A DNA stretch of 64,000 bases from Bifidobacterium sp. B4142 (GTDB lineage Bacteria; Actinomycetota; Actinomycetes; Actinomycetales; Bifidobacteriaceae), in contig NZ_JAFNMJ010000004.1 in assembly GCF_026537325.1 (NCBI RefSeq), positions 1 through 64,000 on the forward strand. The letters run 5' to 3'. Both the position numbers and the translations under genes were made by a program. Under the pieces are notes generated by a model. It saw nothing but the letters and a program-made list of their open reading frames with translations, was not told where the DNA came from and did not search any database. This document shows positions 1 through 64,000 of the stretch, piece after piece. The stretch's first letter is position 1; each line of letters begins with the position of its first letter.

Positions 1-490
1 GCACATCCACATGCGTGCCCAGCCACGCGTTCAACGAGCCCACCAGGCCATACCTCGCCCCATACATGAACCCCCACACCAGCGCAGACACCACCGCCGG
101 CACCGCATACGGCAGGAACGTCGAAATACGGAAGAACCGCATCCCATGCAGACGCAACGAATCCAAGGCCAGGGCCATCAACGCCGCCAAACACAACATG
201 ACCGGCACCTGCACCACCGTGAACACCACCACCCGGCGCACCGACGACCAGAACTGCCCATCAGCCAACAGACGACGATAATTCGCCAAACCAACAAACA
301 CCGTCCCACCAACCATACGATGCTGAAACAAGGAAATCCACACCGCATACACCACCGGCACCACAAACACCACCACAAACACCACCGCAAACGGCCCCAT
401 AAACAACCAACCACGCCAACGAGCAGCCGTCCGCGGACGCTGTGGCACCGATGCCGTATGACCGCTTGCGCTTACAACTCCCGTACCCAT
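1..490 (-). CDS. Sugar ABC transporter permease, N-terminal part (runs off left edge)
   Basis: This is an inner-membrane subunit of a carbohydrate ABC importer (MalF-like). Reading the minus strand from the ATG at 490 gives 163 codons without a stop, and the gene continues beyond the window. The N-terminus is a short polar tail of about 28 residues. A strong membrane segment follows (GPFAVVFVVVFVVPVVYAV), then the typical periplasmic loop with VGLANYRRLL, a second segment (VVVFTVVQVPVMLCLAALMA) and a third around FLPYAVPAVVSALVWGFMYG. An AAAAGGG ribosome site lies just before the ATG. It follows the binding-protein gene at 614-1951 and should work with it. Third codon positions are unusually rich in G and T compared with the neighbours. 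The substrate is unknown. Confidence 0.85.
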   Translation of the reverse strand, partial: MGTGVVSASGHTASVPQRPRTAARWRGWLFMGPFAVVFVVVFVVPVVYAVWISLFQHRMVGGTVFVGLANYRRLLADGQFWSSVRRVVVFTVVQVPVMLCLAALMALALDSLRLHGMRFFRISTFLPYAVPAVVSALVWGFMYGARYGLVGSLNAWLGTHVDV

Positions 491-533
491 ATCTTGACCC
501 TTTTCAACAAACTCAAAACACCAACGCGGTTGG

Positions 534-586
534 CCGTCTCTCGACAGAAATGTTTACATACAGACAAGCATTTCTGTCGAGAACGG
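534..586 (-). other. Stem-loop between binding-protein and permease genes
   Basis: A perfect 14-bp inverted repeat pairs TCTCGACAGAAATG (539-552) with its complement at 569-582 around a 16-nt loop. After a one-base bulge it is extended by CCGT/ACGG (534-537 with 583-586). It lies in the 123-bp gap between the binding-protein stop and the permease start. No T-run follows on the minus strand, so it is more likely an mRNA stabiliser or partial attenuator that keeps binding protein in excess over permease than a full terminator. That role is inferred. Confidence 0.6.
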
Positions 587-613
587 CAAAATATTGTGTA
601 CGTATGCTAATGG

Positions 614-1951
614 CTATTTAACTGTGAAGCCCTGCTGACTTGCATATTTTTTCAAGCTATTCTGCCAATCGGTAATTGCTTGCTTAAAGGTAGATTGTCC
701 ATAATAAGCCTTAGATGCATAGTCGCCATAGATGCTGCTTGCATAAACATTAAACAGTATATTCTTGAAATTAGGATCGACATCTTTTGCTGCCTGCGAC
801 AATACTTCGTTGAACTTTTGCCCACCAAAGTACTCAACAGCCTTGCCGTCGCCTCCCTTGACGGATGTTGAATCCAAGAACTGCTTGTCCGCCAAAGTTT
901 TGGTATCCGCAGGGAATGCCCCAGCTCCAACACGCAATTTAATAGCTTCACGGTCGTGAGAGGCATATTCTACGAATTTGTAGGCGGCATCAGCCTTGGA
1001 AGTCTTATCAATCACAGCCAGTACCGACCCACCATTTTCAGAATTATGCTTATCGCCTTCATGCAGCACAGGCATGGGAGCAACTCTCCATTTACCAGCG
1101 GCCTGCGGCGCCGAGGAGAGCAAATTCGGCGGCATCCAAGCCCCGATCAAAAGCGCCGCAGTAGAGCCATCTCCTAAGCTTCTATTCCATTCATCCGACC
1201 ATACGGACAGCTTTTTGTTGACCAGATTTTCATCAGACATACGCTGCCAAAACTCCAAAAACCGCTGAGTCCCTTTATCAGTGGACAAATTAATCGTTAT
1301 ATTTTGCCCATCTTTTGAATAATCATATGGATGACCACCAAAGGCCCATATCATGGATTTGAAGAATCCAGCATCGCCAGAATCAGCCTCAATGTATGAT
1401 CCAGCAGCCTTTACTTTCTTGGCTGCCTCATAATACTCGTCCCAGGTCTTCGGTGGTTCGTTCACGCCGGCCCTGTCAAAAACTTCCTTGTTGTAAAACA
1501 TAGCCATGGGGCCAGAGTCCATCGGCAGCCCGTAAATACCACCATTAATGGCCGATGAAGCCCATGTTCCTTTTGTATAGTCATTCTTGAAATTGCTGGG
1601 AACATACTTACTGATATCTTTGACGATATGCTTAATCTGGAACTCGGGAAGATCTTCATAGCTGAATTGGGCTACATCAGGCAAACCCGAGCCAGCCTCC
1701 GAGGCATTATTCAATGCCTTGTACTGATCATTGCCAACCCCAACATTGACTAATTTGACTTTAATATTGGGATACTTGGCCTCAAACGGCTTTATTACAG
1801 TTTGATATGTCTTTTCCCAAGCCCAAACGGTAATTTCCGTAGGCCCTTCGGCATTTGACTTTCCTCCGGATTGAGAGCCGCCGCACGCAGCCAAACCCAA
1901 TACCGACAACACAACTGTTCCACTCGTCAGTATCTTTTTTACCGATATCAT
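614..1951 (-). CDS. Sugar ABC transporter substrate-binding lipoprotein
   Basis: This is an extracellular solute-binding protein (family 1) of 445 residues that delivers a sugar to the permease encoded next. It begins with a lipoprotein signal peptide: MISVKK, a hydrophobic stretch and the lipobox LAAC with Cys23. A Gly/Ser-rich linker follows, then the fold typical of oligosaccharide-binding proteins (FEAKYPNIKVKLV near residue 60, GLPMDSGPMAMFYNKEVF near residue 145). A GGAGGAAC ribosome site precedes the ATG. It is the first gene of the operon whose next gene is the permease at 1-490, and a LacI-type palindrome lies about 80 bp upstream. The ligand cannot be told from sequence alone. The layout of the N-terminal lobe (DVAQFSYEDLPEF, DSGPMAMFYN) resembles the lacto-N-biose binding protein at 55960-57285, but the two are clearly different proteins. 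Confidence 0.88.
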   Translation of the reverse strand: MISVKKILTSGTVVLSVLGLAACGGSQSGGKSNAEGPTEITVWAWEKTYQTVIKPFEAKYPNIKVKLVNVGVGNDQYKALNNASEAGSGLPDVAQFSYEDLPEFQIKHIVKDISKYVPSNFKNDYTKGTWASSAINGGIYGLPMDSGPMAMFYNKEVFDRAGVNEPPKTWDEYYEAAKKVKAAGSYIEADSGDAGFFKSMIWAFGGHPYDYSKDGQNITINLSTDKGTQRFLEFWQRMSDENLVNKKLSVWSDEWNRSLGDGSTAALLIGAWMPPNLLSSAPQAAGKWRVAPMPVLHEGDKHNSENGGSVLAVIDKTSKADAAYKFVEYASHDREAIKLRVGAGAFPADTKTLADKQFLDSTSVKGGDGKAVEYFGGQKFNEVLSQAAKDVDPNFKNILFNVYASSIYGDYASKAYYGQSTFKQAITDWQNSLKKYASQQGFTVK

Positions 1952-2031
1952 TGTTCCTCCCGCAATCCAGCGGCAATCACATGACGCTTATATGAACGAC
2001 ATCACTTTTGACTTCACGAGGTAACTTCAAC

Positions 2032-2043
2032 ATCAACGTTGAT
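2032..2043. promoter_or_regulatory. LacI-type operator palindrome
   Basis: ATCAACGTTGAT is a perfect 12-bp palindrome about 80 bp upstream of the binding-protein start at 1951. It shares the core TCAACGTTG with the paired sites at 17641-17665 in front of the GH2 transporter operon. LacI-family repressors typically bind sites with a central CG like this. The cognate regulator is not encoded next to it and may lie beyond the left edge, or may be the LacI protein at 17715. Confidence 0.6.
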
Positions 2044-2585
2044 TTGACGTTAAACCACACTTTAGCACTTGCCTGCTAATACGCAACTAGGTCATCCGAT
2101 TGAAACCACACTAAACAGCACACCTCATTAATGAGAACAAAGCCGATACAAGACACTAGCTTTCTATACAGAACAAACAGAGAATAACTAACCAATACCG
2201 TATTCTTTTAGCGGCAATCCAACAAAGGTATGCGTTATTTAGGCTGTCAGCCTCTGAAGCCAGTCGCTCCAAGAAAACTCCTTGTCCTTAATTACAACGT
2301 TTGACTAAGTTGACTAAAAAAGCAGACTTCCCGGCACACATAGGAATCTAGGGGGGGGGGGGGGTAAACGACCTTGTGGACGTAGATAAGTCTGAAGACA
2401 CTCAATATTTTCATATGGACCTGTGCCGGTATGATCTGATTGCGTTTTTCAACAAATCGGTCTTCTAAAAGTCTAAAAGACTGCGCTAAGCAAGATAGTG
2501 GCCAGCGCAAGGCTGATTCCCGTATCTTGCCCTTCGCTCATCAGGCGTGAATAATAGATTGCAAAAGCTGCCGAGGAAATGCCAT

Positions 2586-2601
2586 CGTACATACTCGTAC
2601 G
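2586..2601. promoter_or_regulatory. Inverted repeat upstream of HTH-ImmA/IrrE gene
   Basis: CGTACATACTCGTACG is a 5-bp inverted repeat (CGTAC, 6-nt spacer, GTACG) centred about 60 bp before the start at 2654. TCGTAC also recurs as a direct repeat at 2585 and 2595. Toxin-antitoxin and XRE operons are often autoregulated through such sites, so this is a candidate operator. No experimental parallel is known to me. Confidence 0.35.
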
Positions 2602-2653
2602 TAAGCGATAGCGCCTAGTGCCAGATAGGATTCGAGATATAGGAAGGGGAACG

Positions 2654-3823
2654 ATGGCTCAAACAGTACGTGTCAATGTTCCTCGCACCATTCTCGATTG
2701 GGTCATGTCCATAGGCGCCGAAGACCAACTAAGCGAGGGCCAACGTCAGAATATTGATGCTTGGAGACAGGGCACCAAACGCCCTACTGTCTCACAGCTG
2801 CATACCGTCAGCAACCAGTTGCGCGTGCCATTTGGTTATTTCTTCATGGATGAGCCCATTGATGATACGCCGCCTGTCTATGCCAAACGCACTATTGGCA
2901 GTCAGCAGTCACAAGGACATCCTTCCCGAGATCTTGTGGACACCATTGGCCAGATGACTGCCATTCAGGACTGGGCGAGACAAGACCGTATCGATAATGA
3001 AGGAACCCAACTGAAACAGGTGGGTTCCCGGACCATCAACGATGACAGCAACCTTATCGCAGAGGATATTCGTCAAGCTCTGAAGATTGATGAGCATTGG
3101 TATCGCAAATCCGGCCTGCATGACTCGGCCAAGGCTTTCAAACTGCTGCGCGAACGCGCTGAGGGCACCGGGATTCTCATCATGCAGAACGGAGTAGTCG
3201 GCAACAATACCAGTAGACCACTCGACCCCAAAGAATTTCGTGCTTTTGCGCTCATCGACCCATACGCCCCATTGATATTCATCAACAGGACCGACGAACC
3301 CGAAACCGCTCGCCTCTTCTCCCTGGTGCATGAGCTGGCACATGTTTGGCTGGGAGCAGATGAGTTATACAATGACACCGCCCTACCCACCGGAGTCACC
3401 AGGCTTGAACAGGTCTGCAATGAGGTAGGGGCAGCCATATTGCTGCCAGACGAAGACTTCCTGGAAACGTGGCAGAGCATTCCGGACGACACCACATTGG
3501 ACGAACGGATGAAAAAGCTGAAGGCATGCTTCCCTGTTTCCCACACCACTTTGGCCCTTCATGCCCTGAAGCATAAGCTGATCAGCCAGGAAACCTTCCA
3601 GAAATGCAACCAGGCCGCCCAAACCTGGTCAAAAGGAACTGAAAATCAGCAGCACTCCGGAGGAGACTATTATAAAAACAAACTAAGCAGATTCGATTCT
3701 CGCTTTCTGGAAAGGATGGCGAGCAGCGTAGCCGAGGGCAGAACCACATATCTGGATGCTTATCGTCTCACTGGCACCAATGGTGATACTTTCTCCAAAC
3801 TCATGAAGAGAGCCATCTCATGA
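2654..3823 (+). CDS. XRE-type HTH / ImmA-IrrE family zinc metallopeptidase
   Basis: The 389-residue protein has an N-terminal helix-turn-helix-like segment (about residues 10-75, with ILDWVMSIGAEDQLSEGQ and NIDAWRQGTKRPTVSQL) and a C-terminal ImmA/IrrE peptidase domain with the zinc-binding motif HELAH at residues 226-230. Family members cleave or regulate repressors. When linked to a PIN-like gene they act as the antitoxin-side partner. The start at 2654 is chosen because AGGAAGGGGA lies directly before it; an in-frame extension to 2618 lacks a ribosome site. Its stop overlaps the next gene by ATGA (3820-3823), so the two are translationally coupled. A toxin-antitoxin role is inferred from this pairing. 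Confidence 0.85.
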   Translation: MAQTVRVNVPRTILDWVMSIGAEDQLSEGQRQNIDAWRQGTKRPTVSQLHTVSNQLRVPFGYFFMDEPIDDTPPVYAKRTIGSQQSQGHPSRDLVDTIGQMTAIQDWARQDRIDNEGTQLKQVGSRTINDDSNLIAEDIRQALKIDEHWYRKSGLHDSAKAFKLLRERAEGTGILIMQNGVVGNNTSRPLDPKEFRAFALIDPYAPLIFINRTDEPETARLFSLVHELAHVWLGADELYNDTALPTGVTRLEQVCNEVGAAILLPDEDFLETWQSIPDDTTLDERMKKLKACFPVSHTTLALHALKHKLISQETFQKCNQAAQTWSKGTENQQHSGGDYYKNKLSRFDSRFLERMASSVAEGRTTYLDAYRLTGTNGDTFSKLMKRAIS

Positions 3824-4353
3824 CGCAGCCACTCCTTATGAATCCGCTTTTTCTTATCGATGCAAACTGCCTGATTGAGCCCTACAACCGGTACTACAAC
3901 CCTCAGTTCACTCTATCTGCACCGTTCTGGCAGCATCTACATAATTTGGTTAACTCGGGCCGAGTGGCAATCATCGACAAAGTTCGCGACGAGGTATACG
4001 GTCACAACTGCCCAGAAGTCGATACCTGGTTGGACGCCATAAACAGCTTACTGGTCATCTGCGAGGAAGAGGATGGCATTATACAAGCATATAGCGCAGT
4101 GCTCAATCAGGTCGCCAGACCTGAAAATGGATACAAATCCACAGCATTTCGTGAATGGGCTAACAAACAAATTGCCGACCCCTGGTTGATCGCTACGGCG
4201 AAATTTTACGGTGCCACTATCGTCACTTTCGAGCAAACCCAAGCTGAATCAGATCGCCCGTGGAAGCGTCCCAAGATTCCGACCGTCGCCTCCCAGCTTT
4301 CGATCAGCACCGAAAACCTATTCACCTTCATGCAGAACGATGGAGGCTTCTGA
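3820..4353 (+). CDS. DUF4411 family PIN-like protein (probable toxin partner)
   Basis: This 177-residue protein begins with LFLIDANCLIEPYNRYY, the typical opening of DUF4411, a PIN-like fold whose first acidic residue (Asp in LIDAN) binds metal. Further conserved stretches are VRDEVYG near residue 60 and ADPWLIATAKFYGATIVTFE near 115-135, which supplies the DxxLIA-type acidic motif of PIN nucleases. PIN proteins of toxin-antitoxin pairs cut RNA. It overlaps the HTH-ImmA/IrrE gene by four bases. A second ATG at 3838, just before NPLF, could also be the start. Family assignment is good. RNase and toxin activity is inferred. Confidence 0.82.
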   Translation: MTQPLLMNPLFLIDANCLIEPYNRYYNPQFTLSAPFWQHLHNLVNSGRVAIIDKVRDEVYGHNCPEVDTWLDAINSLLVICEEEDGIIQAYSAVLNQVARPENGYKSTAFREWANKQIADPWLIATAKFYGATIVTFEQTQAESDRPWKRPKIPTVASQLSISTENLFTFMQNDGGF

Positions 4354-4471
4354 AGATTCAGACTGCAAAGCCTGTTTCATTTTCTCTCTCGCCTTCATCT
4401 CCAGACGCACCACCGCCTAGAGTAGATGTAAGGAAGCATCGCAGCATCAAGGTACCAAAGGAGCGGCCATC

Positions 4472-4867
4472 ATGAGACCAATGTCGGACTACGTCAAGGA
4501 TTTGCAGCACTCGGGCATGATCGCCCACGATCTGGACGAGACCATCGACTTCTACACCAACAAACTCGGGTTCGAGCTGGTCGGCATCTACCCCAACGGA
4601 GAGAACCGCTGCGCCTTCCTGCGCCTGGGCCACTTGACCATCGAGACCTGGGAGGGCGAACCTGCGCCCATGCGCACCGGAGCCATCAACCACTGGGCTC
4701 TGGACACGCCGGACATCGACGCCGCTTACGAGCACGCCCTGGAGATGGGGCTGAACATCAGGGAGGACTCCATCCAGTCCATCCCCACCTTCTGGCAGCA
4801 CGGAATCCGCTACTTCAACGTCATCGGCCCCAACCAGGAAACCATCGAGTTCTGCCAGATTCTCTGA
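4472..4867 (+). CDS. VOC (glyoxalase-like) family protein
   Basis: This 131-residue single-domain protein has the vicinal-oxygen-chelate fold: two beta-alpha-beta-beta-beta repeats, the first starting SGMIAHDLDETIDFYTNKLG and the second INHWALDTPDIDAAYEHAL. Likely metal ligands are His13 (or His19), Glu58 in LTIETWEG, His74 in INHWAL and the Glu in QETIEFCQ near the C-terminus, which is the pattern of glyoxalase I and related lyases, isomerases and dioxygenases. An AAAGGAG ribosome site precedes the ATG. It is followed 311 bp later by a dehydrogenase on the same strand. The substrate is unknown. Methylglyoxal detoxification is one possibility but is not shown by the sequence. Confidence 0.8.
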   Translation: MRPMSDYVKDLQHSGMIAHDLDETIDFYTNKLGFELVGIYPNGENRCAFLRLGHLTIETWEGEPAPMRTGAINHWALDTPDIDAAYEHALEMGLNIREDSIQSIPTFWQHGIRYFNVIGPNQETIEFCQIL

Positions 4868-4869
4868 AT

Positions 4870-4886
4870 GCCCGCTGCAAGCGGGC
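4870..4886. terminator. Small GC hairpin after the VOC gene
   Basis: GCCCGCT and AGCGGGC form a 7-bp stem with a three-base loop two bases after the VOC stop codon. No T-run follows, so it may be a weak terminator or an mRNA 3'-end stabiliser. Confidence 0.45.
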
Positions 4887-5178
4887 GCAACCGCAGCCAC
4901 GAAGGTCTGGGCCCTGCCCCGTACGAACAATCCCATGCCAGCAATGAGGCCCATTTGCTGATCTCCCTGCAACGGAGCCAGCTGCTTATGCTGACTATCG
5001 GGAAAGTCGCTGTAGCCGGCGGCCTGCGCACCGTTTATGGCATCTTCGAAGAAGAGGGAGGGTGCCTCAAGTCCTGATCGGCCTCTCGCCGCATCGGTGG
5101 GCCTGGCTCCGTCCAAGACCTGGCTCTACTATGAAAGAGCGTATCCAACGATGGGTACCACAAATGAAAGGGGTTTCC
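4887..5178. other. Gene-free GC-rich stretch between VOC and dehydrogenase genes
   Basis: About 290 bp separate the hairpin from the dehydrogenase start. Long frames are open on both strands, but none shows a ribosome site or a recognisable protein. GC-rich openness is the simplest explanation, and a decayed gene cannot be excluded. Confidence 0.4.
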
Positions 5179-6072
5179 ATGACGAACATCAACATGGTCA
5201 CAGTAGCCGGCGGTGGGGTGCTAGGCAGCCAGATCGCCTATCAATCGGCCTTCAAGGGCAAGAAGGTAACGGTCTACGACATCAACGACGAGGCTGTGGC
5301 GGCCGCCGAGGAGCGCGTCCGAAACCTCCGCGACCTCTATAAGAGGGACATCAATGCCACTGACGAGCAGTTCGATGCGGGTCTGAACAATCTGAGCTAC
5401 AGCTCTGACCTGGCTGAAGCAGTCAAGGACGCCGACCTGGTCATCGAGGCCATCCCCGAGAAACCCTCCATCAAACATGATTTCTACCGGAGCCTGGCCA
5501 AGGCGGCCCCCGAGAAGACCATCTTCGCCAGCAACTCCTCCACCTACGTGCCCAGCACCTTCGCGGAGGACACCGGCCGACCAGACAAATTCCTGAACAT
5601 GCACTTCGCCAACCAGATCTGGCGCATGAACACCGCTGAAATCATGGGCACCAAGCAGACCGACCCCAAGGTCTTCGACCTGATCGTGGACTACGCCAAG
5701 GAAATCGGCATGGTCCCCATCGTTCTGAAGAAAGAACAGCCCGGATACGTCCTGAACACCCTTCTCATCCCCTTGCTCAACGCCGCCGCATATCTCTGGG
5801 GCCACGACATCGCAGACCCGCAGACCGTGGACAAGACCTGGATGATCGGAACAGGCGCCCCCATGGGGCCCTTTGCCATCTTTGACGTCGTTGGGCTGCG
5901 GACCGCTCTCAATATCACCAAAGAGCAGCAGGGCGACAACCCCGATTACAAGCCCTTCATGGAGAAGATCCAGAAGATGATGGACGAGGGCAGGAACGGC
6001 AAGGATTCCGGGCAGGGCTTCTACACCTATCCTGATCCCGCCTTTGACAGGCCTGACTTCCTGAAGGCCTGA
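5179..6072 (+). CDS. 3-hydroxyacyl-CoA dehydrogenase family protein
   Basis: This is an NAD-dependent dehydrogenase of 297 residues. The Rossmann motif is VAGGGVLGSQIAYQSAFKG (near residue 7), and the second strand ends in VTVYDIND, where Asp favours NAD over NADP. The family signature LVIEAIPEKPSIKHDFY, the catalytic-region ASNSSTYVPS and the MHFANQIW stretch (equivalent to HFFNP of the family) are followed by the helical C-terminal domain ending in GKDSGQGFYTYPDP. The start at 5179 follows GAAAGGGG at the right distance. Other in-frame ATGs upstream are unlikely. Bifidobacteria lack a beta-oxidation pathway, so the substrate may be a 3-hydroxy acid or a 3-hydroxybutyryl-CoA-like compound rather than a fatty acid intermediate. 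Confidence 0.85.
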   Translation: MTNINMVTVAGGGVLGSQIAYQSAFKGKKVTVYDINDEAVAAAEERVRNLRDLYKRDINATDEQFDAGLNNLSYSSDLAEAVKDADLVIEAIPEKPSIKHDFYRSLAKAAPEKTIFASNSSTYVPSTFAEDTGRPDKFLNMHFANQIWRMNTAEIMGTKQTDPKVFDLIVDYAKEIGMVPIVLKKEQPGYVLNTLLIPLLNAAAYLWGHDIADPQTVDKTWMIGTGAPMGPFAIFDVVGLRTALNITKEQQGDNPDYKPFMEKIQKMMDEGRNGKDSGQGFYTYPDPAFDRPDFLKA

Positions 6073-6339
6073 CAGTAGGCTCTTTCTAAGGACAAAGGAT
6101 CCGGCCGTCTTAGGGACCACGCCATAATCGACGGGTCTGCAGGATGGTCGGGTCCTCTTCGCTTTTAAGCCATGACGATGATTCCCGCTATGCACAATGC
6201 GTAATCTGGAGCTCCGATTCAGCCAACAGACCGTACCCGTCGACCTACTGCACGGTTCCACGACTAAAATGAAACTCTGTCAGAATGCATCTCGAGCCTC
6301 TCAAAAATTTCGTGGAACACTTCGTGAGATTCCAGTTAA

Positions 6340-7050
6340 TCAGCGCACTCTGTTAAGAGTGTCCCGAATATGTTGAAGAGTGGGCAGATCTACACGGTCC
6401 TTGGCTGTAGCTTCTTGAATTTCATTAATGGCCTGGGAATAGAAGAGGCCAGTCGTAGCATCTGGCACCAGCGGCAGGGATTCGACCTTACGCTGGATTT
6501 GATTGCTGATATCGCTCGCCTCCTTGTCATTCGGATCCAAACATGAATCGAGGAAGAGCACCTGAGATTTCAGTTGCGCCCGATTGGCGACCTTCTCTTC
6601 TCTGATGGCCTGCTGGCGAACCGTATGCACGTTGGCTGTAATGTTGCCGACCCATAGGGAGATGACCACTATGGTGAGCAAAACTTCGACCAGGAGGGGG
6701 ATGAAAAAACCATTGGGCAATATGTGCCGCAAGGCAAGACTCCCAGACCACCAGGGGGCGTTCCAAGCTGAGAAGTAGAAAATTGCGATGATGCCTTGAA
6801 TCAGATAACCGACAGCGGGAAACACCACATTCTCAGCTATCAGCCGGTAATAAAGGCTCTCGCTTCTCGAAGCGGCACCGTCATCGCTACGCGACTGAGC
6901 CACCCAGCACAGGATGGTGAACACCACCAAGAAGAACATCACAATCCACTGAGCGGGAGGTGCAAAGCCATAGGTGCCAATTTCGGCCATGAAAGCCGCA
7001 CAACCTATGAGCGTCAGGACCGTTGTAAAAATCGAAACCAGATACTTCAT
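6340..7050 (-). CDS. Conserved membrane protein, last gene of the SPFH operon
   Basis: This 236-residue protein of unknown family has about four membrane segments (residues 5-25, 33-52, 75-95 and 112-135). A cytoplasmic C-terminal region of about 95 residues is rich in charged and helical sequence (VRQQAIREEKVANRAQLKSQ and onward). An AGGTGG ribosome site lies before the ATG, which starts 9 bp after the SPFH gene stop, so the two are cotranscribed. It may be a membrane partner of the SPFH protein. No function can be given. Confidence 0.7.
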   Translation of the reverse strand: MKYLVSIFTTVLTLIGCAAFMAEIGTYGFAPPAQWIVMFFLVVFTILCWVAQSRSDDGAASRSESLYYRLIAENVVFPAVGYLIQGIIAIFYFSAWNAPWWSGSLALRHILPNGFFIPLLVEVLLTIVVISLWVGNITANVHTVRQQAIREEKVANRAQLKSQVLFLDSCLDPNDKEASDISNQIQRKVESLPLVPDATTGLFYSQAINEIQEATAKDRVDLPTLQHIRDTLNRVR

Positions 7051-7059
7051 TCAAGCCAC

Positions 7060-8205
7060 CTACATTTCCTTGAGTATGTCGGCTTTTTTAGCCTCATACT
7101 CCTCTTGGGAAATAAGCTCCTTCGACAGCATTTCTTTCAGTCTGCTCAACCGCTCTACAGGGTCGATGGCAACCGGTTGAGAAGCTGCTTGCGCCTGTCC
7201 CATCGTCTGATTGACCATGTTGGGAATGACCTGGCCCATGCCGGCACCCATGGTCAATCCCATACCCGCCCCTAGAAGGGCTCCACCGTCAGAGCCAGGA
7301 TTGGAAGCGGCACCATTCATGGCATTCAAAACCTGAGCCTGCTGATAGTTGGTGCCATAAGTCTCATAAGCAGACTGCTGGCCCTGCGCATATGCCGCTT
7401 CGCCTTGCCCCTGGGCCATACGCCCATAGAACTGCTCGCGGTTCTTGGATACCAGATCCTGTGCTTCCTGTCTGGCTTCATTGTCGATGATGTCAATTGC
7501 GGAAATGCTGAAGTTCAGTACTTTCATGCCATATTCAGCAGCAATGGGCGCGATTTCATTCTCGATGGTCTTGGCATAGGTTACAGCATTGGCAGGCACT
7601 GAGATAAGAGGCCCCGCCCACTTGGTCAGCTCAGTGGTCAAGATGGAAATGATGTGGCCAAGGAACTGATTGCGGAAGTAGTCGGTAATCGACTCCTGAT
7701 TGCTCAGATCATAGTTGTTGCCAATCAATTGAGTGAGGAAGATGCCGCAATCGTCCACTTTGATGCGATACGCGCCTCTTGCCCTCACCTCGGTTTCGAC
7801 GCCAATCCCCTGGAATTGGTCAGAGAGCGCCTTGTCGTAGACCTTGATAGGCGTCTGTGTGCCCCACTTGATTTCCCTGCTAGTCGCCGTACGAACGAAA
7901 TAGACCAGCGAATGGAACGAAGAGACTCCACCGGAGAGGCTGTTCCGCAGGCGGGATATAAAGGGATAATTGGCACTGTTCAGGGTATAACTACCCGGAT
8001 CGAAAATCTGCTCGATCGTACCCTGATAGACAAAGATGGCTTTTTCTCCGGGACCTACCACCAAGGTGGTTCCGTTGTTGAAGTCTTCCTCGGGGTTTTT
8101 GAATATGAGTGTGTCATTATCTGAACGGTTCTTGATGACATCGACAAAGTGCTTCTCACCATCCGCAAAAGCGGCTTCATTGGAGTTGCGCTTGAATACA
8201 ACCAT
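7060..8205 (-). CDS. SPFH/Band-7 protein with C-terminal SHOCT domain (YdjI-like)
   Basis: This 381-residue protein has an SPFH domain from about residue 30 to 240 (GTTLVVGPGEKAIFVYQG, then EVRARGAYRIKVDD and YGMKVLNFSISAIDII). A Gln/Ala/Gly-rich linker (about 245-330) includes two glycine-rich hydrophobic stretches. The end is a SHOCT domain (VERLSRLKEMLSKELISQ and onward). It has no signal peptide. The architecture matches B. subtilis YdjI, once called virion-core-protein-like, which acts with PspA-like proteins at the membrane. SPFH proteins form ring-like assemblies on membranes. A GAGGGG ribosome site supports the ATG at 8205. It sits in the middle of a five-gene operon, which suggests a membrane-associated complex. 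Confidence 0.85.
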   Translation of the reverse strand: MVVFKRNSNEAAFADGEKHFVDVIKNRSDNDTLIFKNPEEDFNNGTTLVVGPGEKAIFVYQGTIEQIFDPGSYTLNSANYPFISRLRNSLSGGVSSFHSLVYFVRTATSREIKWGTQTPIKVYDKALSDQFQGIGVETEVRARGAYRIKVDDCGIFLTQLIGNNYDLSNQESITDYFRNQFLGHIISILTTELTKWAGPLISVPANAVTYAKTIENEIAPIAAEYGMKVLNFSISAIDIIDNEARQEAQDLVSKNREQFYGRMAQGQGEAAYAQGQQSAYETYGTNYQQAQVLNAMNGAASNPGSDGGALLGAGMGLTMGAGMGQVIPNMVNQTMGQAQAASQPVAIDPVERLSRLKEMLSKELISQEEYEAKKADILKEM

Positions 8206-8266
8206 CTGTACACCCCTCTTTCCTATGCACTGTTCAATCCGTATCCATTACCTGGTCAAGCAACAA

Positions 8267-8728
8267 TCAGTCGTCATATTCATCCCACAGACTCACAAGA
8301 CCATGGGCAGAATTCAGGAAAGACTCTGAGCCTTCATAAGTGTTGGACTTCAGTTCCAGCTTTTTCCCTGTCCTCATACTGATGACGCAACCAAAGTCAT
8401 CCACTCGAATATCGACTATGTTCTTGAACCGATACACATCAAAGAAGGTGCGGCCTGGAGGTGTCGCGTCCCCAGCCTCGTCGGGCTGGAGTTCAAACAT
8501 GGCGGAGTATATTTTTTTATTCCCAAACATCCAGACGGTGATCATCATATGACCGTTCATTTGCTGGATGTAGGAAACCGGTTCCACTCTGCTCACTTCG
8601 TCCTCGTCGAAAATGCCGCAGATCTCCATAGCCGTGGCCTTACGCCTATCTATGGCAACGCTGTAATCTTCGAAACTCACTCCTATTCCCACCTTTCCCG
8701 AATCACAAACTTCAGCATCGATCTTCAC
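8267..8728 (-). CDS. Conserved hypothetical soluble protein
   Basis: This is a 153-residue protein of no recognised family. It is predicted to be soluble and beta-rich, with alternating hydrophobic stretches such as MMITVWMFGNKKIYSAMFEL and FKNIVDIRVDDFGCVISM, and an acidic C-terminus (DEYDD). It starts with GTG, and GTGA overlaps the stop of the zinc-ribbon/TPR gene, so translation is coupled. Its place inside the SPFH operon suggests a role in the same process. Confidence 0.65.
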   Translation of the reverse strand: MKIDAEVCDSGKVGIGVSFEDYSVAIDRRKATAMEICGIFDEDEVSRVEPVSYIQQMNGHMMITVWMFGNKKIYSAMFELQPDEAGDATPPGRTFFDVYRFKNIVDIRVDDFGCVISMRTGKKLELKSNTYEGSESFLNSAHGLVSLWDEYDD

Positions 8729-9306
8729 TTCATCAACAATTCGTTCATCTCTTGGCTGTCAGAATCGGTCAGTCCTCCTTGCTTGGCTGCTTCCATTACC
8801 TTCTTGGATGATTGCGAATACCTGATGTAGCGCTGCTCAAAAAGTCGTTTGATCAATAATGATTTCGCACACAGATACTGGGGATGTGGATTCATCTCAA
8901 TCGCAGAATCCAGAGTCGCCATTATTGACTCCGCCTCTTTGAGCTTTATCTTGAACGGTTTTTGAGACTTGAACCTGCTTAATGCAATATGAAAAAGAAC
9001 ATCGGAATCGTTGGAACCATTTTCCACAGCCTTTTCCAAGTTCTTAGCGGCTTCTTGGTATTGGCCCCTGTCAAAAAGGACATACCCCAATGAAGCCAGC
9101 ACTTTCGGATCATTGGGCGAATCCTTCAGCACCTCCTGGTACTTATCAAGGAATCGTGCCGAGTCCTTATAAGTGGCTCGACGAACCTGTTTAAAGTTCA
9201 ACGAAGTTACAACAACAGGTCTTCCACAATAAGGACATTGCTTGCTCGAAGCCGAAAGTGGTGCCCCGCAGCCGGGGCACACGATATCCGAATCAACCGA
9301 AGGCAT
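8725..9306 (-). CDS. Zinc-ribbon and TPR repeat protein
   Basis: This 193-residue protein opens with a treble-clef or zinc-ribbon motif, CPGCG (Cys10, Cys13) and CPYCG (about 24-27), which should bind one zinc ion. About two to three TPR-like repeats follow from residue 50 to 160 (PKVLASLGYVLFDRGQYQEA, then AVENGSNDSDVLFHIALSRF). TPR repeats bind protein partners. It starts 7 bp after the upstream stop without a clear ribosome site, so coupled translation is likely. Zinc-ribbon proteins also accompany SPFH-SHOCT proteins in the B. subtilis ydjFGHI cluster, which supports a shared membrane-linked function. Confidence 0.78.
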   Translation of the reverse strand: MPSVDSDIVCPGCGAPLSASSKQCPYCGRPVVVTSLNFKQVRRATYKDSARFLDKYQEVLKDSPNDPKVLASLGYVLFDRGQYQEAAKNLEKAVENGSNDSDVLFHIALSRFKSQKPFKIKLKEAESIMATLDSAIEMNPHPQYLCAKSLLIKRLFEQRYIRYSQSSKKVMEAAKQGGLTDSDSQEMNELLMK

Positions 9307-9312
9307 GATGCA

Positions 9313-9993
9313 TCAACGGCGCCGCATCGATCTGTTTATGTCGGCCATGCCCTTCTGAATAGCCTGCGTCTGCTCGGCCTGTGCGGCCAAAGCACGCCTA
9401 GACTGTTCAGCCTGAGCTTCCATGTTCTTCTGCATCTGTCGCTGCTGCTGCTCAAAGCCACGGGCATTGTCATCAAGACTCTTTAGGAACAGATCATCAA
9501 TCTTCTTGAAAAGACCCGTAGCAGGCGAGTGCAGTGTCTCAGCATGTCCAATAGAGTCGACGAAGCCATCGAAGAATCCATTCCATTCAGCGAGTAGATT
9601 GGCAGACTTGTTTGCATCAATCTTCTTGAAAACGAAGTGGCAAATTATGCCGGCGATGACCATTATGAATCCAAGAACGCGAAGTTTCTCATTAACAACG
9701 CACAGGAGCCCTAGTATAATCAACGCAATTTTGACGAGTAGGAAAATAATATGTTGAGTTTTCAGTTTCTTCTCTTCTGCTTCAATTGCAGAACGCTTAT
9801 CGGGAAGTTGCTGGTTGAAAGAGGTATTCAGATTAGTCAGCTGCTGCGAAAAGTCATCAGGTAAAATCCTGTCCGGCCCTTCCAAATTAGCCGTACGGAT
9901 CATGCTCAACTGATTTTTGGCATTGCCATAAGCAACATTGACATCGTCGCTGTGATCAAAACCAAGAGCAACAATATTTTCTTTGTATCCCAT
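9313..9993 (-). CDS. Coiled-coil membrane protein, first gene of the SPFH operon
   Basis: This 226-residue protein has a soluble N-terminal region, two adjacent membrane segments (about 81-100 and 104-122, forming a hairpin) and a C-terminal region. That region ends in a Gln/Ala/Glu-rich coiled coil (residues 175-226, QQQRQMQKNMEAQAEQSRRA and onward) with a basic tail. AAGGAGACTG precedes the ATG, so this is the first cistron. The family is not recognised. The coiled coil resembles membrane-remodelling or phage-shock-type proteins only in a general way. Confidence 0.7.
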   Translation of the reverse strand: MGYKENIVALGFDHSDDVNVAYGNAKNQLSMIRTANLEGPDRILPDDFSQQLTNLNTSFNQQLPDKRSAIEAEEKKLKTQHIIFLLVKIALIILGLLCVVNEKLRVLGFIMVIAGIICHFVFKKIDANKSANLLAEWNGFFDGFVDSIGHAETLHSPATGLFKKIDDLFLKSLDDNARGFEQQQRQMQKNMEAQAEQSRRALAAQAEQTQAIQKGMADINRSMRRR

Positions 9994-10441
9994 TCTTCAG
10001 TCTCCTTGATTTGGATAAACATCAGGGAGGAGAATGCATGAATTATGGCTTAGCTTATGGCCTACCCCCCCCCCGCAATACGGGCAGGGCATTAAACAAA
10101 CCTTTAGCGAAAGCAGACATCATTACCTCTTTCGTTCCCCTGCGATGTTCTTGACAAGCTGACTATACCACTACATATACGACAGCAGTCAAGAAGTCCT
10201 GAAATGCGACCTCTTGAAACAACATATACAGGCCTCTTCTTTGTATCTGTCTGTCTTTAATTGATCGGGAATGCAAAACCACTGGATTCGAGGGCGCATC
10301 TACATTCTTCCGCACTGAAGAAAGCTGCGTGGTAAGCTGTATACTTATGACATTTTTGTGAAAACCGCTAAAGGAAGAGGCAGACAGGGAAATCACAAGG
10401 CGGAAAAGACGAACAACGGCCTGGTGGCCGGAGAAGGAATA
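9994..10441. other. Intergenic region with C10 homopolymer between divergent units
   Basis: This 448-bp region should hold the promoters of the SPFH operon (leftward) and of the MHS transporter (rightward). A run of 10 C lies at 10065-10074. The rest is AT-rich, and I see no gene with a ribosome site. Confidence 0.5.
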
Positions 10442-12100
10442 ATGGCAGAGGACGATATAATTTCGGCCGCGGACAGCGGTCAGCACGAGCAGAAACGGCG
10501 CGATAAGCACACAGCCAAGCAGATCAAAAAACAGCAGGCCGCGGCAAAACGCAAGGCCCGCAAACAGAACCCCCGGCAGCATCGGGGCTGGAGCGAGCGC
10601 CTGCACCTGACCGACATCAACGTGGTGGACAGATCCACCCTCAAGCGGGCCATCGCCGGCACCGTGGTCGGTAACTTTATGGAATGGTACGACGTGGGGG
10701 TCTACGGCTACCTGGCAGTCACCATCGGCCGCGTCTTCCTATCCAACGCATCCGATGCCGTGCAACGGCTCTTCTCTTTGGGCGTCTTCGCTGTCACCTT
10801 CATCGCCCGTCCCCTGGGTGGCGTGGTCCTGGGCCAGCTGGGCGACAAGGTCGGCCGCCAGCGCATCCTGGCCTTCACCCTGCTGAGCATGTCAGCAGCC
10901 ACCCTGCTGATCGGCCTCCTGCCCAGCTATGCGGCCGTCGGTCCCCTGGCACCCATCCTGCTCATCCTGCTCAAACTGATCCAAGGGTTCTCTACAGGCG
11001 GCGAGTACGCGGGCGCCTCGACCATGGTCACCGAATACTCACCTGACCGGCATCGCGGCTTTTTCGCTTCCCTGCTGGATGTAGGATCCTACTTGGGCTA
11101 CGCTTTCGGGGCTGCTTTGGTCTCCCTGCTGGAATTCTCCATTTCCCCTCAGGCCATGCTGGCCTGGGGCTGGCGCATCCCCTTCATCATCGCTCTCCCA
11201 CTGGCCGCCATCGCGGTCTACTTCCGGGCCAAGGTCCAGGACACGCCCGCCTTCCGCCAAGCTCAGGATGCCAGCGACGAGAAGACCAAGAGCCAGCACA
11301 AGGGCCTGTTGGATCTGATCCGGGGCTATTGGCGGGAGCTGCTCATGGCCTTCATCCTGGTGGCAGCGGCCAACACCCTGAGCTACACGCTGACCGCCTA
11401 CATGCCCACCTACCTGTCAGGCACCCTGCACTACAACACGGCCCAGGCCAACCTGCTCTCCCTGCCGGTCCTGCTTATGGTGGCCTGCTGCATCCCCATT
11501 ACCGGAGCCCTTTCCGATCGCTTTGGCCGCAAGAAGGTGCTGTTCATGGGGGCGATCACCGGACTCTGTCTGTCCCTGCCGGCCTTCCATCTGCTGGAGC
11601 GCGAGACCACGGGTGCCGTTTTCGGCGGATTGGTTCTGCTGGCCATCCCGGTTATCTTCTTCGTGGCCAACCTTGCCTCCACTTTGCCGGCCCTCTTCCC
11701 CACGGCCTCCCGTTACGGTGGCATGGGGCTGTCCTACAACCTGGCCGTAGCCGTCTTCGGCGGGACCGCGCCAGTCATCATGGAAGGACTGGTGACCGCG
11801 ACTGGCAAGTCCCTGGCACCCGCCTACTGGATCATGTTCACCTCGACCTGCGGTCTTGTTACCGTGCTCTTCCTCGCGGAAACCGCCCGGCGCCCCATGC
11901 CCGGCACCTTGCCCACCGTGCTCAACCGACAGGAGGCTCGCGACCTGGTGGCCACCCAGGACCGCAATCCCGACCTGGACGTGAAGACCATCATCAAGGA
12001 TGCCGAAGAAAGCGGCGTGCGCAAGACGCCGAAAAAACTGGCTGCCGAGACACGCAAACTTCTGGGCATTCCCCGTTCCGGAGACAAGAACAAGAAATAA
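10442..12100 (+). CDS. proP: MHS-family proton symporter, ProP-like
   Basis: This major facilitator of the metabolite:H+ symporter family has 552 residues and twelve predicted membrane helices. Family marks are VVGNFMEWYDVGVYG before helix 1, RPLGGVVLGQLGDKVGRQRI (the loop 2-3 MFS motif with G-D-x-G-R), QGFSTGGEYAGASTMVTEYS and a second copy of the motif, ALSDRFGRKKVLF, in the C-terminal half. ProP proteins import proline, betaine and other osmolytes. The start at 10442 follows GGAGAAGGA. The N-terminus carries an unusually long, very basic extension (about 65 residues, many Lys/Arg/Gln) before helix 1, and the C-terminus has about 90 cytoplasmic residues. Osmolyte transport is the best guess; other organic acids are possible. 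Confidence 0.87.
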   Translation: MAEDDIISAADSGQHEQKRRDKHTAKQIKKQQAAAKRKARKQNPRQHRGWSERLHLTDINVVDRSTLKRAIAGTVVGNFMEWYDVGVYGYLAVTIGRVFLSNASDAVQRLFSLGVFAVTFIARPLGGVVLGQLGDKVGRQRILAFTLLSMSAATLLIGLLPSYAAVGPLAPILLILLKLIQGFSTGGEYAGASTMVTEYSPDRHRGFFASLLDVGSYLGYAFGAALVSLLEFSISPQAMLAWGWRIPFIIALPLAAIAVYFRAKVQDTPAFRQAQDASDEKTKSQHKGLLDLIRGYWRELLMAFILVAAANTLSYTLTAYMPTYLSGTLHYNTAQANLLSLPVLLMVACCIPITGALSDRFGRKKVLFMGAITGLCLSLPAFHLLERETTGAVFGGLVLLAIPVIFFVANLASTLPALFPTASRYGGMGLSYNLAVAVFGGTAPVIMEGLVTATGKSLAPAYWIMFTSTCGLVTVLFLAETARRPMPGTLPTVLNRQEARDLVATQDRNPDLDVKTIIKDAEESGVRKTPKKLAAETRKLLGIPRSGDKNKK

Positions 12101-12254
12101 CAGGTGCAGTCAAGTCGTATGAACGTCCAAGTTCTGTTTAGGTAACTCAGTCTGAGCTATATACAAGAGACCTTCTCGCCCTTTGAGAATAAGACAACGA
12201 CTCGGCTACTCCGCCCACCGTCAACGTGTCGAGAATACGACAGGCACAGAATTC

Positions 12255-12295
12255 GGCCGGTGGCCCGAAGTAATTGTCATTTCTGACCACCGGCC
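12255..12295 (+). terminator. Hairpin terminator after the MHS transporter
   Basis: GGCCGGTGG (12255-12263) pairs with CCACCGGCC (12287-12295), and ATTTT follows. It lies between the convergent transporter and GH2 genes. The loop is rather long at 23 bases. Confidence 0.5.
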
Positions 12296-12329
12296 ATTTT
12301 CGATTCCATCACCACTTTCTTGCTGCAGT

Positions 12330-14477
12330 TCAAACAGAATACAGTCGGACTCCAAACTCATGGCTGAGCCTTACAGGATGGCCCGACGGATGCTCAGGAT
12401 GGCTGAAGACACTGTCATAGCTGTTTGACGCCAGAACCTTTTTTTCTTCATCGCACAAGGTCATATAGGCCGATAAATCGTCGCCGTCATTTTGCTGTAA
12501 AGCAATTGAGACCTCCTGTATCTGAACACTTGAAAAAGGCGCAAGTGAAATAGACGCATTCCCTTTGAGCACCTCGCGCCCTTGCAAATTCACGAATCTC
12601 CAAGTAATGGAGACCTGACTCAGATCTTTGGGGGAATCATTGACAACAACCAATCCAGAAACCTTCTTGCTGCACCTATTCAAGAAAACACCTATGGGTT
12701 GATTGATTCTGGCAACCGCCTCGTATGCAGGCTTCGGCTGCCCCCACCAATCCAACAGCCCGTAGAAGCTTTGCGGGCACAGGTCTATGAACATGAACTG
12801 TACATATCCCCAATTGGGTGCAGCTCTTTGACACCGATAGTGCTCGATGTAATACTTGAGCAGCTCAGTCTGATAACGTTGCAATGTTCCTGTCAAAGGC
12901 TCCAAGGCCGCTATACGCTCTGTCAACGTCCCGAGATTCCTCAAATTTTCAAAGTAGCCGGGGGCGTCGAAACCAAATTCTGTATTGAACTTCTCTTTCG
13001 TGCCGTCAATCAACGTATATGACGTGGGAGGAGTATCCAACGATCCCGTATAGTTGTGGCTGTCTCCGCTGGTCAGATCATCAGCGCAATACGAGCCTTT
13101 GATAACGGGACGAGTCGGGTCTGTTCGAGTGACCTCCCGATAGATGGCAGGGCCTGGACTCACTTGCATAGCCGTGCCCTGTGTGCCCTTCGGCACATCC
13201 ACTACGCCTGGTTCATTAAGGCATATCCAGCTGAAAACACTGGCATGTCTATCAAGGGTTTTGACGGTACTGACAAACAACCGTACAAACGTTTCCGCCC
13301 ACTCAGAAGTTCTGGGCTGGTTCCAATTGTATTCTGAATCCTGGATCACGGCAATGCCCATGCGGTCGCATAAATCGTACAATTCCGGCTTCTCGACATG
13401 CACATGCACCCGGATCAAGTTGAATCCAGCCATTTTGATAGCCTGCAAATCACGCAGGTACCGCATTCTGTGCATTCGAGATATATAGACATCAGGGAAA
13501 TAGGATGTCCCACGCACATACAGGGGCTTTCCATTAAGCACGAACCGGGTTGTCGATTCATCACGATCAAGTTTGACATTCCGGAATCCGATCTTCCGGC
13601 TTTCCACCTGTTCGCCGTCCAAGCTCAATGTCATGTCATAGAGCTTCGGCTCTCCCAGATCCCAAGTGAACCAAGGCGTCACGCCATCAACGGCAGCTTT
13701 GAACTCGAAAGGTCCCTGGACCTGCTTATCCGCGTCAAGCAGCACACGGCCATCAACTGGATCCCGCACCAGGGTTCTCAGCACAGATGGATGATCATTA
13801 CCGCAACCGAGTACTTTCCCTCTAACGATTATTCTTCCACGACCCTGATCATCCATCCACACGCTCAGGCGCGGATCTTCAGCCAGACAAGCAGACTCAT
13901 GAATCGATAGGGTGACCTTGCCGTAAATGCCCACGGGATTCACGTCACGGGCTATAAGGCCGTCATCATGCTCATAGGTTCCTTTGACCAATCTCCTTTC
14001 AACCATATAGGTACGGTTCTCAACGTCATCATTCCTTATCTGCATATCCCAAGGTGACCAGACCTTGACCATCAGGATATTCGTACCGGAGTGTATGATA
14101 TTGCTGACATCAAAGACGAACGACTCACTGTAGCCCTCATGGGAGCCAAGGAGTTGCCCGTTCATCCACACCTTGCAAAAGTAATCGACATTGCTGAACC
14201 GCAGCAAAATCTTGTCGTCCGTCTCAGAATTATCAAGCTTAATGAGCCGACGATACCACCAAGGCGCCTGATTGAAATACCGCAGCCGGCGTCCCCAATA
14301 AGGCTGTTCATCCAACAGACACTGGAGATGCTCCAGAGCCGGCAACGGCTCCCACTCTGATATCTGCGGTCCGACCTGCGTACAGTCGCGATCCTCATAG
14401 AGTTTCAATTTTTCACCGACATCATTGACGTCCTGTAGAACGCTCCAATCATTACTGATGTCCAATTGCTTGTTCAT
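12330..14477 (-). CDS. Glycoside hydrolase family 2 enzyme
   Basis: This cytoplasmic exo-glycosidase has 715 residues and no signal peptide. The GH2 modules are a jelly-roll sugar-binding domain (about 20-195, with KVWMNGQLLGSHEGYSESF), an Ig-like domain (about 200-305, ending IGFRNVKL) and the TIM barrel from about 310. Likely catalytic residues are Glu422 in ICLNEPG (acid/base) and Glu500 in NTEFGF (nucleophile). GH2 includes beta-galactosidases, beta-mannosidases, beta-glucuronidases and alpha-L-arabinosidases. The motif set does not decide between them, and the length is closer to beta-glucuronidase or short beta-galactosidase types. AAGGAAAAT precedes the ATG. It follows the two permeases and binding protein as the last gene of their operon, so its substrate is the imported oligosaccharide. 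Confidence 0.87.
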   Translation of the reverse strand: MNKQLDISNDWSVLQDVNDVGEKLKLYEDRDCTQVGPQISEWEPLPALEHLQCLLDEQPYWGRRLRYFNQAPWWYRRLIKLDNSETDDKILLRFSNVDYFCKVWMNGQLLGSHEGYSESFVFDVSNIIHSGTNILMVKVWSPWDMQIRNDDVENRTYMVERRLVKGTYEHDDGLIARDVNPVGIYGKVTLSIHESACLAEDPRLSVWMDDQGRGRIIVRGKVLGCGNDHPSVLRTLVRDPVDGRVLLDADKQVQGPFEFKAAVDGVTPWFTWDLGEPKLYDMTLSLDGEQVESRKIGFRNVKLDRDESTTRFVLNGKPLYVRGTSYFPDVYISRMHRMRYLRDLQAIKMAGFNLIRVHVHVEKPELYDLCDRMGIAVIQDSEYNWNQPRTSEWAETFVRLFVSTVKTLDRHASVFSWICLNEPGVVDVPKGTQGTAMQVSPGPAIYREVTRTDPTRPVIKGSYCADDLTSGDSHNYTGSLDTPPTSYTLIDGTKEKFNTEFGFDAPGYFENLRNLGTLTERIAALEPLTGTLQRYQTELLKYYIEHYRCQRAAPNWGYVQFMFIDLCPQSFYGLLDWWGQPKPAYEAVARINQPIGVFLNRCSKKVSGLVVVNDSPKDLSQVSITWRFVNLQGREVLKGNASISLAPFSSVQIQEVSIALQQNDGDDLSAYMTLCDEEKKVLASNSYDSVFSHPEHPSGHPVRLSHEFGVRLYSV

Positions 14478-14506
14478 TATTTTCCTTAATTCTGTTCCCA
14501 GTGCCT

Positions 14507-15346
14507 TTACCCACGGACCGCTCCGGCCACCATGCCGGAAATAACCTGTCTGTTCAGGAAGAAGTAGAGTATAAGGGTCGGAATCATAGACACAACTATT
14601 GCTGAGTATGTGGCTCCCAAGTCGGTCTGTCCATACATACCGACAAAGTCGTTCAAACCTATCGGGAGGGTTTTCATATCGCTGCGAACCATAAAGGTGT
14701 TGGCAAATACGAATTCATTCCAGATGAAGACAAAGTTGTAGGTCGCCACAGTCACAGTGGTGTTGCGGGAAAGCGGCATGACGATCTTCGAAAAGATCTG
14801 CCAGGTTCCGGCTCCATCGATACGAGCGGCCTCCAGTAACGAATCCGGTATCTCCTTCATGAATCCTGCATACAGATAGACGCACATCGGCAGATTGAAA
14901 GCCAATTGCGGAATGATAAGGGCCAGATAGGTGTCCGTAATGCCGATTTTGTTAAACACTTCGAACAGAGGCAGCAAAGCTGCGAATGAAGGCACCAGAA
15001 GTCCTACCAGCAAATAGGAAAGCACCTTATCCGCACCCCGAAACCGCAACTTTTCAATGGCAAACGCCGCAGGGGCTCCGACCATGACGGTGACCAGAAT
15101 GGTCAGCACGGCAACGATCGTGCTGTTAATCAAATATCGCAGTAGACCCGACGTGGCAAAGGCTCTCACGTAATTACCCAGATACAGACCCTTAGGCAGT
15201 TGATAAGCCAAGGTATCTGCGAGCTCATCGGGGCTTTTCAACGAAGAGAGCGTGACCCAAAGAATCGGGTATATCTGCACCAGAACGAAAACTGCGATAA
15301 TCGCATATACCAATCCCCTGGTTTTCCTGCCTAGCTTCGTAGTCAT
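14507..15346 (-). CDS. Sugar ABC transporter permease, MalG type
   Basis: This 279-residue inner-membrane subunit has six predicted helices. The conserved EAA loop EAARIDGAGTWQIFSKIVMP, which contacts the ATPase, lies around residue 175. The start at 15346 overlaps the stop of the other permease by ATGA. A longer frame from 15400 exists but lies inside that gene. The ATPase is not encoded in the cluster, as usual in bifidobacteria, where a shared MsmK-like ATPase serves several importers. Confidence 0.87.
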   Translation of the reverse strand: MTTKLGRKTRGLVYAIIAVFVLVQIYPILWVTLSSLKSPDELADTLAYQLPKGLYLGNYVRAFATSGLLRYLINSTIVAVLTILVTVMVGAPAAFAIEKLRFRGADKVLSYLLVGLLVPSFAALLPLFEVFNKIGITDTYLALIIPQLAFNLPMCVYLYAGFMKEIPDSLLEAARIDGAGTWQIFSKIVMPLSRNTTVTVATYNFVFIWNEFVFANTFMVRSDMKTLPIGLNDFVGMYGQTDLGATYSAIVVSMIPTLILYFFLNRQVISGMVAGAVRG

Positions 15347-16308
15347 GCTTTGTCCCCTCTCCCGAACAGGCGGCGCAGAATAAGAAGCGTTACCAGGCAC
15401 TCCACCGCTAGGAAGATGCTGATGGCGCTACCGTAGCCAAAATTCCCGGATATGAAGATTGTCTTGTACAGGTAGGTAGACACCAGCTCGCTGGACGAAC
15501 CAGGGCCGCCTCCAGTAAGCACATAGGAGACATCGAACCCCTTCAAGCATCCAGAAACCAACATCACCAACGTCACCTCCAAGACCGCTCTGATTAGAGG
15601 CACCCTTATGTAGATGAGCTGTTGCCACCAATTGCAGCCGTCGATCAGTGCCGCTTCCAGCACTTCGGCATCGACTGACTCCAGAGCTGCATAGTAGATG
15701 ACCATGTATATGCCGGCGAACTTATAAGCATCGATAAGCGTCACCAACACGAGGGCCCAGTGGGGATCCGAGAGCAGAGCGTGAGGGGCCAGCCCGAACA
15801 GACTGCCTACCGCCGGCACAACCCCCGGCGGATTGACAGCCAGCATCTGGGCGAAGATCTGGCTGACAGCAACTGAGGAAATGACGCACGGAATGAAATA
15901 AACCGTTCTGATGATGGTCCGAAATCGGTCAATGCACAAGACCAACAGGGCCATCACCAAACCCATAAGCATCTGAACGCAGGTACCTAGAAGGGTGAAG
16001 AAAATGGTGTTGAGGAAAGCCGCGCGGAACACCTTGTCGGTCAGCATCAGTTTGAAATTCGCCAAGCCCGAGAATCGCATGGCTCCTATCCCATTCCAGT
16101 CAAACAGACTCGCGCCGAACGACCAGATGATAGGGACAACCACTATGAGCGTAAAGATGATGACCGCAGGCAGGTAATAGGGCCACGCCGCTACCGAACT
16201 GATGGCCCTGTTCCCCCTGGACGGATGACCCGGCCAGGACCGCCTCCGACGCACCATCCGTGGCGGGATGGAATCCACTGGATTAGATCTTTGCATATCC
16301 GCCTTCAC
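15343..16308 (-). CDS. Sugar ABC transporter permease, MalF type
   Basis: This 321-residue permease has a polar, Arg-rich N-terminal tail of about 45 residues and then six helices. The EAA loop EAALIDGCNWWQQLIYIRVP is near residue 225, and YVLTGGGPGSSSELVSTYLY after it is the usual MalF-family ending. Translation probably starts at GTG 16308, which overlaps the binding-protein stop by GTGA; an ATG four codons later is the alternative. It pairs with the MalG-type permease at 14507-15346. Confidence 0.87.
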   Translation of the reverse strand: MKADMQRSNPVDSIPPRMVRRRRSWPGHPSRGNRAISSVAAWPYYLPAVIIFTLIVVVPIIWSFGASLFDWNGIGAMRFSGLANFKLMLTDKVFRAAFLNTIFFTLLGTCVQMLMGLVMALLVLCIDRFRTIIRTVYFIPCVISSVAVSQIFAQMLAVNPPGVVPAVGSLFGLAPHALLSDPHWALVLVTLIDAYKFAGIYMVIYYAALESVDAEVLEAALIDGCNWWQQLIYIRVPLIRAVLEVTLVMLVSGCLKGFDVSYVLTGGGPGSSSELVSTYLYKTIFISGNFGYGSAISIFLAVECLVTLLILRRLFGRGDKA

Positions 16309-17591
16309 TTGGCCTTGTTGTATTGAGCGATGGCTTTGTCGACATTGGCCGCAAACTCATCCGTTGAGGTATTGTCCACTAGCAGGCTTTGGCACTGTCG
16401 TCCAAGTACACTGACCGTATTTGCATCAAGTTGCACATCCCAAACTTGTGCATAATCGTTGACCTTGGCTATGTCAGACAGGACGTCCTGATATATGCGG
16501 GGGGTCTTGACGCTGCCTTTGGGCTTGACCGAAGGAATGACCCGATAATCGTTCAAAGCCACATCACCGTATTTGTCAAATAGGTATTTGAGAAAATCCT
16601 TCAGCTGGGGAGTTAGCTTGCCCTTGCTGACGGCAGTACCGATGCCCGAATTGGCAAAGAAGTCCGTGGGCGCAGTCTTGTCTCCTTTACCAAGCATGGG
16701 GAGGCGGAAATAACCGATGTCCGATTTCAGATTGCCGGAATCGTCAACGTATGACGGAAGATTCCAAGTACCGTCATACGTTATCGCAGCACGCTTGCTC
16801 TTGAACAGATTCAAGGTGGCGGTGGCATCCGAATTCGTGAAGCCAGGCTGGAAATATGCTGACATCTTTTGGAGGAAGGCAATTCCAGCTTGACCAGTTG
16901 GACTGGCCATAGATTCCTTTCCGACCTTGAGCTTGGCCAAGAACTCATTGCCGGTTTCCCTGTATGGAATCATCCCCAGGAACCTATAAAAAGGCCACTG
17001 GTCCTTGCCATCAAGAGCGATCGGAATAACGCCCGTGTCCTTAAGCTTCTGAAGGTCAGTCAGCAACTCGTCAAAGGTCTTAGGTTCCTCTGCAATTCCT
17101 GCTTTGCGGAAGGCGTCTTTGTTGTACCAAAAGTATTCCGCATTAGCGTTGAAAGTCATTAAGTGCAGGCTGCCGTCAGCCATTGTCGGGTATTTGGTGG
17201 ATATGTGATAAAAGCGATTGGTTACGCCAATGTCCTTGTAGAGTTTTCCAATATCTTCAGCACGACCGTCCTTGACAAGCTTGGCGAAGTACGGATCGGG
17301 ATCGGCATCCCATAACTCCGGCAAACGGTTACTGGATGCCAGCACTTTCAACTTTTGGTTATATGAAGGTCGATCAGAGATGTTCTGGAACTCCAGCTTA
17401 AAACCCTGATGCGACTTCGCGTACTCATCAGCGATCTGCTTGATTGCTTTTATGCTTCCTTCACTGGCGGACCTCGCACTGAGCCAAGTGATGGTACCCG
17501 ACCGTTGCGAAGAACCGCACCCCCCAAAACCAAATAAGGATAGGACAGCCACTGCACAGGTGCATGCCCTCTTGGCGAATGATAGTTTCAT
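16305..17591 (-). CDS. Sugar ABC transporter substrate-binding lipoprotein (GH2 cluster)
   Basis: This 428-residue family-1 solute-binding protein has a signal peptide ending in a lipobox with Cys25 (GFGGC). The mature protein shows the usual two-lobe pattern (IADEYAKSHQGFKLEFQNIS near the start, AEYFWYNKDAFRKAGI near residue 140). The start at 17591 is set by GGAGAG just before ATG; the frame extends upstream without a ribosome site. It is the first gene of the GH2 operon, under two LacI-type operator sites, and it picks up the oligosaccharide that the GH2 enzyme later cuts. Confidence 0.88.
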   Translation of the reverse strand: MKLSFAKRACTCAVAVLSLFGFGGCGSSQRSGTITWLSARSASEGSIKAIKQIADEYAKSHQGFKLEFQNISDRPSYNQKLKVLASSNRLPELWDADPDPYFAKLVKDGRAEDIGKLYKDIGVTNRFYHISTKYPTMADGSLHLMTFNANAEYFWYNKDAFRKAGIAEEPKTFDELLTDLQKLKDTGVIPIALDGKDQWPFYRFLGMIPYRETGNEFLAKLKVGKESMASPTGQAGIAFLQKMSAYFQPGFTNSDATATLNLFKSKRAAITYDGTWNLPSYVDDSGNLKSDIGYFRLPMLGKGDKTAPTDFFANSGIGTAVSKGKLTPQLKDFLKYLFDKYGDVALNDYRVIPSVKPKGSVKTPRIYQDVLSDIAKVNDYAQVWDVQLDANTVSVLGRQCQSLLVDNTSTDEFAANVDKAIAQYNKAK

Positions 17592-17640
17592 GGTCTCTCC
17601 TTCATTGGACGTAACCAACGCCACCTCATAGTGACTATAT

Positions 17641-17665
17641 GTCAACGTTGTCTGACAACGTTGAC
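17641..17665. promoter_or_regulatory. Twin LacI operators between GH2 operon and its regulator
   Basis: GTCAACGTTGTC (17641-17652) and GACAACGTTGAC (17654-17665) are near-perfect palindromes with central CG. One is the exact reverse complement of the other, so the whole block is also symmetrical. They sit between the divergent binding-protein and LacI genes and could repress both. A third partial site (CCGTTGTCAAT) lies near 17692. The core matches the palindrome at 2032-2043. Confidence 0.75.
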
Positions 17666-17714
17666 ATATGTAAAACTATACTAATTACAGACCGTTGTCA
17701 ATTCACGGGGGACA

Positions 17715-18764
17715 ATGCTAGATATGACACAGAACAGTGGCAATGCGAACAGCCACCCCACGATCAAGGACGTGGCGGCCCTTGCACAAGTCGCGCCAAA
17801 GACGGTATCCCGCGTGATCAATGAAGAGCCTTATGTATCTTCGACAACCAAGGAGCGAGTCCTTTCGGCCATTAAGGAACTGCACTATCGGCCCGACGTG
17901 CATGCAGCCGATCTGAAACGTGGCAAAAGCCACAGCAAAACCCTCGGGGTTCTGCTGGGAGCCAGACCCAATCCCTTCTCCTCATCGGTGCACTGGTCCA
18001 TTGACAGCGTCGCCGTGCAACACTCCAGCCTGGTTCTGGCCTCGGCGTTGACCGGTAATCAAGACAGGGACTCCAATACCGTGGACGAAATGCTGAGCCG
18101 GCGGATAGACGGACTGATCCTGGTCACAGCCGCTAGCTCGCAGGACTACCTGATTCCCGAAATGCGTCGTGGACTGGCCGTCGTCTTTGCCGACAGCACC
18201 TCTATGGGATTACCTTCAGACACCGTCATGTCTGACAACTATGCCGGTGCAATCAGTGGAACCCGGGCGCTTTTATCCATTGGGCACAGGAACATGGCCT
18301 ACCTAGGGGCCAAGAAAAACGTGTATACCGTAAGCCAGCGGAGAAAAGGCTTCCTCGCTGCCATCAAGGAGAGCTATCTGCCGATGGACAATATTGACCT
18401 CGTTGACGACATGGATGAACGCAAAGCATACACCGTCACATGCAGACTGTTAGACCGGGCACGAGCCAAACGGCCTACCGCGATCTTTGCAGGACAGAAC
18501 CTTATCGCTCGAGGTGTGATTCGCGCCCTAAGAACAAGAGGATTGGAAAAGAGCATAGCAATCATCAGCTTCGATGACGCCGATATGTTTGACATGCTTG
18601 ATCCCGGAATCACGGTCATCAAGCAGAATCCTGAGAACATCGGCCGAATAGCCGCAAACATGGCGTTCGAACGCATCGATGGCTTAACTGCCGAACCCCG
18701 CCACATCCTGCTTCCTACTGAATTGATCGCCAGAGGTTCAGGCGAGATACCTCCGAGCCAGTAA
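17715..18764 (+). CDS. LacI family transcriptional regulator of the GH2 cluster
   Basis: This 349-residue repressor has an N-terminal HTH (TIKDVAALAQVAPKTVSRVI, residues about 17-36, then the hinge helix region YRPDVHAADLKRG) and a periplasmic-binding-protein-like effector domain that ends LLPTELIARGSGE. It is divergent from the GH2 transporter operon, and twin operators lie between them, so it should repress that operon and itself until the sugar is present. The start could be 17715 or 17724: GGGGG at 17707 is close to the first and about 12 bases from the second. Confidence 0.88.
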   Translation: MLDMTQNSGNANSHPTIKDVAALAQVAPKTVSRVINEEPYVSSTTKERVLSAIKELHYRPDVHAADLKRGKSHSKTLGVLLGARPNPFSSSVHWSIDSVAVQHSSLVLASALTGNQDRDSNTVDEMLSRRIDGLILVTAASSQDYLIPEMRRGLAVVFADSTSMGLPSDTVMSDNYAGAISGTRALLSIGHRNMAYLGAKKNVYTVSQRRKGFLAAIKESYLPMDNIDLVDDMDERKAYTVTCRLLDRARAKRPTAIFAGQNLIARGVIRALRTRGLEKSIAIISFDDADMFDMLDPGITVIKQNPENIGRIAANMAFERIDGLTAEPRHILLPTELIARGSGEIPPSQ

Positions 18765-18892
18765 ATCACTTCGTTAACAGCAAAAGGCTGCAGGGCCCGG
18801 CACCATTAGAAAGATGCCATCATCGCCCACCGCCTCCAGATATAACTTGACCCAACAAAATTAACCTGATAATATTCTTGTATTGTCAATAA

Positions 18893-18902
18893 TAAACGTT
18901 TA
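18893..18902. promoter_or_regulatory. Palindrome before the second LacI gene
   Basis: TAAACGTTTA is a 10-bp perfect palindrome with central CG, seven bases before the start codon of the LacI gene at 18910. Its position suggests autoregulation of the LacI/ribose-type operon. It overlaps the ribosome-binding region. Confidence 0.5.
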
Positions 18903-18909
18903 GGATTCG

Positions 18910-20004
18910 ATGATGAAACACACTGGCGTTACCTTGAAGGACATTGCGGACGAGCTGAACCTTTCCGTGTATGCCGTGTCAAGGGCCATCAACGACCTAA
19001 GCGGGGTCTCCAAAACCACACGTGCCGCCGTACTGAAAGTCGCTAAAGAAAAGGGCTACATTCCCAACGTCAATGCCAGGGATCTGCGCAAGGGACTTCA
19101 CCACTCGGTCAGTCTCCTTACAGCAGGAATGTCAAATCCCTACTACCTGGATCTGATTAGCGGAATCGAGAGCATATTCCAAATACGGGGCGAAAACCTG
19201 CTCATATCAGACATCGCCATTGACGGCCACTACTCAGAGTCCGCCGAGAGCCTGCTGCTCCAGCATGTCTTGGAAACGCGACCCGGAGGGATAATATCAA
19301 CCCTGGGACTGAGCGATTCGTCCCGGCAGCGGCTGCGGGAGTGGAAGATGCCTGTAGTCTTCGTCGATTCGACTCCTGGATCAACTCACGAGGACTTCTC
19401 CTATGTCACAACAGATAACAAGGATGCCTCGAACAAACTGGGGAGCCATCTGGCGGGGCATCACTTCAAGCGATGGCTGTTGGTCATCTACCCATCGGTC
19501 TGGAACAGCCGATATATCAGAGAATCAGGGCTCCGCCAAGCAGCTGCGCGATGCGGAGCCGCCATCCGTGTTCTAGAATGCGGCAACGATCAGTTCTCCA
19601 CACGGAAAGCACTCGACGGGTTTTTGGATCATGACAAATTCCAGCCCGATGTCATTATCGCCGGCAACAACCCAATACTGCTGGGGATCATGACTTCCCT
19701 GCAGGCAAGGGCAATTGAAGTTCCCGATGATTTGGCACTAGTGGCGTTCGACGACTTCATATGGTCCGATCTGCTAAAACCGCGCATCACCCTGGTTGCG
19801 GAAGACAGCTATGGAATCGGCGCCAAGGCCGCTGAACACATTCTTGCACTGATTGATCAGAAACAAGACAGAAAAGGAGGTGACGACGATTCGAAACCGG
19901 ATGGGAAACCGCAAATGACGATGGGGCCCATCCATCAAACGATTGAAGCATCACTGAAGATCAGAGAATCGTGCGGTTGCAGGTATCCAACGGGGGCCGC
20001 CTGA
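18910..20004 (+). CDS. LacI family transcriptional regulator of the ribose-type operon
   Basis: This 364-residue regulator has an N-terminal HTH (VTLKDIADELNLSVYAVSRA, residues about 7-26) and the LacI effector-binding fold with KKGYIPNVN-type hinge (EKGYIPNVNARDLRKG). The C-terminal stretch about 320-345 is polar and Asp/Lys-rich (KGGDDDSKPDGK) and breaks the usual end of the family, which resumes with TIEASLKIRESCG. TAGGA precedes tandem ATG codons at 18910 and 18913. It is the first gene of an operon with a ribose-type ABC importer and an unknown enzyme-like gene, so it probably senses the imported sugar. Confidence 0.87.
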   Translation: MMKHTGVTLKDIADELNLSVYAVSRAINDLSGVSKTTRAAVLKVAKEKGYIPNVNARDLRKGLHHSVSLLTAGMSNPYYLDLISGIESIFQIRGENLLISDIAIDGHYSESAESLLLQHVLETRPGGIISTLGLSDSSRQRLREWKMPVVFVDSTPGSTHEDFSYVTTDNKDASNKLGSHLAGHHFKRWLLVIYPSVWNSRYIRESGLRQAAARCGAAIRVLECGNDQFSTRKALDGFLDHDKFQPDVIIAGNNPILLGIMTSLQARAIEVPDDLALVAFDDFIWSDLLKPRITLVAEDSYGIGAKAAEHILALIDQKQDRKGGDDDSKPDGKPQMTMGPIHQTIEASLKIRESCGCRYPTGAA

Positions 20005-20029
20005 CCGTTTTGCGAAAGGTAAATTAATT

Positions 20030-20989
20030 ATGAGATCCAAGAAAATCGTCACTGCGATGGTGGCAATTCTGGCCGCATCGCTCGCTCTAACCGGCTGCAG
20101 CAATGGCGACGAAGACAGACAGTCTGCACCAAAACGCACAGAAATCAAAAGCATTGGTCTGATGGTCCAAGATATGTCGAATCCCTTCTTCTCCTCCATG
20201 GACAAGGAAGCAAAAAAGGAGGCAAAACGAATCGGGGCACGTCTGAACGTTCAGGATGCCCAACTCGATTTGGCTACCCAAGATAACCAAATCTCTGCTT
20301 TCATCGAGCAGAACGTGGATCTGATTATCGTATCCGCCGTCGATGAAAGCGGCCTGCAACCGGCAATCAAGAGAGCTAGAGACGCGGGCATAATCGTTGT
20401 GGCTGTTGACACCCCAGCCAAAGGAGCTGATGCGATCGTGACAACCGATGGCGTACAGGCTGGGCAACTTTCCTGCTCTTACCTCTCAGAGAAGCTGGGA
20501 GGCAAAGGCAACATCCTAATCGTTGATGGAACACCCATTCAAACCATCACTGATAGGATCAAAGGCTGCAAGCAAGCGCTCAAGAAATACCCTGGAATCA
20601 AAGTGGCAGCCCAGCAGGCCTCAAAGAACGATAGAGCCACAGGGTTGACAGTGACCACTGATATGCTCACCGCCAACAAGGACGTGCAGGGCATCTTCGG
20701 CATGAACGACCCCTCTGCCCTCGGGGCAGCCCTGGCTGTGGAACAAGCCGGGCGGCAGGACCAGATCATCGTCACAGGCATCGATGCCAGCCCACAAGGA
20801 GTGGACGAGCTCAAGCGGGCAGGTTCGCCTTTCATTGGTGCAGCAACCCAGAATCCAAGGGCCATGGTTGATCAGGCCGTGAAGTTCGCCCAAGACAAGG
20901 TCAAAGGAAAGACACCCAAGAAAACGACCATCCTGATTCCCAGCGAAATGATCACTCGCGATAACGTCAACAAGTACAAAGGGTGGTGA
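20030..20989 (+). CDS. Ribose-type ABC transporter substrate-binding lipoprotein
   Basis: This periplasmic-binding-protein of the RbsB class has 319 residues. It has a signal peptide with lipobox LTGC (Cys23), then IGLMVQDMSNPFFSSMDKEA, DLIIVSAVDESGLQPAIKRA and VVAVDTPAKGADAIVTTDGV, all family hallmarks. Such proteins bind monosaccharides (ribose, galactose, xylose, allose). The start follows AAAGGTAAATT. It is followed by ATPase and permease genes of the same class, 2 bp ahead of the ATPase start. The sugar is not determined. Confidence 0.88.
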   Translation: MRSKKIVTAMVAILAASLALTGCSNGDEDRQSAPKRTEIKSIGLMVQDMSNPFFSSMDKEAKKEAKRIGARLNVQDAQLDLATQDNQISAFIEQNVDLIIVSAVDESGLQPAIKRARDAGIIVVAVDTPAKGADAIVTTDGVQAGQLSCSYLSEKLGGKGNILIVDGTPIQTITDRIKGCKQALKKYPGIKVAAQQASKNDRATGLTVTTDMLTANKDVQGIFGMNDPSALGAALAVEQAGRQDQIIVTGIDASPQGVDELKRAGSPFIGAATQNPRAMVDQAVKFAQDKVKGKTPKKTTILIPSEMITRDNVNKYKGW

Positions 20990-20991
20990 GC

Positions 20992-22509
20992 ATGTCTGAG
21001 AATAAAGCCGCCTTATTAGAGCTGCGGAACATCTGCAAGAGCTTTTCGGGTGTAACAGTCCTTGACAATGTCAGCCTAAACCTTTATGACCATGAGGTTC
21101 TGGCTCTAATGGGTGAAAACGGAGCAGGAAAATCGACACTGATGAACATCCTGTCAGGCAACCTCAGCCTCGATTCCGGTTCCATTGCCATCGAAGGCGA
21201 GCCTGTTGAAATCCGAACCCCCAAGCAGGCAACGGATCAAGGCATTGCCATCATCCATCAGGAGCTCAATGTCGTGCCAACCATGACTGTCGCCGAAAAC
21301 CTGGCCTTGGGTCAAGAGCCAAAGACGCGGTACGGTCTGATAGACAAAAAGCGCCTCAAGGATGAAGCCAGAAGCAAGCTTGAGGTCATCAAGGCGGACA
21401 TCGATCCAAATACGGAGTTGGGCAAACTAGGCATCGGCGAACAGCAAATGGTCGAAATAGCCAAGGCCCTCGCCCAGAAGGCCCGAATACTCATTCTGGA
21501 CGAGCCCACTGCTTCCCTATCGAAAGCCGAATCGGAGCAGCTGTTCACCCTGATCAGTACTCTTCGCGACGAGGGCACTGGACTGATCTACATCTCGCAC
21601 CGCATGGAGGAAGTCTGGCGTCTGGCTGATCGAATTACCGTGCTCCGTGATGGCCAGACTGTGTTGGCCGACAAGCTCTCCCAGGTCGACCAATCTCAGG
21701 TCGTATCCAAAATGGTCGGCAGAAAGGTTGAAAAACTCTATGAGCACGATGCCCGACAGAAAGGCGCCGAGGTTCTGAGGGTCGAAAATCTCAGAATCAA
21801 GGAAGACGACCAGCCTGTATCATTCAACGTCCACGCCGGCGAAGTTGTGGGCATGTCCGGGCTGGTCGGCGCCGGAAGGACAGAAATGGCGCGTGCCATA
21901 ATTGGCGCCGACCGCTGCGCCTCCATCAGCGTCCGGCTTCAGGGGAACAAGGTTCTTTTCCACTCTCCAAAATCGGCAATTAATCATGGAGTAGCCTACC
22001 TGCCGGAGAGCCGAAAGACCCAGAGCATCTTCCCCGTCATGAGCGTCGAAGAAAATATCGCCATCTCATCACTGGATCAGTTCCAATATCTGCATCTTCT
22101 ACGCAAGGGCAAGATGCGGGCATCCGTTCGGAACATCATGCAGGAGGTCAACATCGACCAGACCATGGAGCATACCGAGATCAACAATTTGTCCGGTGGC
22201 AATCAGCAGAAGGCCGTTCTAGCCCGATGGCTGCTCAAGAAATCGGACTTGCTCATCCTTGACGAGCCAACCCGAGGGGTAGATGTGGGCGCCAAACAGG
22301 AGATATATGGCTTGATCAATTCCCTCGCAAAAGCAGGGAAGGCAATCTTGATGATTTCCTCTGATCTACCTGAGGTATTGGGAGTCAGTGATCGGATTCT
22401 AGTGGTCCGGCAGAACGAGGTGGTGGCCAATATTCCAGCATCAGAAGCGTCTGAGGAAAACGTAATGTCGTATGCCACCGGGGTGAGCAAGCCGCAGTTG
22501 CTCGACTGA
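20992..22509 (+). CDS. Ribose-type sugar ABC transporter ATP-binding protein (RbsA-like)
   Basis: This 505-residue protein has two ABC domains. The first has Walker A GENGAGKST (about residue 40), signature LGIGEQQMVEIAKA and Walker B ILILDEPTA. The second has the degenerate A-loop GLVGAGRTEM usual for this family, signature LSGGNQQKAVLARW and Walker B LLILDEPTRG. The start is the ATG at 20992 because AAAGGGTGGTGAG precedes it; the frame also opens with GTG at 20983. It drives import with the permease and binding protein on either side, and, unlike the MalF/G-type systems here, this importer has a dedicated ATPase. Confidence 0.92.
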   Translation: MSENKAALLELRNICKSFSGVTVLDNVSLNLYDHEVLALMGENGAGKSTLMNILSGNLSLDSGSIAIEGEPVEIRTPKQATDQGIAIIHQELNVVPTMTVAENLALGQEPKTRYGLIDKKRLKDEARSKLEVIKADIDPNTELGKLGIGEQQMVEIAKALAQKARILILDEPTASLSKAESEQLFTLISTLRDEGTGLIYISHRMEEVWRLADRITVLRDGQTVLADKLSQVDQSQVVSKMVGRKVEKLYEHDARQKGAEVLRVENLRIKEDDQPVSFNVHAGEVVGMSGLVGAGRTEMARAIIGADRCASISVRLQGNKVLFHSPKSAINHGVAYLPESRKTQSIFPVMSVEENIAISSLDQFQYLHLLRKGKMRASVRNIMQEVNIDQTMEHTEINNLSGGNQQKAVLARWLLKKSDLLILDEPTRGVDVGAKQEIYGLINSLAKAGKAILMISSDLPEVLGVSDRILVVRQNEVVANIPASEASEENVMSYATGVSKPQLLD

Positions 22510-22602
22510 CTTATAAGACAGCAAACACATGGTTCCGATCCACCGTCCGTATGCATCGTTCGGGAAACCGGCAACCGTAACTTGGAACATGAAAGAAGCA
22601 TT

Positions 22603-23592
22603 ATGAAAGGCAAAAACGTCAATATTGCGGCAATCTGGGAGAAGGTTGGCATGCCCTTCGTCCTCTTGCTGCTCATACTCTTCATGCTGGTAAAGGCGCC
22701 AAATTTTGGCACGCTGAGCAATTTGTTCAACGTAGCCAGGGCCATATCCATCAACGCCATTCTGGCGGCAGGCATGACGCTGGTGATCATCACGGCCGGC
22801 ATCGACCTCTCTGTGGGCTCGACAATCGCTGTCAGCGGATGTGTGGCTGTACTGGCAGCCCGCTCAGGCATGAATCCTTTGATTGCCGTATCCCTTGGCA
22901 TCATCGTTGGGGCAATAGCGGGACTCGTCAATGGATTGCTGATTGCCTATTGCAACCTGGCCGCTTTCATCGTCACTCTCGGGACTATGACATTCCTGAG
23001 AGGACTGGCATACACGATCACCGGCGGACTGCCTATTGTTGACAACAATCTGTCTTTTAGAGCTATCGGCAACGGATATATCTGGCACATCCCGATCCCC
23101 TTCATCATCATGATCGTCGTATACCTGGTCATGTGGGTGGTCCTGGACAAAACACGGTATGGAGCTCATGTCTACGCAGCAGGAGGCAATCCAGAAGCCG
23201 CCCGGCTGGCAGGCATCAATGTCAAGTCAGTCCTTATGTCCGTCTACCTGATCGCCGGGCTATGCGCCGGTCTGGCAGGCTGCATTTTCGCCGCCAGGGT
23301 CGTATCGGCACAGCCGACGGCTGGCAATGGCTATGAAATGGATGCCATCGCCGCAACGGTACTCGGCGGCACCTCACTCGCTGGAGGCAAAGGACGCATA
23401 TCAGGCACTGTCATCGGTTCGGTCATCTTCGGAGTCTTAACAACCGGTCTCGTGCTGATGAATGTGCCATTCTTCACTCAGCAGCTGATCAAAGGCGTAG
23501 TCATCATCATTGCAGTCCTGATTGATGGAATGAAACAGAATTCCTTCTCATTCTCCTTCCTAAGGAGAAGAGCGGCCAGCATAGACGCATAA
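22603..23592 (+). CDS. Ribose-type sugar ABC transporter permease (RbsC-like)
   Basis: This 329-residue integral membrane protein has about eight to ten helices. Family sequences include ISINAILAAGMTLVIITAGI, DLSVGSTIAVSG, the YAAGGNPEAARLAGINV loop that contacts the ATPase and AIAATVLGGTSLAGGKGRI. The start at 22603 follows GAAAGAAG; TTG at 22582 is less likely. It is cotranscribed with the binding protein and ATPase and is followed 13 bp later by the unassigned 473-residue protein. Confidence 0.9.
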   Translation: MKGKNVNIAAIWEKVGMPFVLLLLILFMLVKAPNFGTLSNLFNVARAISINAILAAGMTLVIITAGIDLSVGSTIAVSGCVAVLAARSGMNPLIAVSLGIIVGAIAGLVNGLLIAYCNLAAFIVTLGTMTFLRGLAYTITGGLPIVDNNLSFRAIGNGYIWHIPIPFIIMIVVYLVMWVVLDKTRYGAHVYAAGGNPEAARLAGINVKSVLMSVYLIAGLCAGLAGCIFAARVVSAQPTAGNGYEMDAIAATVLGGTSLAGGKGRISGTVIGSVIFGVLTTGLVLMNVPFFTQQLIKGVVIIIAVLIDGMKQNSFSFSFLRRRAASIDA

Positions 23593-23605
23593 GGAGGCAA
23601 CAGCC

Positions 23606-25027
23606 ATGAGTATATCCGCACGCTATCAGATTCACTATTCCGGACCAGCACACTCGGGCCCCAGACCGATTCGGATACGTCTGCCCAGCTCAATCAACCA
23701 GCCGATTCTGACTGCTCAAGTCGAGCAAGAAGGTGCTGTCCCCTTTCAACGCCTGGCTGGGGAGGGCACGCCCGAAAACTCGGTCTATCTGGGCATAGTA
23801 GAACCGCATGACGACCAAATTATAGTCTTTGACGATTCATCATATGAGCCGGAAAGCGCAACTAGGCCCACATCCGGATCGTCTGAAGCCACCGGAGGTA
23901 TCAGGTCAATACATTCAGTTCACGAGCGTGATGCCGTATGCAGGCTGGATACCGGATACTTCGATCTCGAACTATGCAGAGGCACAGGATCAGGAGAAGG
24001 CGCATCCAAGTGGGGAATTCGGCACTTCATGAGCAAGGAGGAGCAAGTCGACCTGCTTAAGAGCGGCAACAACGCCCTAGGCGGTTTCTATGGGCCATTC
24101 TTCACCCCTGAGAATGGGCTCGTCAACCCGACTGAACATATGGTGGCACACGTAACGGTTGAAGAATGCGGACCGGTCATGCACCGCTATTTGCTCAGCG
24201 GACGCATCCCGGATGGTCTCCGTCCAGAGCTACGCGGCAAATCCTTCTCGGTTGAATTTACTTTCTACCGTGATGTCGACTTTTTCGACCGCCGATACCA
24301 AGTGGATCACTTTGAAACTGAAGTCAACGGGCGCTGTGCTCTGGATCGCATCACAGTCGGGGATGAATTTGAAAGCGGCGAAGGAGGACTGGTCTTTGAC
24401 CGCTTTGATTCCTATAACCGCACCCCTTACAGAGAAGGCGATCCCTATGCAGCCCTGTTGAAGCAAGAGGTGGCTTCCATCATCAACGAGGCCAAGAACC
24501 AGGAAAACCACCAGGAAGAACCAGCAAGATTCGCATACTTCCGCAATCTTCTGGACAGGGATTTGACCAATGCACACTGGGATTTGTACTGGCGGCTGTT
24601 CTCATACTGGGAGCACGCTCTCACCGATGCACAGATACGAGAGCATCTGGCTCAGGTGACCGACCAGGCACATGTGGCCGCCGATGCAAATGAACGTCCA
24701 TGGCACATGCCAAGTCAGGCAATTGATGTCTCATCCCTGCAAGACCAAACCATCTTCCCCGGGGCCGCTGATTGCACTGCAGAATTCAACAGCAGCAACG
24801 GGCGATGCATGATCTGGCTGACATCACAACCATCAGGCGGCTTTCAGATCGTCCAACGGCCACAGTCTGGCTGGGTTAACTGGGGAACCAATACAGAGAA
24901 TGAATCTCCAGCCCTGCCCGTAGGTACTCGGATCCGCACCATCTATGGTAACTATGCTCAATCTTGGCGGGAAAGAGCTGATTTGGAGACTCAGACAAAC
25001 ATACAAGTCCAGAAGCAAGCCTCCTGA
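23606..25027 (+). CDS. Unassigned protein in ribose-type ABC operon, possible carbohydrate-active enzyme
   Basis: I do not recognise the family of this 473-residue protein. It starts with a strong ribosome site (AAGGAGG) 13 bp after the permease and has no signal peptide or membrane segment, so it is cytoplasmic. The middle part is beta-rich, with a pattern seen in beta-sandwich domains of glycosidases and lyases: VTVEECGPVMHRYLLSGRIP (about 190), then FSVEFTFYRDVDFFDRRYQV (about 215-235) and GGLVFDRFDSYNRTPYREGD (about 265). Residues 290-310 are Gln/Glu-rich. The N-terminal 80 residues are beta-like too. Being the last gene after binding protein, ATPase and permease, it probably acts on the imported sugar or conjugate as a hydrolase, lyase or epimerase. 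No catalytic residue can be named. Confidence 0.75.
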   Translation: MSISARYQIHYSGPAHSGPRPIRIRLPSSINQPILTAQVEQEGAVPFQRLAGEGTPENSVYLGIVEPHDDQIIVFDDSSYEPESATRPTSGSSEATGGIRSIHSVHERDAVCRLDTGYFDLELCRGTGSGEGASKWGIRHFMSKEEQVDLLKSGNNALGGFYGPFFTPENGLVNPTEHMVAHVTVEECGPVMHRYLLSGRIPDGLRPELRGKSFSVEFTFYRDVDFFDRRYQVDHFETEVNGRCALDRITVGDEFESGEGGLVFDRFDSYNRTPYREGDPYAALLKQEVASIINEAKNQENHQEEPARFAYFRNLLDRDLTNAHWDLYWRLFSYWEHALTDAQIREHLAQVTDQAHVAADANERPWHMPSQAIDVSSLQDQTIFPGAADCTAEFNSSNGRCMIWLTSQPSGGFQIVQRPQSGWVNWGTNTENESPALPVGTRIRTIYGNYAQSWRERADLETQTNIQVQKQAS

Positions 25028-25030
25028 CTA

Positions 25031-25068
25031 AATCATCCGGTCCGTCAGGCCGGACGGACCGGATGATT
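25031..25068. terminator. Strong bidirectional terminator hairpin
   Basis: A perfect 16-bp stem (AATCATCCGGTCCGTC at 25031-25046 with its complement at 25053-25068) has a six-base loop. It lies four bases after the unassigned gene's stop. The stop codon of the DUF4186 gene (25045-25047) is inside it, so the last codons of that gene form one arm. Confidence 0.75.
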
Positions 25069-25455
25069 GACCAGATCCCGCTCGATCCAGGCCATGACCA
25101 GACTGGCCAGGGCATCAACCTCTGCATCGGTCAGAGCCCGGCCTCGCGGAATACGATGCCAGCGCTCGATGCACCCCCGGCAGCAGGTGGCCGTAGCATG
25201 CTGGGCTGTGAAGACCGGATGCCCGCGGTAGGGGGTCTGCTTGCCGTCCTTCAAAGGGTGGGCAGGCCCCACGCGCTTGGCCAGCATCTCATGGGCGTGG
25301 CGGTCGATGGTATCCCTGCCCTTGGTGCGGGCGTAGGCGCGATCCCTGGCCGATAGAGAGAATCCAGCGCGGAAACGCGAATGCTCCAATCTGGCAAGAG
25401 TGTCCTGAATCCAGGCCTCATCTGCTCCAACTGACGCTGATCCGTTGCTGGTCAT
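25045..25455 (-). CDS. DUF4186 family protein
   Basis: This small conserved protein of 136 residues has unknown function. The family pattern is clear: LEHSRFRAGFSLSARDRAYA, RTKGRDTIDRHAHEM, then GKQTPYRGHPVFTAQHATAT and CCRGCIERWHRIPRG with a Cys-Cys-x-x-Cys cluster plus His that may bind metal. The ATG at 25455 has GAGCAGGGA before it; a frame extending to 25542 would overlap the upstream region of cfa. It is divergent from the cyclopropane synthase gene. No functional link between the two is known. Confidence 0.82.
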   Translation of the reverse strand: MTSNGSASVGADEAWIQDTLARLEHSRFRAGFSLSARDRAYARTKGRDTIDRHAHEMLAKRVGPAHPLKDGKQTPYRGHPVFTAQHATATCCRGCIERWHRIPRGRALTDAEVDALASLVMAWIERDLVNHPVRPA

Positions 25456-25646
25456 TCCCTGCTCGCCTCCATGTTCAGCCTTACCAAAGAGTCTGTACCC
25501 AGGCAAGGTTTCCCATGCGGAATAATTCACCGAACATGGCACCAGCGGGGACCAGTGTCGGGGGTAGGGTGAAGACAGTACCTATATTCATCAACTATCC
25601 GACCCGCCATGATCCGTCATGTCCGGGTCACAAACAAGGGGGCTTC

Positions 25647-26936
25647 ATGGCCAAAAGCAAGATGACTGTAGCCGAAATGATCGGGCTCTTCCTCACCCCT
25701 GACGCACCTGTGCAGGTGACCGCCTTCGACGGGTCGGTCTTCGGGCAAGAGCAGGCGCCGCTGCATCTGGAAGTCAAGAATTCCCGTGCCATGTACTACA
25801 TCGCGGAAAATCCAAATGATCTGGGTCTGGCCCGGGCCTACCTGCAAGGCGACCTGGATTCTCCCGAGCTGCTGCCAGGCAACCCCTACCAAGTCCTCAA
25901 GGAACTGATGGGCCTCAAGCACTTTGTCAAGCACCCCAGCAAGCTGGATCTGGCCCGGGCAGCTGGGGCCGTCTTCTCGCATGGAGTGCGTGTACCCGAG
26001 CCACCCGCCATTGAGGGGCCTTCCCTGGCCAAGCGACTGACCGAGGGCATCCGCCCCCATACCCGCCGGGGCGACGCAGCCACGGTCAGCTACCACTACG
26101 ACCAGTCCAACGACTTCTACCGGCTCTTCCTGGGCTCCTCCATGACCTACACCTGTGCTGTCTTCGAGAAGGAGGACGACAGCCTGGAGGACGCTCAGTG
26201 GCATAAGCTCAACATGGTCCTGGACAAGATGCGCCTGAACAAGGGCGACCGTCTGCTGGATGTGGGCTGCGGCTGGGGCTCCATGGAGATCGCGGCCGCC
26301 CGCCGCGGCATCCACGTCATCGGCGTGACTCTGGCTGAGGAGCAGGTCGAATGGGCCCAGAACTGGATCCGCCAGGAGGGTCTGCAGGATCTGGCCGAGG
26401 TCAGGCTGATGGACTACCGCGACGTGCCCGAGTCCGGCTTCGACGGGATCTGCTCCATCGGCATGATGGAGCATGTGGGTTACAAGCAGTACCCCTCCTA
26501 CTTCAAGGAGATGATGGACAAGCTTCGTCCAGGCGGCATCCTGCTCAACCACCAGATCACCCGCACCAACTCCCACGACCACAAGCGGGCGGGCGGGTTC
26601 ATCGACCGCTACATCTTCCCCGACGGCGAGCTGGCCAGCCCAGCCGAGATCGAACTGGCCATCCAGGATACCGGCTTCGAGGTCATCACTCAGGAGAACC
26701 TGCGTCAGCACTATGCGCTGACCCTCAAGCACTGGACTGAGAACCTCCAGGAGCATTGGGACCAGGCCAAGCCTATGGTGGGCGCGCCCAAGGCGAGGCT
26801 CTGGGGCCTGTACATGGCCGGCGCGCGGCTCAACTTCGAGCTCGACAACATTCAGATACACCAGTTCCAGTGCATCAAGCCCGATCCTGAGACCGGCACG
26901 GACACCTACCCCCTGCGGCCATGGTGGGATCGGTAG
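25647..26936 (+). CDS. cfa: Cyclopropane-fatty-acyl-phospholipid synthase
   Basis: This SAM-dependent enzyme adds a methylene bridge to unsaturated acyl chains of membrane phospholipids. It has 429 residues. The N-terminal lipid-contact domain (about 1-140) is followed by the methyltransferase core starting VSYHYDQSNDFYRLFLGSSM, with TYTCAVFEKEDDSLEDAQ and the SAM-binding LLDVGCGWGSMEIAA at about residues 203-217. IGMMEHVGYKQYPSYFKEM and the C-terminal YMAGARLNFE are also family signatures. The ATG at 25647 follows GGGGG; the frame extends upstream without support. It stands alone between divergent DUF4186 and a terminator at 26952. The enzyme is linked to acid and stress tolerance in many bacteria. 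Confidence 0.93.
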   Translation: MAKSKMTVAEMIGLFLTPDAPVQVTAFDGSVFGQEQAPLHLEVKNSRAMYYIAENPNDLGLARAYLQGDLDSPELLPGNPYQVLKELMGLKHFVKHPSKLDLARAAGAVFSHGVRVPEPPAIEGPSLAKRLTEGIRPHTRRGDAATVSYHYDQSNDFYRLFLGSSMTYTCAVFEKEDDSLEDAQWHKLNMVLDKMRLNKGDRLLDVGCGWGSMEIAAARRGIHVIGVTLAEEQVEWAQNWIRQEGLQDLAEVRLMDYRDVPESGFDGICSIGMMEHVGYKQYPSYFKEMMDKLRPGGILLNHQITRTNSHDHKRAGGFIDRYIFPDGELASPAEIELAIQDTGFEVITQENLRQHYALTLKHWTENLQEHWDQAKPMVGAPKARLWGLYMAGARLNFELDNIQIHQFQCIKPDPETGTDTYPLRPWWDR

Positions 26937-26951
26937 TATAAGGGCCTGCTG

Positions 26952-26985
26952 AAAAGGGGCGAGGAGTCGAATCCTCACCCCTTTT
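26952..26985. terminator. Bidirectional terminator after cfa and the iron operon
   Basis: AAAAGGGG, one unpaired base and GAGGA pair with TCCTC, one unpaired base and CCCCTTTT around a short loop, with TTTTGTTT after it on the plus strand. It serves the convergent cfa gene and the FMN-binding lipoprotein gene. Confidence 0.8.
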
Positions 26986-27011
26986 GTTTCCGCCATCGTA
27001 CAGCCCGGTTT

Positions 27012-27563
27012 TTAGGATGACCTGTCCGCCGAAGCCTCCAGCCGGGCCAGATCCAGGGCTTTGTTGAAGGCATCCGAGGTCCAGCTGGCTCCAGCCACCT
27101 TGTCCACCTTGAGGTCCTTGAGCGGACGCCCTTGGACCACTCCAGGCACAGCCCGAGCGAAGCGTTCCATGTGACCGCGCGAAATGGGTGAGTCCGAATG
27201 CCCCTGAACCTGAACCCGGCTCACCTGGCCTCCAGACAGGTCCAGATCTACATCGATGCTTTCAGCCCCGTCACGCCCGTACTTGCCCGTCAGAGCGTAA
27301 GTGCCGTCGTGATAGTTGCCCGTATCAGCCGGAGCGGTCGGCAGTCCATCGCGGGAGACGGCCGTGGGCTTGCCCTCGCCTGCCGTACCGGATCCTTCCG
27401 CTGACCCTGGAGCAGAACTGGACTCTGCGTTTGATCCGGCGAACTCGTCGTCCATGGGCTTGGCCTGCTGGCTTCCGCAGCCGCCTAGGAGGGAGCCGAC
27501 CGCCACCAGGGTCGCCAATGTTGCCGAGGCCGTGGCCAGCCCCCGAGACTTGCTTGTGGCCAT
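27012..27563 (-). CDS. FMN-binding domain lipoprotein of the iron operon
   Basis: This 183-residue exported protein has a signal peptide, a lipobox with Cys29 (LLGGC) and a low-complexity linker rich in Ser/Gly/Glu. The FMN-binding fold lies at about residues 90-183. YHDGTYALTGKYGRDGAESI and the ending VDKVAGASWTSDAF show the S/T-G-A-S/T-x-T type motif in which the last Thr or Ser carries covalent FMN. It starts 1 bp after the ATPase stop and is the last gene of the iron operon. A flavin lipoprotein could reduce extracellular iron, a role that thioredoxin-like proteins play in related operons. Which residue is flavinylated and whether an ApbE is present elsewhere are not visible here. Confidence 0.83.
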   Translation of the reverse strand: MATSKSRGLATASATLATLVAVGSLLGGCGSQQAKPMDDEFAGSNAESSSAPGSAEGSGTAGEGKPTAVSRDGLPTAPADTGNYHDGTYALTGKYGRDGAESIDVDLDLSGGQVSRVQVQGHSDSPISRGHMERFARAVPGVVQGRPLKDLKVDKVAGASWTSDAFNKALDLARLEASADRSS

Positions 27564-27564
27564 C

Positions 27565-28440
27565 TCAGCGTTCTCCTTCTGACTCAGCGGCCGATCCCGG
27601 CAGAGATCCACCTGTCTTGGCCATTTTAGTGGGGTCATGGAAGCCCACGGGAATATCCTGGTCACCGGTGTCGCCAGGAGCCCCGCTGAAGGCCGGCCGG
27701 CCTCCGGCTGCCAGGTAGGCCTGCTTGGCCTCCTCATCATTCCACTGCTCACCGGCCAGCACCCCGTGGTTGAGCATGATCTCCCGCTGGGCGCATGAGG
27801 CCACCAGAGCATCGTGCGTGACCACAATCAGGGAGGTTCCTTGGTCATGCAATTGCCTAAAGAGGTCCAGCACGATCCGCTCATTGGCCTCGTCCAGGTT
27901 GCCAGTGGGCTCGTCAGCCAGAATCAGCTTGGGCTCATTGATCAGCGCCCGGGCCACGCAGACCCGTTGCTGCTCACCGCCCGAAAGCTGGCTGGGCAGG
28001 TGGCGGGCTCGATCCGCCAGACCCACCCGGTCCAAGGCCTTCAGGGCCTGGTCCTCATCCACCACCGAGTGGTAGTACTGAGCCACCATGACATTCTCCA
28101 GGGCAGTCAGATGCGAGACCAGGTAGAACTTCTGGAAGACCAGGCCGATCACGTTCTTGCGCACATCGGCCAGCTGGGACTGGCTCAGATCCTCCAGCGG
28201 CCGCCCCTGTAGACGGACCGAGCCGCGGCTGGGCGTATCCATGCAGCCCAGAATGTTCATCAGCGTGGTCTTGCCTGAGCCGGAAGACCCCACTACGGCC
28301 AGCCACTGACCTTGCGGGACGCTCAGGTTCAGATCATCCAAGGCATGCAGATCGCCGTAGATCTTGGATACATGGTCCAGGTCCAGCAGCATGCCGCCGC
28401 CTGACTGGGACTCGCTCGCCTTTGCCTGCGTCATTGTCAT
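27565..28440 (-). CDS. ABC transporter ATP-binding protein, LolD/MacB class
   Basis: This 291-residue ATPase has Walker [10 protein letters not shown] at about residue 50, Q-loop [12 protein letters not shown], signature [15 protein letters not shown] and Walker [16 protein letters not shown]. The LDE extension is usual for LolD/MacB-type ATPases that partner FtsX-like permeases. A tail of about 60 residues extends past the core. The start at 28440 overlaps the preceding permease stop by ATGA. It energises the two FtsX-type permeases encoded just upstream. In Campylobacter p19 and E. coli fet loci the same gene group is linked to iron uptake under limitation. Confidence 0.9.
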
Positions 28441-29630
28441 TCCTCCCTCAGAACTAGGGCCGGGTCGATACGCGAAGCCCGGAGGACCGGCCGAATAGAT
28501 GCAATCATGGATATGGCCACACTCAGCAGGACCGTGCCCAAGGCCAGCCACCAATTGAAGCCCAGCGGCCGCTGGAAGACGGACAGGCAGAGCAGTCGGG
28601 CGAAGCCATAGCCCAAAGCGGTGCCAATCAGGCCTCCAGCCAACCCGTAGCAGGCCGACTCAGCCAGAAACTCCATGGCTATCCCCCGCGAGGAGGCACC
28701 CAGGGCCTTGCGCAGACCGATCTCGCTGCGCCGCTGAGAAACAATGGAAGCCATGGTGGTCCCCACGCCCACAAAGGTCAGGACCAGCACCACCACCGAA
28801 ACCAGCCAGAAGAGCGACTGGAGCATGGCGATGGTATGGCTGTCGCCTGCTGTGATCCTGGCGACCGGCCGGGCCTTGACCCCCATGGAGGTCATGTCGT
28901 TGATGCTGGCAGCGATGGCTTTCAGACCTGAGGTCATGGTGTTGACCGAGTATTCGATCACATCGGTACCCCGCTTGGCCCCGGTCAGGAGCTCCAGATC
29001 GGACAGGTCGGCGTAGATAATGCGATCCTCGGGGCCGCCAGTATCGACAATGCCACCCACGCGAAAATCACGACCCTGCCCCCCGGCTTTGCCTGTGAAG
29101 GTGGACTGCCCGGCCGGATAACCAATAGTTATTGGCTTGCCAGTGGTCAGCCCCAGCGAATCTGCCAGATCCCGCCCCACCATGACCGAACCAGGCTTCG
29201 GCCAAGCTCCTTCCACGCTCCAGTGACGGTTGAGCTGGCGCACCTGGTCTGGGTGGATGCCGGCCATCACGCGGGCGCCGGCATTGACCTGCACCGTCTC
29301 ATATCGATAAGTAGCGTACTTTGCCGGAGCCTTGGCAGTCACCATGTGGGTGGTGTGATCCACCATGCCCTGTTCGATGCCGGAGCCAGACCGGTTGCCC
29401 CCCTGAATGGGCGAGACGACCAGATTGGCCCCGTAGGAGCGCATCTCCTGGTTGATCTGCCTGGGAGCCTCAATGCAGACCGCCGCCAGACAGAAGAGGG
29501 TGGCCGCCCCCACCAGGGAGGCCACCACGGCCATCAGGGCCCGTCCCCGACGACGGAAGACGGCCCCGAAAAGCATGGTCAGGAACATGCGGGTGTTGGT
29601 CATATGGCTCTTATGGCGATCAGCGGCCAT
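28437..29630 (-). CDS. FtsX-like ABC permease (second of two)
   Basis: This 397-residue permease has one N-terminal membrane helix (about residues 25-50), a large extracellular domain (50-270) and three C-terminal helices (about 275-395) with the FtsX fold (VVLVLTFVGVGTTMASIVSQ, then RRSEIGLRKALGASSRGIAM). The start at 29630 is backed by GGAGGTG five bases before it and overlaps the stop of the other permease by 11 bases. It is a mechanotransmission-type permease, probably moving or energising the extracellular iron lipoproteins rather than importing a soluble substrate. Confidence 0.87.
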   Translation of the reverse strand: MAADRHKSHMTNTRMFLTMLFGAVFRRRGRALMAVVASLVGAATLFCLAAVCIEAPRQINQEMRSYGANLVVSPIQGGNRSGSGIEQGMVDHTTHMVTAKAPAKYATYRYETVQVNAGARVMAGIHPDQVRQLNRHWSVEGAWPKPGSVMVGRDLADSLGLTTGKPITIGYPAGQSTFTGKAGGQGRDFRVGGIVDTGGPEDRIIYADLSDLELLTGAKRGTDVIEYSVNTMTSGLKAIAASINDMTSMGVKARPVARITAGDSHTIAMLQSLFWLVSVVVLVLTFVGVGTTMASIVSQRRSEIGLRKALGASSRGIAMEFLAESACYGLAGGLIGTALGYGFARLLCLSVFQRPLGFNWWLALGTVLLSVAISMIASIRPVLRASRIDPALVLREE

Positions 29631-30906
29631 GAAGCACCTCCGCCGGCCGAAGCCGCAGAATCGATCTGATGGACGAGATGGACGCCAGCAGCACGGTCAG
29701 GGCCAGCAGCACGAAGACCAGCACGAAGACCATGGGCCTCATGGTAATGCCCGAGCCGAAGACCACCCTGCCTACGATCTGAGCCACGCCAGAGCCCAGC
29801 AGGACGCCGACCAGAGCCCCAACCAGGGCGATCAAGGCCGTTTCGGCCAGCACCAGTCTGGACACGGCCCCATCGGTGGCGCCCAAGGCCTTGAGCAGGG
29901 CGAACTCTGATGACCGCTCGCTTATGGATGACGCCATCAGGTTGGCCACGGCGATGGCCGCCGCCAGCAGGCTGAGCACGGTCATCAGGATCATGACCGC
30001 CTGGGTCTTCTGCAGAACATCGCCCTGCAGGGCTGCCACCTGTCTGACCTGCTTGGCCATGGACCCGGGGATGGCCTCCTCGATCTGATAGGCGATGGAG
30101 GACGGATAGGCCGTGCAGTACCAGGTCTCCCACTCGTCCTGGGAGAGGGCGGCTGGGTTTCGTGCGGCCTTGCGGGCCAGGTCGTTCTCGGGCGTGGTCA
30201 GGGCCTTGACCTCCACCTGGTCAATCTGATCGGTCAGACCGGACATCTCCTGCAACGCCCTGGTGGGCAGGTAGAGGGAGGAGGCATCCGAATCACCGGA
30301 GTCGAAGATGCCCACAATAGTGACGGTCTGCTGTTTACCATCCAGACCCACCTTGACCTGGTCGCCGACCTGACGGCCACCCAGTCGCGCAGCCAGCTCT
30401 TTGCCCATCATGGCCTCGGTCCTGCCGGCGGACCCAGCCTCGTCCTTGGGCCAGCGTCCTTGAACCTTCCACCAGGGCCGAAGACCTTTCAAACCTACGG
30501 CGCTGCTCTCGCCGCTATCGACCTTGACGGTCCGGCCGAACCAGGTGCCCACCAGGGGAGCGCCGACCTGGTCCACGGTGCCGCGAAGATCCAGACGGGG
30601 GGCAAAGTCGGTGATGTTGTAGGCCCAGAAGATGGTCTTGATCCTGGGCACCTGGGACTCCTTGAGGAAGGCGGTTGGCGTTGACTGGTCGCCATAGAGG
30701 TCAGAGACCACAGCATCCGCCTTGGCCTGGACCGTGATGTTGGATCCGTAAGTGGACAGTTCTGCGTTGAGCTTGTCACCTACATCGAAGACCACTCCCA
30801 GCATAGCCGTAGCCACGCAGGCCGACAGGCAGACCGTGACGGCGATGAGCATTCTTCGCCCGAACTGGCGGCTGAATGACCGCAGCATCATTCGCATGAA
30901 GAACAT
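29620..30906 (-). CDS. FtsX-like ABC permease (first of two)
   Basis: This 428-residue protein has the same plan: a helix near the N-terminus (FGRRMLIAVTVCLSACVATA), a large extracellular domain and three C-terminal helices. The conserved RSSEFALLKALGATDGAVSR lies before the last two. It differs enough from its neighbour to be an old paralogue. AAGGAGCGG precedes the ATG. It lies between the DUF2318 gene and the second permease in the iron operon and should form a heterodimer with that permease and the ATPase at 27565-28440. Confidence 0.87.
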   Translation of the reverse strand: MFFMRMMLRSFSRQFGRRMLIAVTVCLSACVATAMLGVVFDVGDKLNAELSTYGSNITVQAKADAVVSDLYGDQSTPTAFLKESQVPRIKTIFWAYNITDFAPRLDLRGTVDQVGAPLVGTWFGRTVKVDSGESSAVGLKGLRPWWKVQGRWPKDEAGSAGRTEAMMGKELAARLGGRQVGDQVKVGLDGKQQTVTIVGIFDSGDSDASSLYLPTRALQEMSGLTDQIDQVEVKALTTPENDLARKAARNPAALSQDEWETWYCTAYPSSIAYQIEEAIPGSMAKQVRQVAALQGDVLQKTQAVMILMTVLSLLAAAIAVANLMASSISERSSEFALLKALGATDGAVSRLVLAETALIALVGALVGVLLGSGVAQIVGRVVFGSGITMRPMVFVLVFVLLALTVLLASISSIRSILRLRPAEVLHGR

Positions 30907-30927
30907 ACCAACCGCTCCTTCCCTATC

Positions 30928-32202
30928 TCAGCTCTTGAAATGCGAGGACAGAGCGTCCAGATCGGCGGTGCTGATCAGTATGGCGCCCCGGCCGGTTTTA
31001 TAAGGCAAGGGAACGGGATTGCAGCCGCCCTTGAACCCGATGGTGGCCAGGTTGATGGCTACGTCGCACTTCTTGCAGATAATCTTGCCGTCTTTTTCGT
31101 AATAGCCCGCATCCCCGCAGTTCTCGCAGGCATCCAGCCCGACCCCGTAGGCCGCGCCATTCTTGCGGATGATGATGAAACGCATCTCGGTGCCGTCCTT
31201 GGCCCGGTAGCTGAATCGATGCAGGTGGCCATCCTCCACCTGAGAGAAACGAATGGCGGCCGTATCGGAGGTCAAGGAATACCGCTCCGGAGGCGAGAGC
31301 ACAGGCACCTGGTGGGCTTTGGCCGTCCCCATCGTCAGGGCCAGGGTGACGCCGATCATAGCCACCAGGCTCCAGACCGCTGATGCCAGGGCCCTTCGGC
31401 GGAAGGCCCGGTGGCTACGGTCGTCGGCTGTGGAGGCTCCGGTCACTGGCATGCGCCAGCCTGCAACCAAACAGGCGAAGACTGGAATGATGAAGACCAG
31501 AACCTGGGCAAGAACCAGGATCAGGTCGGCGTTGTATCCTAGGGCCATGACCCGGAAGGCCCAGCCGTGCAGAAGAACCAGGCCGGTGGTCTGCATCAGG
31601 GCCACCAGGGCTACGCCGTGCCGGACCAGCAACAGGACCACCATGAGCAAGGCGGCCAGACGGAAGGCTATCCGGGGGCAAGAAGTATGCATGGTCCTCA
31701 GAATGGCAGCCACCGTCACAGCGGCAGCCAAGCCGAGCAGGAAGCCCAAGGCCCGCAGGAGCATGGCCGAGGTCAGCACAGGCTCCCCCGGCTCGACAAA
31801 GGCCGTAAGCTGCAGGATGACATCAGGCAGGGCGCGGAAGGTGGTTAGAGCTATGGCCAGGGCCGCCAGAGCGTTGGCCAGATCCATGGCCCAGGGGCGG
31901 TGATGCCGGTCCATGACCAGTCGGTCTGCGGCCAGCACCACCGCAATGGCGGCCAGGTCGGCCAGAACACAGGCTACCAGGGTCGGATAGTTGACCATGG
32001 TCCGCCGGTTGATGATCACGGTGGCGCGCAGGAGGGCGAAGACCAGCGCCCCCAACACGCCGACCCCCAGGCCAATCAGCCGCCAGGAGGAGGAACGGGG
32101 CCGATCACGGCCCTCGCCAACCCCTAGCAGCACGCTGAAAACCATGACCAGGAGGGCCGGGGCCAGAGTCCCCGGCAAGACCGTGACAAATTGCTCAAGC
32201 AT
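30928..32202 (-). CDS. DUF2318 membrane protein with Cys-rich C-terminal domain
   Basis: This 424-residue protein has about eight or nine membrane helices (residues 8-310) and an extracellular C-terminal DUF2318 domain (about 325-424). The domain contains the cysteine pattern of the family: ACENCG, then IICKKCDV and GGCNPVPLPY. The cysteines may bind iron or a redox cofactor. The family is found with FTR1 and P19 proteins in bacterial iron operons, including the E. coli fet and Campylobacter p19 loci. It follows P19 at a 13-bp gap. Electron transfer across the membrane for iron reduction is a plausible role. Confidence 0.85.
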   Translation of the reverse strand: MLEQFVTVLPGTLAPALLVMVFSVLLGVGEGRDRPRSSSWRLIGLGVGVLGALVFALLRATVIINRRTMVNYPTLVACVLADLAAIAVVLAADRLVMDRHHRPWAMDLANALAALAIALTTFRALPDVILQLTAFVEPGEPVLTSAMLLRALGFLLGLAAAVTVAAILRTMHTSCPRIAFRLAALLMVVLLLVRHGVALVALMQTTGLVLLHGWAFRVMALGYNADLILVLAQVLVFIIPVFACLVAGWRMPVTGASTADDRSHRAFRRRALASAVWSLVAMIGVTLALTMGTAKAHQVPVLSPPERYSLTSDTAAIRFSQVEDGHLHRFSYRAKDGTEMRFIIIRKNGAAYGVGLDACENCGDAGYYEKDGKIICKKCDVAINLATIGFKGGCNPVPLPYKTGRGAILISTADLDALSSHFKS

Positions 32203-32215
32203 AATAGGCGGCCGC

Positions 32216-32839
32216 TCACCACTGGTGGGGCGTGTAGTCCCAGTCCCAGCTGACCACGATGGGCTCGGTCCAGAAGTGGCCTTTCACGCCGGTCTCCGGA
32301 TCGACGTGCAGCATCCATCCCTTCTTCTCCGGGGAGTCGATGGAATAGGTCAGCTTGTAGGACCCGGCCTTCTCCATTTTGATGTTGGCTCCGTAGTGCG
32401 GTCCGTCCGAGGCGTTCATCTGCATGAAGGTGCCGGACTGCTTGTCATTGGGATCGTCCTTGTTCTGGATGGTGTAGTTGACGGTCAGATCCGGGACGAA
32501 CTCACCCTTGGCATAGCCCAGGTTGTTGTTGGGCAAGGCATGGATATCAGCCTCCAGGTGCAGGCTGGCATCGGCCGCCTTCAGCCCCATGGACGCAGGC
32601 TCCATGTCGATGGGCTGGAAGAAGACCGTGCCGATGTTCAGTGGACCCTTCTGCTGATCGTCGGGCGGAATGGGAATCTCCTCGAAACCAGCCCCCTTGC
32701 CCGCCGAGGACTGGGAGGCGCCGGAAGCCTCAGGCGCGGGGGCCTCACGGGTGCCCGACCCGCCGGAGCCGCACCCCGCCAGGGCCAGGGTGCCCGAGAG
32801 CACCAGCGCGACCAGGGCGGTCAATTGTCTCTTCTTCAT
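32216..32839 (-). CDS. P19/Tp34-family iron-binding lipoprotein
   Basis: This 207-residue secreted protein has lipobox LAGC (Cys23), an Ala/Ser/Gly-rich linker to about residue 50 and a P19 domain. Family motifs are QPIDMEPASMGL (Met and Glu ligands near residue 78-82), EADIHALPNN with His near 100 and PHYGANIKM with His near 150, which together form the dinuclear copper/iron site. The start at 32839 overlaps the FTR1 stop by ATGA. P19 feeds iron to FTR1-type permeases in other bacteria. Confidence 0.88.
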   Translation of the reverse strand: MKKRQLTALVALVLSGTLALAGCGSGGSGTREAPAPEASGASQSSAGKGAGFEEIPIPPDDQQKGPLNIGTVFFQPIDMEPASMGLKAADASLHLEADIHALPNNNLGYAKGEFVPDLTVNYTIQNKDDPNDKQSGTFMQMNASDGPHYGANIKMEKAGSYKLTYSIDSPEKKGWMLHVDPETGVKGHFWTEPIVVSWDWDYTPHQW

Positions 32840-34638
32840 GATTGTCCTTCGCTCTTTGGTGTTTGCATGGTTGCCGTGACCTGGGAGGGCACAGCCCCTT
32901 CGGCGGTCTGCTCGACTTCCGTCTGATGGACGGTTGCCGACGACGACCCGCCGGAGTCCTGATTCGACTGCACCTGTCCCTGCTTGTGCAGGCGGTGGGT
33001 CGACACAATTGCCAGCACGACCACGACCAGGGCCGCCAGGATCTGGGCGCCGATGGTCTGCATGTATGGATACAGCCCGATCCAGTCGCTGGTGGGCACG
33101 CCGGGCAGGTAGGTGGCCGGCACCAGGTCACCCTCAATCAGGGCATGGACGCCGCCCCCGGCGAAGATGACCACCATGACTGCCATGAGCAGGCTGGTGA
33201 TGATGAAGAAGGGCCGGATGGGGATCTTGACCGAGGTGAAGCGGATGAGCACGAAGACGACGACCAGGACCACGGCGGCCGCTGCAAAACCGGCCCAAAT
33301 CTCCCGTGTGCCGCCAGGAGCCATGGCGAAAATAGCCTGGTAGAACATGACCGTCTCGGCCCCCTCCCGGAAGACCGCCAGGAAGGAGAGCAGGGCCAGG
33401 GAGATCACGCTGCCCTGCGAAATGGCCGCCACTGTCCGGCTCTGTATGTAATGGTTCCAGGATTCCACAGAAGACTTGGACAACATCCAGTTGCTGGTGT
33501 AGAGCAGCATGAGCATGGCAACCAGGGCCACCACACCCTCCAGGATCTCCTGCTGGGGACCGTTCCCGTTGAAGAGCAGGGTGAAGAGCAGAGCCACCAG
33601 CCCGCTGGCCACCAGGCCTGCCGCAATGCCCCAGTAGATGTGCCGGATCTTGTCTTTATGGCCGGACTTGACCAGGTAGGCAATGATGGCCGCCACCACC
33701 AGGATGGCCTCCAGCCCCTCCCTCAGCAGGACCACAAAGGCCTGGCCGAAGGCGGAGGTCAGGAAGGAGGTCCACCCATTGACCTGGTCCGCGGCGCCTC
33801 CATCCAGAACGGCGGCGTCCTCGACCAGCATGCTCTTCAGGTCGTTTACCAGGGTCTTGGCTGGCTTGCCCGCCACCATGGCCATCCGGGTCTCCTTGAA
33901 TTGGTATTCCACCTGGGAGACCCTGTTGCCGCTGATGGCGTTCATGACGTTCTTCTCGAAGCCCAGCTTTTCGTAATACTGGTAATAGGCTTTGTTGACC
34001 AGGTCAGATCCCGCCTGGCCCTGTCCCTTGGATGCCTGGGCGAGCGCCTGGTCCAGAATGGGCGTCATCTCGTGGGCCACCTGGGTCCAGGTCCGGTCGC
34101 CCTTGCCGTTGTTCCGATGCTTCTTGGCTGCGTCCAGCCGTCGACGATCCGCCTTGATCTGCTCCTGCTGAGCCTTGGCGTAGGCACGGGGATTGGCCAG
34201 CCCTTGGGTTGCATCCAGTTGAGTGGCCACAGCGGCCAGATCGGCTTGCAAAGCTTGGCAATCTTGGTCTATACCGGCTTGATTGTCATCCGCATAGGCT
34301 TTCGACTGGAGAGACTGAAAACGTTCATCCAAGTCGTTGCGGCGGTCCCGCCCCAATGTTGAAGCGGTAACTGTAACGAAGTTCGAACCGATATAGTCTG
34401 AATTGTAAGCAGCCATGAAATTGGCAGCAGCCCCTGCATGATCACCATCAGCATAGGCTCGCCGCCCAGAATTCAGATCCTGATCAATGGCCTTAACCAC
34501 ATCGGTCCAAGAAGCATAATTCGTCGACACGGTTGCCCCTAGGACCGCTTGCATTGGCAGGCAACACAGGATGAAGCACACAGCCAGCAGTGCTAGGACC
34601 GACGGCATGCGCGCCGATATGCGTCCAGTCTTAGCCAT
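32836..34638 (-). CDS. FTR1-family iron permease with extracellular N-terminal domain
   Basis: This 600-residue protein has a signal-like hydrophobic N-terminus (about residues 12-35), an extracellular helical domain (about 40-290, with many Lys/Gln/Asp) and then an FTR1 membrane domain of seven helices. The two essential motifs are REGLEA at 306-311 and REGAE at 424-428. Iron is normally transferred as ferric iron after extracellular oxidation. The ATG at 34638 follows GGAGGTCAGG; the frame can extend to 34716 without support. It is the first gene of the seven-gene iron operon. Expression is presumably iron-repressed, but I see no clear regulator box in the 186 bp upstream. Confidence 0.9.
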   Translation of the reverse strand: MAKTGRISARMPSVLALLAVCFILCCLPMQAVLGATVSTNYASWTDVVKAIDQDLNSGRRAYADGDHAGAAANFMAAYNSDYIGSNFVTVTASTLGRDRRNDLDERFQSLQSKAYADDNQAGIDQDCQALQADLAAVATQLDATQGLANPRAYAKAQQEQIKADRRRLDAAKKHRNNGKGDRTWTQVAHEMTPILDQALAQASKGQGQAGSDLVNKAYYQYYEKLGFEKNVMNAISGNRVSQVEYQFKETRMAMVAGKPAKTLVNDLKSMLVEDAAVLDGGAADQVNGWTSFLTSAFGQAFVVLLREGLEAILVVAAIIAYLVKSGHKDKIRHIYWGIAAGLVASGLVALLFTLLFNGNGPQQEILEGVVALVAMLMLLYTSNWMLSKSSVESWNHYIQSRTVAAISQGSVISLALLSFLAVFREGAETVMFYQAIFAMAPGGTREIWAGFAAAAVVLVVVFVLIRFTSVKIPIRPFFIITSLLMAVMVVIFAGGGVHALIEGDLVPATYLPGVPTSDWIGLYPYMQTIGAQILAALVVVVLAIVSTHRLHKQGQVQSNQDSGGSSSATVHQTEVEQTAEGAVPSQVTATMQTPKSEGQS

Positions 34639-34824
34639 CCTGACCTCCAGTATCAGCTTCTTCACCTGCTTTACTAGGATCAATAAAGCTGTATATTTCC
34701 GTACAACACGATCCATGGGTTAATCTACTGCAAAGCAAACAGAAAAAATAGGTTTGACTTTTTACCCATTTCGCACTATGCGGAACTATGAGGAAAATGC
34801 GCGTGGATGTTGCGCCTTGCTGTC

Positions 34825-35802
34825 CTATATGCCCTCCTCTTGCATGGATGGCTTCACATCAATCGTGTAAGAGAGCTCATCAACTTGCTCTTTGTTGATG
34901 AGTTTCATGAGAACGGAAACCGCAACCTTAGCCAGTTGTCGGTAAGGCTGAACGATCGTAGGCAATGGCGGGTACGCAGTCTTGTATATGAAGGACCCGT
35001 CATATCCGAACACCAGCAAATCTGCAGGAATAGACAATCCTCTTGTCAAAGCCCTCTTTTGGACTGCGAGCGCCACCATATCAGCGGCGAACACGCCGTC
35101 AAGATCGGGATACCGATCCAGAATCATATCCGCCACATCCAGATATGAGTCAAAATCGAACTGATTCAGTCCGAGTTCATAGGTGTGGCAGGCGATGCCA
35201 TGTTTCATCATTTCTTCGCCGAATGCCGCATGACGCTTTCCTGAGGGTGTTCTCACCTTCGTATATCCGACAAGCTGGATGACCTTCTTGCACCCATGTC
35301 TGATAAAAGCTTGCGCAGCTATACGTCCACCTTGCTCATGGTTGGCACTTACCACAGGAATGTCATCGGCAAGGTTCCTGTCCAAGGCAACAATTGGAGC
35401 ACTGATGTCCGAATACCGTATATCAATTGAATGACTGCCGATGATGATGCCATCGACTTTGTTTTCCTGGAGCATCTCCAGGTACTTCTTCTCTTTGCTC
35501 GAAGAGTCTTTGGTATCACACAGGATCATTTTGTAGCCCCTGCGATCCAACTGATCCTCTATGCAGGCGGTCATCGTCGAAAAGAAAGGCTGGGTCACGT
35601 CTGGTATGACCAAACCAACGAGATTGGTTCTGCTGCTGTACAGACTTCGAGCAATCTGGTTGGGATGATATTGAAGAACATTAATGGCGTTGCGTATCTT
35701 TTCGCGAGTCATCTGCGATATGTATCCGCGATTATTGAGGTAACGGGACACGGTATTTTTAGAAACTCCAGCATACTGTGCCACATCATTAATCGTCGTC
35801 AT
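34825..35802 (-). CDS. LacI family regulator of the GH172/GH32 locus
   Basis: This 325-residue repressor has an N-terminal HTH (TTINDVAQYAGVSKNTVSRY, residues 2-21), a hinge region (LQYHPNQIARSLYSS) and an effector domain with VGLVIPDVTQPFFSTMTACI. The ATG at 35802 has GGAG just before it. It lies 100 bp after the GH32 gene on the same strand and is probably the last gene of that unit. The paired palindromes upstream of the binding protein (42040 and 42185) are its likely targets, with a fructose-containing sugar as inducer. Confidence 0.87.
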   Translation of the reverse strand: MTTINDVAQYAGVSKNTVSRYLNNRGYISQMTREKIRNAINVLQYHPNQIARSLYSSRTNLVGLVIPDVTQPFFSTMTACIEDQLDRRGYKMILCDTKDSSSKEKKYLEMLQENKVDGIIIGSHSIDIRYSDISAPIVALDRNLADDIPVVSANHEQGGRIAAQAFIRHGCKKVIQLVGYTKVRTPSGKRHAAFGEEMMKHGIACHTYELGLNQFDFDSYLDVADMILDRYPDLDGVFAADMVALAVQKRALTRGLSIPADLLVFGYDGSFIYKTAYPPLPTIVQPYRQLAKVAVSVLMKLINKEQVDELSYTIDVKPSMQEEGI

Positions 35803-35902
35803 ACTGGCTCCATCACACGTGTTCGGTACCTCTGCCAACCACAGCACCCGACGGGATAACCCGCATCATTAGTAGATTACGCCTGCCACCGCGGCAAAGA
35901 CG

Positions 35903-37378
35903 TCAAATCCGCACTCCGTACGATCGCAGACCCAACAGGTTGGCCTCACCACCTTGAGTCGAAATAGTAAATTCATTGCATCCATTTTTGGGGAAGATAT
36001 TGAGCGAATGACATACTCTGCCATCATCCGCAAAAATCTCTAGTGATGTACGATCACTGACGATGCGAACTGATAAAGCAGCATTCCTCACACCAGTCAA
36101 ACTACTCCGGGTGGCCCCCTTGCTCCATTCATCAGCACGATTGCGATCCACCACCATGAGTGCACGTTTCAGATCAAGATAGCAGACAGTTTCGTGCTGC
36201 TTGTCTGCGCGCATGTGCAGTTCGACGACGTCGGCTGTGGTAGTCACCAGATCAATCGAAAAAGACAGGTCATAATGCACGCCATCAGATACAGGGATAT
36301 CGGTTGGCTCTACTCCCACTACCATGTGCTCCGACTCATAAGGATCAACATGGAGCAGCGAGAGTTCTCGAACTGGCTCGAATGCCAATTCATCCTGACC
36401 TTCAAGGCGCACCTCTCGCGGAAGACAGAATGATCCGCACCAACCTTCGCGATATGTCGGCCCCCAGTCCTTCCAAAACGGCATCCAGTCCCAGCAATTC
36501 GCCCAAGCGAGCATGATCCTACGCCCAGAACCATCCAGGAAGGTCTGAGGGGCATAGAAATCGAATCCCCAATCAATCTCTCCATTCGTGGTATAGCAGA
36601 ATCGCCCAGTCCGATAATCGAAATCACCAATGAAATAGACGACTGTGCGCTCTCCTGCTCCCATCGGCGAGCAAAATAGGACATAACGATCACCAAGTTT
36701 AAAGAAATCAGGGCACTCCCACATATAACCCCATTCACCCCTGCTTTCTGCCATGTTGTTGAGAAACTGCCAGTGGACCAGATCGTCGGAACGATAGAGC
36801 AGGACACAGGCCTGACCATGCCGTTGCGCCCCACATATCAGGTAATAAGCACCTTCGTGCTCCCAGACCTTGGGGTCGCGAAAGAAATCATGAGATACCC
36901 CCTCGGGGGCACTGATGACCGGATTACCTTCATATTTGTTGAAATGAATGCCGTCATCGCTCCATGCCAGGCACTGGTTCTGCTCAAACCCTCTGCCATT
37001 ATTGGAAGTGCCGGTGTACAGCAAATACAACCTTTCATCCTTGACGATGGCACTACCGGAGAAGCAGCCACCTTGTGGATGGTCGTCATACCATTCACTT
37101 GGAGCCAATGCAATCGGCAGATATCGCCAATGGAAGAGATCATCACTGACCGCATGACCCCAAAACATGCGACCCCAAAACCCGCTGTAGGGATTGAACT
37201 GATAAAAGATGTGATATTGTCCGCGGAACCAGATCAAGCCATTGGGATCATTGATCCAACCGGTCTGTCCCATGAAGTGGTATTCCTGCCTCATAACTCC
37301 TGCAGACACCTGAGCCTTGTGATCATCAATATGCTGTTGCGCATGTGCAATGGCCAAGGCCATACTCTTCTGGGACAT
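35903..37378 (-). CDS. Glycoside hydrolase family 32 beta-fructofuranosidase
   Basis: This 491-residue cytoplasmic enzyme releases fructose from sucrose, inulobiose or short fructans. All three GH32 motifs are present: WINDPNG with Asp44 (nucleophile), FRDP with Asp168 (transition-state stabiliser) and ECP with Glu221 (acid/base). The C-terminal beta-sandwich follows from about residue 335 and ends SLEIFADDGRVCHSLNIFPK. AAAGGA precedes the ATG at 37378; GTG at 37396 is less likely. It follows the GH172 gene after 30 bp, so it probably hydrolyses the disaccharide that GH172 produces. Confidence 0.93.
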   Translation of the reverse strand: MSQKSMALAIAHAQQHIDDHKAQVSAGVMRQEYHFMGQTGWINDPNGLIWFRGQYHIFYQFNPYSGFWGRMFWGHAVSDDLFHWRYLPIALAPSEWYDDHPQGGCFSGSAIVKDERLYLLYTGTSNNGRGFEQNQCLAWSDDGIHFNKYEGNPVISAPEGVSHDFFRDPKVWEHEGAYYLICGAQRHGQACVLLYRSDDLVHWQFLNNMAESRGEWGYMWECPDFFKLGDRYVLFCSPMGAGERTVVYFIGDFDYRTGRFCYTTNGEIDWGFDFYAPQTFLDGSGRRIMLAWANCWDWMPFWKDWGPTYREGWCGSFCLPREVRLEGQDELAFEPVRELSLLHVDPYESEHMVVGVEPTDIPVSDGVHYDLSFSIDLVTTTADVVELHMRADKQHETVCYLDLKRALMVVDRNRADEWSKGATRSSLTGVRNAALSVRIVSDRTSLEIFADDGRVCHSLNIFPKNGCNEFTISTQGGEANLLGLRSYGVRI

Positions 37379-37408
37379 TTCCGATTTTCCTTTCACTTGG
37401 TTAAATGG

Positions 37409-38755
37409 TCAGCGGTCGAACGCCTGACGTTGCTCTGCAGCAAGTTGCGTATTCAATTCAGACTCGCGAGCAGTCTTTTCCTCCTTGAGACGGAACTGCT
37501 CCTGCCGTAGCGGTCTATAGGCCTTCCAACGACGTTCGTAGGATTCTCTGGCCTCACGCATATCGTCAGTCAATGAAGGCATGCCACCGTCTCGGGTGGC
37601 ATAGGTAGGCACATCGGGTATCCGCTGATCGACCGGCAGGATATGCAGAGGCGTTTCATCAGGCATGGTCTGATACCAGTAAGCGGTGGAGCTCCAGTCA
37701 TCAGAAAGTTGATTGGCGTGTCCGTGTTCGATGCTGACTCTCAGACTCTTAGAGAACCTGACTGGATCGGTGATATGGAATCGATATGAAACCTGCACAC
37801 CATTGGAATCCGCCTCATGGACAATAGTTCCAAAGAAGGGGAAAGAGTTCCTCTGCATACCCCATGCATTATTGAAGTAATCCTCTGTGCCGGTGCCATT
37901 GAGACTGGGATACTCTTCTCCATCTATGAAGAACATATCATTGCCTTCACCCCACCAGCTGCCTTGATAGTGGTGGACGGTCAGATTGCACCCTACGTAG
38001 TGTCCCCTTCCCTTGACGTCCAAAAGGGTGTAATTGTTCTCACCTTTGAGGTTTCGTACTCCGTTGACTTCTGGCGCGTTGACCTGCAAATCGTCGCCCC
38101 ACCCTGCACAACGGGCGGTTCTGTTCCAGCAAGCATGGAAATATGCCGTATCGTTAGAAAGATGATCCCGATACATTTCGTAATCAATGTTGAAATACAG
38201 AATGAAGGGTAGATCACCCTCGTTAATGATATCGATGCGAGCCTTTCGATCAAACGGCATCGGGAAGTAGCACGATACTGAACAGGGTGCGCCGAATCTT
38301 CCAGCCTCTTCGGGTTTAAGCGAAACGTTGAAGGGCAGAGATGAGAAATTCCCCGGATAGCTGTTCCCTATACAGAAAAAGTCTCCCAAGGGGGCAAGAA
38401 CACTTGGACTGTCCTGATCATCCCATGTAATGCTGATCAGCACTTTCCGATAATAGAAGGGGTCATAATCATCCCAGACCACACCCAAGGCGGGACCGAT
38501 CTCCATGACAGGAGCTGCCTGTGCCATTTGATGGGGATCCATGATTGAAGGAGCCAGCACCCTCCTGCAGGAGGAAGTCATCCACATGTGCGTGATGCAG
38601 CCAGGGCCTTCTATTTCCCCCAAGCAGGTGGTCTTGCCCGCCGGAACCTCCCAGTAGTCCTGATTTCTTCCGCTATGATCCCAGCTCGACAATCGCCCAT
38701 TGCGCGAATCCGTAATTGTCGTCAAATCTCGAAACAGCCCGTTTAGGTTATTCAT
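37409..38755 (-). CDS. GH172 (DUF2961) alpha-fructofuranosidase / difructose dianhydride hydrolase
   Basis: This 448-residue cytoplasmic protein has the GH172 double jelly-roll fold. The catalytic glutamates of the B. dentium enzyme alphaFFase1 (Glu270 and Glu291, from memory of the published structure) fall here at exactly the same residue numbers: WWGEGND has Glu270 and GTGTEDYFNNAW has Glu291. Also conserved are GPGCITHMWMT near residue 52 and FFIDGEEYPSLNG. The B. dentium enzyme makes or hydrolyses difructose dianhydride I; related enzymes attack arabinan with arabinofuranose residues. The ATG at 38755 is preceded by AAAGGGCAAAG. The neighbours (ABC importer, GH32) favour a fructose dianhydride or other alpha-fructofuranoside as substrate. 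Confidence 0.88.
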   Translation of the reverse strand: MNNLNGLFRDLTTITDSRNGRLSSWDHSGRNQDYWEVPAGKTTCLGEIEGPGCITHMWMTSSCRRVLAPSIMDPHQMAQAAPVMEIGPALGVVWDDYDPFYYRKVLISITWDDQDSPSVLAPLGDFFCIGNSYPGNFSSLPFNVSLKPEEAGRFGAPCSVSCYFPMPFDRKARIDIINEGDLPFILYFNIDYEMYRDHLSNDTAYFHACWNRTARCAGWGDDLQVNAPEVNGVRNLKGENNYTLLDVKGRGHYVGCNLTVHHYQGSWWGEGNDMFFIDGEEYPSLNGTGTEDYFNNAWGMQRNSFPFFGTIVHEADSNGVQVSYRFHITDPVRFSKSLRVSIEHGHANQLSDDWSSTAYWYQTMPDETPLHILPVDQRIPDVPTYATRDGGMPSLTDDMREARESYERRWKAYRPLRQEQFRLKEEKTARESELNTQLAAEQRQAFDR

Positions 38756-38810
38756 TCTTTGCCCTTTCATTGTCTGTTGAATAGAGAAGGTCAAACACCA
38801 ATTTCCTCAT

Positions 38811-39641
38811 TCACCCCTTGACAGCCCCAGCAACCATGCCGCCTACGATCTTCTTTTGGAAGAGCCCGTAGAAAATCAGCTCAGGGATGATGATCATGAC
38901 GCTGGATGCCACAATGCCGCCATAGTCGACCGTGTAAGTGCCCTTGAAGAAAGAGGCACCCATCGCCAGCGTGTAGTCAGCTTGCCTGCGCAGCATGACC
39001 GATGCAAAGGGATACTCATTCCACATGTACAGCACATTGAATATGACCACGGTAGCGATGACTGGTTTGGTCATGGGCAGAATAATACGAATCATAAGAT
39101 CCCATATGGAGCACCCATCAATAATGGCCGCCTCGTCAATTTCAGGCGGCAGGGCCTGCAGATAACCGACGAAGAGCAGGGTGTTGAAAGAAATTGACGA
39201 GGCCACATAGGGAAACACCAGTGCCCACTGTTCCCGTAATCCGAAGAAGATATTGATCTTATACACCGGAAACAGCAGGATGAAAGGTGAGACGCACAGC
39301 CCTGCTATGAGAAACCCATAGACCAGCCGCCGCAAATTGGGATGGTCGAACACCATCCTTGCCAGAGCGAATGAGCTCAGGAAGGTTATGACCAGCTCGA
39401 TGGCCAAAGCGAGCAGGCAGACCATGAAGGTATTGGCATATAGTCTTGGATAGTCAAGTGTTTTCAGTGCATTGACATAGTTGCCCCAACTTAAGGAATG
39501 CGGCAAGGCCAGTGGATTGGACAGGATTTCTGCGTTGCTTTTAAACGACAGAACAAGCATCCAGATGAAGGGGAACACCACTAGAACCGTAATGATGGCG
39601 ATTAGGACATACATTATGCGTTTCGTACGTTTCGCAAGCAT
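38811..39641 (-). CDS. Sugar ABC transporter permease, MalG type (fructoside importer)
   Basis: This 276-residue permease has six helices and the EAA loop EAAIIDGCSIWDLMIRIILP near residue 175. The end (FQKKIVGGMVAGAVKG) is the standard MalG-type C-terminus. It starts 2 bp after the MalF-type gene with GAAGGGTGAG as ribosome site and precedes the GH172 gene by 55 bp. The shared ATPase is not encoded here. Confidence 0.88.
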   Translation of the reverse strand: MLAKRTKRIMYVLIAIITVLVVFPFIWMLVLSFKSNAEILSNPLALPHSLSWGNYVNALKTLDYPRLYANTFMVCLLALAIELVITFLSSFALARMVFDHPNLRRLVYGFLIAGLCVSPFILLFPVYKINIFFGLREQWALVFPYVASSISFNTLLFVGYLQALPPEIDEAAIIDGCSIWDLMIRIILPMTKPVIATVVIFNVLYMWNEYPFASVMLRRQADYTLAMGASFFKGTYTVDYGGIVASSVMIIIPELIFYGLFQKKIVGGMVAGAVKG

Positions 39642-39643
39642 GC

Positions 39644-40513
39644 TTACTCACCCTTCCTGCCGAAGATGAAGTACAGCCCTGTAAGCGCCAGTGAAATAAG
39701 GAAGGTGACACTGGCGATGGACATGCCATATCCGTAGTCGCTGCTGGTGAAAGTCATGGAATAGCTGTAGGTCACCAGAGTCTCGGAGAGATGGTTGGGG
39801 CCACCGCCAGTAGTCTGCTGTACGATTTCAAATATCTTGAATATACCTGTAATGATAAGGACCGCAACGGTTGATATTGTGGAGCGCATCATCGGTATGA
39901 CGACATAACGGACCCGCTGCCAGCCCGTAGCACCATCGATTTGAGCAGCCTCAAGAACTTCTTCAGGGATCATCTTCAAACCGGCGATGAAGATGGTGAC
40001 CAGATAACCTAATTGCTGCCAGAAGTAGATAATGGCGATGCTATACGGAGAAAGGACAGTCCCGCCTATCCACTGCTTGGCCCATCCTCGCAATCCGATT
40101 GCTTTCAGCAGACCATTGATGATGCCCACCTTCGGATCCAGTATGTAGACCCAAATAATGCCCACAATGATTGGGGCGATAATCGCAGGAGAGAAGATCA
40201 GTGATTTGGAAAGATCAATGAAGCGCAGTTTGTTGTTGAGCAGCAATGCAATGAAAAACGAGAGAATCATGAGCAGTACTGAGGCAACGACAAAGATGAT
40301 TATTGTGTTCGCGCCCGATTTCCAAAAGAATGGATCATGGATGAGTCGAACATAGTTGGACAATCCAATGAATCTTGCCCTCCCGATTCCGGAATATCTG
40401 GTAAAGCTGTATCCGATAGCTATAGCTATAGGGGCGATGATAAAGATCACGTAAACCAAGCACGTGGGTATTAGAAATCCCACCTTGTACCGCGTTTTGC
40501 TGAGCCAGCGCAT
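39644..40513 (-). CDS. Sugar ABC transporter permease, MalF type (fructoside importer)
   Basis: This 289-residue permease has six helices and the EAA loop EAAQIDGATGWQRVRYVVIP around residue 207, followed by IVQQTTGGGPNHLSETLVTY as in the MalF/UgpA group. The ATG at 40513 has a GGAAG-type site upstream. It works with the MalG-type partner and the lipoprotein encoded at 40590-41906. Confidence 0.88.
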   Translation of the reverse strand: MRWLSKTRYKVGFLIPTCLVYVIFIIAPIAIAIGYSFTRYSGIGRARFIGLSNYVRLIHDPFFWKSGANTIIIFVVASVLLMILSFFIALLLNNKLRFIDLSKSLIFSPAIIAPIIVGIIWVYILDPKVGIINGLLKAIGLRGWAKQWIGGTVLSPYSIAIIYFWQQLGYLVTIFIAGLKMIPEEVLEAAQIDGATGWQRVRYVVIPMMRSTISTVAVLIITGIFKIFEIVQQTTGGGPNHLSETLVTYSYSMTFTSSDYGYGMSIASVTFLISLALTGLYFIFGRKGE

Positions 40514-40589
40514 ATGATGCCATTTCTTCCAAGTACGATGCCCTCATTCCCTCAAATCCCCCGTTTGGGAAATGGGCAGGCATATTCAA

Positions 40590-41906
40590 TTACTTATGAC
40601 TGATTTTCCAGGCTTGATCGATCTTGCTCAAACCTGCAGAAGGTGTATAAGTACCTTGGATAACTCCGAAAATAGCGTCATAGAGAGCCTGCTGACTCGC
40701 TGCATCCAAGGTGAGATCCGGCGCAGAAGCTGGCGAAGGCCAATTCTTGCCCAGCGCCTTGAGCATCTCATTCATGGCGTATTGGCTTGACGTCGCTTTC
40801 AGCCCCGGATAATTGGTTGCGGGGAAGGTCGATTTGGCATAGGACATCTTTGCGGCCTCTTCCCCGTAATAGAACTTGAGAAATGCATAGACACCTGCTT
40901 TCATTGCCACATCATCGCCTACAGCCTTGTTGACCACGATGGGATTCGCCGGCACCCTCATGGATACATTTTGGTCATATGAAGAATCGCTAAACTTTGG
41001 ACCCCACCAAAATCCGACCTTATCCCCTAAAGAAGAGTCAAATTCGGCACAGTCCCACTGCCCAGAGCCAAATAAAGCAGCTTTCCCGTCATTAAACTGC
41101 TGCTTGGCATCGAAGTATTCAATGGTTGAAACATTTTCCGGGAAAGCACCAGCCTTTGCCAGCCCTTCAATTTTATCAAATGCCTTGATAAAATCAGGAT
41201 TGTTGAATTGTTCCTTTCCTGCCTTGATCTTCTTCAGATTGTCCTGCCAGCCGTATCGAACCAAAAGCTCGTTGAACTCCCACATCGTATAGGAGCTGTT
41301 TTTGCTTCCTATAGCAATCGGCGTATATCCTCCTGCCTTGATCTTGGGAAGCGTCTCCATCAGCTGCTCATATGTGGTGTCATCGTTGGGATAAGGAATC
41401 CCCAACTTGTCAATAATTCCCTTGTTGTAGAAAAAGCCTTGCACATTGCTCTGATAGGGAAGCCCATATTGACCGGTCTGCTTATCTTCGAACGAGTCCT
41501 TTCCCCCAGCAATTGCCTTGGCCACTGAAGGGTTTTTCTTCAGAAAATCACGTAGGTCCAGCAAGGCGCCGGACTTGCTGTACTCGGGAGCTTCGCTGGC
41601 ATCGATCCAGAACAGCTGGGGCAATGTACCATCAGAAGCCTCAAGCTTCATATTCTTAGAATGAGATTCCTTGTCAGAGGCTTCGAAGACCACCTTGTAT
41701 TTGCCTTTATGCTTTTTGTTGAATGCCTGCACTATGTCATATGTCACCGCCTCTTGCTTTTTCGGATTGGCCACATGAATGCCGAATTTGATGATCGTAG
41801 ACCCGCTGGCATCCTTGCCCTGATTGCCGCATGCTCCCAGCATGCCCAAGGACAAAATCCCGGCCAAGCAGGCCGCAACAGTCTTCACCACGTTGTGTCT
41901 GTTCAT
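40590..41906 (-). CDS. Sugar ABC transporter substrate-binding lipoprotein (fructoside importer)
   Basis: This 438-residue family-1 solute-binding protein has a signal peptide with lipobox LGAC (Cys26). The mature part shows FNKKHKGKYKVVFEASDKES, QLFWIDASEAPEYSKSGALL and YQSNVQGFFYNKGIIDKLGI. AAAGGAT precedes the ATG at 41906, which defines the start; a longer frame to 42086 would run through the promoter and operators. It is the first gene of the GH172/GH32 operon. Its ligand is inferred to be a fructose-containing disaccharide or dianhydride. Confidence 0.88.
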   Translation of the reverse strand: MNRHNVVKTVAACLAGILSLGMLGACGNQGKDASGSTIIKFGIHVANPKKQEAVTYDIVQAFNKKHKGKYKVVFEASDKESHSKNMKLEASDGTLPQLFWIDASEAPEYSKSGALLDLRDFLKKNPSVAKAIAGGKDSFEDKQTGQYGLPYQSNVQGFFYNKGIIDKLGIPYPNDDTTYEQLMETLPKIKAGGYTPIAIGSKNSSYTMWEFNELLVRYGWQDNLKKIKAGKEQFNNPDFIKAFDKIEGLAKAGAFPENVSTIEYFDAKQQFNDGKAALFGSGQWDCAEFDSSLGDKVGFWWGPKFSDSSYDQNVSMRVPANPIVVNKAVGDDVAMKAGVYAFLKFYYGEEAAKMSYAKSTFPATNYPGLKATSSQYAMNEMLKALGKNWPSPASAPDLTLDAASQQALYDAIFGVIQGTYTPSAGLSKIDQAWKISHK

Positions 41907-42039
41907 TTTCTTATCCTTTTTGTAACCCACCAGTGGCCGTTTCCTTTCAGAAACATGAGCTCTTTCGTCCTGGAACCGGTCATGGCAACTCACCACCTTC
42001 GTCAGCAGACCAAGCACTAGACAAATCGCAATCCAGCGT

Positions 42040-42057
42040 ATGTTAATCGAATAACAT
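42040..42057. promoter_or_regulatory. LacI-type operator upstream of the fructoside importer
   Basis: ATGTTAATCGAATAACAT has 6-bp arms (ATGTTA and TAACAT) around a central CG. It lies about 130 bp before the binding-protein start. With the similar site at 42185 it is a likely target of the LacI protein at 34825. Confidence 0.65.
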
Positions 42058-42184
42058 ATCCAGGACGCTATTGAGTACAGTCCCAAAACTGGAGTACTGG
42101 TTTACATCAGCAATCTGTCATAGATAACTGTATTTACAAGCCTTTCTTGAACCTGCTGATTACAGCGTACATCAATAACAGAAT

Positions 42185-42202
42185 ATGTCAACCGGATAAC
42201 AT
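42185..42202. promoter_or_regulatory. Second LacI-type operator, same motif
   Basis: ATGTCAACCGGATAACAT matches the site at 42040 in 13 of 18 positions with the same arms and central CG. The 145-bp spacing between centres (about 14 helical turns) would allow repression looping. This is an inference. Confidence 0.6.
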
Positions 42203-42285
42203 ACGACTCCCGTTATTGTGTCTGCAATCAAACAGGCAGCCTCGATGAATAACAGCAGCTTCTCTGAAGATGACGGAAAATAAAC

Positions 42286-42319
42286 AGCGGGCCATCAAGA
42301 ACCCGATCGATGACCCGCT
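42286..42319 (-). terminator. Terminator of the amino acid permease gene
   Basis: AGCGGG, one mismatch and CATC pair with GATG, one mismatch and CCCGCT. On the minus strand TGTTTATTTT follows, giving a rho-independent terminator 45 bp after the permease stop at 42364. It also insulates the fructoside promoter region. Confidence 0.65.
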
Positions 42320-42363
42320 GACGTGCCGCGTATGGCTTGATATACCTAGCTATCGCCCTGAAC

Positions 42364-43851
42364 TCAGACCGACTTCGGCTCACCCTTATGCTCCAACAGG
42401 CAGATGCCACCGAAGACCAGCAGCCAGACCAATCCCAATATGGCTGGATACCGGGTGTCGGGAGCCAGGAAGAGCGAAAAGTAGATCAGAACGAAAAAGA
42501 CGATGGCAACGGCTCCAGTCACCCGGTAGGCCGGCATGATGAATCCATCGGGTATGAAGTCCTTGCTGGTCCGGTAGCGGCGGTGAGCAAACAGGGTCAG
42601 GATGTAGATGAAGATGATGACCGCACTGGAACAGGAGGTGAACAGGACGAAGGTGTCCTCGAAGCCGGGCAACAGATGCAACACCGGAGATAAGAGGATC
42701 AGCGCCCCGGATAGGACGATGGCCCGGGCGGGCACCTTGCCGCGCCGCGAAATCGTATGCAGGCTGCGCATCACTGGAGAGTGGCCGGCAGCTGCCAGCT
42801 GGAAGAGGTTGCGGCCAGCGGAGTAGAGCAGGGAGTTTAGCGAGGAGCTGGCTGCCGTGATGACCACGAAGAAGACCAGAGCGGCCGCCCAGTCCACCCC
42901 GGCGTAACGGAAAACCATGACGAAGGGCGAGGTGAAGCTGCCGTCGGCGTTGGGCCGGAAGGAGCGCCAGGGCACGATCAGCATGATGGCGACCAGAGCG
43001 CCCACGTAGAAGATCAACACCCTCAGGATGATCTGGTTGATGGCCTTGGGCAGGACCTTGCGGGGATTCTGGGTCTCGGAAACGGTGACTCCCACGAATT
43101 CGATCATCTCGTAGGCGAAGAAGACCATCTGGAAGCTCATGAAGAAGGCCATCCACCCGTTGGGCGCCAGACTCAGGCCTGTGGTGATGTTGTCCAGGCC
43201 CGCATGGCCGGCCGGGCTGATCCGGTCCTGTCCCGGCATGTGGACGGCCGGATAGTGGAAGCCTGTGACGACCATGACCACAGCCGTGGCGATCATGGCC
43301 AGGATCAGGGTGATCTTGATCATGGAGAACCAGAACTCGGTCTCCCCGAAGACCCGCACGGCGATCAGATTGACGCTCACCATGGCCGCCAGGAAGCAGA
43401 GCTCGATCAGACCCCGCCAGGCACTCAGATCAATGCCGAAGGTGTCGAAGAAAGTGACGAAGTAGGTGCCTACAGCGGTCAGCTCGGACATGCCGATCAG
43501 GATAAGCACGATCCAGTATGACCAGCCGGCGAAGGATCCCCACCCCTGGCCCAGGTAGCGGCTGATGAAGGCGATGAAAGTATGCTGGACAGGACTGCGG
43601 TACATGAGTTCGCCTATGGCCCGCATGAGCAAGTACATGATCACGCCGACGCCGATGTAGACCAGGATGATGGAGGGTCCGGTCAGGGCTATGGACTTGC
43701 CCGACCCTAGGAAGAGGCCGGTGCCGATGGTGCCGCCGATGGCGATGAACTGCACGTGGCGGTTGCTCAGCCCGCGCTCCATGCCGTCGCCCGACGAGGC
43801 GCCGCCACCCTGATGCTCCTGCGCCGAAGGGCCATTACCCGTGCGGTTCAT
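42364..43851 (-). CDS. Amino acid permease, APC family
   Basis: This 495-residue transporter has twelve predicted helices. The first helix motif FIAIGGTIGTGLFLGSGKSI is the APC substrate/proton signature, and ELMYRSPVQHTFIAF, SETQNPRKVLPKAINQIILR and ITAASSSLNSLLYSAGRNLF are typical of the amino acid transporter (AAT) group (aromatic, basic or branched amino acids; D-Ser/D-Ala/Gly type). AAGGAGGTGC precedes the ATG at 43851, which sets the start. It is divergent from a second APC permease at 44129, with a shared 277-bp promoter region. Specificity cannot be predicted. Confidence 0.88.
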   Translation of the reverse strand: MNRTGNGPSAQEHQGGGASSGDGMERGLSNRHVQFIAIGGTIGTGLFLGSGKSIALTGPSIILVYIGVGVIMYLLMRAIGELMYRSPVQHTFIAFISRYLGQGWGSFAGWSYWIVLILIGMSELTAVGTYFVTFFDTFGIDLSAWRGLIELCFLAAMVSVNLIAVRVFGETEFWFSMIKITLILAMIATAVVMVVTGFHYPAVHMPGQDRISPAGHAGLDNITTGLSLAPNGWMAFFMSFQMVFFAYEMIEFVGVTVSETQNPRKVLPKAINQIILRVLIFYVGALVAIMLIVPWRSFRPNADGSFTSPFVMVFRYAGVDWAAALVFFVVITAASSSLNSLLYSAGRNLFQLAAAGHSPVMRSLHTISRRGKVPARAIVLSGALILLSPVLHLLPGFEDTFVLFTSCSSAVIIFIYILTLFAHRRYRTSKDFIPDGFIMPAYRVTGAVAIVFFVLIYFSLFLAPDTRYPAILGLVWLLVFGGICLLEHKGEPKSV

Positions 43852-44128
43852 CCAACTGCACCTCCTTGTCTTCGCAACCTGTCTGTGGTCGTCGGCCAAA
43901 GCGGATGCCCCGTAGAGGCCGGTAGGACAGCAATACCACAGGGGTGTCGATAACCGCCGCAGAGGCCTGGCGGCTGTCATCCGGCGAATCAGGTATCTCA
44001 TATTGCGGACACTGTTATTCCACAATACAAAGGCAATGTCCCTCAGCCCGGGAGGCTCCGATAGGGTTGGCCCTGTCAACCGGCCGTATTCAGCTGACGA
44101 CTATCACCACCTAAGGAATGGCATCCCC

Positions 44129-45586
44129 ATGGATCAACCCAAGGAGTCGCAAGGCAAGGACCTGCACAAGACCCTGAAGAACAGGCACATCCAGCTCATC
44201 TCGCTGGGCGGCGCCATCGGGACGGGACTCTTCTACGGGTCCGGGGAATCCATTTCATTGGCAGGACCGGCCATCATCATCGCCTATTTGATAGGCGGTC
44301 TGGCCATCTTCATGATCGTCAGGGCTCTGAGCGAAATGAGCGTGGAAGACCCTAAGTCCGGCGCTTTCAGCTACTATGCCACCCGCTACTGGTCCAAGCG
44401 TGCGGGCTTTGTGTCGGGGTGGAACTACTGGATGAACTACGTGTTGGTGTCCATGGTCGAACTCTCCGTAGTAGGCACCTTCGTCAACTTCTGGTTCCCG
44501 GCGATACCGGCTTGGGTCTCTGCAGCCTTCTTCCTGGTGGTCATCACGGCCGCCAACCTGATGGGGGTCAGCAAGTTCGGCGAGTTCGAGTTCTGGTTCG
44601 CCATCATCAAGATTGCAGCCATCGTCGCCATGATCATCGGCGGGCTGGCCGTCGTGATCATGGCCCTGCCCACAGCCAACGGCCTGCGGGCCTCCTTCGC
44701 CAACTGGTTCACCGTAAGCGGCGGATTCCTGCCCAACGGGCTCATGCGTCACGGGGCCAATGGCCAGTGGACCGGTCTGCTCATGTCGCTGGCGGTGGTC
44801 ATGTTCAGCTTCGGCGGCACCGAGCTCATCGGCATTACCGCCGGGGAGGCCTCCGATCCCCGCCGGACCATTCCCAAGGCCACCAACGCCATCATCTGGA
44901 GGATCCTGGTCTTCTACATCCTGACACTTGGGGTGATCATGGCCGTAGTCCCCTGGAATGCCATCGGCAAGCCCAACGCGCAAGGCATGGTCGTCAGCCC
45001 CTTCGTTCAGATCTTCGACTCGGTTGGTGTCCACGCGGCCGCAGGCATCCTCAACTTCGTTTGCCTGACCGCAGTCATGAGCGTCTACAACTCGGCCCTC
45101 TACTCCAACTCCCGCATGCTCTTCTCCCTGGCCCGGCAAGGCAATGCCCCCAAGTACCTGGGAAGGCTTTCCAAGGGAGGGGTGCCCTACGCAGGAGTGC
45201 TGACCTCGGCCTGCATCATCGCCCTGGCGGTGGTAGTGGTCTTCCTCTGGCCCCAGTTCGCCTTCAACTACTTGATGAGCATCGCCACGATCTCGGCCAT
45301 CATCAACTGGTCCATGATCATGGTGACCGAGATGCTCTTCCGGCGTGCTGTTGCTCGTGGCAAAGGCCCCGGCGACCTGGCGGGCAAAACCGGCGAAAGC
45401 GCTTTGAATGCCCTGCACTTCAAGCTGCCCTTTGCCCGGGTGACCCCTTGGGCGGTCCTGGCTTTCCTGGCCATGATCGTGGTACTCATGTGCTTCTCGC
45501 CCAGCTACCGGGTAGCTGTCATCGCCGGGCCCATCTGGCTGATCGTTCTTCTGACGGCCTACCAGCTGACCCAGCGGCGAGCCTGA
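44129..45586 (+). CDS. Amino acid permease, APC family (AAT group)
   Basis: This 485-residue proton symporter has twelve helices. The key segments are LISLGGAIGTGLFYGSGESI at the first helix, FGGTELIGITAGEASDPRRT (helix 6 region and following loop) and VMSVYNSALYSNSRMLFSLA. The last is typical of AAT transporters such as AroP, GabP and LysP. The ATG at 44129 follows AAGGAATGG. It is transcribed away from the other APC gene and towards the lnp operon, with about 109 bp between the convergent stops. Substrate is not determined. Confidence 0.88.
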   Translation: MDQPKESQGKDLHKTLKNRHIQLISLGGAIGTGLFYGSGESISLAGPAIIIAYLIGGLAIFMIVRALSEMSVEDPKSGAFSYYATRYWSKRAGFVSGWNYWMNYVLVSMVELSVVGTFVNFWFPAIPAWVSAAFFLVVITAANLMGVSKFGEFEFWFAIIKIAAIVAMIIGGLAVVIMALPTANGLRASFANWFTVSGGFLPNGLMRHGANGQWTGLLMSLAVVMFSFGGTELIGITAGEASDPRRTIPKATNAIIWRILVFYILTLGVIMAVVPWNAIGKPNAQGMVVSPFVQIFDSVGVHAAAGILNFVCLTAVMSVYNSALYSNSRMLFSLARQGNAPKYLGRLSKGGVPYAGVLTSACIIALAVVVVFLWPQFAFNYLMSIATISAIINWSMIMVTEMLFRRAVARGKGPGDLAGKTGESALNALHFKLPFARVTPWAVLAFLAMIVVLMCFSPSYRVAVIAGPIWLIVLLTAYQLTQRRA

Positions 45587-45695
45587 AACGGACGAATCAA
45601 TATAAGCGCGACCGGCTATTTTTACTTAGCGTGGCCAAGAACAAGTTAAGGAAATCGACCATGCAACCTCTCCTTCTTGACCCAGGAATCTCTGA

Positions 45696-48600
45696 CTAGA
45701 GGCTGGTAATCCGCAGATTATCGAGAACCAGATCCTGGTAGCCAGCCATGTTGGCCTCCGAGCCGCTGCTGCCTTCCAGATCTGGTCCTCTGTCAGTGGA
45801 GTAAATGCCGAACCAGGTATCGCCATTCGGATCGCCAGTCAGCTCGAACTCGCATCTGGCGGTGACCCCCAGAGCCTTGTGCAAGGGATACAGGTTCAGA
45901 TCCTCACCGGTGTACTCGCCTCTACCTGTTGCCAGGGCGTATATGCCGTCTGATCCGCACTGGTAGTCGAACGAGACCCTGTAGCGTCGACCCGGCGCAA
46001 AGGGGACGTTCTGGGGAATGGTCTGGAAGAGGAGAGCGCGTCTCCCAGTCAGACCGTTGACTTTCAGAGACCAGTCACCCTGGAGGACATCGTCCATCCT
46101 CTTGACATCCCACCCAGCCTGCGTGAAGGGCTCATGCAGCTGGGCCAGGTGGATTCGGTTGTCTTCCACCCCTTCAGCTCCAGCCACCACAAAGGGCCAG
46201 ATGCCCTGGACGTTATCTTCAAAATCACAGGTAAGCTCAACCAGATGACCGTCCTGGTCCAGGCTGATGCCATCGTATTCGTTCTCAACCAGGCGAATGT
46301 CGTCAAGGTAGGCGGCGCCATCCCCTTCATGGGCCAAGGCCAGACGGGTCTGCCCACCCTTGGGAGCCGTGAAGAAGAGATAGGCATTCTGAAAGTAGCT
46401 GCTACCGTCAGTCGTTGGAGCATCGGTGTTGTGGGCGTAGGCCTTGACATAGTTTTTGGCAATGCTCGGGCCGCTCATATTGCGAGCCAGCACCCCACCC
46501 TGGTCCGCATCCACACTCAGCTCGACCTGGCCGCCACGGTTGTCAAGCCCTAAATAGAGGGCATACCTCTTGCCTGGCACCAGGTTGGTCAGGGGTTGCA
46601 CAGCACAGACCGAACCCTCAAGCCTAAGCATGGGATTGGCGCACTGACCCTTGGTGATCGAGGCACGTCCGGGCCCCTTCACGGACCAGACCGACTGGAA
46701 CAGCCTTTCGCCGCCGTTGAACCCTGCATCCACTAGATGCTCTCCTGACCAGTCCACCTGGACTCCCTGGCCCGCATGCCGGCAGACCAGGTAGGGTGTT
46801 CTGGGCTTGGCATCCAGGGTGAGGCTCCCCTGCACCACCGGAATTTCCCTTGGCTCCGATCTGCCCTGGTCGGTCAGCCGGTAGACGATGACGACAGAGG
46901 CATCGCGCCACGATTCCGGGAGCTCCCAGGTGGTCGAGCCGCCTGCAGTATTCCAGTGGTAGAGCTTCTGCTCATCTGGATCCAGCCGATCCCCCGTATT
47001 GGCATCCCAGACCCAGGGCAGCAGATACGCTCCTGCGCCGGTTCCGGTTTCAATCCCAGGCTTGTCGGCCTTGGGGTCATTGGCCTCCAGCTCGCCGACA
47101 AGCACCACTCGGTCATTCAGCCTCATCGTGCGCTCGCGGTAGGCGGGCGATGTCTGCTCATTGGAACCCCTGGAAATGACCAGCCTGTCACCTTGATCAT
47201 TGACCAGCTCAATCTGTTCGTTCCCCTGATTCTTGGTCAAGTCACGCACTGAATCGACATTGATGGGGTCGTTGTACCAGGCCATGATTCTAAAGTGCTG
47301 GATGAACTTGGTCGAGAGGTCGCAGGTATAGAGGTTATCCATATAGGCATCGAAGTCGTTGCGTCCCTGCCATCCCTCGAAGTCCTTCATGCTGTAGCCG
47401 TCCAGGAGCGGGGCGTTGGCTGCGCCTCCGAAGGCTCGGTGATCACCTATCCAGCTGTCCTTCTGGTGGTTGCGCAGAAAGCGCATGACCTGGGAGTTCT
47501 CACCTTTGTCGTGAGAGGATCCATAGGTCAAATCCAGGGACCAATGCTGGAAGGCGGCATCATACTCATTGGCCGAAGCGTACTCCGTGCCAATCCCCCA
47601 CCCGTTATCGGTCAAAATCTTCGAGAGCTGCCGGGTTTGCCAGGAATCCTCCTCCCCCGAGGTCCCATCGCCCCAGACATCCACATACACGAAGTCCATC
47701 CTGTCACCGACCTCACGGGCGAGGGCGGCAAAGCGTTCCCTCCTGGCGCCCGAGGCCAGGTCGTAGATACCATCGATACCCACGGTCTGATCCAGCCAGT
47801 TCCAGCCGTAGCAGAGGCCGCCCTTGTCATCCCTACGGATCATGTCTTCAGAAAAGGCATTGGCCTCGGGAAACATCTCATCCACATTGACATGGACACC
47901 AAACCGGGCCCCATAGGTCTTGCCCCTGTCCATCAAGGTATTCATGTCCTGGAGTCCGCCGATTCGTCGACCAATGTCGTCGTAGTCCGGATGGCCGGAG
48001 TCGTGGCCCTCGTTGCCATATCCCTTGAGAAGGACTGACTGACCCAGGCCATCGGTAGCCAGGGCCACCCGCTTGACGTTATCCAAGGTTGTCATGAAGG
48101 GATTCTGGGCCTGGGAGCCAAAGTTCATGGCTATGCGTCGTGCCACTTGGTCCGGGACATCATCAGAACCATACGGATTGTTCATGATGCGTCTGAAGGC
48201 GATGGCACCATCCTGCCAGTTGACCACCCCGTCATCATTCAGGTCTCCGGCCAGAGCTACTGCCATGGCGGGCTTGTCCGTCTCCCCGACCGTATAAGAG
48301 CGTCCGTGGGAATCCTGGACCACCCGGTTGTATATCCAAGGTGCGCTGGTCAAGCCGAGGACGGTGACTCCGTCCACCTGGTCGCGAACCGCCAGAACCC
48401 TGGTGTTCTGCGCGCCACCGGTTCCTGTTTTGCTGGCCGTGGTCCCATCGTGTTCGGAGTTGCTCCAGAGGCCGGCACTGAGGCCATCCGCAGAGAGGAA
48501 GCCATACATGTAGTCCTGCCCGATAGGATCCTCCTCCATCTGCCCAGTGACCGCCCGGTGCACATCGCCACTGATGGAGACGTCCGCAGACATGCGAGCG

Positions 48601-49070
48601 CCGGTAAACTCCGCATCCGCCTGAGTGTTGGTCACGGAAATCAGGCATTGTCCAGGGAAGGCCACCGTCTGGACTGGATGGTCGGGGCCAGCCTGGTTCC
48701 CAATCGAGATCACCTTAAAGCTCAGAGAGGCGTCCTCGACTGAAATGCGGACCGCCAAAACCGCATCAATCCCCTGCTCTGCGGCGATCGCATGGAGTCG
48801 ATAGACCAGACTTGTCTCATTCTCCCGTTCCAGCTCCACCTTGTCAGGACCCAGCTCAATCTCGATGCCGTTGATGGCCACCAGACGCAGATCCCGGACC
48901 TGCCCAAGCATGGTTCCTTCAGCCTGAGGCGTCTTCAACCGATAGTCAATCACCGAAGGAAAGTCAGGCCTGAGGCGCACTTCCATTATTTGAGTATGCA
49001 GGGTCTCCCAGGAGTCCGTGGCGCCCGGCCTCGCGATCGGTTGGTTTCCGCCCATGATTGTTCCGCCCAT
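45696..49070 (-). CDS. GH101 endo-alpha-N-acetylgalactosaminidase, no signal peptide
   Basis: This 1124-residue enzyme releases Gal-beta1,3-GalNAc from Ser/Thr of O-glycans. It opens MGGTIMGGNQPIARPG with no signal peptide, CBM tail or cell-wall anchor, unlike EngBF of B. longum (about 1966 residues, secreted and anchored). The N-terminal beta-sandwich spans about 25-280. A TIM barrel follows, with GDLNDDGVVNWQDGAIAFRR (285-304) and FGSQAQNPFMTTLDNVKRVA. The likely nucleophile is Asp464 in VYVDVWGDG and the likely acid/base is Glu496 in GIGTEYASANEYD. C-terminal beta domains (about 640-1124) include a galactose-binding-like module. Start 49070 is backed by AGGGGATG. It is the last gene of the lnp operon, 39 bp after galT. 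Confidence 0.93.
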   Translation of the reverse strand: MGGTIMGGNQPIARPGATDSWETLHTQIMEVRLRPDFPSVIDYRLKTPQAEGTMLGQVRDLRLVAINGIEIELGPDKVELERENETSLVYRLHAIAAEQGIDAVLAVRISVEDASLSFKVISIGNQAGPDHPVQTVAFPGQCLISVTNTQADAEFTGARMSADVSISGDVHRAVTGQMEEDPIGQDYMYGFLSADGLSAGLWSNSEHDGTTASKTGTGGAQNTRVLAVRDQVDGVTVLGLTSAPWIYNRVVQDSHGRSYTVGETDKPAMAVALAGDLNDDGVVNWQDGAIAFRRIMNNPYGSDDVPDQVARRIAMNFGSQAQNPFMTTLDNVKRVALATDGLGQSVLLKGYGNEGHDSGHPDYDDIGRRIGGLQDMNTLMDRGKTYGARFGVHVNVDEMFPEANAFSEDMIRRDDKGGLCYGWNWLDQTVGIDGIYDLASGARRERFAALAREVGDRMDFVYVDVWGDGTSGEEDSWQTRQLSKILTDNGWGIGTEYASANEYDAAFQHWSLDLTYGSSHDKGENSQVMRFLRNHQKDSWIGDHRAFGGAANAPLLDGYSMKDFEGWQGRNDFDAYMDNLYTCDLSTKFIQHFRIMAWYNDPINVDSVRDLTKNQGNEQIELVNDQGDRLVISRGSNEQTSPAYRERTMRLNDRVVLVGELEANDPKADKPGIETGTGAGAYLLPWVWDANTGDRLDPDEQKLYHWNTAGGSTTWELPESWRDASVVIVYRLTDQGRSEPREIPVVQGSLTLDAKPRTPYLVCRHAGQGVQVDWSGEHLVDAGFNGGERLFQSVWSVKGPGRASITKGQCANPMLRLEGSVCAVQPLTNLVPGKRYALYLGLDNRGGQVELSVDADQGGVLARNMSGPSIAKNYVKAYAHNTDAPTTDGSSYFQNAYLFFTAPKGGQTRLALAHEGDGAAYLDDIRLVENEYDGISLDQDGHLVELTCDFEDNVQGIWPFVVAGAEGVEDNRIHLAQLHEPFTQAGWDVKRMDDVLQGDWSLKVNGLTGRRALLFQTIPQNVPFAPGRRYRVSFDYQCGSDGIYALATGRGEYTGEDLNLYPLHKALGVTARCEFELTGDPNGDTWFGIYSTDRGPDLEGSSGSEANMAGYQDLVLDNLRITSL

Positions 49071-49109
49071 CGGTCATCCCCTGTCATTGGTGTTATTCAT
49101 CTACGCCGC

Positions 49110-50581
49110 CTACCGGCAACCCAGCCCCCGCAGGAATTCCTCGGTCTGTTCGGGCCGCTTAAAGACTGCGGTGTTGCCCAAGATCCGGGCGCAGACACTG
49201 CCGATCTCACTCTTAAGGGCCTCATGGATCTTCTCCGGATCATGCGAACCCCGCAGAGCCTTGGTAATTTCGCCATACTCCAAGCTGAAGTCGGCCACTT
49301 GTTCGGAAAGCCCGGTACCTGCCACCAGGGCCTCTTCCAGGCAGGCAAGCTGGCCGACCAGCCTTCCGGGCAGGACGAAGAGCCCCTGGGCCTCGATCAG
49401 CCCGATGGGTTCCTGCTTGACCGGATAGAACTCCGGGTGCACGTGGAAGATGCCATCAGGAAACTGCGGACTGACACCGTTATTGCGCAGGATCAGGCTC
49501 ATCTCGTAGCCTCGGTCGGTCTTGACCAGGCTGGGTGAAAGGGCTGATTGCCGCCCTTCTGGCCCCTGGCTGGCGATGTTTAGGTCCGGGTTGTCGTAAT
49601 CCACCCAGGCCTGCCTGATGGTCTCGCTGACCTCGATAATCTCCTGCCGTGACGGCGAAACCACTCTGACCACGGTCCCCGGCCAGTCCAGAATCTCGAT
49701 AGGAGTATCAGGGTGGCCGTCCAAGTGCAGGGTCCGCCAAGCTCCGGCCTGATGCACAGGCAGACGCTCTCCTCCGCCCTGATAGTGATCATGAGCCAGA
49801 ACGGATCCGCCAATTCGGGGCAGGGCGGCGTTGCAGCCTAGGAAGTAGCCGGGGAAACGGTCCACAAAATCCAGCAGATTCCCAAAGGTGTCCCGATCCA
49901 CGTGCATGGGGGTGTGATCAGCGTTGACACAGATGCCATGCTCGCGGAAGTACCCATAGGGCGAGAACTGCCAGAACCAGTCGTGGCCGCCCAGAGTCAG
50001 TGGGATGGTCCGCAGTGTACGCTTGTCACGCCCGGCGAAGCCCTCATTTTCATGGCAGATGGTGCACTTGGGGTACCCGCCTGCGGTGCTGTTGCCCGCC
50101 GCAGCCTTCTTCATGTCCTTGAATTCCGGCTTGGCCAGGTTGATGGTGACCACCACGCCCCCGGAGGAGAAACGAGGGTTCCTGTCCAGACGGGACTTCT
50201 TGATGTAGGTATTTTTGACGCAATAGTCATAGAACCAGTGCATGGCAGCCATACCACCCTGGGCCCCCTCCACCTGCGTGAAGCGCCGCTGCAGCTGGGA
50301 TGGCCTAGAGGACAGGATTCCCATGACCGTATCTGCCATGGAGAGGGCCTCATCCTGAGCCATAAGACCGGCACCCTCCAAGGCCTGCATAAAGGACTCC
50401 AGGAGTTCATCGACGCCACCGGAGGCGGGATCAGCAGATCCATCCCCGGAATCGTAGGAGTGCAAGGAGAAAAGCGCCAGGATCTGATTGCGAGCCCAGT
50501 CGACATCGGACGGGTCCAGGTCCAGACAGGCACAGGCGTACCCGATCAGAGCATCGAGGCTCCGGTAAACCCGATTCAGCA

Positions 50582-50582
<1 letters not shown>
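49110..50582 (-). CDS. galT: UDP-glucose:hexose-1-phosphate uridylyltransferase
   Basis: This GalT of the type common in Firmicutes and bifidobacteria (lnpC position) has 490 residues. It transfers UMP from UDP-glucose to galactose-1-phosphate or N-acetylhexosamine-1-phosphate. Signatures are YPKCTICHENEGFAGR, GHDWFWQFSPYGYFREHGIC and NAALPRIGGSVLAHDHYQGG, the last with the His cluster that includes the nucleophilic His. TGATG overlaps the nahK stop with the galT start. It completes entry of Gal-1-P and GalNAc-1-P into the Leloir pathway. Confidence 0.92.
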
Positions 50583-53861
<3,279 letters not shown>

Positions 53862-53927
53862 TGAATCAAATCTCCTTGGAATATCTCGTAACGGAATGAC
53901 TGAAAAACTGTGTGCAGCCTTGGACCC

Positions 53928-54863
53928 TTACTCCTTGACCGAACCGGCGGTCAGTCCAGCCTGCCAGAACCGCTGCAGGCAGAAGAAGAGGATGATCACC
54001 GGCAGAACACCCAGCAGCGACCCCATCATCAGCGCCCCTCGATCGGTAAAGACCGGCAGAGAGACCAGACCATAGAGGCCCAGGGTCACCGGGAAGAGGT
54101 TCTCGCTGGAGAGCATCATCAGCGGCAGGAGGAAGTTGTTCCAGGTGGCCACGAAGAGGAAGAGGAAGATCGTGACCATGGCGGGCGCAAGAATCCTCAA
54201 CACGATCGTGAAGAAGATCCTGGCTTCACCGGCACCGTCGATCCTGGCCGCCTCCAGAAGCTCGGTAGGTACCGAACTTTGGGCATATACCCTTCCCAGG
54301 AAGAAACCGAAGGGCGAGACCGAGCAGGGGATGATCACTGCCAGCATGGTGTTGCTCAGATGCAGGGCATTGAAGATGGAGTACTGGGGGATGGTCATCA
54401 GTGCCGAGGGCATCAGCAGGGCAGACATGGCGATAGTCATGACGACACCCCTGCCCCGGAACTGGAACTTGGCTGTGCCATACCCGGCCATGACCGAAAC
54501 CACCGTGCCGATCAGGGCGGATACCCCTGAGTAAATCAAGGAATTAAAGACCCAATGCCAGAACTGTGAGTGTGTCCAGCCCAGGAGGATCGAGTAGTTG
54601 GTGGCCACCGCCTGGGGAATCTTCTTCAGGTCGACAGCAAACCAGAGGCCGTTGCTGCTGACCAGCTGGGAGGGCGACTTGGTAGAGGCGATGATGGCCC
54701 AGTAGATGGGAAAGAGGAAGTAGATCAGGGCGAAAACCAGGACCACGATGGTGGTGATCTTGACCACCTTGGTGGGCCTCATGGAGCGGGGCAGTTCATC
54801 GGCCTTCTGCTTGAGGAGCTTCTCCTGCTTTTTTGCGAGGCGTGCGGGGTTGGCCGAGGTCAT
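53928..54863 (-). CDS. gltC: Galacto-N-biose/lacto-N-biose ABC transporter permease
   Basis: This MalG-type permease has 311 residues, a Lys-rich N-terminus of about 35 residues and six helices. The EAA loop EAARIDGAGEARIFFTIVLR is near residue 205. ATGA overlaps the stop of the first permease gene. It is followed 66 bp later by lnpA. The gene order matches the gltABC-lnpABCD locus of infant-type bifidobacteria. Confidence 0.9.
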   Translation of the reverse strand: MTSANPARLAKKQEKLLKQKADELPRSMRPTKVVKITTIVVLVFALIYFLFPIYWAIIASTKSPSQLVSSNGLWFAVDLKKIPQAVATNYSILLGWTHSQFWHWVFNSLIYSGVSALIGTVVSVMAGYGTAKFQFRGRGVVMTIAMSALLMPSALMTIPQYSIFNALHLSNTMLAVIIPCSVSPFGFFLGRVYAQSSVPTELLEAARIDGAGEARIFFTIVLRILAPAMVTIFLFLFVATWNNFLLPLMMLSSENLFPVTLGLYGLVSLPVFTDRGALMMGSLLGVLPVIILFFCLQRFWQAGLTAGSVKE

Positions 54864-55816
54864 GATTCGTTCACCTTCCTCTCGATGTATGCGTAGAGGG
54901 CGGCAAGGACCCCGGCAATCAGTGCCATGACGATTGCGATGGCGGAAGCCGGACCGTCACCCTTAGGGGTGAGGATGCCTCGTGACGTGTTCATGGCCAT
55001 CATCATAGGGGTGTAGGAGTTCGATATGCCCTTGTCGACGGTCTGCATGACCTGGGGCTCGTTGAAGAGCTGGATGCTGCCGATGATGGACAGGAGCATA
55101 GCTAGGAGGGCCGCCCCCCTGACGTTGGGGAGCTTGATCCTCATGGCGATCTGGAAGCCGTTGGCTCCGTCGATTCGTGCAGCCTCATAGAGATCACGAG
55201 GGATGGCCTGGAGAGCCGCCAGGAAGATCAGCATGTTGTAGCCCGTGAAGGTCCAGGTGGTGATGTTGGCCATGGAGGCGATCAGAGCGTTGGGCGCGAA
55301 GAAGTTGACATGGATTCCTATGGCTGCCAGGCCCTTGACGATGGGCGAGAACTGGTCGTTGTAAAGGAATACCCAGATGATGGCCGCGATCGCGCCCGGG
55401 ATGGCATAGGGCAGGAAGTAGCCCAGCCGATAGGGGGTGACATGCTTGACGATGAAGGAATCCAGAAGCATGGCCAGGGACAGGGCGGCGATGATCATGA
55501 CCGGGACCTGGATGACCGTGTAGATCAGGACCCTGCCGATGCCGGTCCAGAAGGCTGCGGAGGTGACTGTAAATCGGAAGTTCTCCAACCCGACGAACTT
55601 ATTGATCATCTCGCCCCCGCCGTAGGCGCCGCCGCCCGAGGCCACCTGCTGGAAGAAGCTCATATAGACGGCATAGGCAATGGGGATGATGAAGACGATC
55701 GCAAAGAGGATGCAGAAAGGCATCATGAATGCCCAACCCGTCCGTTCGTTGCGTTTGACGATCTCGGATCTCCCCTTCTTCTGAGCCCCTGCCTCAGCTG
55801 CTGTTCGATGGCTCAT
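54860..55816 (-). CDS. gltB: Galacto-N-biose/lacto-N-biose ABC transporter permease
   Basis: This MalF-type permease has 318 residues, six helices and the EAA loop EAARIDGANGFQIAMRIKLP near residue 210. It continues GSIQLFNEPQVMQTV, typical of this group. AGAGGATGGG lies before the ATG. It starts 143 bp after the binding-protein gene, with a hairpin between, and is coupled to gltC. Confidence 0.9.
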   Translation of the reverse strand: MSHRTAAEAGAQKKGRSEIVKRNERTGWAFMMPFCILFAIVFIIPIAYAVYMSFFQQVASGGGAYGGGEMINKFVGLENFRFTVTSAAFWTGIGRVLIYTVIQVPVMIIAALSLAMLLDSFIVKHVTPYRLGYFLPYAIPGAIAAIIWVFLYNDQFSPIVKGLAAIGIHVNFFAPNALIASMANITTWTFTGYNMLIFLAALQAIPRDLYEAARIDGANGFQIAMRIKLPNVRGAALLAMLLSIIGSIQLFNEPQVMQTVDKGISNSYTPMMMAMNTSRGILTPKGDGPASAIAIVMALIAGVLAALYAYIERKVNES

Positions 55817-55868
55817 GTGAATAACCCATCCTCTCGGAACCTATAAGGCGAGCGACCTTCCAGCAGGC

Positions 55869-55899
55869 GGGGAACACGGGCCACAGACCTGGGTTCCCC
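55869..55899 (-). other. Stem-loop between gltA and gltB
   Basis: GGGGAAC (55869-55875) pairs with GTTCCCC (55893-55899), with partial extension inside the loop. It lies in the 143-bp gap after the binding-protein stop. As in region 534-586, such a hairpin may protect the binding-protein mRNA and reduce permease output. Confidence 0.5.
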
Positions 55900-55959
55900 A
55901 ACCTGGTGAGATTGTCAGGGAAGGTCTCCCTGCTGTATCCGCCGAAGAGCGGTTACCGA

Positions 55960-57285
55960 TCAATCCTTGGCGATCGGAAGGCCATAATCCTTCAGTGTGG
56001 CAAGGGATGTCTTCTGTGCTGCATCGAAGGCATCGGAGACCTTAGCTTGACCCTTGCCGGCCTTGTCGGCAGCCTCGCCGACGGCGCTGCTCACCGCGGA
56101 GAATCCGGGCATGTAGTTGAAGGAGCCCATGTTGGCGTTGGCCTTGGCAAACTCCGCCATCACGTCCTGCCCGCCGAAGAACTCGGTCCAGGACTGGGGG
56201 GTCTTGGCTTTCTCGGTGGAGGCCGCGACAATCAGACCCTGAGAGGTCAGATCAGGCACCTGGGTGTTGAACCAATCCAGGAACTCCATGGCCTCTGCCT
56301 TGTGCTTGGTGCCCTTGATGGCTGCAACGCCCGAACCGCCGTTGGGTCCGGTCTTCTCGCCGTTCTTGAACCAGTCGCCGATCTGGGTGACCCTCCACTG
56401 GCCCTTGCCGGCATCACCGATCCAGTCCATCATGATCGGGGCATTCCAGGCGGCGTCGATGGATCCGATAATGGAGCCGTCATGGAAGGCGCCAGCGAAG
56501 GAGGGGTCGGTGCTGGGGGTCAGGTTCATCGCCTTGGCATCGAGCAGCTGCTGGTAGAAGTCGGCTGTGGCCTTGGAGCCGGGCGTATCAACGTTGACGA
56601 CCCACTTGCCGTCCTTGATTTTGTACCAGGGAGATGACGCACCGGAAAGGGCGGAGAAGGCCATGCCTGCACCATCGGGCTGGTAGGTCATGATGTACTT
56701 GCCCTGAGCCGCTGCCTTCTTGGCCGATTCGATGAATTCCTCGGCCGTGGTGGGAACCTTAATGCCCAGCTTGTCGAATTCCGTCTTGTTGTAGTAGTAG
56801 ACCATGGGGCCGGTATCCTGGGGCAGACCGAAGACCTTGCCGTCCACGCTCATGAGCTTGCTGGGACCCTCTGCGAAGTCTTTGGAGTACTTGCCTGCCT
56901 CTGCAGTGACGTCCTCGACGATGCCCTTGGTATAGACCTCGGGCAGCTCAGCGTAACCTACCTGGGCCAGATCGGGAGCATTACCGGCCTTGACGTCGGT
57001 CTCCAGCTTCTTGATCAGGTCGCCGGGGCTGCCGTTGAACTTGGTGGCCTTGACCTGGATGTTCGGGTGATCCTTGTTCCACCTGGCCACGGTGTCCTTG
57101 ACCATGGTCATGCCCTGCTTGTCGGGAAGACGGTGCAGGTATGTCAGTTCGACCTTGCCACCCGACTTGGTGTCACCGCCCTTGCTGGCACCGGATCCGC
57201 CGGAGGAACCGCACCCGGCCAATGCCATGCTTAAGGCCGCCACTGCAGCCATGGCCGCCATTATGCGTTTGCTGCTGGTTCTCAT
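55960..57285 (-). CDS. gltA: Galacto-N-biose/lacto-N-biose-binding lipoprotein
   Basis: This 441-residue solute-binding protein has lipobox LAGC (Cys25) and a Gly/Ser/Lys linker. It continues VELTYLHRLPDKQGMTMVKD and VGYAELPEVYTKGIVEDVTA, then LPQDTGPMVYYYNKTEF. It matches the GL-BP class known from B. longum, which binds lacto-N-biose and galacto-N-biose. AAGGGGTG precedes the ATG. It opens the lnp operon (seven genes to 45696). Its ligand here may also include galacto-N-biose linked to an amino acid or peptide, given the unusual GH101 at the operon end; that is inference. Confidence 0.92.
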   Translation of the reverse strand: MRTSSKRIMAAMAAVAALSMALAGCGSSGGSGASKGGDTKSGGKVELTYLHRLPDKQGMTMVKDTVARWNKDHPNIQVKATKFNGSPGDLIKKLETDVKAGNAPDLAQVGYAELPEVYTKGIVEDVTAEAGKYSKDFAEGPSKLMSVDGKVFGLPQDTGPMVYYYNKTEFDKLGIKVPTTAEEFIESAKKAAAQGKYIMTYQPDGAGMAFSALSGASSPWYKIKDGKWVVNVDTPGSKATADFYQQLLDAKAMNLTPSTDPSFAGAFHDGSIIGSIDAAWNAPIMMDWIGDAGKGQWRVTQIGDWFKNGEKTGPNGGSGVAAIKGTKHKAEAMEFLDWFNTQVPDLTSQGLIVAASTEKAKTPQSWTEFFGGQDVMAEFAKANANMGSFNYMPGFSAVSSAVGEAADKAGKGQAKVSDAFDAAQKTSLATLKDYGLPIAKD

Positions 57286-57874
57286 CTTGATTCACCCCTT
57301 CATAAAAAACAACATTGTCTTAACCTCGAAGTGCACATTCAGTATAGCAGTACTTATTTGCGAGGACAGTTTATTAATTCAATTACAGGAAATGTAGATT
57401 TAGCAAAGCGGTGCTAAACCACGGGATTTTCATTTGATTATCTTCATTCACAATTGATATCAACCTGTTTGATCAAACGAACTCTAGGCTGGTGTAGCGC
57501 TTTGCGGTAGCAGCGCTTTCGACGACTTCGCCCTATGCCCTATAAGGCAAGCGCTCCTACCTTGTCTGAGAATCCCTCTATGCTTACCCGTAATTGCAAA
57601 GCCACTGAAGAGGTCGCCGAACCTATCAGTAACCGGGATCAGACAGTGCGGTGTCGCGCATTCCCGGCGAAAGGAGGTCCGGCCGAAACGGTTCGGATCC
57701 GCCCATCCGACCCGTTGGGCCCGGGTCGAACAGGTCCGGGACTGTCGCAACCCCATGTTGCGGAGCGCTATGTGCAGTGTCACAGACAGGCAACCCGCCT
57801 GGATTCCGCCTGAGCGGAACTGGCCGGAACCGTCGTCATAGGGCTCTCAGGTCAGTCCAAGGAAAAGAGCAGTT
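57286..57874. other. Regulatory region between the lnp operon and the tandem permeases
   Basis: These 589 bp hold the lnp promoter (AT-rich, 57300-57470) with a palindrome at 57399, and the promoter of the APC permease at 57875. The half near 57480-57870 is GC-richer and has open frames without ribosome sites. I see no gene there. Confidence 0.5.
57399..57418. promoter_or_regulatory. Operator-like palindrome upstream of gltA
   Basis: TTTAGCA and TGCTAAA form a 7-bp inverted repeat with a six-base spacer, about 115 bp before the gltA start. In B. longum the lnp genes are controlled by a ROK-family regulator, NagR. No regulator gene lies beside this operon, so the binding protein is unknown. 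Confidence 0.5.
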
Positions 57875-59350
57875 ATGGCGACCAGGCAGGGCGGAAAGGA
57901 CAGCCCCTCCGCTTCCACCGACCGGGTTCAACGCAACCTTAAAACCCGACACGTCACCATGATCGCCCTGGGCGGCTGCATCGGCACCGGCCTGTTCATG
58001 ACCTCCGGCTCCACCATCGCCAAGGCCGGACCAGGAGGCGCGCTGGTGGCCTACGCGGCCATGGGCCTCATGGTCTATTTCCTGATGACCAGCCTGGGCG
58101 AGCTGGCCACCCACCTGCCCACCTCCGGCTCCTTTGCCGCATACAACGCCCGCTATGTGGATCCGGCCCTGGGATTCGCCATGGGTTGGAACTACTGGCT
58201 GAACTGGGCCATCACCGTGGCTGTGGACATCTCCACCGCCGCCCTGCTGATCCAGTACTGGCTGCCCAACACCCCAGGATGGGTCTGGAGCCTGCTGGTC
58301 CTAGTAGTCATCTTCCTGATCAACGCCCTGACCGTGTCGGCCTTCGGCGAGGCCGAGTTCTGGCTGGCTCTGATCAAGGTGGTAACGGTGATCGTCTTCC
58401 TGGTCATCGGTCTGGCCATGATCTGCGGCATCATGTTCCGCCCAGCCGTGGGCCTGGGCAATTTCACCTACAAGGACGCCCCCTTCGTGGGAGGATTCCC
58501 CGCCATCCTCAACGTCTTTCTGATTGCAGGCTTCTCCTTCCAGGGCACTGAGCTGATCGGGGTCACGGCCGGCGAGTCCGAAAACCCTGGCAAGGCGGTT
58601 CCCAAGGCCATCAACGACGTCTTCTGGCGGATCCTGCTCTTCTACGTGCTGTCCATCTTCGTCATCGCCGCCCTGATCCCCTACACCAGCTCCAATCTGC
58701 TGAGCTCCGCCGAGGGGGACATCGCCATGTCACCCTTCACCATGGTCTTCCAGCGGGCGGGCCTGGCCTCGGCAGCCAGCGTCATGAACGCCATCATCCT
58801 GACCTCGGTCCTCTCGTCCGCCAACTCGGGTGTCTACGCCTCCACCCGGATGCTCTACGCCCTTGCCAAGGACCATTACGCCCCCGCCTTCTTCGGGCAC
58901 ACCACCCGTCACGGCATACCCATGGCCTCGCTGATCGCCACTCTCGTGGTCTCCCTGGCCACCTTTGCCGCCAGCATCTTCGGCCAGCAGATGTACATGT
59001 GGCTGGTGGCCGCCTCGGGGCTGACCGGATTCATCGTCTGGGTCGGCATCGCCCTGAGCCATTACCGCTTCCGTCGCGCCTGGGTGGTCCAAGGCCACCG
59101 GGTTGAGGAGTTGCGCTACCATGCCAAGCTCTTCCCCCTGGGGCCCATCCTGGCCCTGATCCTGTGCATCATCGTCATCGGCGGGCAGAACATCGAGGCC
59201 TTCGTCAACTGGAACTGGCAGGAGATCGGCATCACCTACATCAGCGTGCCCCTGGTGCTTGCCCTCTACCTGGGTTACAAGATCCGGTACCATACCCGGA
59301 TCGTGCCCCTGAAGGAGATGGATTTGAGCGGGGATCCGGAATCGCTATGA
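57875..59350 (+). CDS. Amino acid permease, APC family (first of tandem pair)
   Basis: This 491-residue permease has twelve helices. MIALGGCIGTGLFMTSGSTI marks helix 1, and GTELIGVTAGESENPGKAVP the helix 6 region and the loop after it. The closest known group is lysine- or GABA-type AAT permeases; specificity is not certain. AAGGAAAAG precedes the ATG. The next gene at 59555 encodes a near-identical copy with the same length of core, offset by 1710 bp without gaps in the aligned part. Confidence 0.88.
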   Translation: MATRQGGKDSPSASTDRVQRNLKTRHVTMIALGGCIGTGLFMTSGSTIAKAGPGGALVAYAAMGLMVYFLMTSLGELATHLPTSGSFAAYNARYVDPALGFAMGWNYWLNWAITVAVDISTAALLIQYWLPNTPGWVWSLLVLVVIFLINALTVSAFGEAEFWLALIKVVTVIVFLVIGLAMICGIMFRPAVGLGNFTYKDAPFVGGFPAILNVFLIAGFSFQGTELIGVTAGESENPGKAVPKAINDVFWRILLFYVLSIFVIAALIPYTSSNLLSSAEGDIAMSPFTMVFQRAGLASAASVMNAIILTSVLSSANSGVYASTRMLYALAKDHYAPAFFGHTTRHGIPMASLIATLVVSLATFAASIFGQQMYMWLVAASGLTGFIVWVGIALSHYRFRRAWVVQGHRVEELRYHAKLFPLGPILALILCIIVIGGQNIEAFVNWNWQEIGITYISVPLVLALYLGYKIRYHTRIVPLKEMDLSGDPESL

Positions 59351-59554
59351 CAGATCTGTCAACTACCATGACACATTGTGACCACGGGAGCCGAAAGGCC
59401 ATACCAATGGCATAGACTCCCTAAGCGTTCGAGGACCGGCTCAAGGACCCGGCCATATGAATCCATTCCGGCATCCAGCCGGCATATCAGGAATCGCAAT
59501 TTCAGTACGACCCCGGACTCCCCGGTGCGTCGCCCAGCCAAAAGGAGGAGGATC

Positions 59555-61060
59555 ATGACGCAGAACACCAGCAATGCAGCGTCGAACACCAATCAATCCG
59601 ACCGGGCCGGGCAAGAGCATCATGGCTACGGCAGCGTCAAGCGCAACCTCAAGACCCGCCACATCTCCATGATCGCCCTGGGCGGCTGCATCGGCACCGG
59701 CCTGTTCATGACCTCCGGCTCCACCATCTCTACAGCCGGCCCCGGCGGCGGACTTCTGGCCTACATAGCCATGGGCGTCATGGTCTACTTCCTGATGACC
59801 AGCCTGGGCGAGCTGGCCACCCACCTTCCAGTGTCGGGATCCTTCGCCGCCTACAGCGCCCGCTATGTGGATCCGGCCCTGGGATTCGCCATGGGCTGGG
59901 ACTACTGGCTGAACTGGACCATCTCGGGTGCCGTGGACATCTCCACCGCGGCCCTGCTGATCCAGTACTGGCTGCCCAACACCCCAGGATGGGTCTGGAG
60001 TCTGCTGGTCCTGGTCATCGTCTTCCTGATCAACGCCCTGACAGTCTCCGCATTCGGGGAAACCGAATTCTGGCTCTCACTGATCAAGGTGGCCACCATC
60101 ATCGTCTTCCTGGTCATCGGCATGGCCATGATCTGCGGCATCATGTTCCAGCCGGCGGTCGGCCTGAAGAACTTCACCTACAAGGACGCCCCCTTCGTGG
60201 GAGGATTCCCGGCCATCATGAGCGTCTTCCTGATCGCCGGCTATTCCTTCCAGGGCACCGAGGTAGTGGGCGTGACTGCCGGTGAATCCGAAAACCCCGG
60301 CAAGGCGGTCCCCAAGGCCATCAACGACGTCTTCTGGCGGATCCTGCTCTTCTATGTGCTGTCCATCTTCGTCATCGCCGCCCTGATCCCCTACACCAGC
60401 CCCAACCTCCTGGGAGCCTCCGACGGGAACATCGCCATGTCGCCATTCACCCTGGTCTTCCAGCGGGCCGGCCTGGCCTCGGCAGCCAGCGTCATGAATG
60501 CTGTGGTGCTGACATCCATCCTCTCGGCCGTCAACACCGGGGCCTACGCCTCCAGCCGCATGCTCTACGGACTGGCCAAGGATCACTATGCTCCGGCCAT
60601 CTTCGCCAAGACCACCAAGAGGGGCATCCCCCTGGCAGCTCTGGTGGCCACGGTATGCATGTCTCTGGCCACCTTCGCCTCCAGCATCTTCGGCCAGTCC
60701 TTCTACATGTGGCTGGTGACCGCCACCGGACTGACCGGATTCATCGCCTGGATCGGCATCGCCCTGAGCCACTTCCGCTTCCGGAGAGCCTTCAAGCTCC
60801 AGGGGCACGACCTGAGCGAGCTCAAGTACCACTCCAAGCTTTACCCGTTCGGCCCGGTCCTGGCCATGGTGCTCTGCGTCATCGTCATCGCCGGACAGGA
60901 CATCCCCTCCCTGATCAACCTGAACTGGTCGCACATGGCCATGACCTACTTCAGCGTGGTACTGGTCCTGGTCCTCTACCTGGGCTTCAAGTTCGTCAAC
61001 CACACCAAGATCGTGCGCCTCAAGGACATGGACGTGTCCGGCGCCGAATCCGCCCGCTGA
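59555..61060 (+). CDS. Amino acid permease, APC family (second of tandem pair)
   Basis: This 501-residue paralogue of the preceding gene starts at 59555, backed by the strong site AAAAGGAGGAGGATC. The N-terminal 35 residues differ (MTQNTSNAASNTNQSDRAGQ and onward); from KRNLKTRHISMIALGG on the two are very similar. Differences cluster in loops and in a few helix residues (for example WDYWLNWTISGAVD against WNYWLNWAITVAVD), which may mean related but distinct amino acid substrates. It is followed by a strong hairpin. About 204 bp separate the genes, so it could have its own promoter. Confidence 0.88.
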   Translation: MTQNTSNAASNTNQSDRAGQEHHGYGSVKRNLKTRHISMIALGGCIGTGLFMTSGSTISTAGPGGGLLAYIAMGVMVYFLMTSLGELATHLPVSGSFAAYSARYVDPALGFAMGWDYWLNWTISGAVDISTAALLIQYWLPNTPGWVWSLLVLVIVFLINALTVSAFGETEFWLSLIKVATIIVFLVIGMAMICGIMFQPAVGLKNFTYKDAPFVGGFPAIMSVFLIAGYSFQGTEVVGVTAGESENPGKAVPKAINDVFWRILLFYVLSIFVIAALIPYTSPNLLGASDGNIAMSPFTLVFQRAGLASAASVMNAVVLTSILSAVNTGAYASSRMLYGLAKDHYAPAIFAKTTKRGIPLAALVATVCMSLATFASSIFGQSFYMWLVTATGLTGFIAWIGIALSHFRFRRAFKLQGHDLSELKYHSKLYPFGPVLAMVLCVIVIAGQDIPSLINLNWSHMAMTYFSVVLVLVLYLGFKFVNHTKIVRLKDMDVSGAESAR

Positions 61061-61094
61061 AGCAGCAGGACACGGCGGACACCTTGTAAAAGTG

Positions 61095-61124
61095 CCCCGC
61101 AGATGATCTGTTCCATCTGCGGGG
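61095..61124. terminator. Bidirectional hairpin between permease and GH43-like gene
   Basis: CCCCGCAGATG (61095-61105) pairs perfectly with CATCTGCGGGG (61114-61124) around an 8-base loop. There is no long T-run on either side. It sits between the convergent permease and surface enzyme genes, where it could end transcription both ways. Confidence 0.65.
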
Positions 61125-61146
61125 TACCATCGGGCCAAGCTCAAGC

Positions 61147-64000
61147 CTAGGTCAACGACGATAACATCGACCTTCTGACCGGAATGGCCACCATCAAGGC
61201 CAGCGAGACCATGAGCAAAGCCGCCAAACTTACTGCAGCGACATCCGCCCCGGTGGAGGACAAACCACCGCCCCCGACCGATGCATCACGGACAGGGTCG
61301 TGACGACCATGCCCGCTGGCGCCGGCAGAGATCAGACTGGTACCTTGTCCTATACTGCCGTCCTGCGTCCCGTTTCCGCCCGGTCTGCTGAGGGGAACCA
61401 GGGCCTTGACAGCCTCCTGAAGACCCTTCAGCGCCTCATTAACAGCAGCCTGGTCGGCATCGGGATCGTCATAGACAGCCTGTGCCCGCATTCGAGCCGC
61501 AGTGAAAGCCATCCAGGAACCGGACTCATATTTGCCTTGATCCAAACCATCGGCCTTCTTCAAGGCAGCAGAAAGACCGGATTTGTCGACCTTGGCTATG
61601 GAATCAACCACCTTGACCCGGACTTTCACATCAGGGTGGGCGAGTTCTTCATCCGCATCCATGTCCAGCACAGGCAGACCATCCGCTGCCCAATGTACTC
61701 GGCGCACGAAAGTATCCCGCCCGGAATAGTTGCGGTAGCCATCCGTCTTGTTGGCGTATGCGTGGAAGACGTAGATCTGATTGCCGTCCTCGTCCTCGCT
61801 CCACATGCCATGGCCCGTGCCCAGCTGCCATTTTCCGTTGAAAATGCCTGAATTCTGGATGGGATAGTTAAGGTTGCTCCAACTGGCTGGATTGGTCAGA
61901 TCGGTATTGCCTGATCCGTCGGCCACGGCCATGCCCGTGGTGTAGGTCTTGCCGACCGAGGAACCGGAGTACATCAGATAGAGCTTGCCCTGGTGCAGGG
62001 TTACATTAGGCCCCTCGGCGATTGTGGCGTTCCAGGCGTAATCTGGGGCGACAATCCTCACCGGGTCGGCTGTGACGTGAGCAGGGTCGGCAGGATTCAT
62101 CCTGGCCAAATAGGTGGCGCCCAACTGCTGCCAGACATAATAGGATTGTCCCTTCTGATCCTGGAAGTAGCTCATATCCAAGGACATGCCGACACTTCCA
62201 TCAGCGGCAAGGGCCAGGGGACGCCCGTCGGAACGAGTCACGGCTTGCGGCCGCTCCCAGTTGGAAGCAACGGTCGGGTCGAGGTCATGACCTCCGGCAT
62301 CCTGCTTGAGCTGCATATAGACGGCCTTGCCATTGGTCCACTGGTTTCCGTATCCCGCCATGAACAGGACTGTCAACCTGCCGTTGATCTCGTGAATCTC
62401 GGGCGCCCAGAAGCTGTGCATGATCGGCTGCCCCTCTGCATCAGGATCCCCCGCCTTAAGGATGATGTGTTCCTTGGCGTTGTACCCGTTGGCATCAATC
62501 AACCCGGAATCCTGGCCAAGGGTGTCAGCCAGATCGGCGATGGCATCGGCCATCCGCAGGGGCATATGGGGACTGCCATGCTGCCAGGTGCAGTCTCCTT
62601 CAATGTCGTTGGTGGCGATCATGAGGTACTTGGTATCCACCCGTTCATGACCGTCCACCTGCCGCTTCCACTGCCACTTATAGATGGAGGGGTCAGCGCG
62701 CTCCTCAGCGAAAGGAACTCTGTAGGAGGTCTGGCCAATGGTGCCGGTGACCTCATATTCCCCGACTTTGTTCAAGTCAAGATGCGAGGTATCCCAGTCT
62801 TTGATGGGCAGTGAACCTGTGGAACCATCGGAATAGGTCAGTCGAGCGGTTTTCGGCAGCTTCAATCCGTTTGCTGAACTCCCCTTGGTCACGGTGATGT
62901 CCTTGAAATCGTTCACGCCGGTGTTGGCCAGACGACCGAATCGGGTTTGCAGGGCCTTGACACGGTCCTGATCAATGACGATGGACGAACCGTGGCGATA
63001 GTCATCAATACCCTGAACCTTTGACGCCGGTTGGCTGCCGCCGACTGTGGCGAACCGCCCAACATGAACAGGCCCATGCGCGGAATCCTTGTCCTTGAGC
63101 TCAGCGAAACTGGTGTACTTGGGCACTCCGTTGTCGTCATACCACCCGATCATGGTGGTCTTGGACGCCGTATCGTAGACCCCGTAGGGGCTGTTGACCC
63201 CGTTGGTTTCGCCCAGGTCAATCAGGCCTGCGGAATTCGGGGACTCCTCATAGGCAAGCAGGTCAGCAGACCGGGCAAAAAGCAGATGACCGGGACTGTC
63301 CGGCACATCCGTCCCCCGGTTGGTGCGCACGGAGAGGATACCGTAAGACCCATCCCCCATCATGAAAATCGAGGGATCCTTGAGGCTGCGCGCGTAGTCC
63401 CTGGTGTTCTGGTTGACGGGCTGCGAGGCGTAACCCAGTGGGAAGAAGATGCCATAGTTGCCGTTGTAGGGCTGGTACCGCCCCGAAGCTTCGTCCTTGA
63501 GGGCCAGATGCATGCTGTGCGCGATATCGCCGTTGTTGGCAGTATCCGCCGAGGTCGCATTACGGTCGTAGGCAAGGAGGGTGCTGGCCTTCGACTTGGG
63601 AAGGACTTTCACCTCGAAGTCTTTGACAATAGGTTCAGCAACTCCCGCAGCTGTGATTGTGGCAGTGATCCGTCCAGAGACAGGTTTGTCGCCAGCTATG
63701 GAGACCAGTCCCCCGTCTTGGATGGAGATGCCGGAAGCGGCCTTCAGCTGCAGAGTCGTATGATCCGGAGCCACAGGAAGCTTGGTCCCCGAGGCGATCA
63801 GGGGCGGGATGACGTAACCGTCAGCCGCCTCCTGCAACCTCTCGGCCTTGGTCTTCGTACTCGGTTTTACGGTGATGCGGTAGCTCTTGCTGCCGGTCAA
63901 TCCACGCACTGTGGTGGTAGCCGTCATGGTTACCGTTTGATCCTGAGCGCCGGAGGGCGGCTGGTTGACCATACCTGTATCAGTGATGACCGAAGGATCC
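61147..64000 (-). CDS. Surface GH43-like glycosidase with Ig-like and FIVAR modules (N-terminus beyond window)
   Basis: This is a partial gene: the frame stays open past the ATG at 63972 to the right edge, so at least 951 codons are visible. In order it shows an Ig-like tail (SKSYRITVKPS) and a second Ig-like stretch. A GH43-type beta-propeller part follows with KDPSIFMMGDGSYG (probable catalytic Asp), then a Big_4-like module (LPKTARLTYSDGSTGSLPIK) and the rest of the propeller with SFWAPEIHEINGRLTV and AEGPNVTLHQGKLYLMYSGS (probable acid Glu). A FIVAR repeat (about ALKKADGLDQGKYESGS on) comes next, and the C-terminus has a possible sortase-like LSSTG, a membrane helix and a basic tail. Arabinofuranosidase or xylosidase activity on plant glycans is likely but not proved. 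Confidence 0.82.
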   Translation of the reverse strand, partial: DPSVITDTGMVNQPPSGAQDQTVTMTATTTVRGLTGSKSYRITVKPSTKTKAERLQEAADGYVIPPLIASGTKLPVAPDHTTLQLKAASGISIQDGGLVSIAGDKPVSGRITATITAAGVAEPIVKDFEVKVLPKSKASTLLAYDRNATSADTANNGDIAHSMHLALKDEASGRYQPYNGNYGIFFPLGYASQPVNQNTRDYARSLKDPSIFMMGDGSYGILSVRTNRGTDVPDSPGHLLFARSADLLAYEESPNSAGLIDLGETNGVNSPYGVYDTASKTTMIGWYDDNGVPKYTSFAELKDKDSAHGPVHVGRFATVGGSQPASKVQGIDDYRHGSSIVIDQDRVKALQTRFGRLANTGVNDFKDITVTKGSSANGLKLPKTARLTYSDGSTGSLPIKDWDTSHLDLNKVGEYEVTGTIGQTSYRVPFAEERADPSIYKWQWKRQVDGHERVDTKYLMIATNDIEGDCTWQHGSPHMPLRMADAIADLADTLGQDSGLIDANGYNAKEHIILKAGDPDAEGQPIMHSFWAPEIHEINGRLTVLFMAGYGNQWTNGKAVYMQLKQDAGGHDLDPTVASNWERPQAVTRSDGRPLALAADGSVGMSLDMSYFQDQKGQSYYVWQQLGATYLARMNPADPAHVTADPVRIVAPDYAWNATIAEGPNVTLHQGKLYLMYSGSSVGKTYTTGMAVADGSGNTDLTNPASWSNLNYPIQNSGIFNGKWQLGTGHGMWSEDEDGNQIYVFHAYANKTDGYRNYSGRDTFVRRVHWAADGLPVLDMDADEELAHPDVKVRVKVVDSIAKVDKSGLSAALKKADGLDQGKYESGSWMAFTAARMRAQAVYDDPDADQAAVNEALKGLQEAVKALVPLSRPGGNGTQDGSIGQGTSLISAGASGHGRHDPVRDASVGGGGLSSTGADVAAVSLAALLMVSLALMVAIPVRRSMLSSLT

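Follow-up and report, generated by a model that had tools for sequence, protein, structure and literature searches.

In Bifidobacterium longum, the galacto-N-biose/lacto-N-biose (GNB/LNB) cluster has the order gltABC-lnpA-nahK-galT-galE, and the GH101 enzyme EngBF (PDB 2ZXQ) is secreted and surface-bound. The literature consulted regards GH101 of bifidobacteria as acting outside the cell. Cleavage of an imported O-glyco-amino acid has been proposed for NagBb of B. bifidum, an alpha-N-acetylgalactosaminidase of another family that acts on the Tn antigen. NagBb has no signal peptide and, according to PMC7232152, is thought to act in the cytosol on GalNAc-Ser/Thr after uptake by 'an unknown transporter'. 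PMC8106489 and PMC7232152 place it in GH129, while PMC7674204 labels it GH101. Similarly, according to PMC6960285, Lactobacillus casei imports and catabolises fucosyl-GlcNAc-Asn, a glyco-amino acid that is dismantled inside by operon enzymes of the alf-2 pathway, although this system handles an N-glycan core, uses the permease AlfH and employs different enzymes.

The window analysed here is a 64,000-nucleotide stretch of DNA from Bifidobacterium sp. B4142. An earlier note on it described a run of seven genes in one direction ending in a 1124-residue GH101 enzyme, and both the ORF positions and the domains identified with Pfam and NCBIfam profiles confirmed this layout: seven ORFs at 57285-45696 on the minus strand, in the order gltA-gltB-gltC-lnpA-nahK-galT-GH101. 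The gltA gene (55960..57285) encodes the solute-binding lipoprotein of a GNB/LNB ABC importer of the GL-BP family (PF01547, SBP_bac_1), with scores of 590 bits to 7vfq and 575 bits to the GL-BP 2z8d. Two ABC permease genes follow, gltB (54860..55816) and gltC (53928..54863), both with PF00528 (BPD_transp_1) and both present in 6/6 operons carrying this short form of GH101. The lnpA gene (51696..53861) encodes a three-domain GH112 phosphorylase (TIGR02336, 1198 bits, cut-off 560; PF09508, PF17385 and PF17386). The nahK gene (50582..51667; PF01636), an N-acetylhexosamine 1-kinase candidate, was named by its position and APH fold; the ORF listed from 52030 was over-extended, overlapping lnpA, and the likely start is ATG 51667. 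A class-II hexose-1-phosphate uridylyltransferase (PF01087) is encoded by galT (49110..50582), its NF003632 score of 774.6 bits lying below the equivalog cut-off of 865. The end of galT is 39 nt upstream of the start of the GH101 gene (45696..49070), which encodes an endo-alpha-N-acetylgalactosaminidase core of 1124 aa with neither signal peptide nor anchor. The set of GL-BP-type importer, GH112 phosphorylase, kinase and GalT is complete, the kinase being identified from fold and position. No peptidase or peptide transporter belonged to the operon, and a scan for promoters and terminators gave matches no more frequent than in shuffles.

The importer, phosphorylase, kinase candidate and GalT are shared with the B. 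longum cluster, but the short-form operon lacks galE and has GH101 at its 3' end. The description of this arrangement as GH101 replacing galE holds relative to B. longum only, and it is misleading because the operons of related bee bifidobacteria that encode a secreted GH101 also lack galE; in those operons galE does not adjoin galT either. A missing epimerase was rejected, as galE scored over the cut-off in 27/27 genomes of the genus, where it was located elsewhere in the genome, at G000:C1:424372-425424 in the genome of the window. The best matches of this GalE were 8wxk and 2c20, and the B. longum GalE (6K0H) was absent among the 13 matches at 1e-60.

The earlier note read the amino acid permeases that flank the operon as fitting salvage of the released residues, an argument that was not borne out. 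The four permeases occurred together at 7/7 operon-free sites inspected (five in genomes without GH101 and two in genomes with the long form elsewhere; at L218 one of the four was seen only in the genus-wide match search), and they were therefore there before the operon. The permease pair 57875/59378 was matched in 21/27 genus genomes, whether the operon was present or not.

All five GH101 core domains (PF18080, PF12905, PF17451, PF21466 and PF17974) were found within residues 25-1110. The catalytic domain, PF12905, scored 400.8 bits against a cut-off of 25, and the whole protein about 1400 bits against EngBF chains, 2zxq included. Asp464 and Glu496, which the earlier note had considered intact, were invariant across 24 aligned GH101s, as were W423 and W425; we take D464 and E496 to be the catalytic Asp/Glu pair and the two tryptophans to be the stacking residues of GH101. 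The short form retains the core of EngBF with these residues, but is without its signal peptide, N-terminal domain, C-terminal region and anchor, and differs further in being cysteine-rich and encoded within a GNB operon. Its putative activity is the release of Gal-beta1,3-GalNAc from alpha-Ser/Thr. Over 15 pairs of short-form genes, omega was 0.12 at a mean dS of 0.53, indicating purifying selection similar to that on galT (0.118).

The claim that the enzyme lacks a signal peptide held when the N-terminus was scanned for hydrophobicity with a threshold of 1.6, a test other than SignalP that the cytosolic GalT, used as a control, exceeds at 1.75 over its first 80 residues. The codons at the start, TGA-CCG-ATG, place an in-frame stop two codons upstream of ATG 49070, and an N-terminal extension is therefore impossible. 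In the four named short forms the maximum hydrophobicity within the first 70 aa was 0.65-0.68, while long bifidobacterial GH101 ORFs with a closed 5' end reached at least 1.99, except L104/L159 (1.02) and L156 (0.94). In L104, which is from the same genome as L159, and in L156, the missing hydrophobic stretch at the called start is probably a start or frame problem; the L104 ORF starts within the N-terminal domain. Among the matches listed (80 named loci of 181), 6/73 GH101 ORFs with a closed 5' end had no hydrophobic stretch: the four named short forms from bee strains, the fragment L097 and the long-form L104. In distant Actinomycetes, a hydrophobic stretch was present in 15/16 loci of the class and 17/18 distinct loci of the order, with ORFs about 1100 aa long among them; those lacking it were one contig-cut ORF and one ORF starting inside the core. 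GH101s of other Actinomycetes that appeared signal-less in a 70-residue scan were rejected as further examples, as, with the exception of a single contig-cut ORF, each had its hydrophobic stretch beyond the scanned residues but ahead of the core.

At the other end, the protein stops at the GalBD_like core domain, and the C-terminal extension and membrane anchor are absent; an extension with a hydrophobic tail was found only in five bee long forms. The core contains 9-12 cysteines in 6/6 short forms and 0-1 in 23/23 long-form Bifidobacteriaceae cores counted, and seven cysteine positions are common to 5/5 aligned short forms, as expected of a cytosolic protein. Every available sequence test supports the prediction that the short GH101 is cytosolic. 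The intracellular location proposed in the earlier note is thus supported, at the level of sequence, by the absence of signal, anchor and extension, the cysteine-rich core, purifying selection and conservation in six genomes.

A search of other genomes for a signal-less GH101 beside lnpA, which the earlier note had suggested, found the short-form operon in 6/27 of the genus's species genomes, each of which gave a single GH101 match. Among the named carriers are the honey-bee gut species Bifidobacterium asteroides, as well as B. apousia and B. mizhiense. Five of the 27 carry instead, upstream of gltA, a GH101 of 1821-1828 residues with signal and anchor (L072-L074, L098 and L019). These related bee strains have the same enzyme set, in the order GH101-gltABC-lnpA-nahK-galT, but at another genomic site. 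The two forms were found together in 0/27 genomes, and the 11/27 genomes that have GH101 are also those that have LnpA. In the GH101 tree the short forms group in a single clade with support 100, and the secreted forms of the bee strains are its sister group (support 98), which establishes, as far as sequence can, a single origin. The best explanation is that the short GH101 descends from a secreted, anchored bifidobacterial enzyme, was trimmed to its catalytic core and moved to the operon end. In a galE gene tree, a single gene with weak nodes, short-form, long-form and operon-free genomes interleaved.

If GH101 is cytosolic, the alpha-linked disaccharide would need to be taken up together with whatever it is bound to, and the loss of export signal and anchor, with GH101 at the end of a sugar-import operon, makes import as a conjugate with an amino acid or a short peptide probable. 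On balance, we favor a pathway in which the cytosolic GH101 cleaves imported GNB-alpha-Ser/Thr or a short glycopeptide before phosphorolysis by LnpA, with GltABC as the most likely route of entry. The core-1 O-glycan (Gal-beta1,3-GalNAc-alpha) would enter on Ser/Thr or a very short peptide, plausibly through the GltABC system encoded in the operon, in which the binding protein is altered in the short-form lineage. GH101 would then free galacto-N-biose inside, LnpA would phosphorolyse it to Gal-1-P and GalNAc, and NahK, GalT and the chromosomal GalE, putatively acting on UDP-GalNAc, would pass both sugars to central metabolism. The enzyme's activity, its substrate, the importer and O-glycans of the bee host as the source are all presumptive in this scheme. 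A further suggestion, on the doubtful side of even, is that GltABC of the short clade has become adapted to T-antigen glyco-amino acids or short O-glycopeptides as its cargo and, together with the cytosolic GH101, forms a 'private' intracellular O-glycan pathway from which competitors gain no free galacto-N-biose outside the cell. Perhaps, and this is put forward just as tentatively, the strategy is the reverse of the secreted one kept by the sister bee strains.

The main alternative concerns the carrier: GH101 may act in the cytosol on glyco-amino acids or glycopeptides brought in by a peptide or amino acid transporter, with GltABC importing free GNB/LNB that other gut bacteria release. PMC8106489 reports that GL-BP has specificity for LNB and GNB, and B. 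infantis has further GNB uptake routes, a double mutant still growing on GNB (PMC12345172). This possibility, to which we give about one chance in four in plain terms of judgment, is countered by the presence of the flanking amino acid permeases without the operon and by the changes in GltA. Group-specific GltA positions numbered 34 in the short form and 14 in the secreted form, of 403 columns, with no such excess in the permeases; the short-group substitutions include E205G, R258S, W259T, E281N and D315N and fall at positions that do not vary among the remaining sequences of the comparison. Branch-specific changes, short to long, were 59:29 for GltA (p 0.0018) and 92:45 for GH101 (p 0.0001), 15:12 for GltB and 15:10 for GltC, so counted the GltA excess is not significantly above that of the permeases (Fisher p 0.28); for LnpA the imbalance was opposite, 10:42.

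It is improbable that the signal-less enzyme leaves the cell through lysis or non-classical export and works on mucin there, as the secreted form does. Its catalytic core is intact and a secreted sister form serves the same pathway, but the N-terminal domain, C-terminal region and anchor are lost, the core has many cysteines where the 23 long-form relatives have at most one, and the gene comes last in an operon whose other enzymes are cytosolic. Slightly less probable still is a cytosolic role on another alpha-GNB glycoside, for instance one with a non-peptide aglycone, or as a transglycosylase: sequence does not determine the natural aglycone, but linkage to GNB catabolism in 6/6 short-form genomes points to degradation. 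The loss of the flanking domains might also mark a decaying remnant of the secreted enzyme with no present role, which we regard as very improbable given a frame intact in 6/6 genomes, invariant catalytic residues and an omega like that of galT.

GH129 as an alternative alpha-GalNAc enzyme was ruled out: PF11308, the NagBb-type domain, had no match in the domain search of the operon proteins, and GH129 was found in 0/27 genus genomes, while the control, another genus of the family, gave matches in 4/4 genomes with weak scores. GH20, a potential source of LNB, had one weak match (47.8 bits) in the genome of the window, none in 3/6 short-form genomes (G004, G019 and G021), and was present in 17/27 genus genomes overall.

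If the favored pathway is correct, relocation of GH101 to the inside together with a changed binding protein would amount to a naturally occurring change from public glycan foraging to a private mode that can be compared between related strains of one genus, and the operon would supply a candidate for the bifidobacterial 'unknown transporter' of O-glyco-amino acids. The trimmed, soluble GH101 is also a possible tool. Outside the genus, the lnpA-nahK-GH101 cluster of Catonella morbi (L099) likewise places GH101 after lnpA and nahK, all in the same orientation, but its GH101 differs in having 1938 aa and a hydrophobic N-terminal stretch.

The seven genes running in one direction from gltA to the GH101 gene were present as the earlier note had claimed, all of them on the minus strand (57285 to 45696), and family searches assigned their products. 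Within the operon, gltA encodes an SBP_bac_1 binding protein, gltB and gltC two BPD_transp_1 permeases, lnpA a GH112 phosphorylase scoring well above the equivalog cut-off, and galT a class-II GalT, and the GH101 gene, which starts 39 nt after the end of galT, carries the five core domains. The nahK candidate, an APH-fold kinase named by position, has a listed start (52030) that falls within lnpA; ATG 51667 is the likelier start. The window's genome comprises 2.22 Mb in 19 contigs.

The 1124-residue enzyme (short form) is very probably cytosolic, as judged from two features of its sequence. A hidden N-terminal extension, which the earlier note had left as a possibility, was ruled out because the codons preceding the ATG are TGA-CCG, so that an in-frame stop lies upstream and the frame leaves no room for an export signal. 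The first 80 residues were scanned for hydrophobic stretches at a threshold of 1.6, a crude test in which the cytosolic control, GalT, scored 1.75. Among the best 80 of 181 named GH101 matches, 73 had a closed 5' end, and the stretch was found in 67 of these; the six lacking it were four named short forms from the bee clade (relatives of B. asteroides), a fragment (L097) and a B. tsurumiense ORF (L104) that begins within the N-terminal domain. Two long ORFs among the 17 family loci (L148-L164) also lacked it at the called start, L156 and L159, the latter from the same genome as L104. In distant Actinomycetes, 15 of the 16 loci sampled at class level had the stretch, as did 17 of the 18 distinct loci sampled at order level, and in four of these 17 the start looked twin-arginine-like on visual inspection. 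The order survey matched 46 of 396 genomes; 20 loci were read, minus one without a GH101 match and one duplicate. The two loci lacking the stretch were L060, an ORF cut by the contig end, and L242, whose ORF begins within the core. GH101s of about 1100 residues elsewhere keep the stretch, and therefore trimming alone does not imply a cytosolic location. Within this sample, clean signal loss is particular to the bee clade. All six short forms had 9-12 cysteines in the core. The 23 long-form cores from Bifidobacteriaceae, five of them from bee strains and eighteen from other members of the family, had 0-1 each, and the other 18 rows had 0-4. Seven cysteine positions were common to all five aligned short forms. 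The cysteine content is a second, independent sign of a cytosolic enzyme.

The operon recurs, as a search of other genomes for signal-less GH101 near lnpA revealed. In a genus sample of 27 species genomes, the window's included, GH101 occurred in 11 and LnpA in exactly the same 11, both being absent from the other 16. The short form lay at the 3' end of gltABC-lnpA-nahK-galT in six genomes (the window's and five others), and a long form of 1821-1828 residues lay directly upstream of gltA in five; no genome of the 27 had both. All five long forms had a signal-like N-terminal stretch and a hydrophobic C-terminal tail. Among the best 80 of 181 matches, the named records closest to the window's genome, all short-form carriers, were Bifidobacterium asteroides ESL0199, B. 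apousia W8102 and B. mizhiense S053-2, the last two being bee isolates, and a Bifidobacterium MAG; these four records were counted as the same genomes as four of the six. The listed source of B. asteroides PRL2011 is the honeybee hindgut (PMC5540593), and we infer that the window's strain is a bee dweller. The family survey covered 189 genomes, 46 of which had a GH101 match, with 31 places spanning the domain in full. Apart from the six short forms, a single open frame in it fell below 1626 residues, one with 988 residues near a contig end.

The proposal that GH101 replaces galE held in part: galE is absent beside galT, but the five long-form operons share this absence. The sole GalE above cut-off in the window's genome (L178, 370-1425) best matched 8wxk and 2c20. 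The 13 matches that it gave at 1e-60 did not include B. longum GalE (6K0H), so that use of UDP-GalNAc by the L178 enzyme is uncertain.

Linkage of lnpA and GH101 was found in Firmicutes too, with the export signal retained. Catonella morbi (L099, 5560-14797) carries lnpA, nahK and a GH101 with a signal-like N-terminus in one direction, and in a Pseudoflavonifractor contig (L109, 1-8085) the end of lnpA lies beside such a GH101.

In a quick tree of 47 GH101 core rows, the short forms made up a single clade (support 100) whose sister was the bee secreted forms (support 98), within Bifidobacteriaceae; the stem of the short clade measured 0.62 changes per column, in rows flagged for deviating composition. 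Almost every form around this clade is long and secreted, so the short form would most simply have arisen by loss of the signal, the N-terminal domain and the C-terminal region. Omega among the short forms averaged 0.120 (range 0.099-0.157; 15 pairs, mean dS 0.53), similar to the values for galT (0.118) and the secreted form (0.091).

With no export route, GH101 would be limited to imported or internally made substrate. A glyco-amino acid or short glycopeptide probably enters as that substrate: a core-1 O-glycan on Ser/Thr or a short peptide would be taken up and cut inside by GH101 to galacto-N-biose, which would pass directly to LnpA, leaving a freed amino acid or peptide as by-product. None of the seven operon genes is dedicated to the released residue. 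In Drosophila, core-1 predominates among the O-glycans, and one wasp's nests contain Tn and T antigen (PMC6272458).

GltABC itself can be named only tentatively as the importer. Group-fixed changes, counted with B. tsurumiense as outgroup, numbered 59 in the short and 29 in the long group for GltA, 92 and 45 for GH101, and 15:12 and 15:10 for the two permeases of the operon. LnpA had its excess in the long group, opposite to GltA and GH101 (10:42 with L104 and L079 as outgroups; 18:55 with L079 alone). The imbalance was significant against LnpA (Fisher p ~4e-8 for GltA, ~3e-9 for GH101) but not against the permeases (p 0.28 for GltA, and 0.24). With the B. longum binding protein GL-BP and 7vfq as added outgroups, 34 of 403 GltA columns were short-specific and 14 long-specific, with radical changes at 10 and 3 of these, respectively. 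E205G, R258S, W259T, E281N and D315N belong to the 34, and the W259 column holds tryptophan in the distant 6h0h too. 7VFQ is reported to be a B. infantis protein complexed with lacto-N-tetraose (PMC12345172); therefore the binding-protein family of GltA can take a reducing-end-extended ligand.

In the portions of the literature consulted, B. longum GH101 was reported as extracellular (PMC8106489, PMC7674204), and GH101 appears in a list of the secreted bifidobacterial pan-genome (PMC4623478). For NagBb of B. bifidum, a GH129 enzyme that has no signal peptide, PMC7232152 describes cytosolic action on GalNAc-Ser/Thr that has entered through an 'unknown transporter'; PMC7674204 labels NagBb GH101, against PMC8106489 and PMC7232152. 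L. casei takes in and degrades fucosyl-GlcNAc-Asn (PMC6960285). No report of a cytosolic EngBF-type GH101 was found among the papers listed by the literature searches, which came largely from outside the subscription journals, or in the excerpts of some of them. The operon with a cytosolic GH101 is a variant of the known pathway, not another kind of system. Propionibacterium acnes has reportedly been the subject of work on a galacto-N-biose phosphorylase and on EngPA.

Four amino acid permease genes flank the operon (42364-45586 and 57875-61060). Their reading as a sign of residue salvage was not borne out: these permeases were grouped without the operon at all seven sites inspected in other genomes, and the four-permease block is older than the GH101 operon. 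At four of the seven operon-free sites, the permeases have between them a gene (318-341 aa) that on visual inspection resembles a dehydrogenase.

Elsewhere in the window, an FTR1-family iron permease gene (32836-34716) showed ~69-85% identity between related genomes; most of its neighbours showed ~94-99% in the closest relatives, which suggests fast change or exchange of this gene. At 61147-63972, a large protein that combines GH43 with a bacterial Ig-like domain extends beyond the ORF called here, as seen in locus L174, where it has a signal-like start, and adjoins another large protein of 1057 aa. A GH2 enzyme with a mannosidase-type Ig domain adjoins ABC sugar-transporter genes (12330-17645), possibly a second glycan-import cluster.
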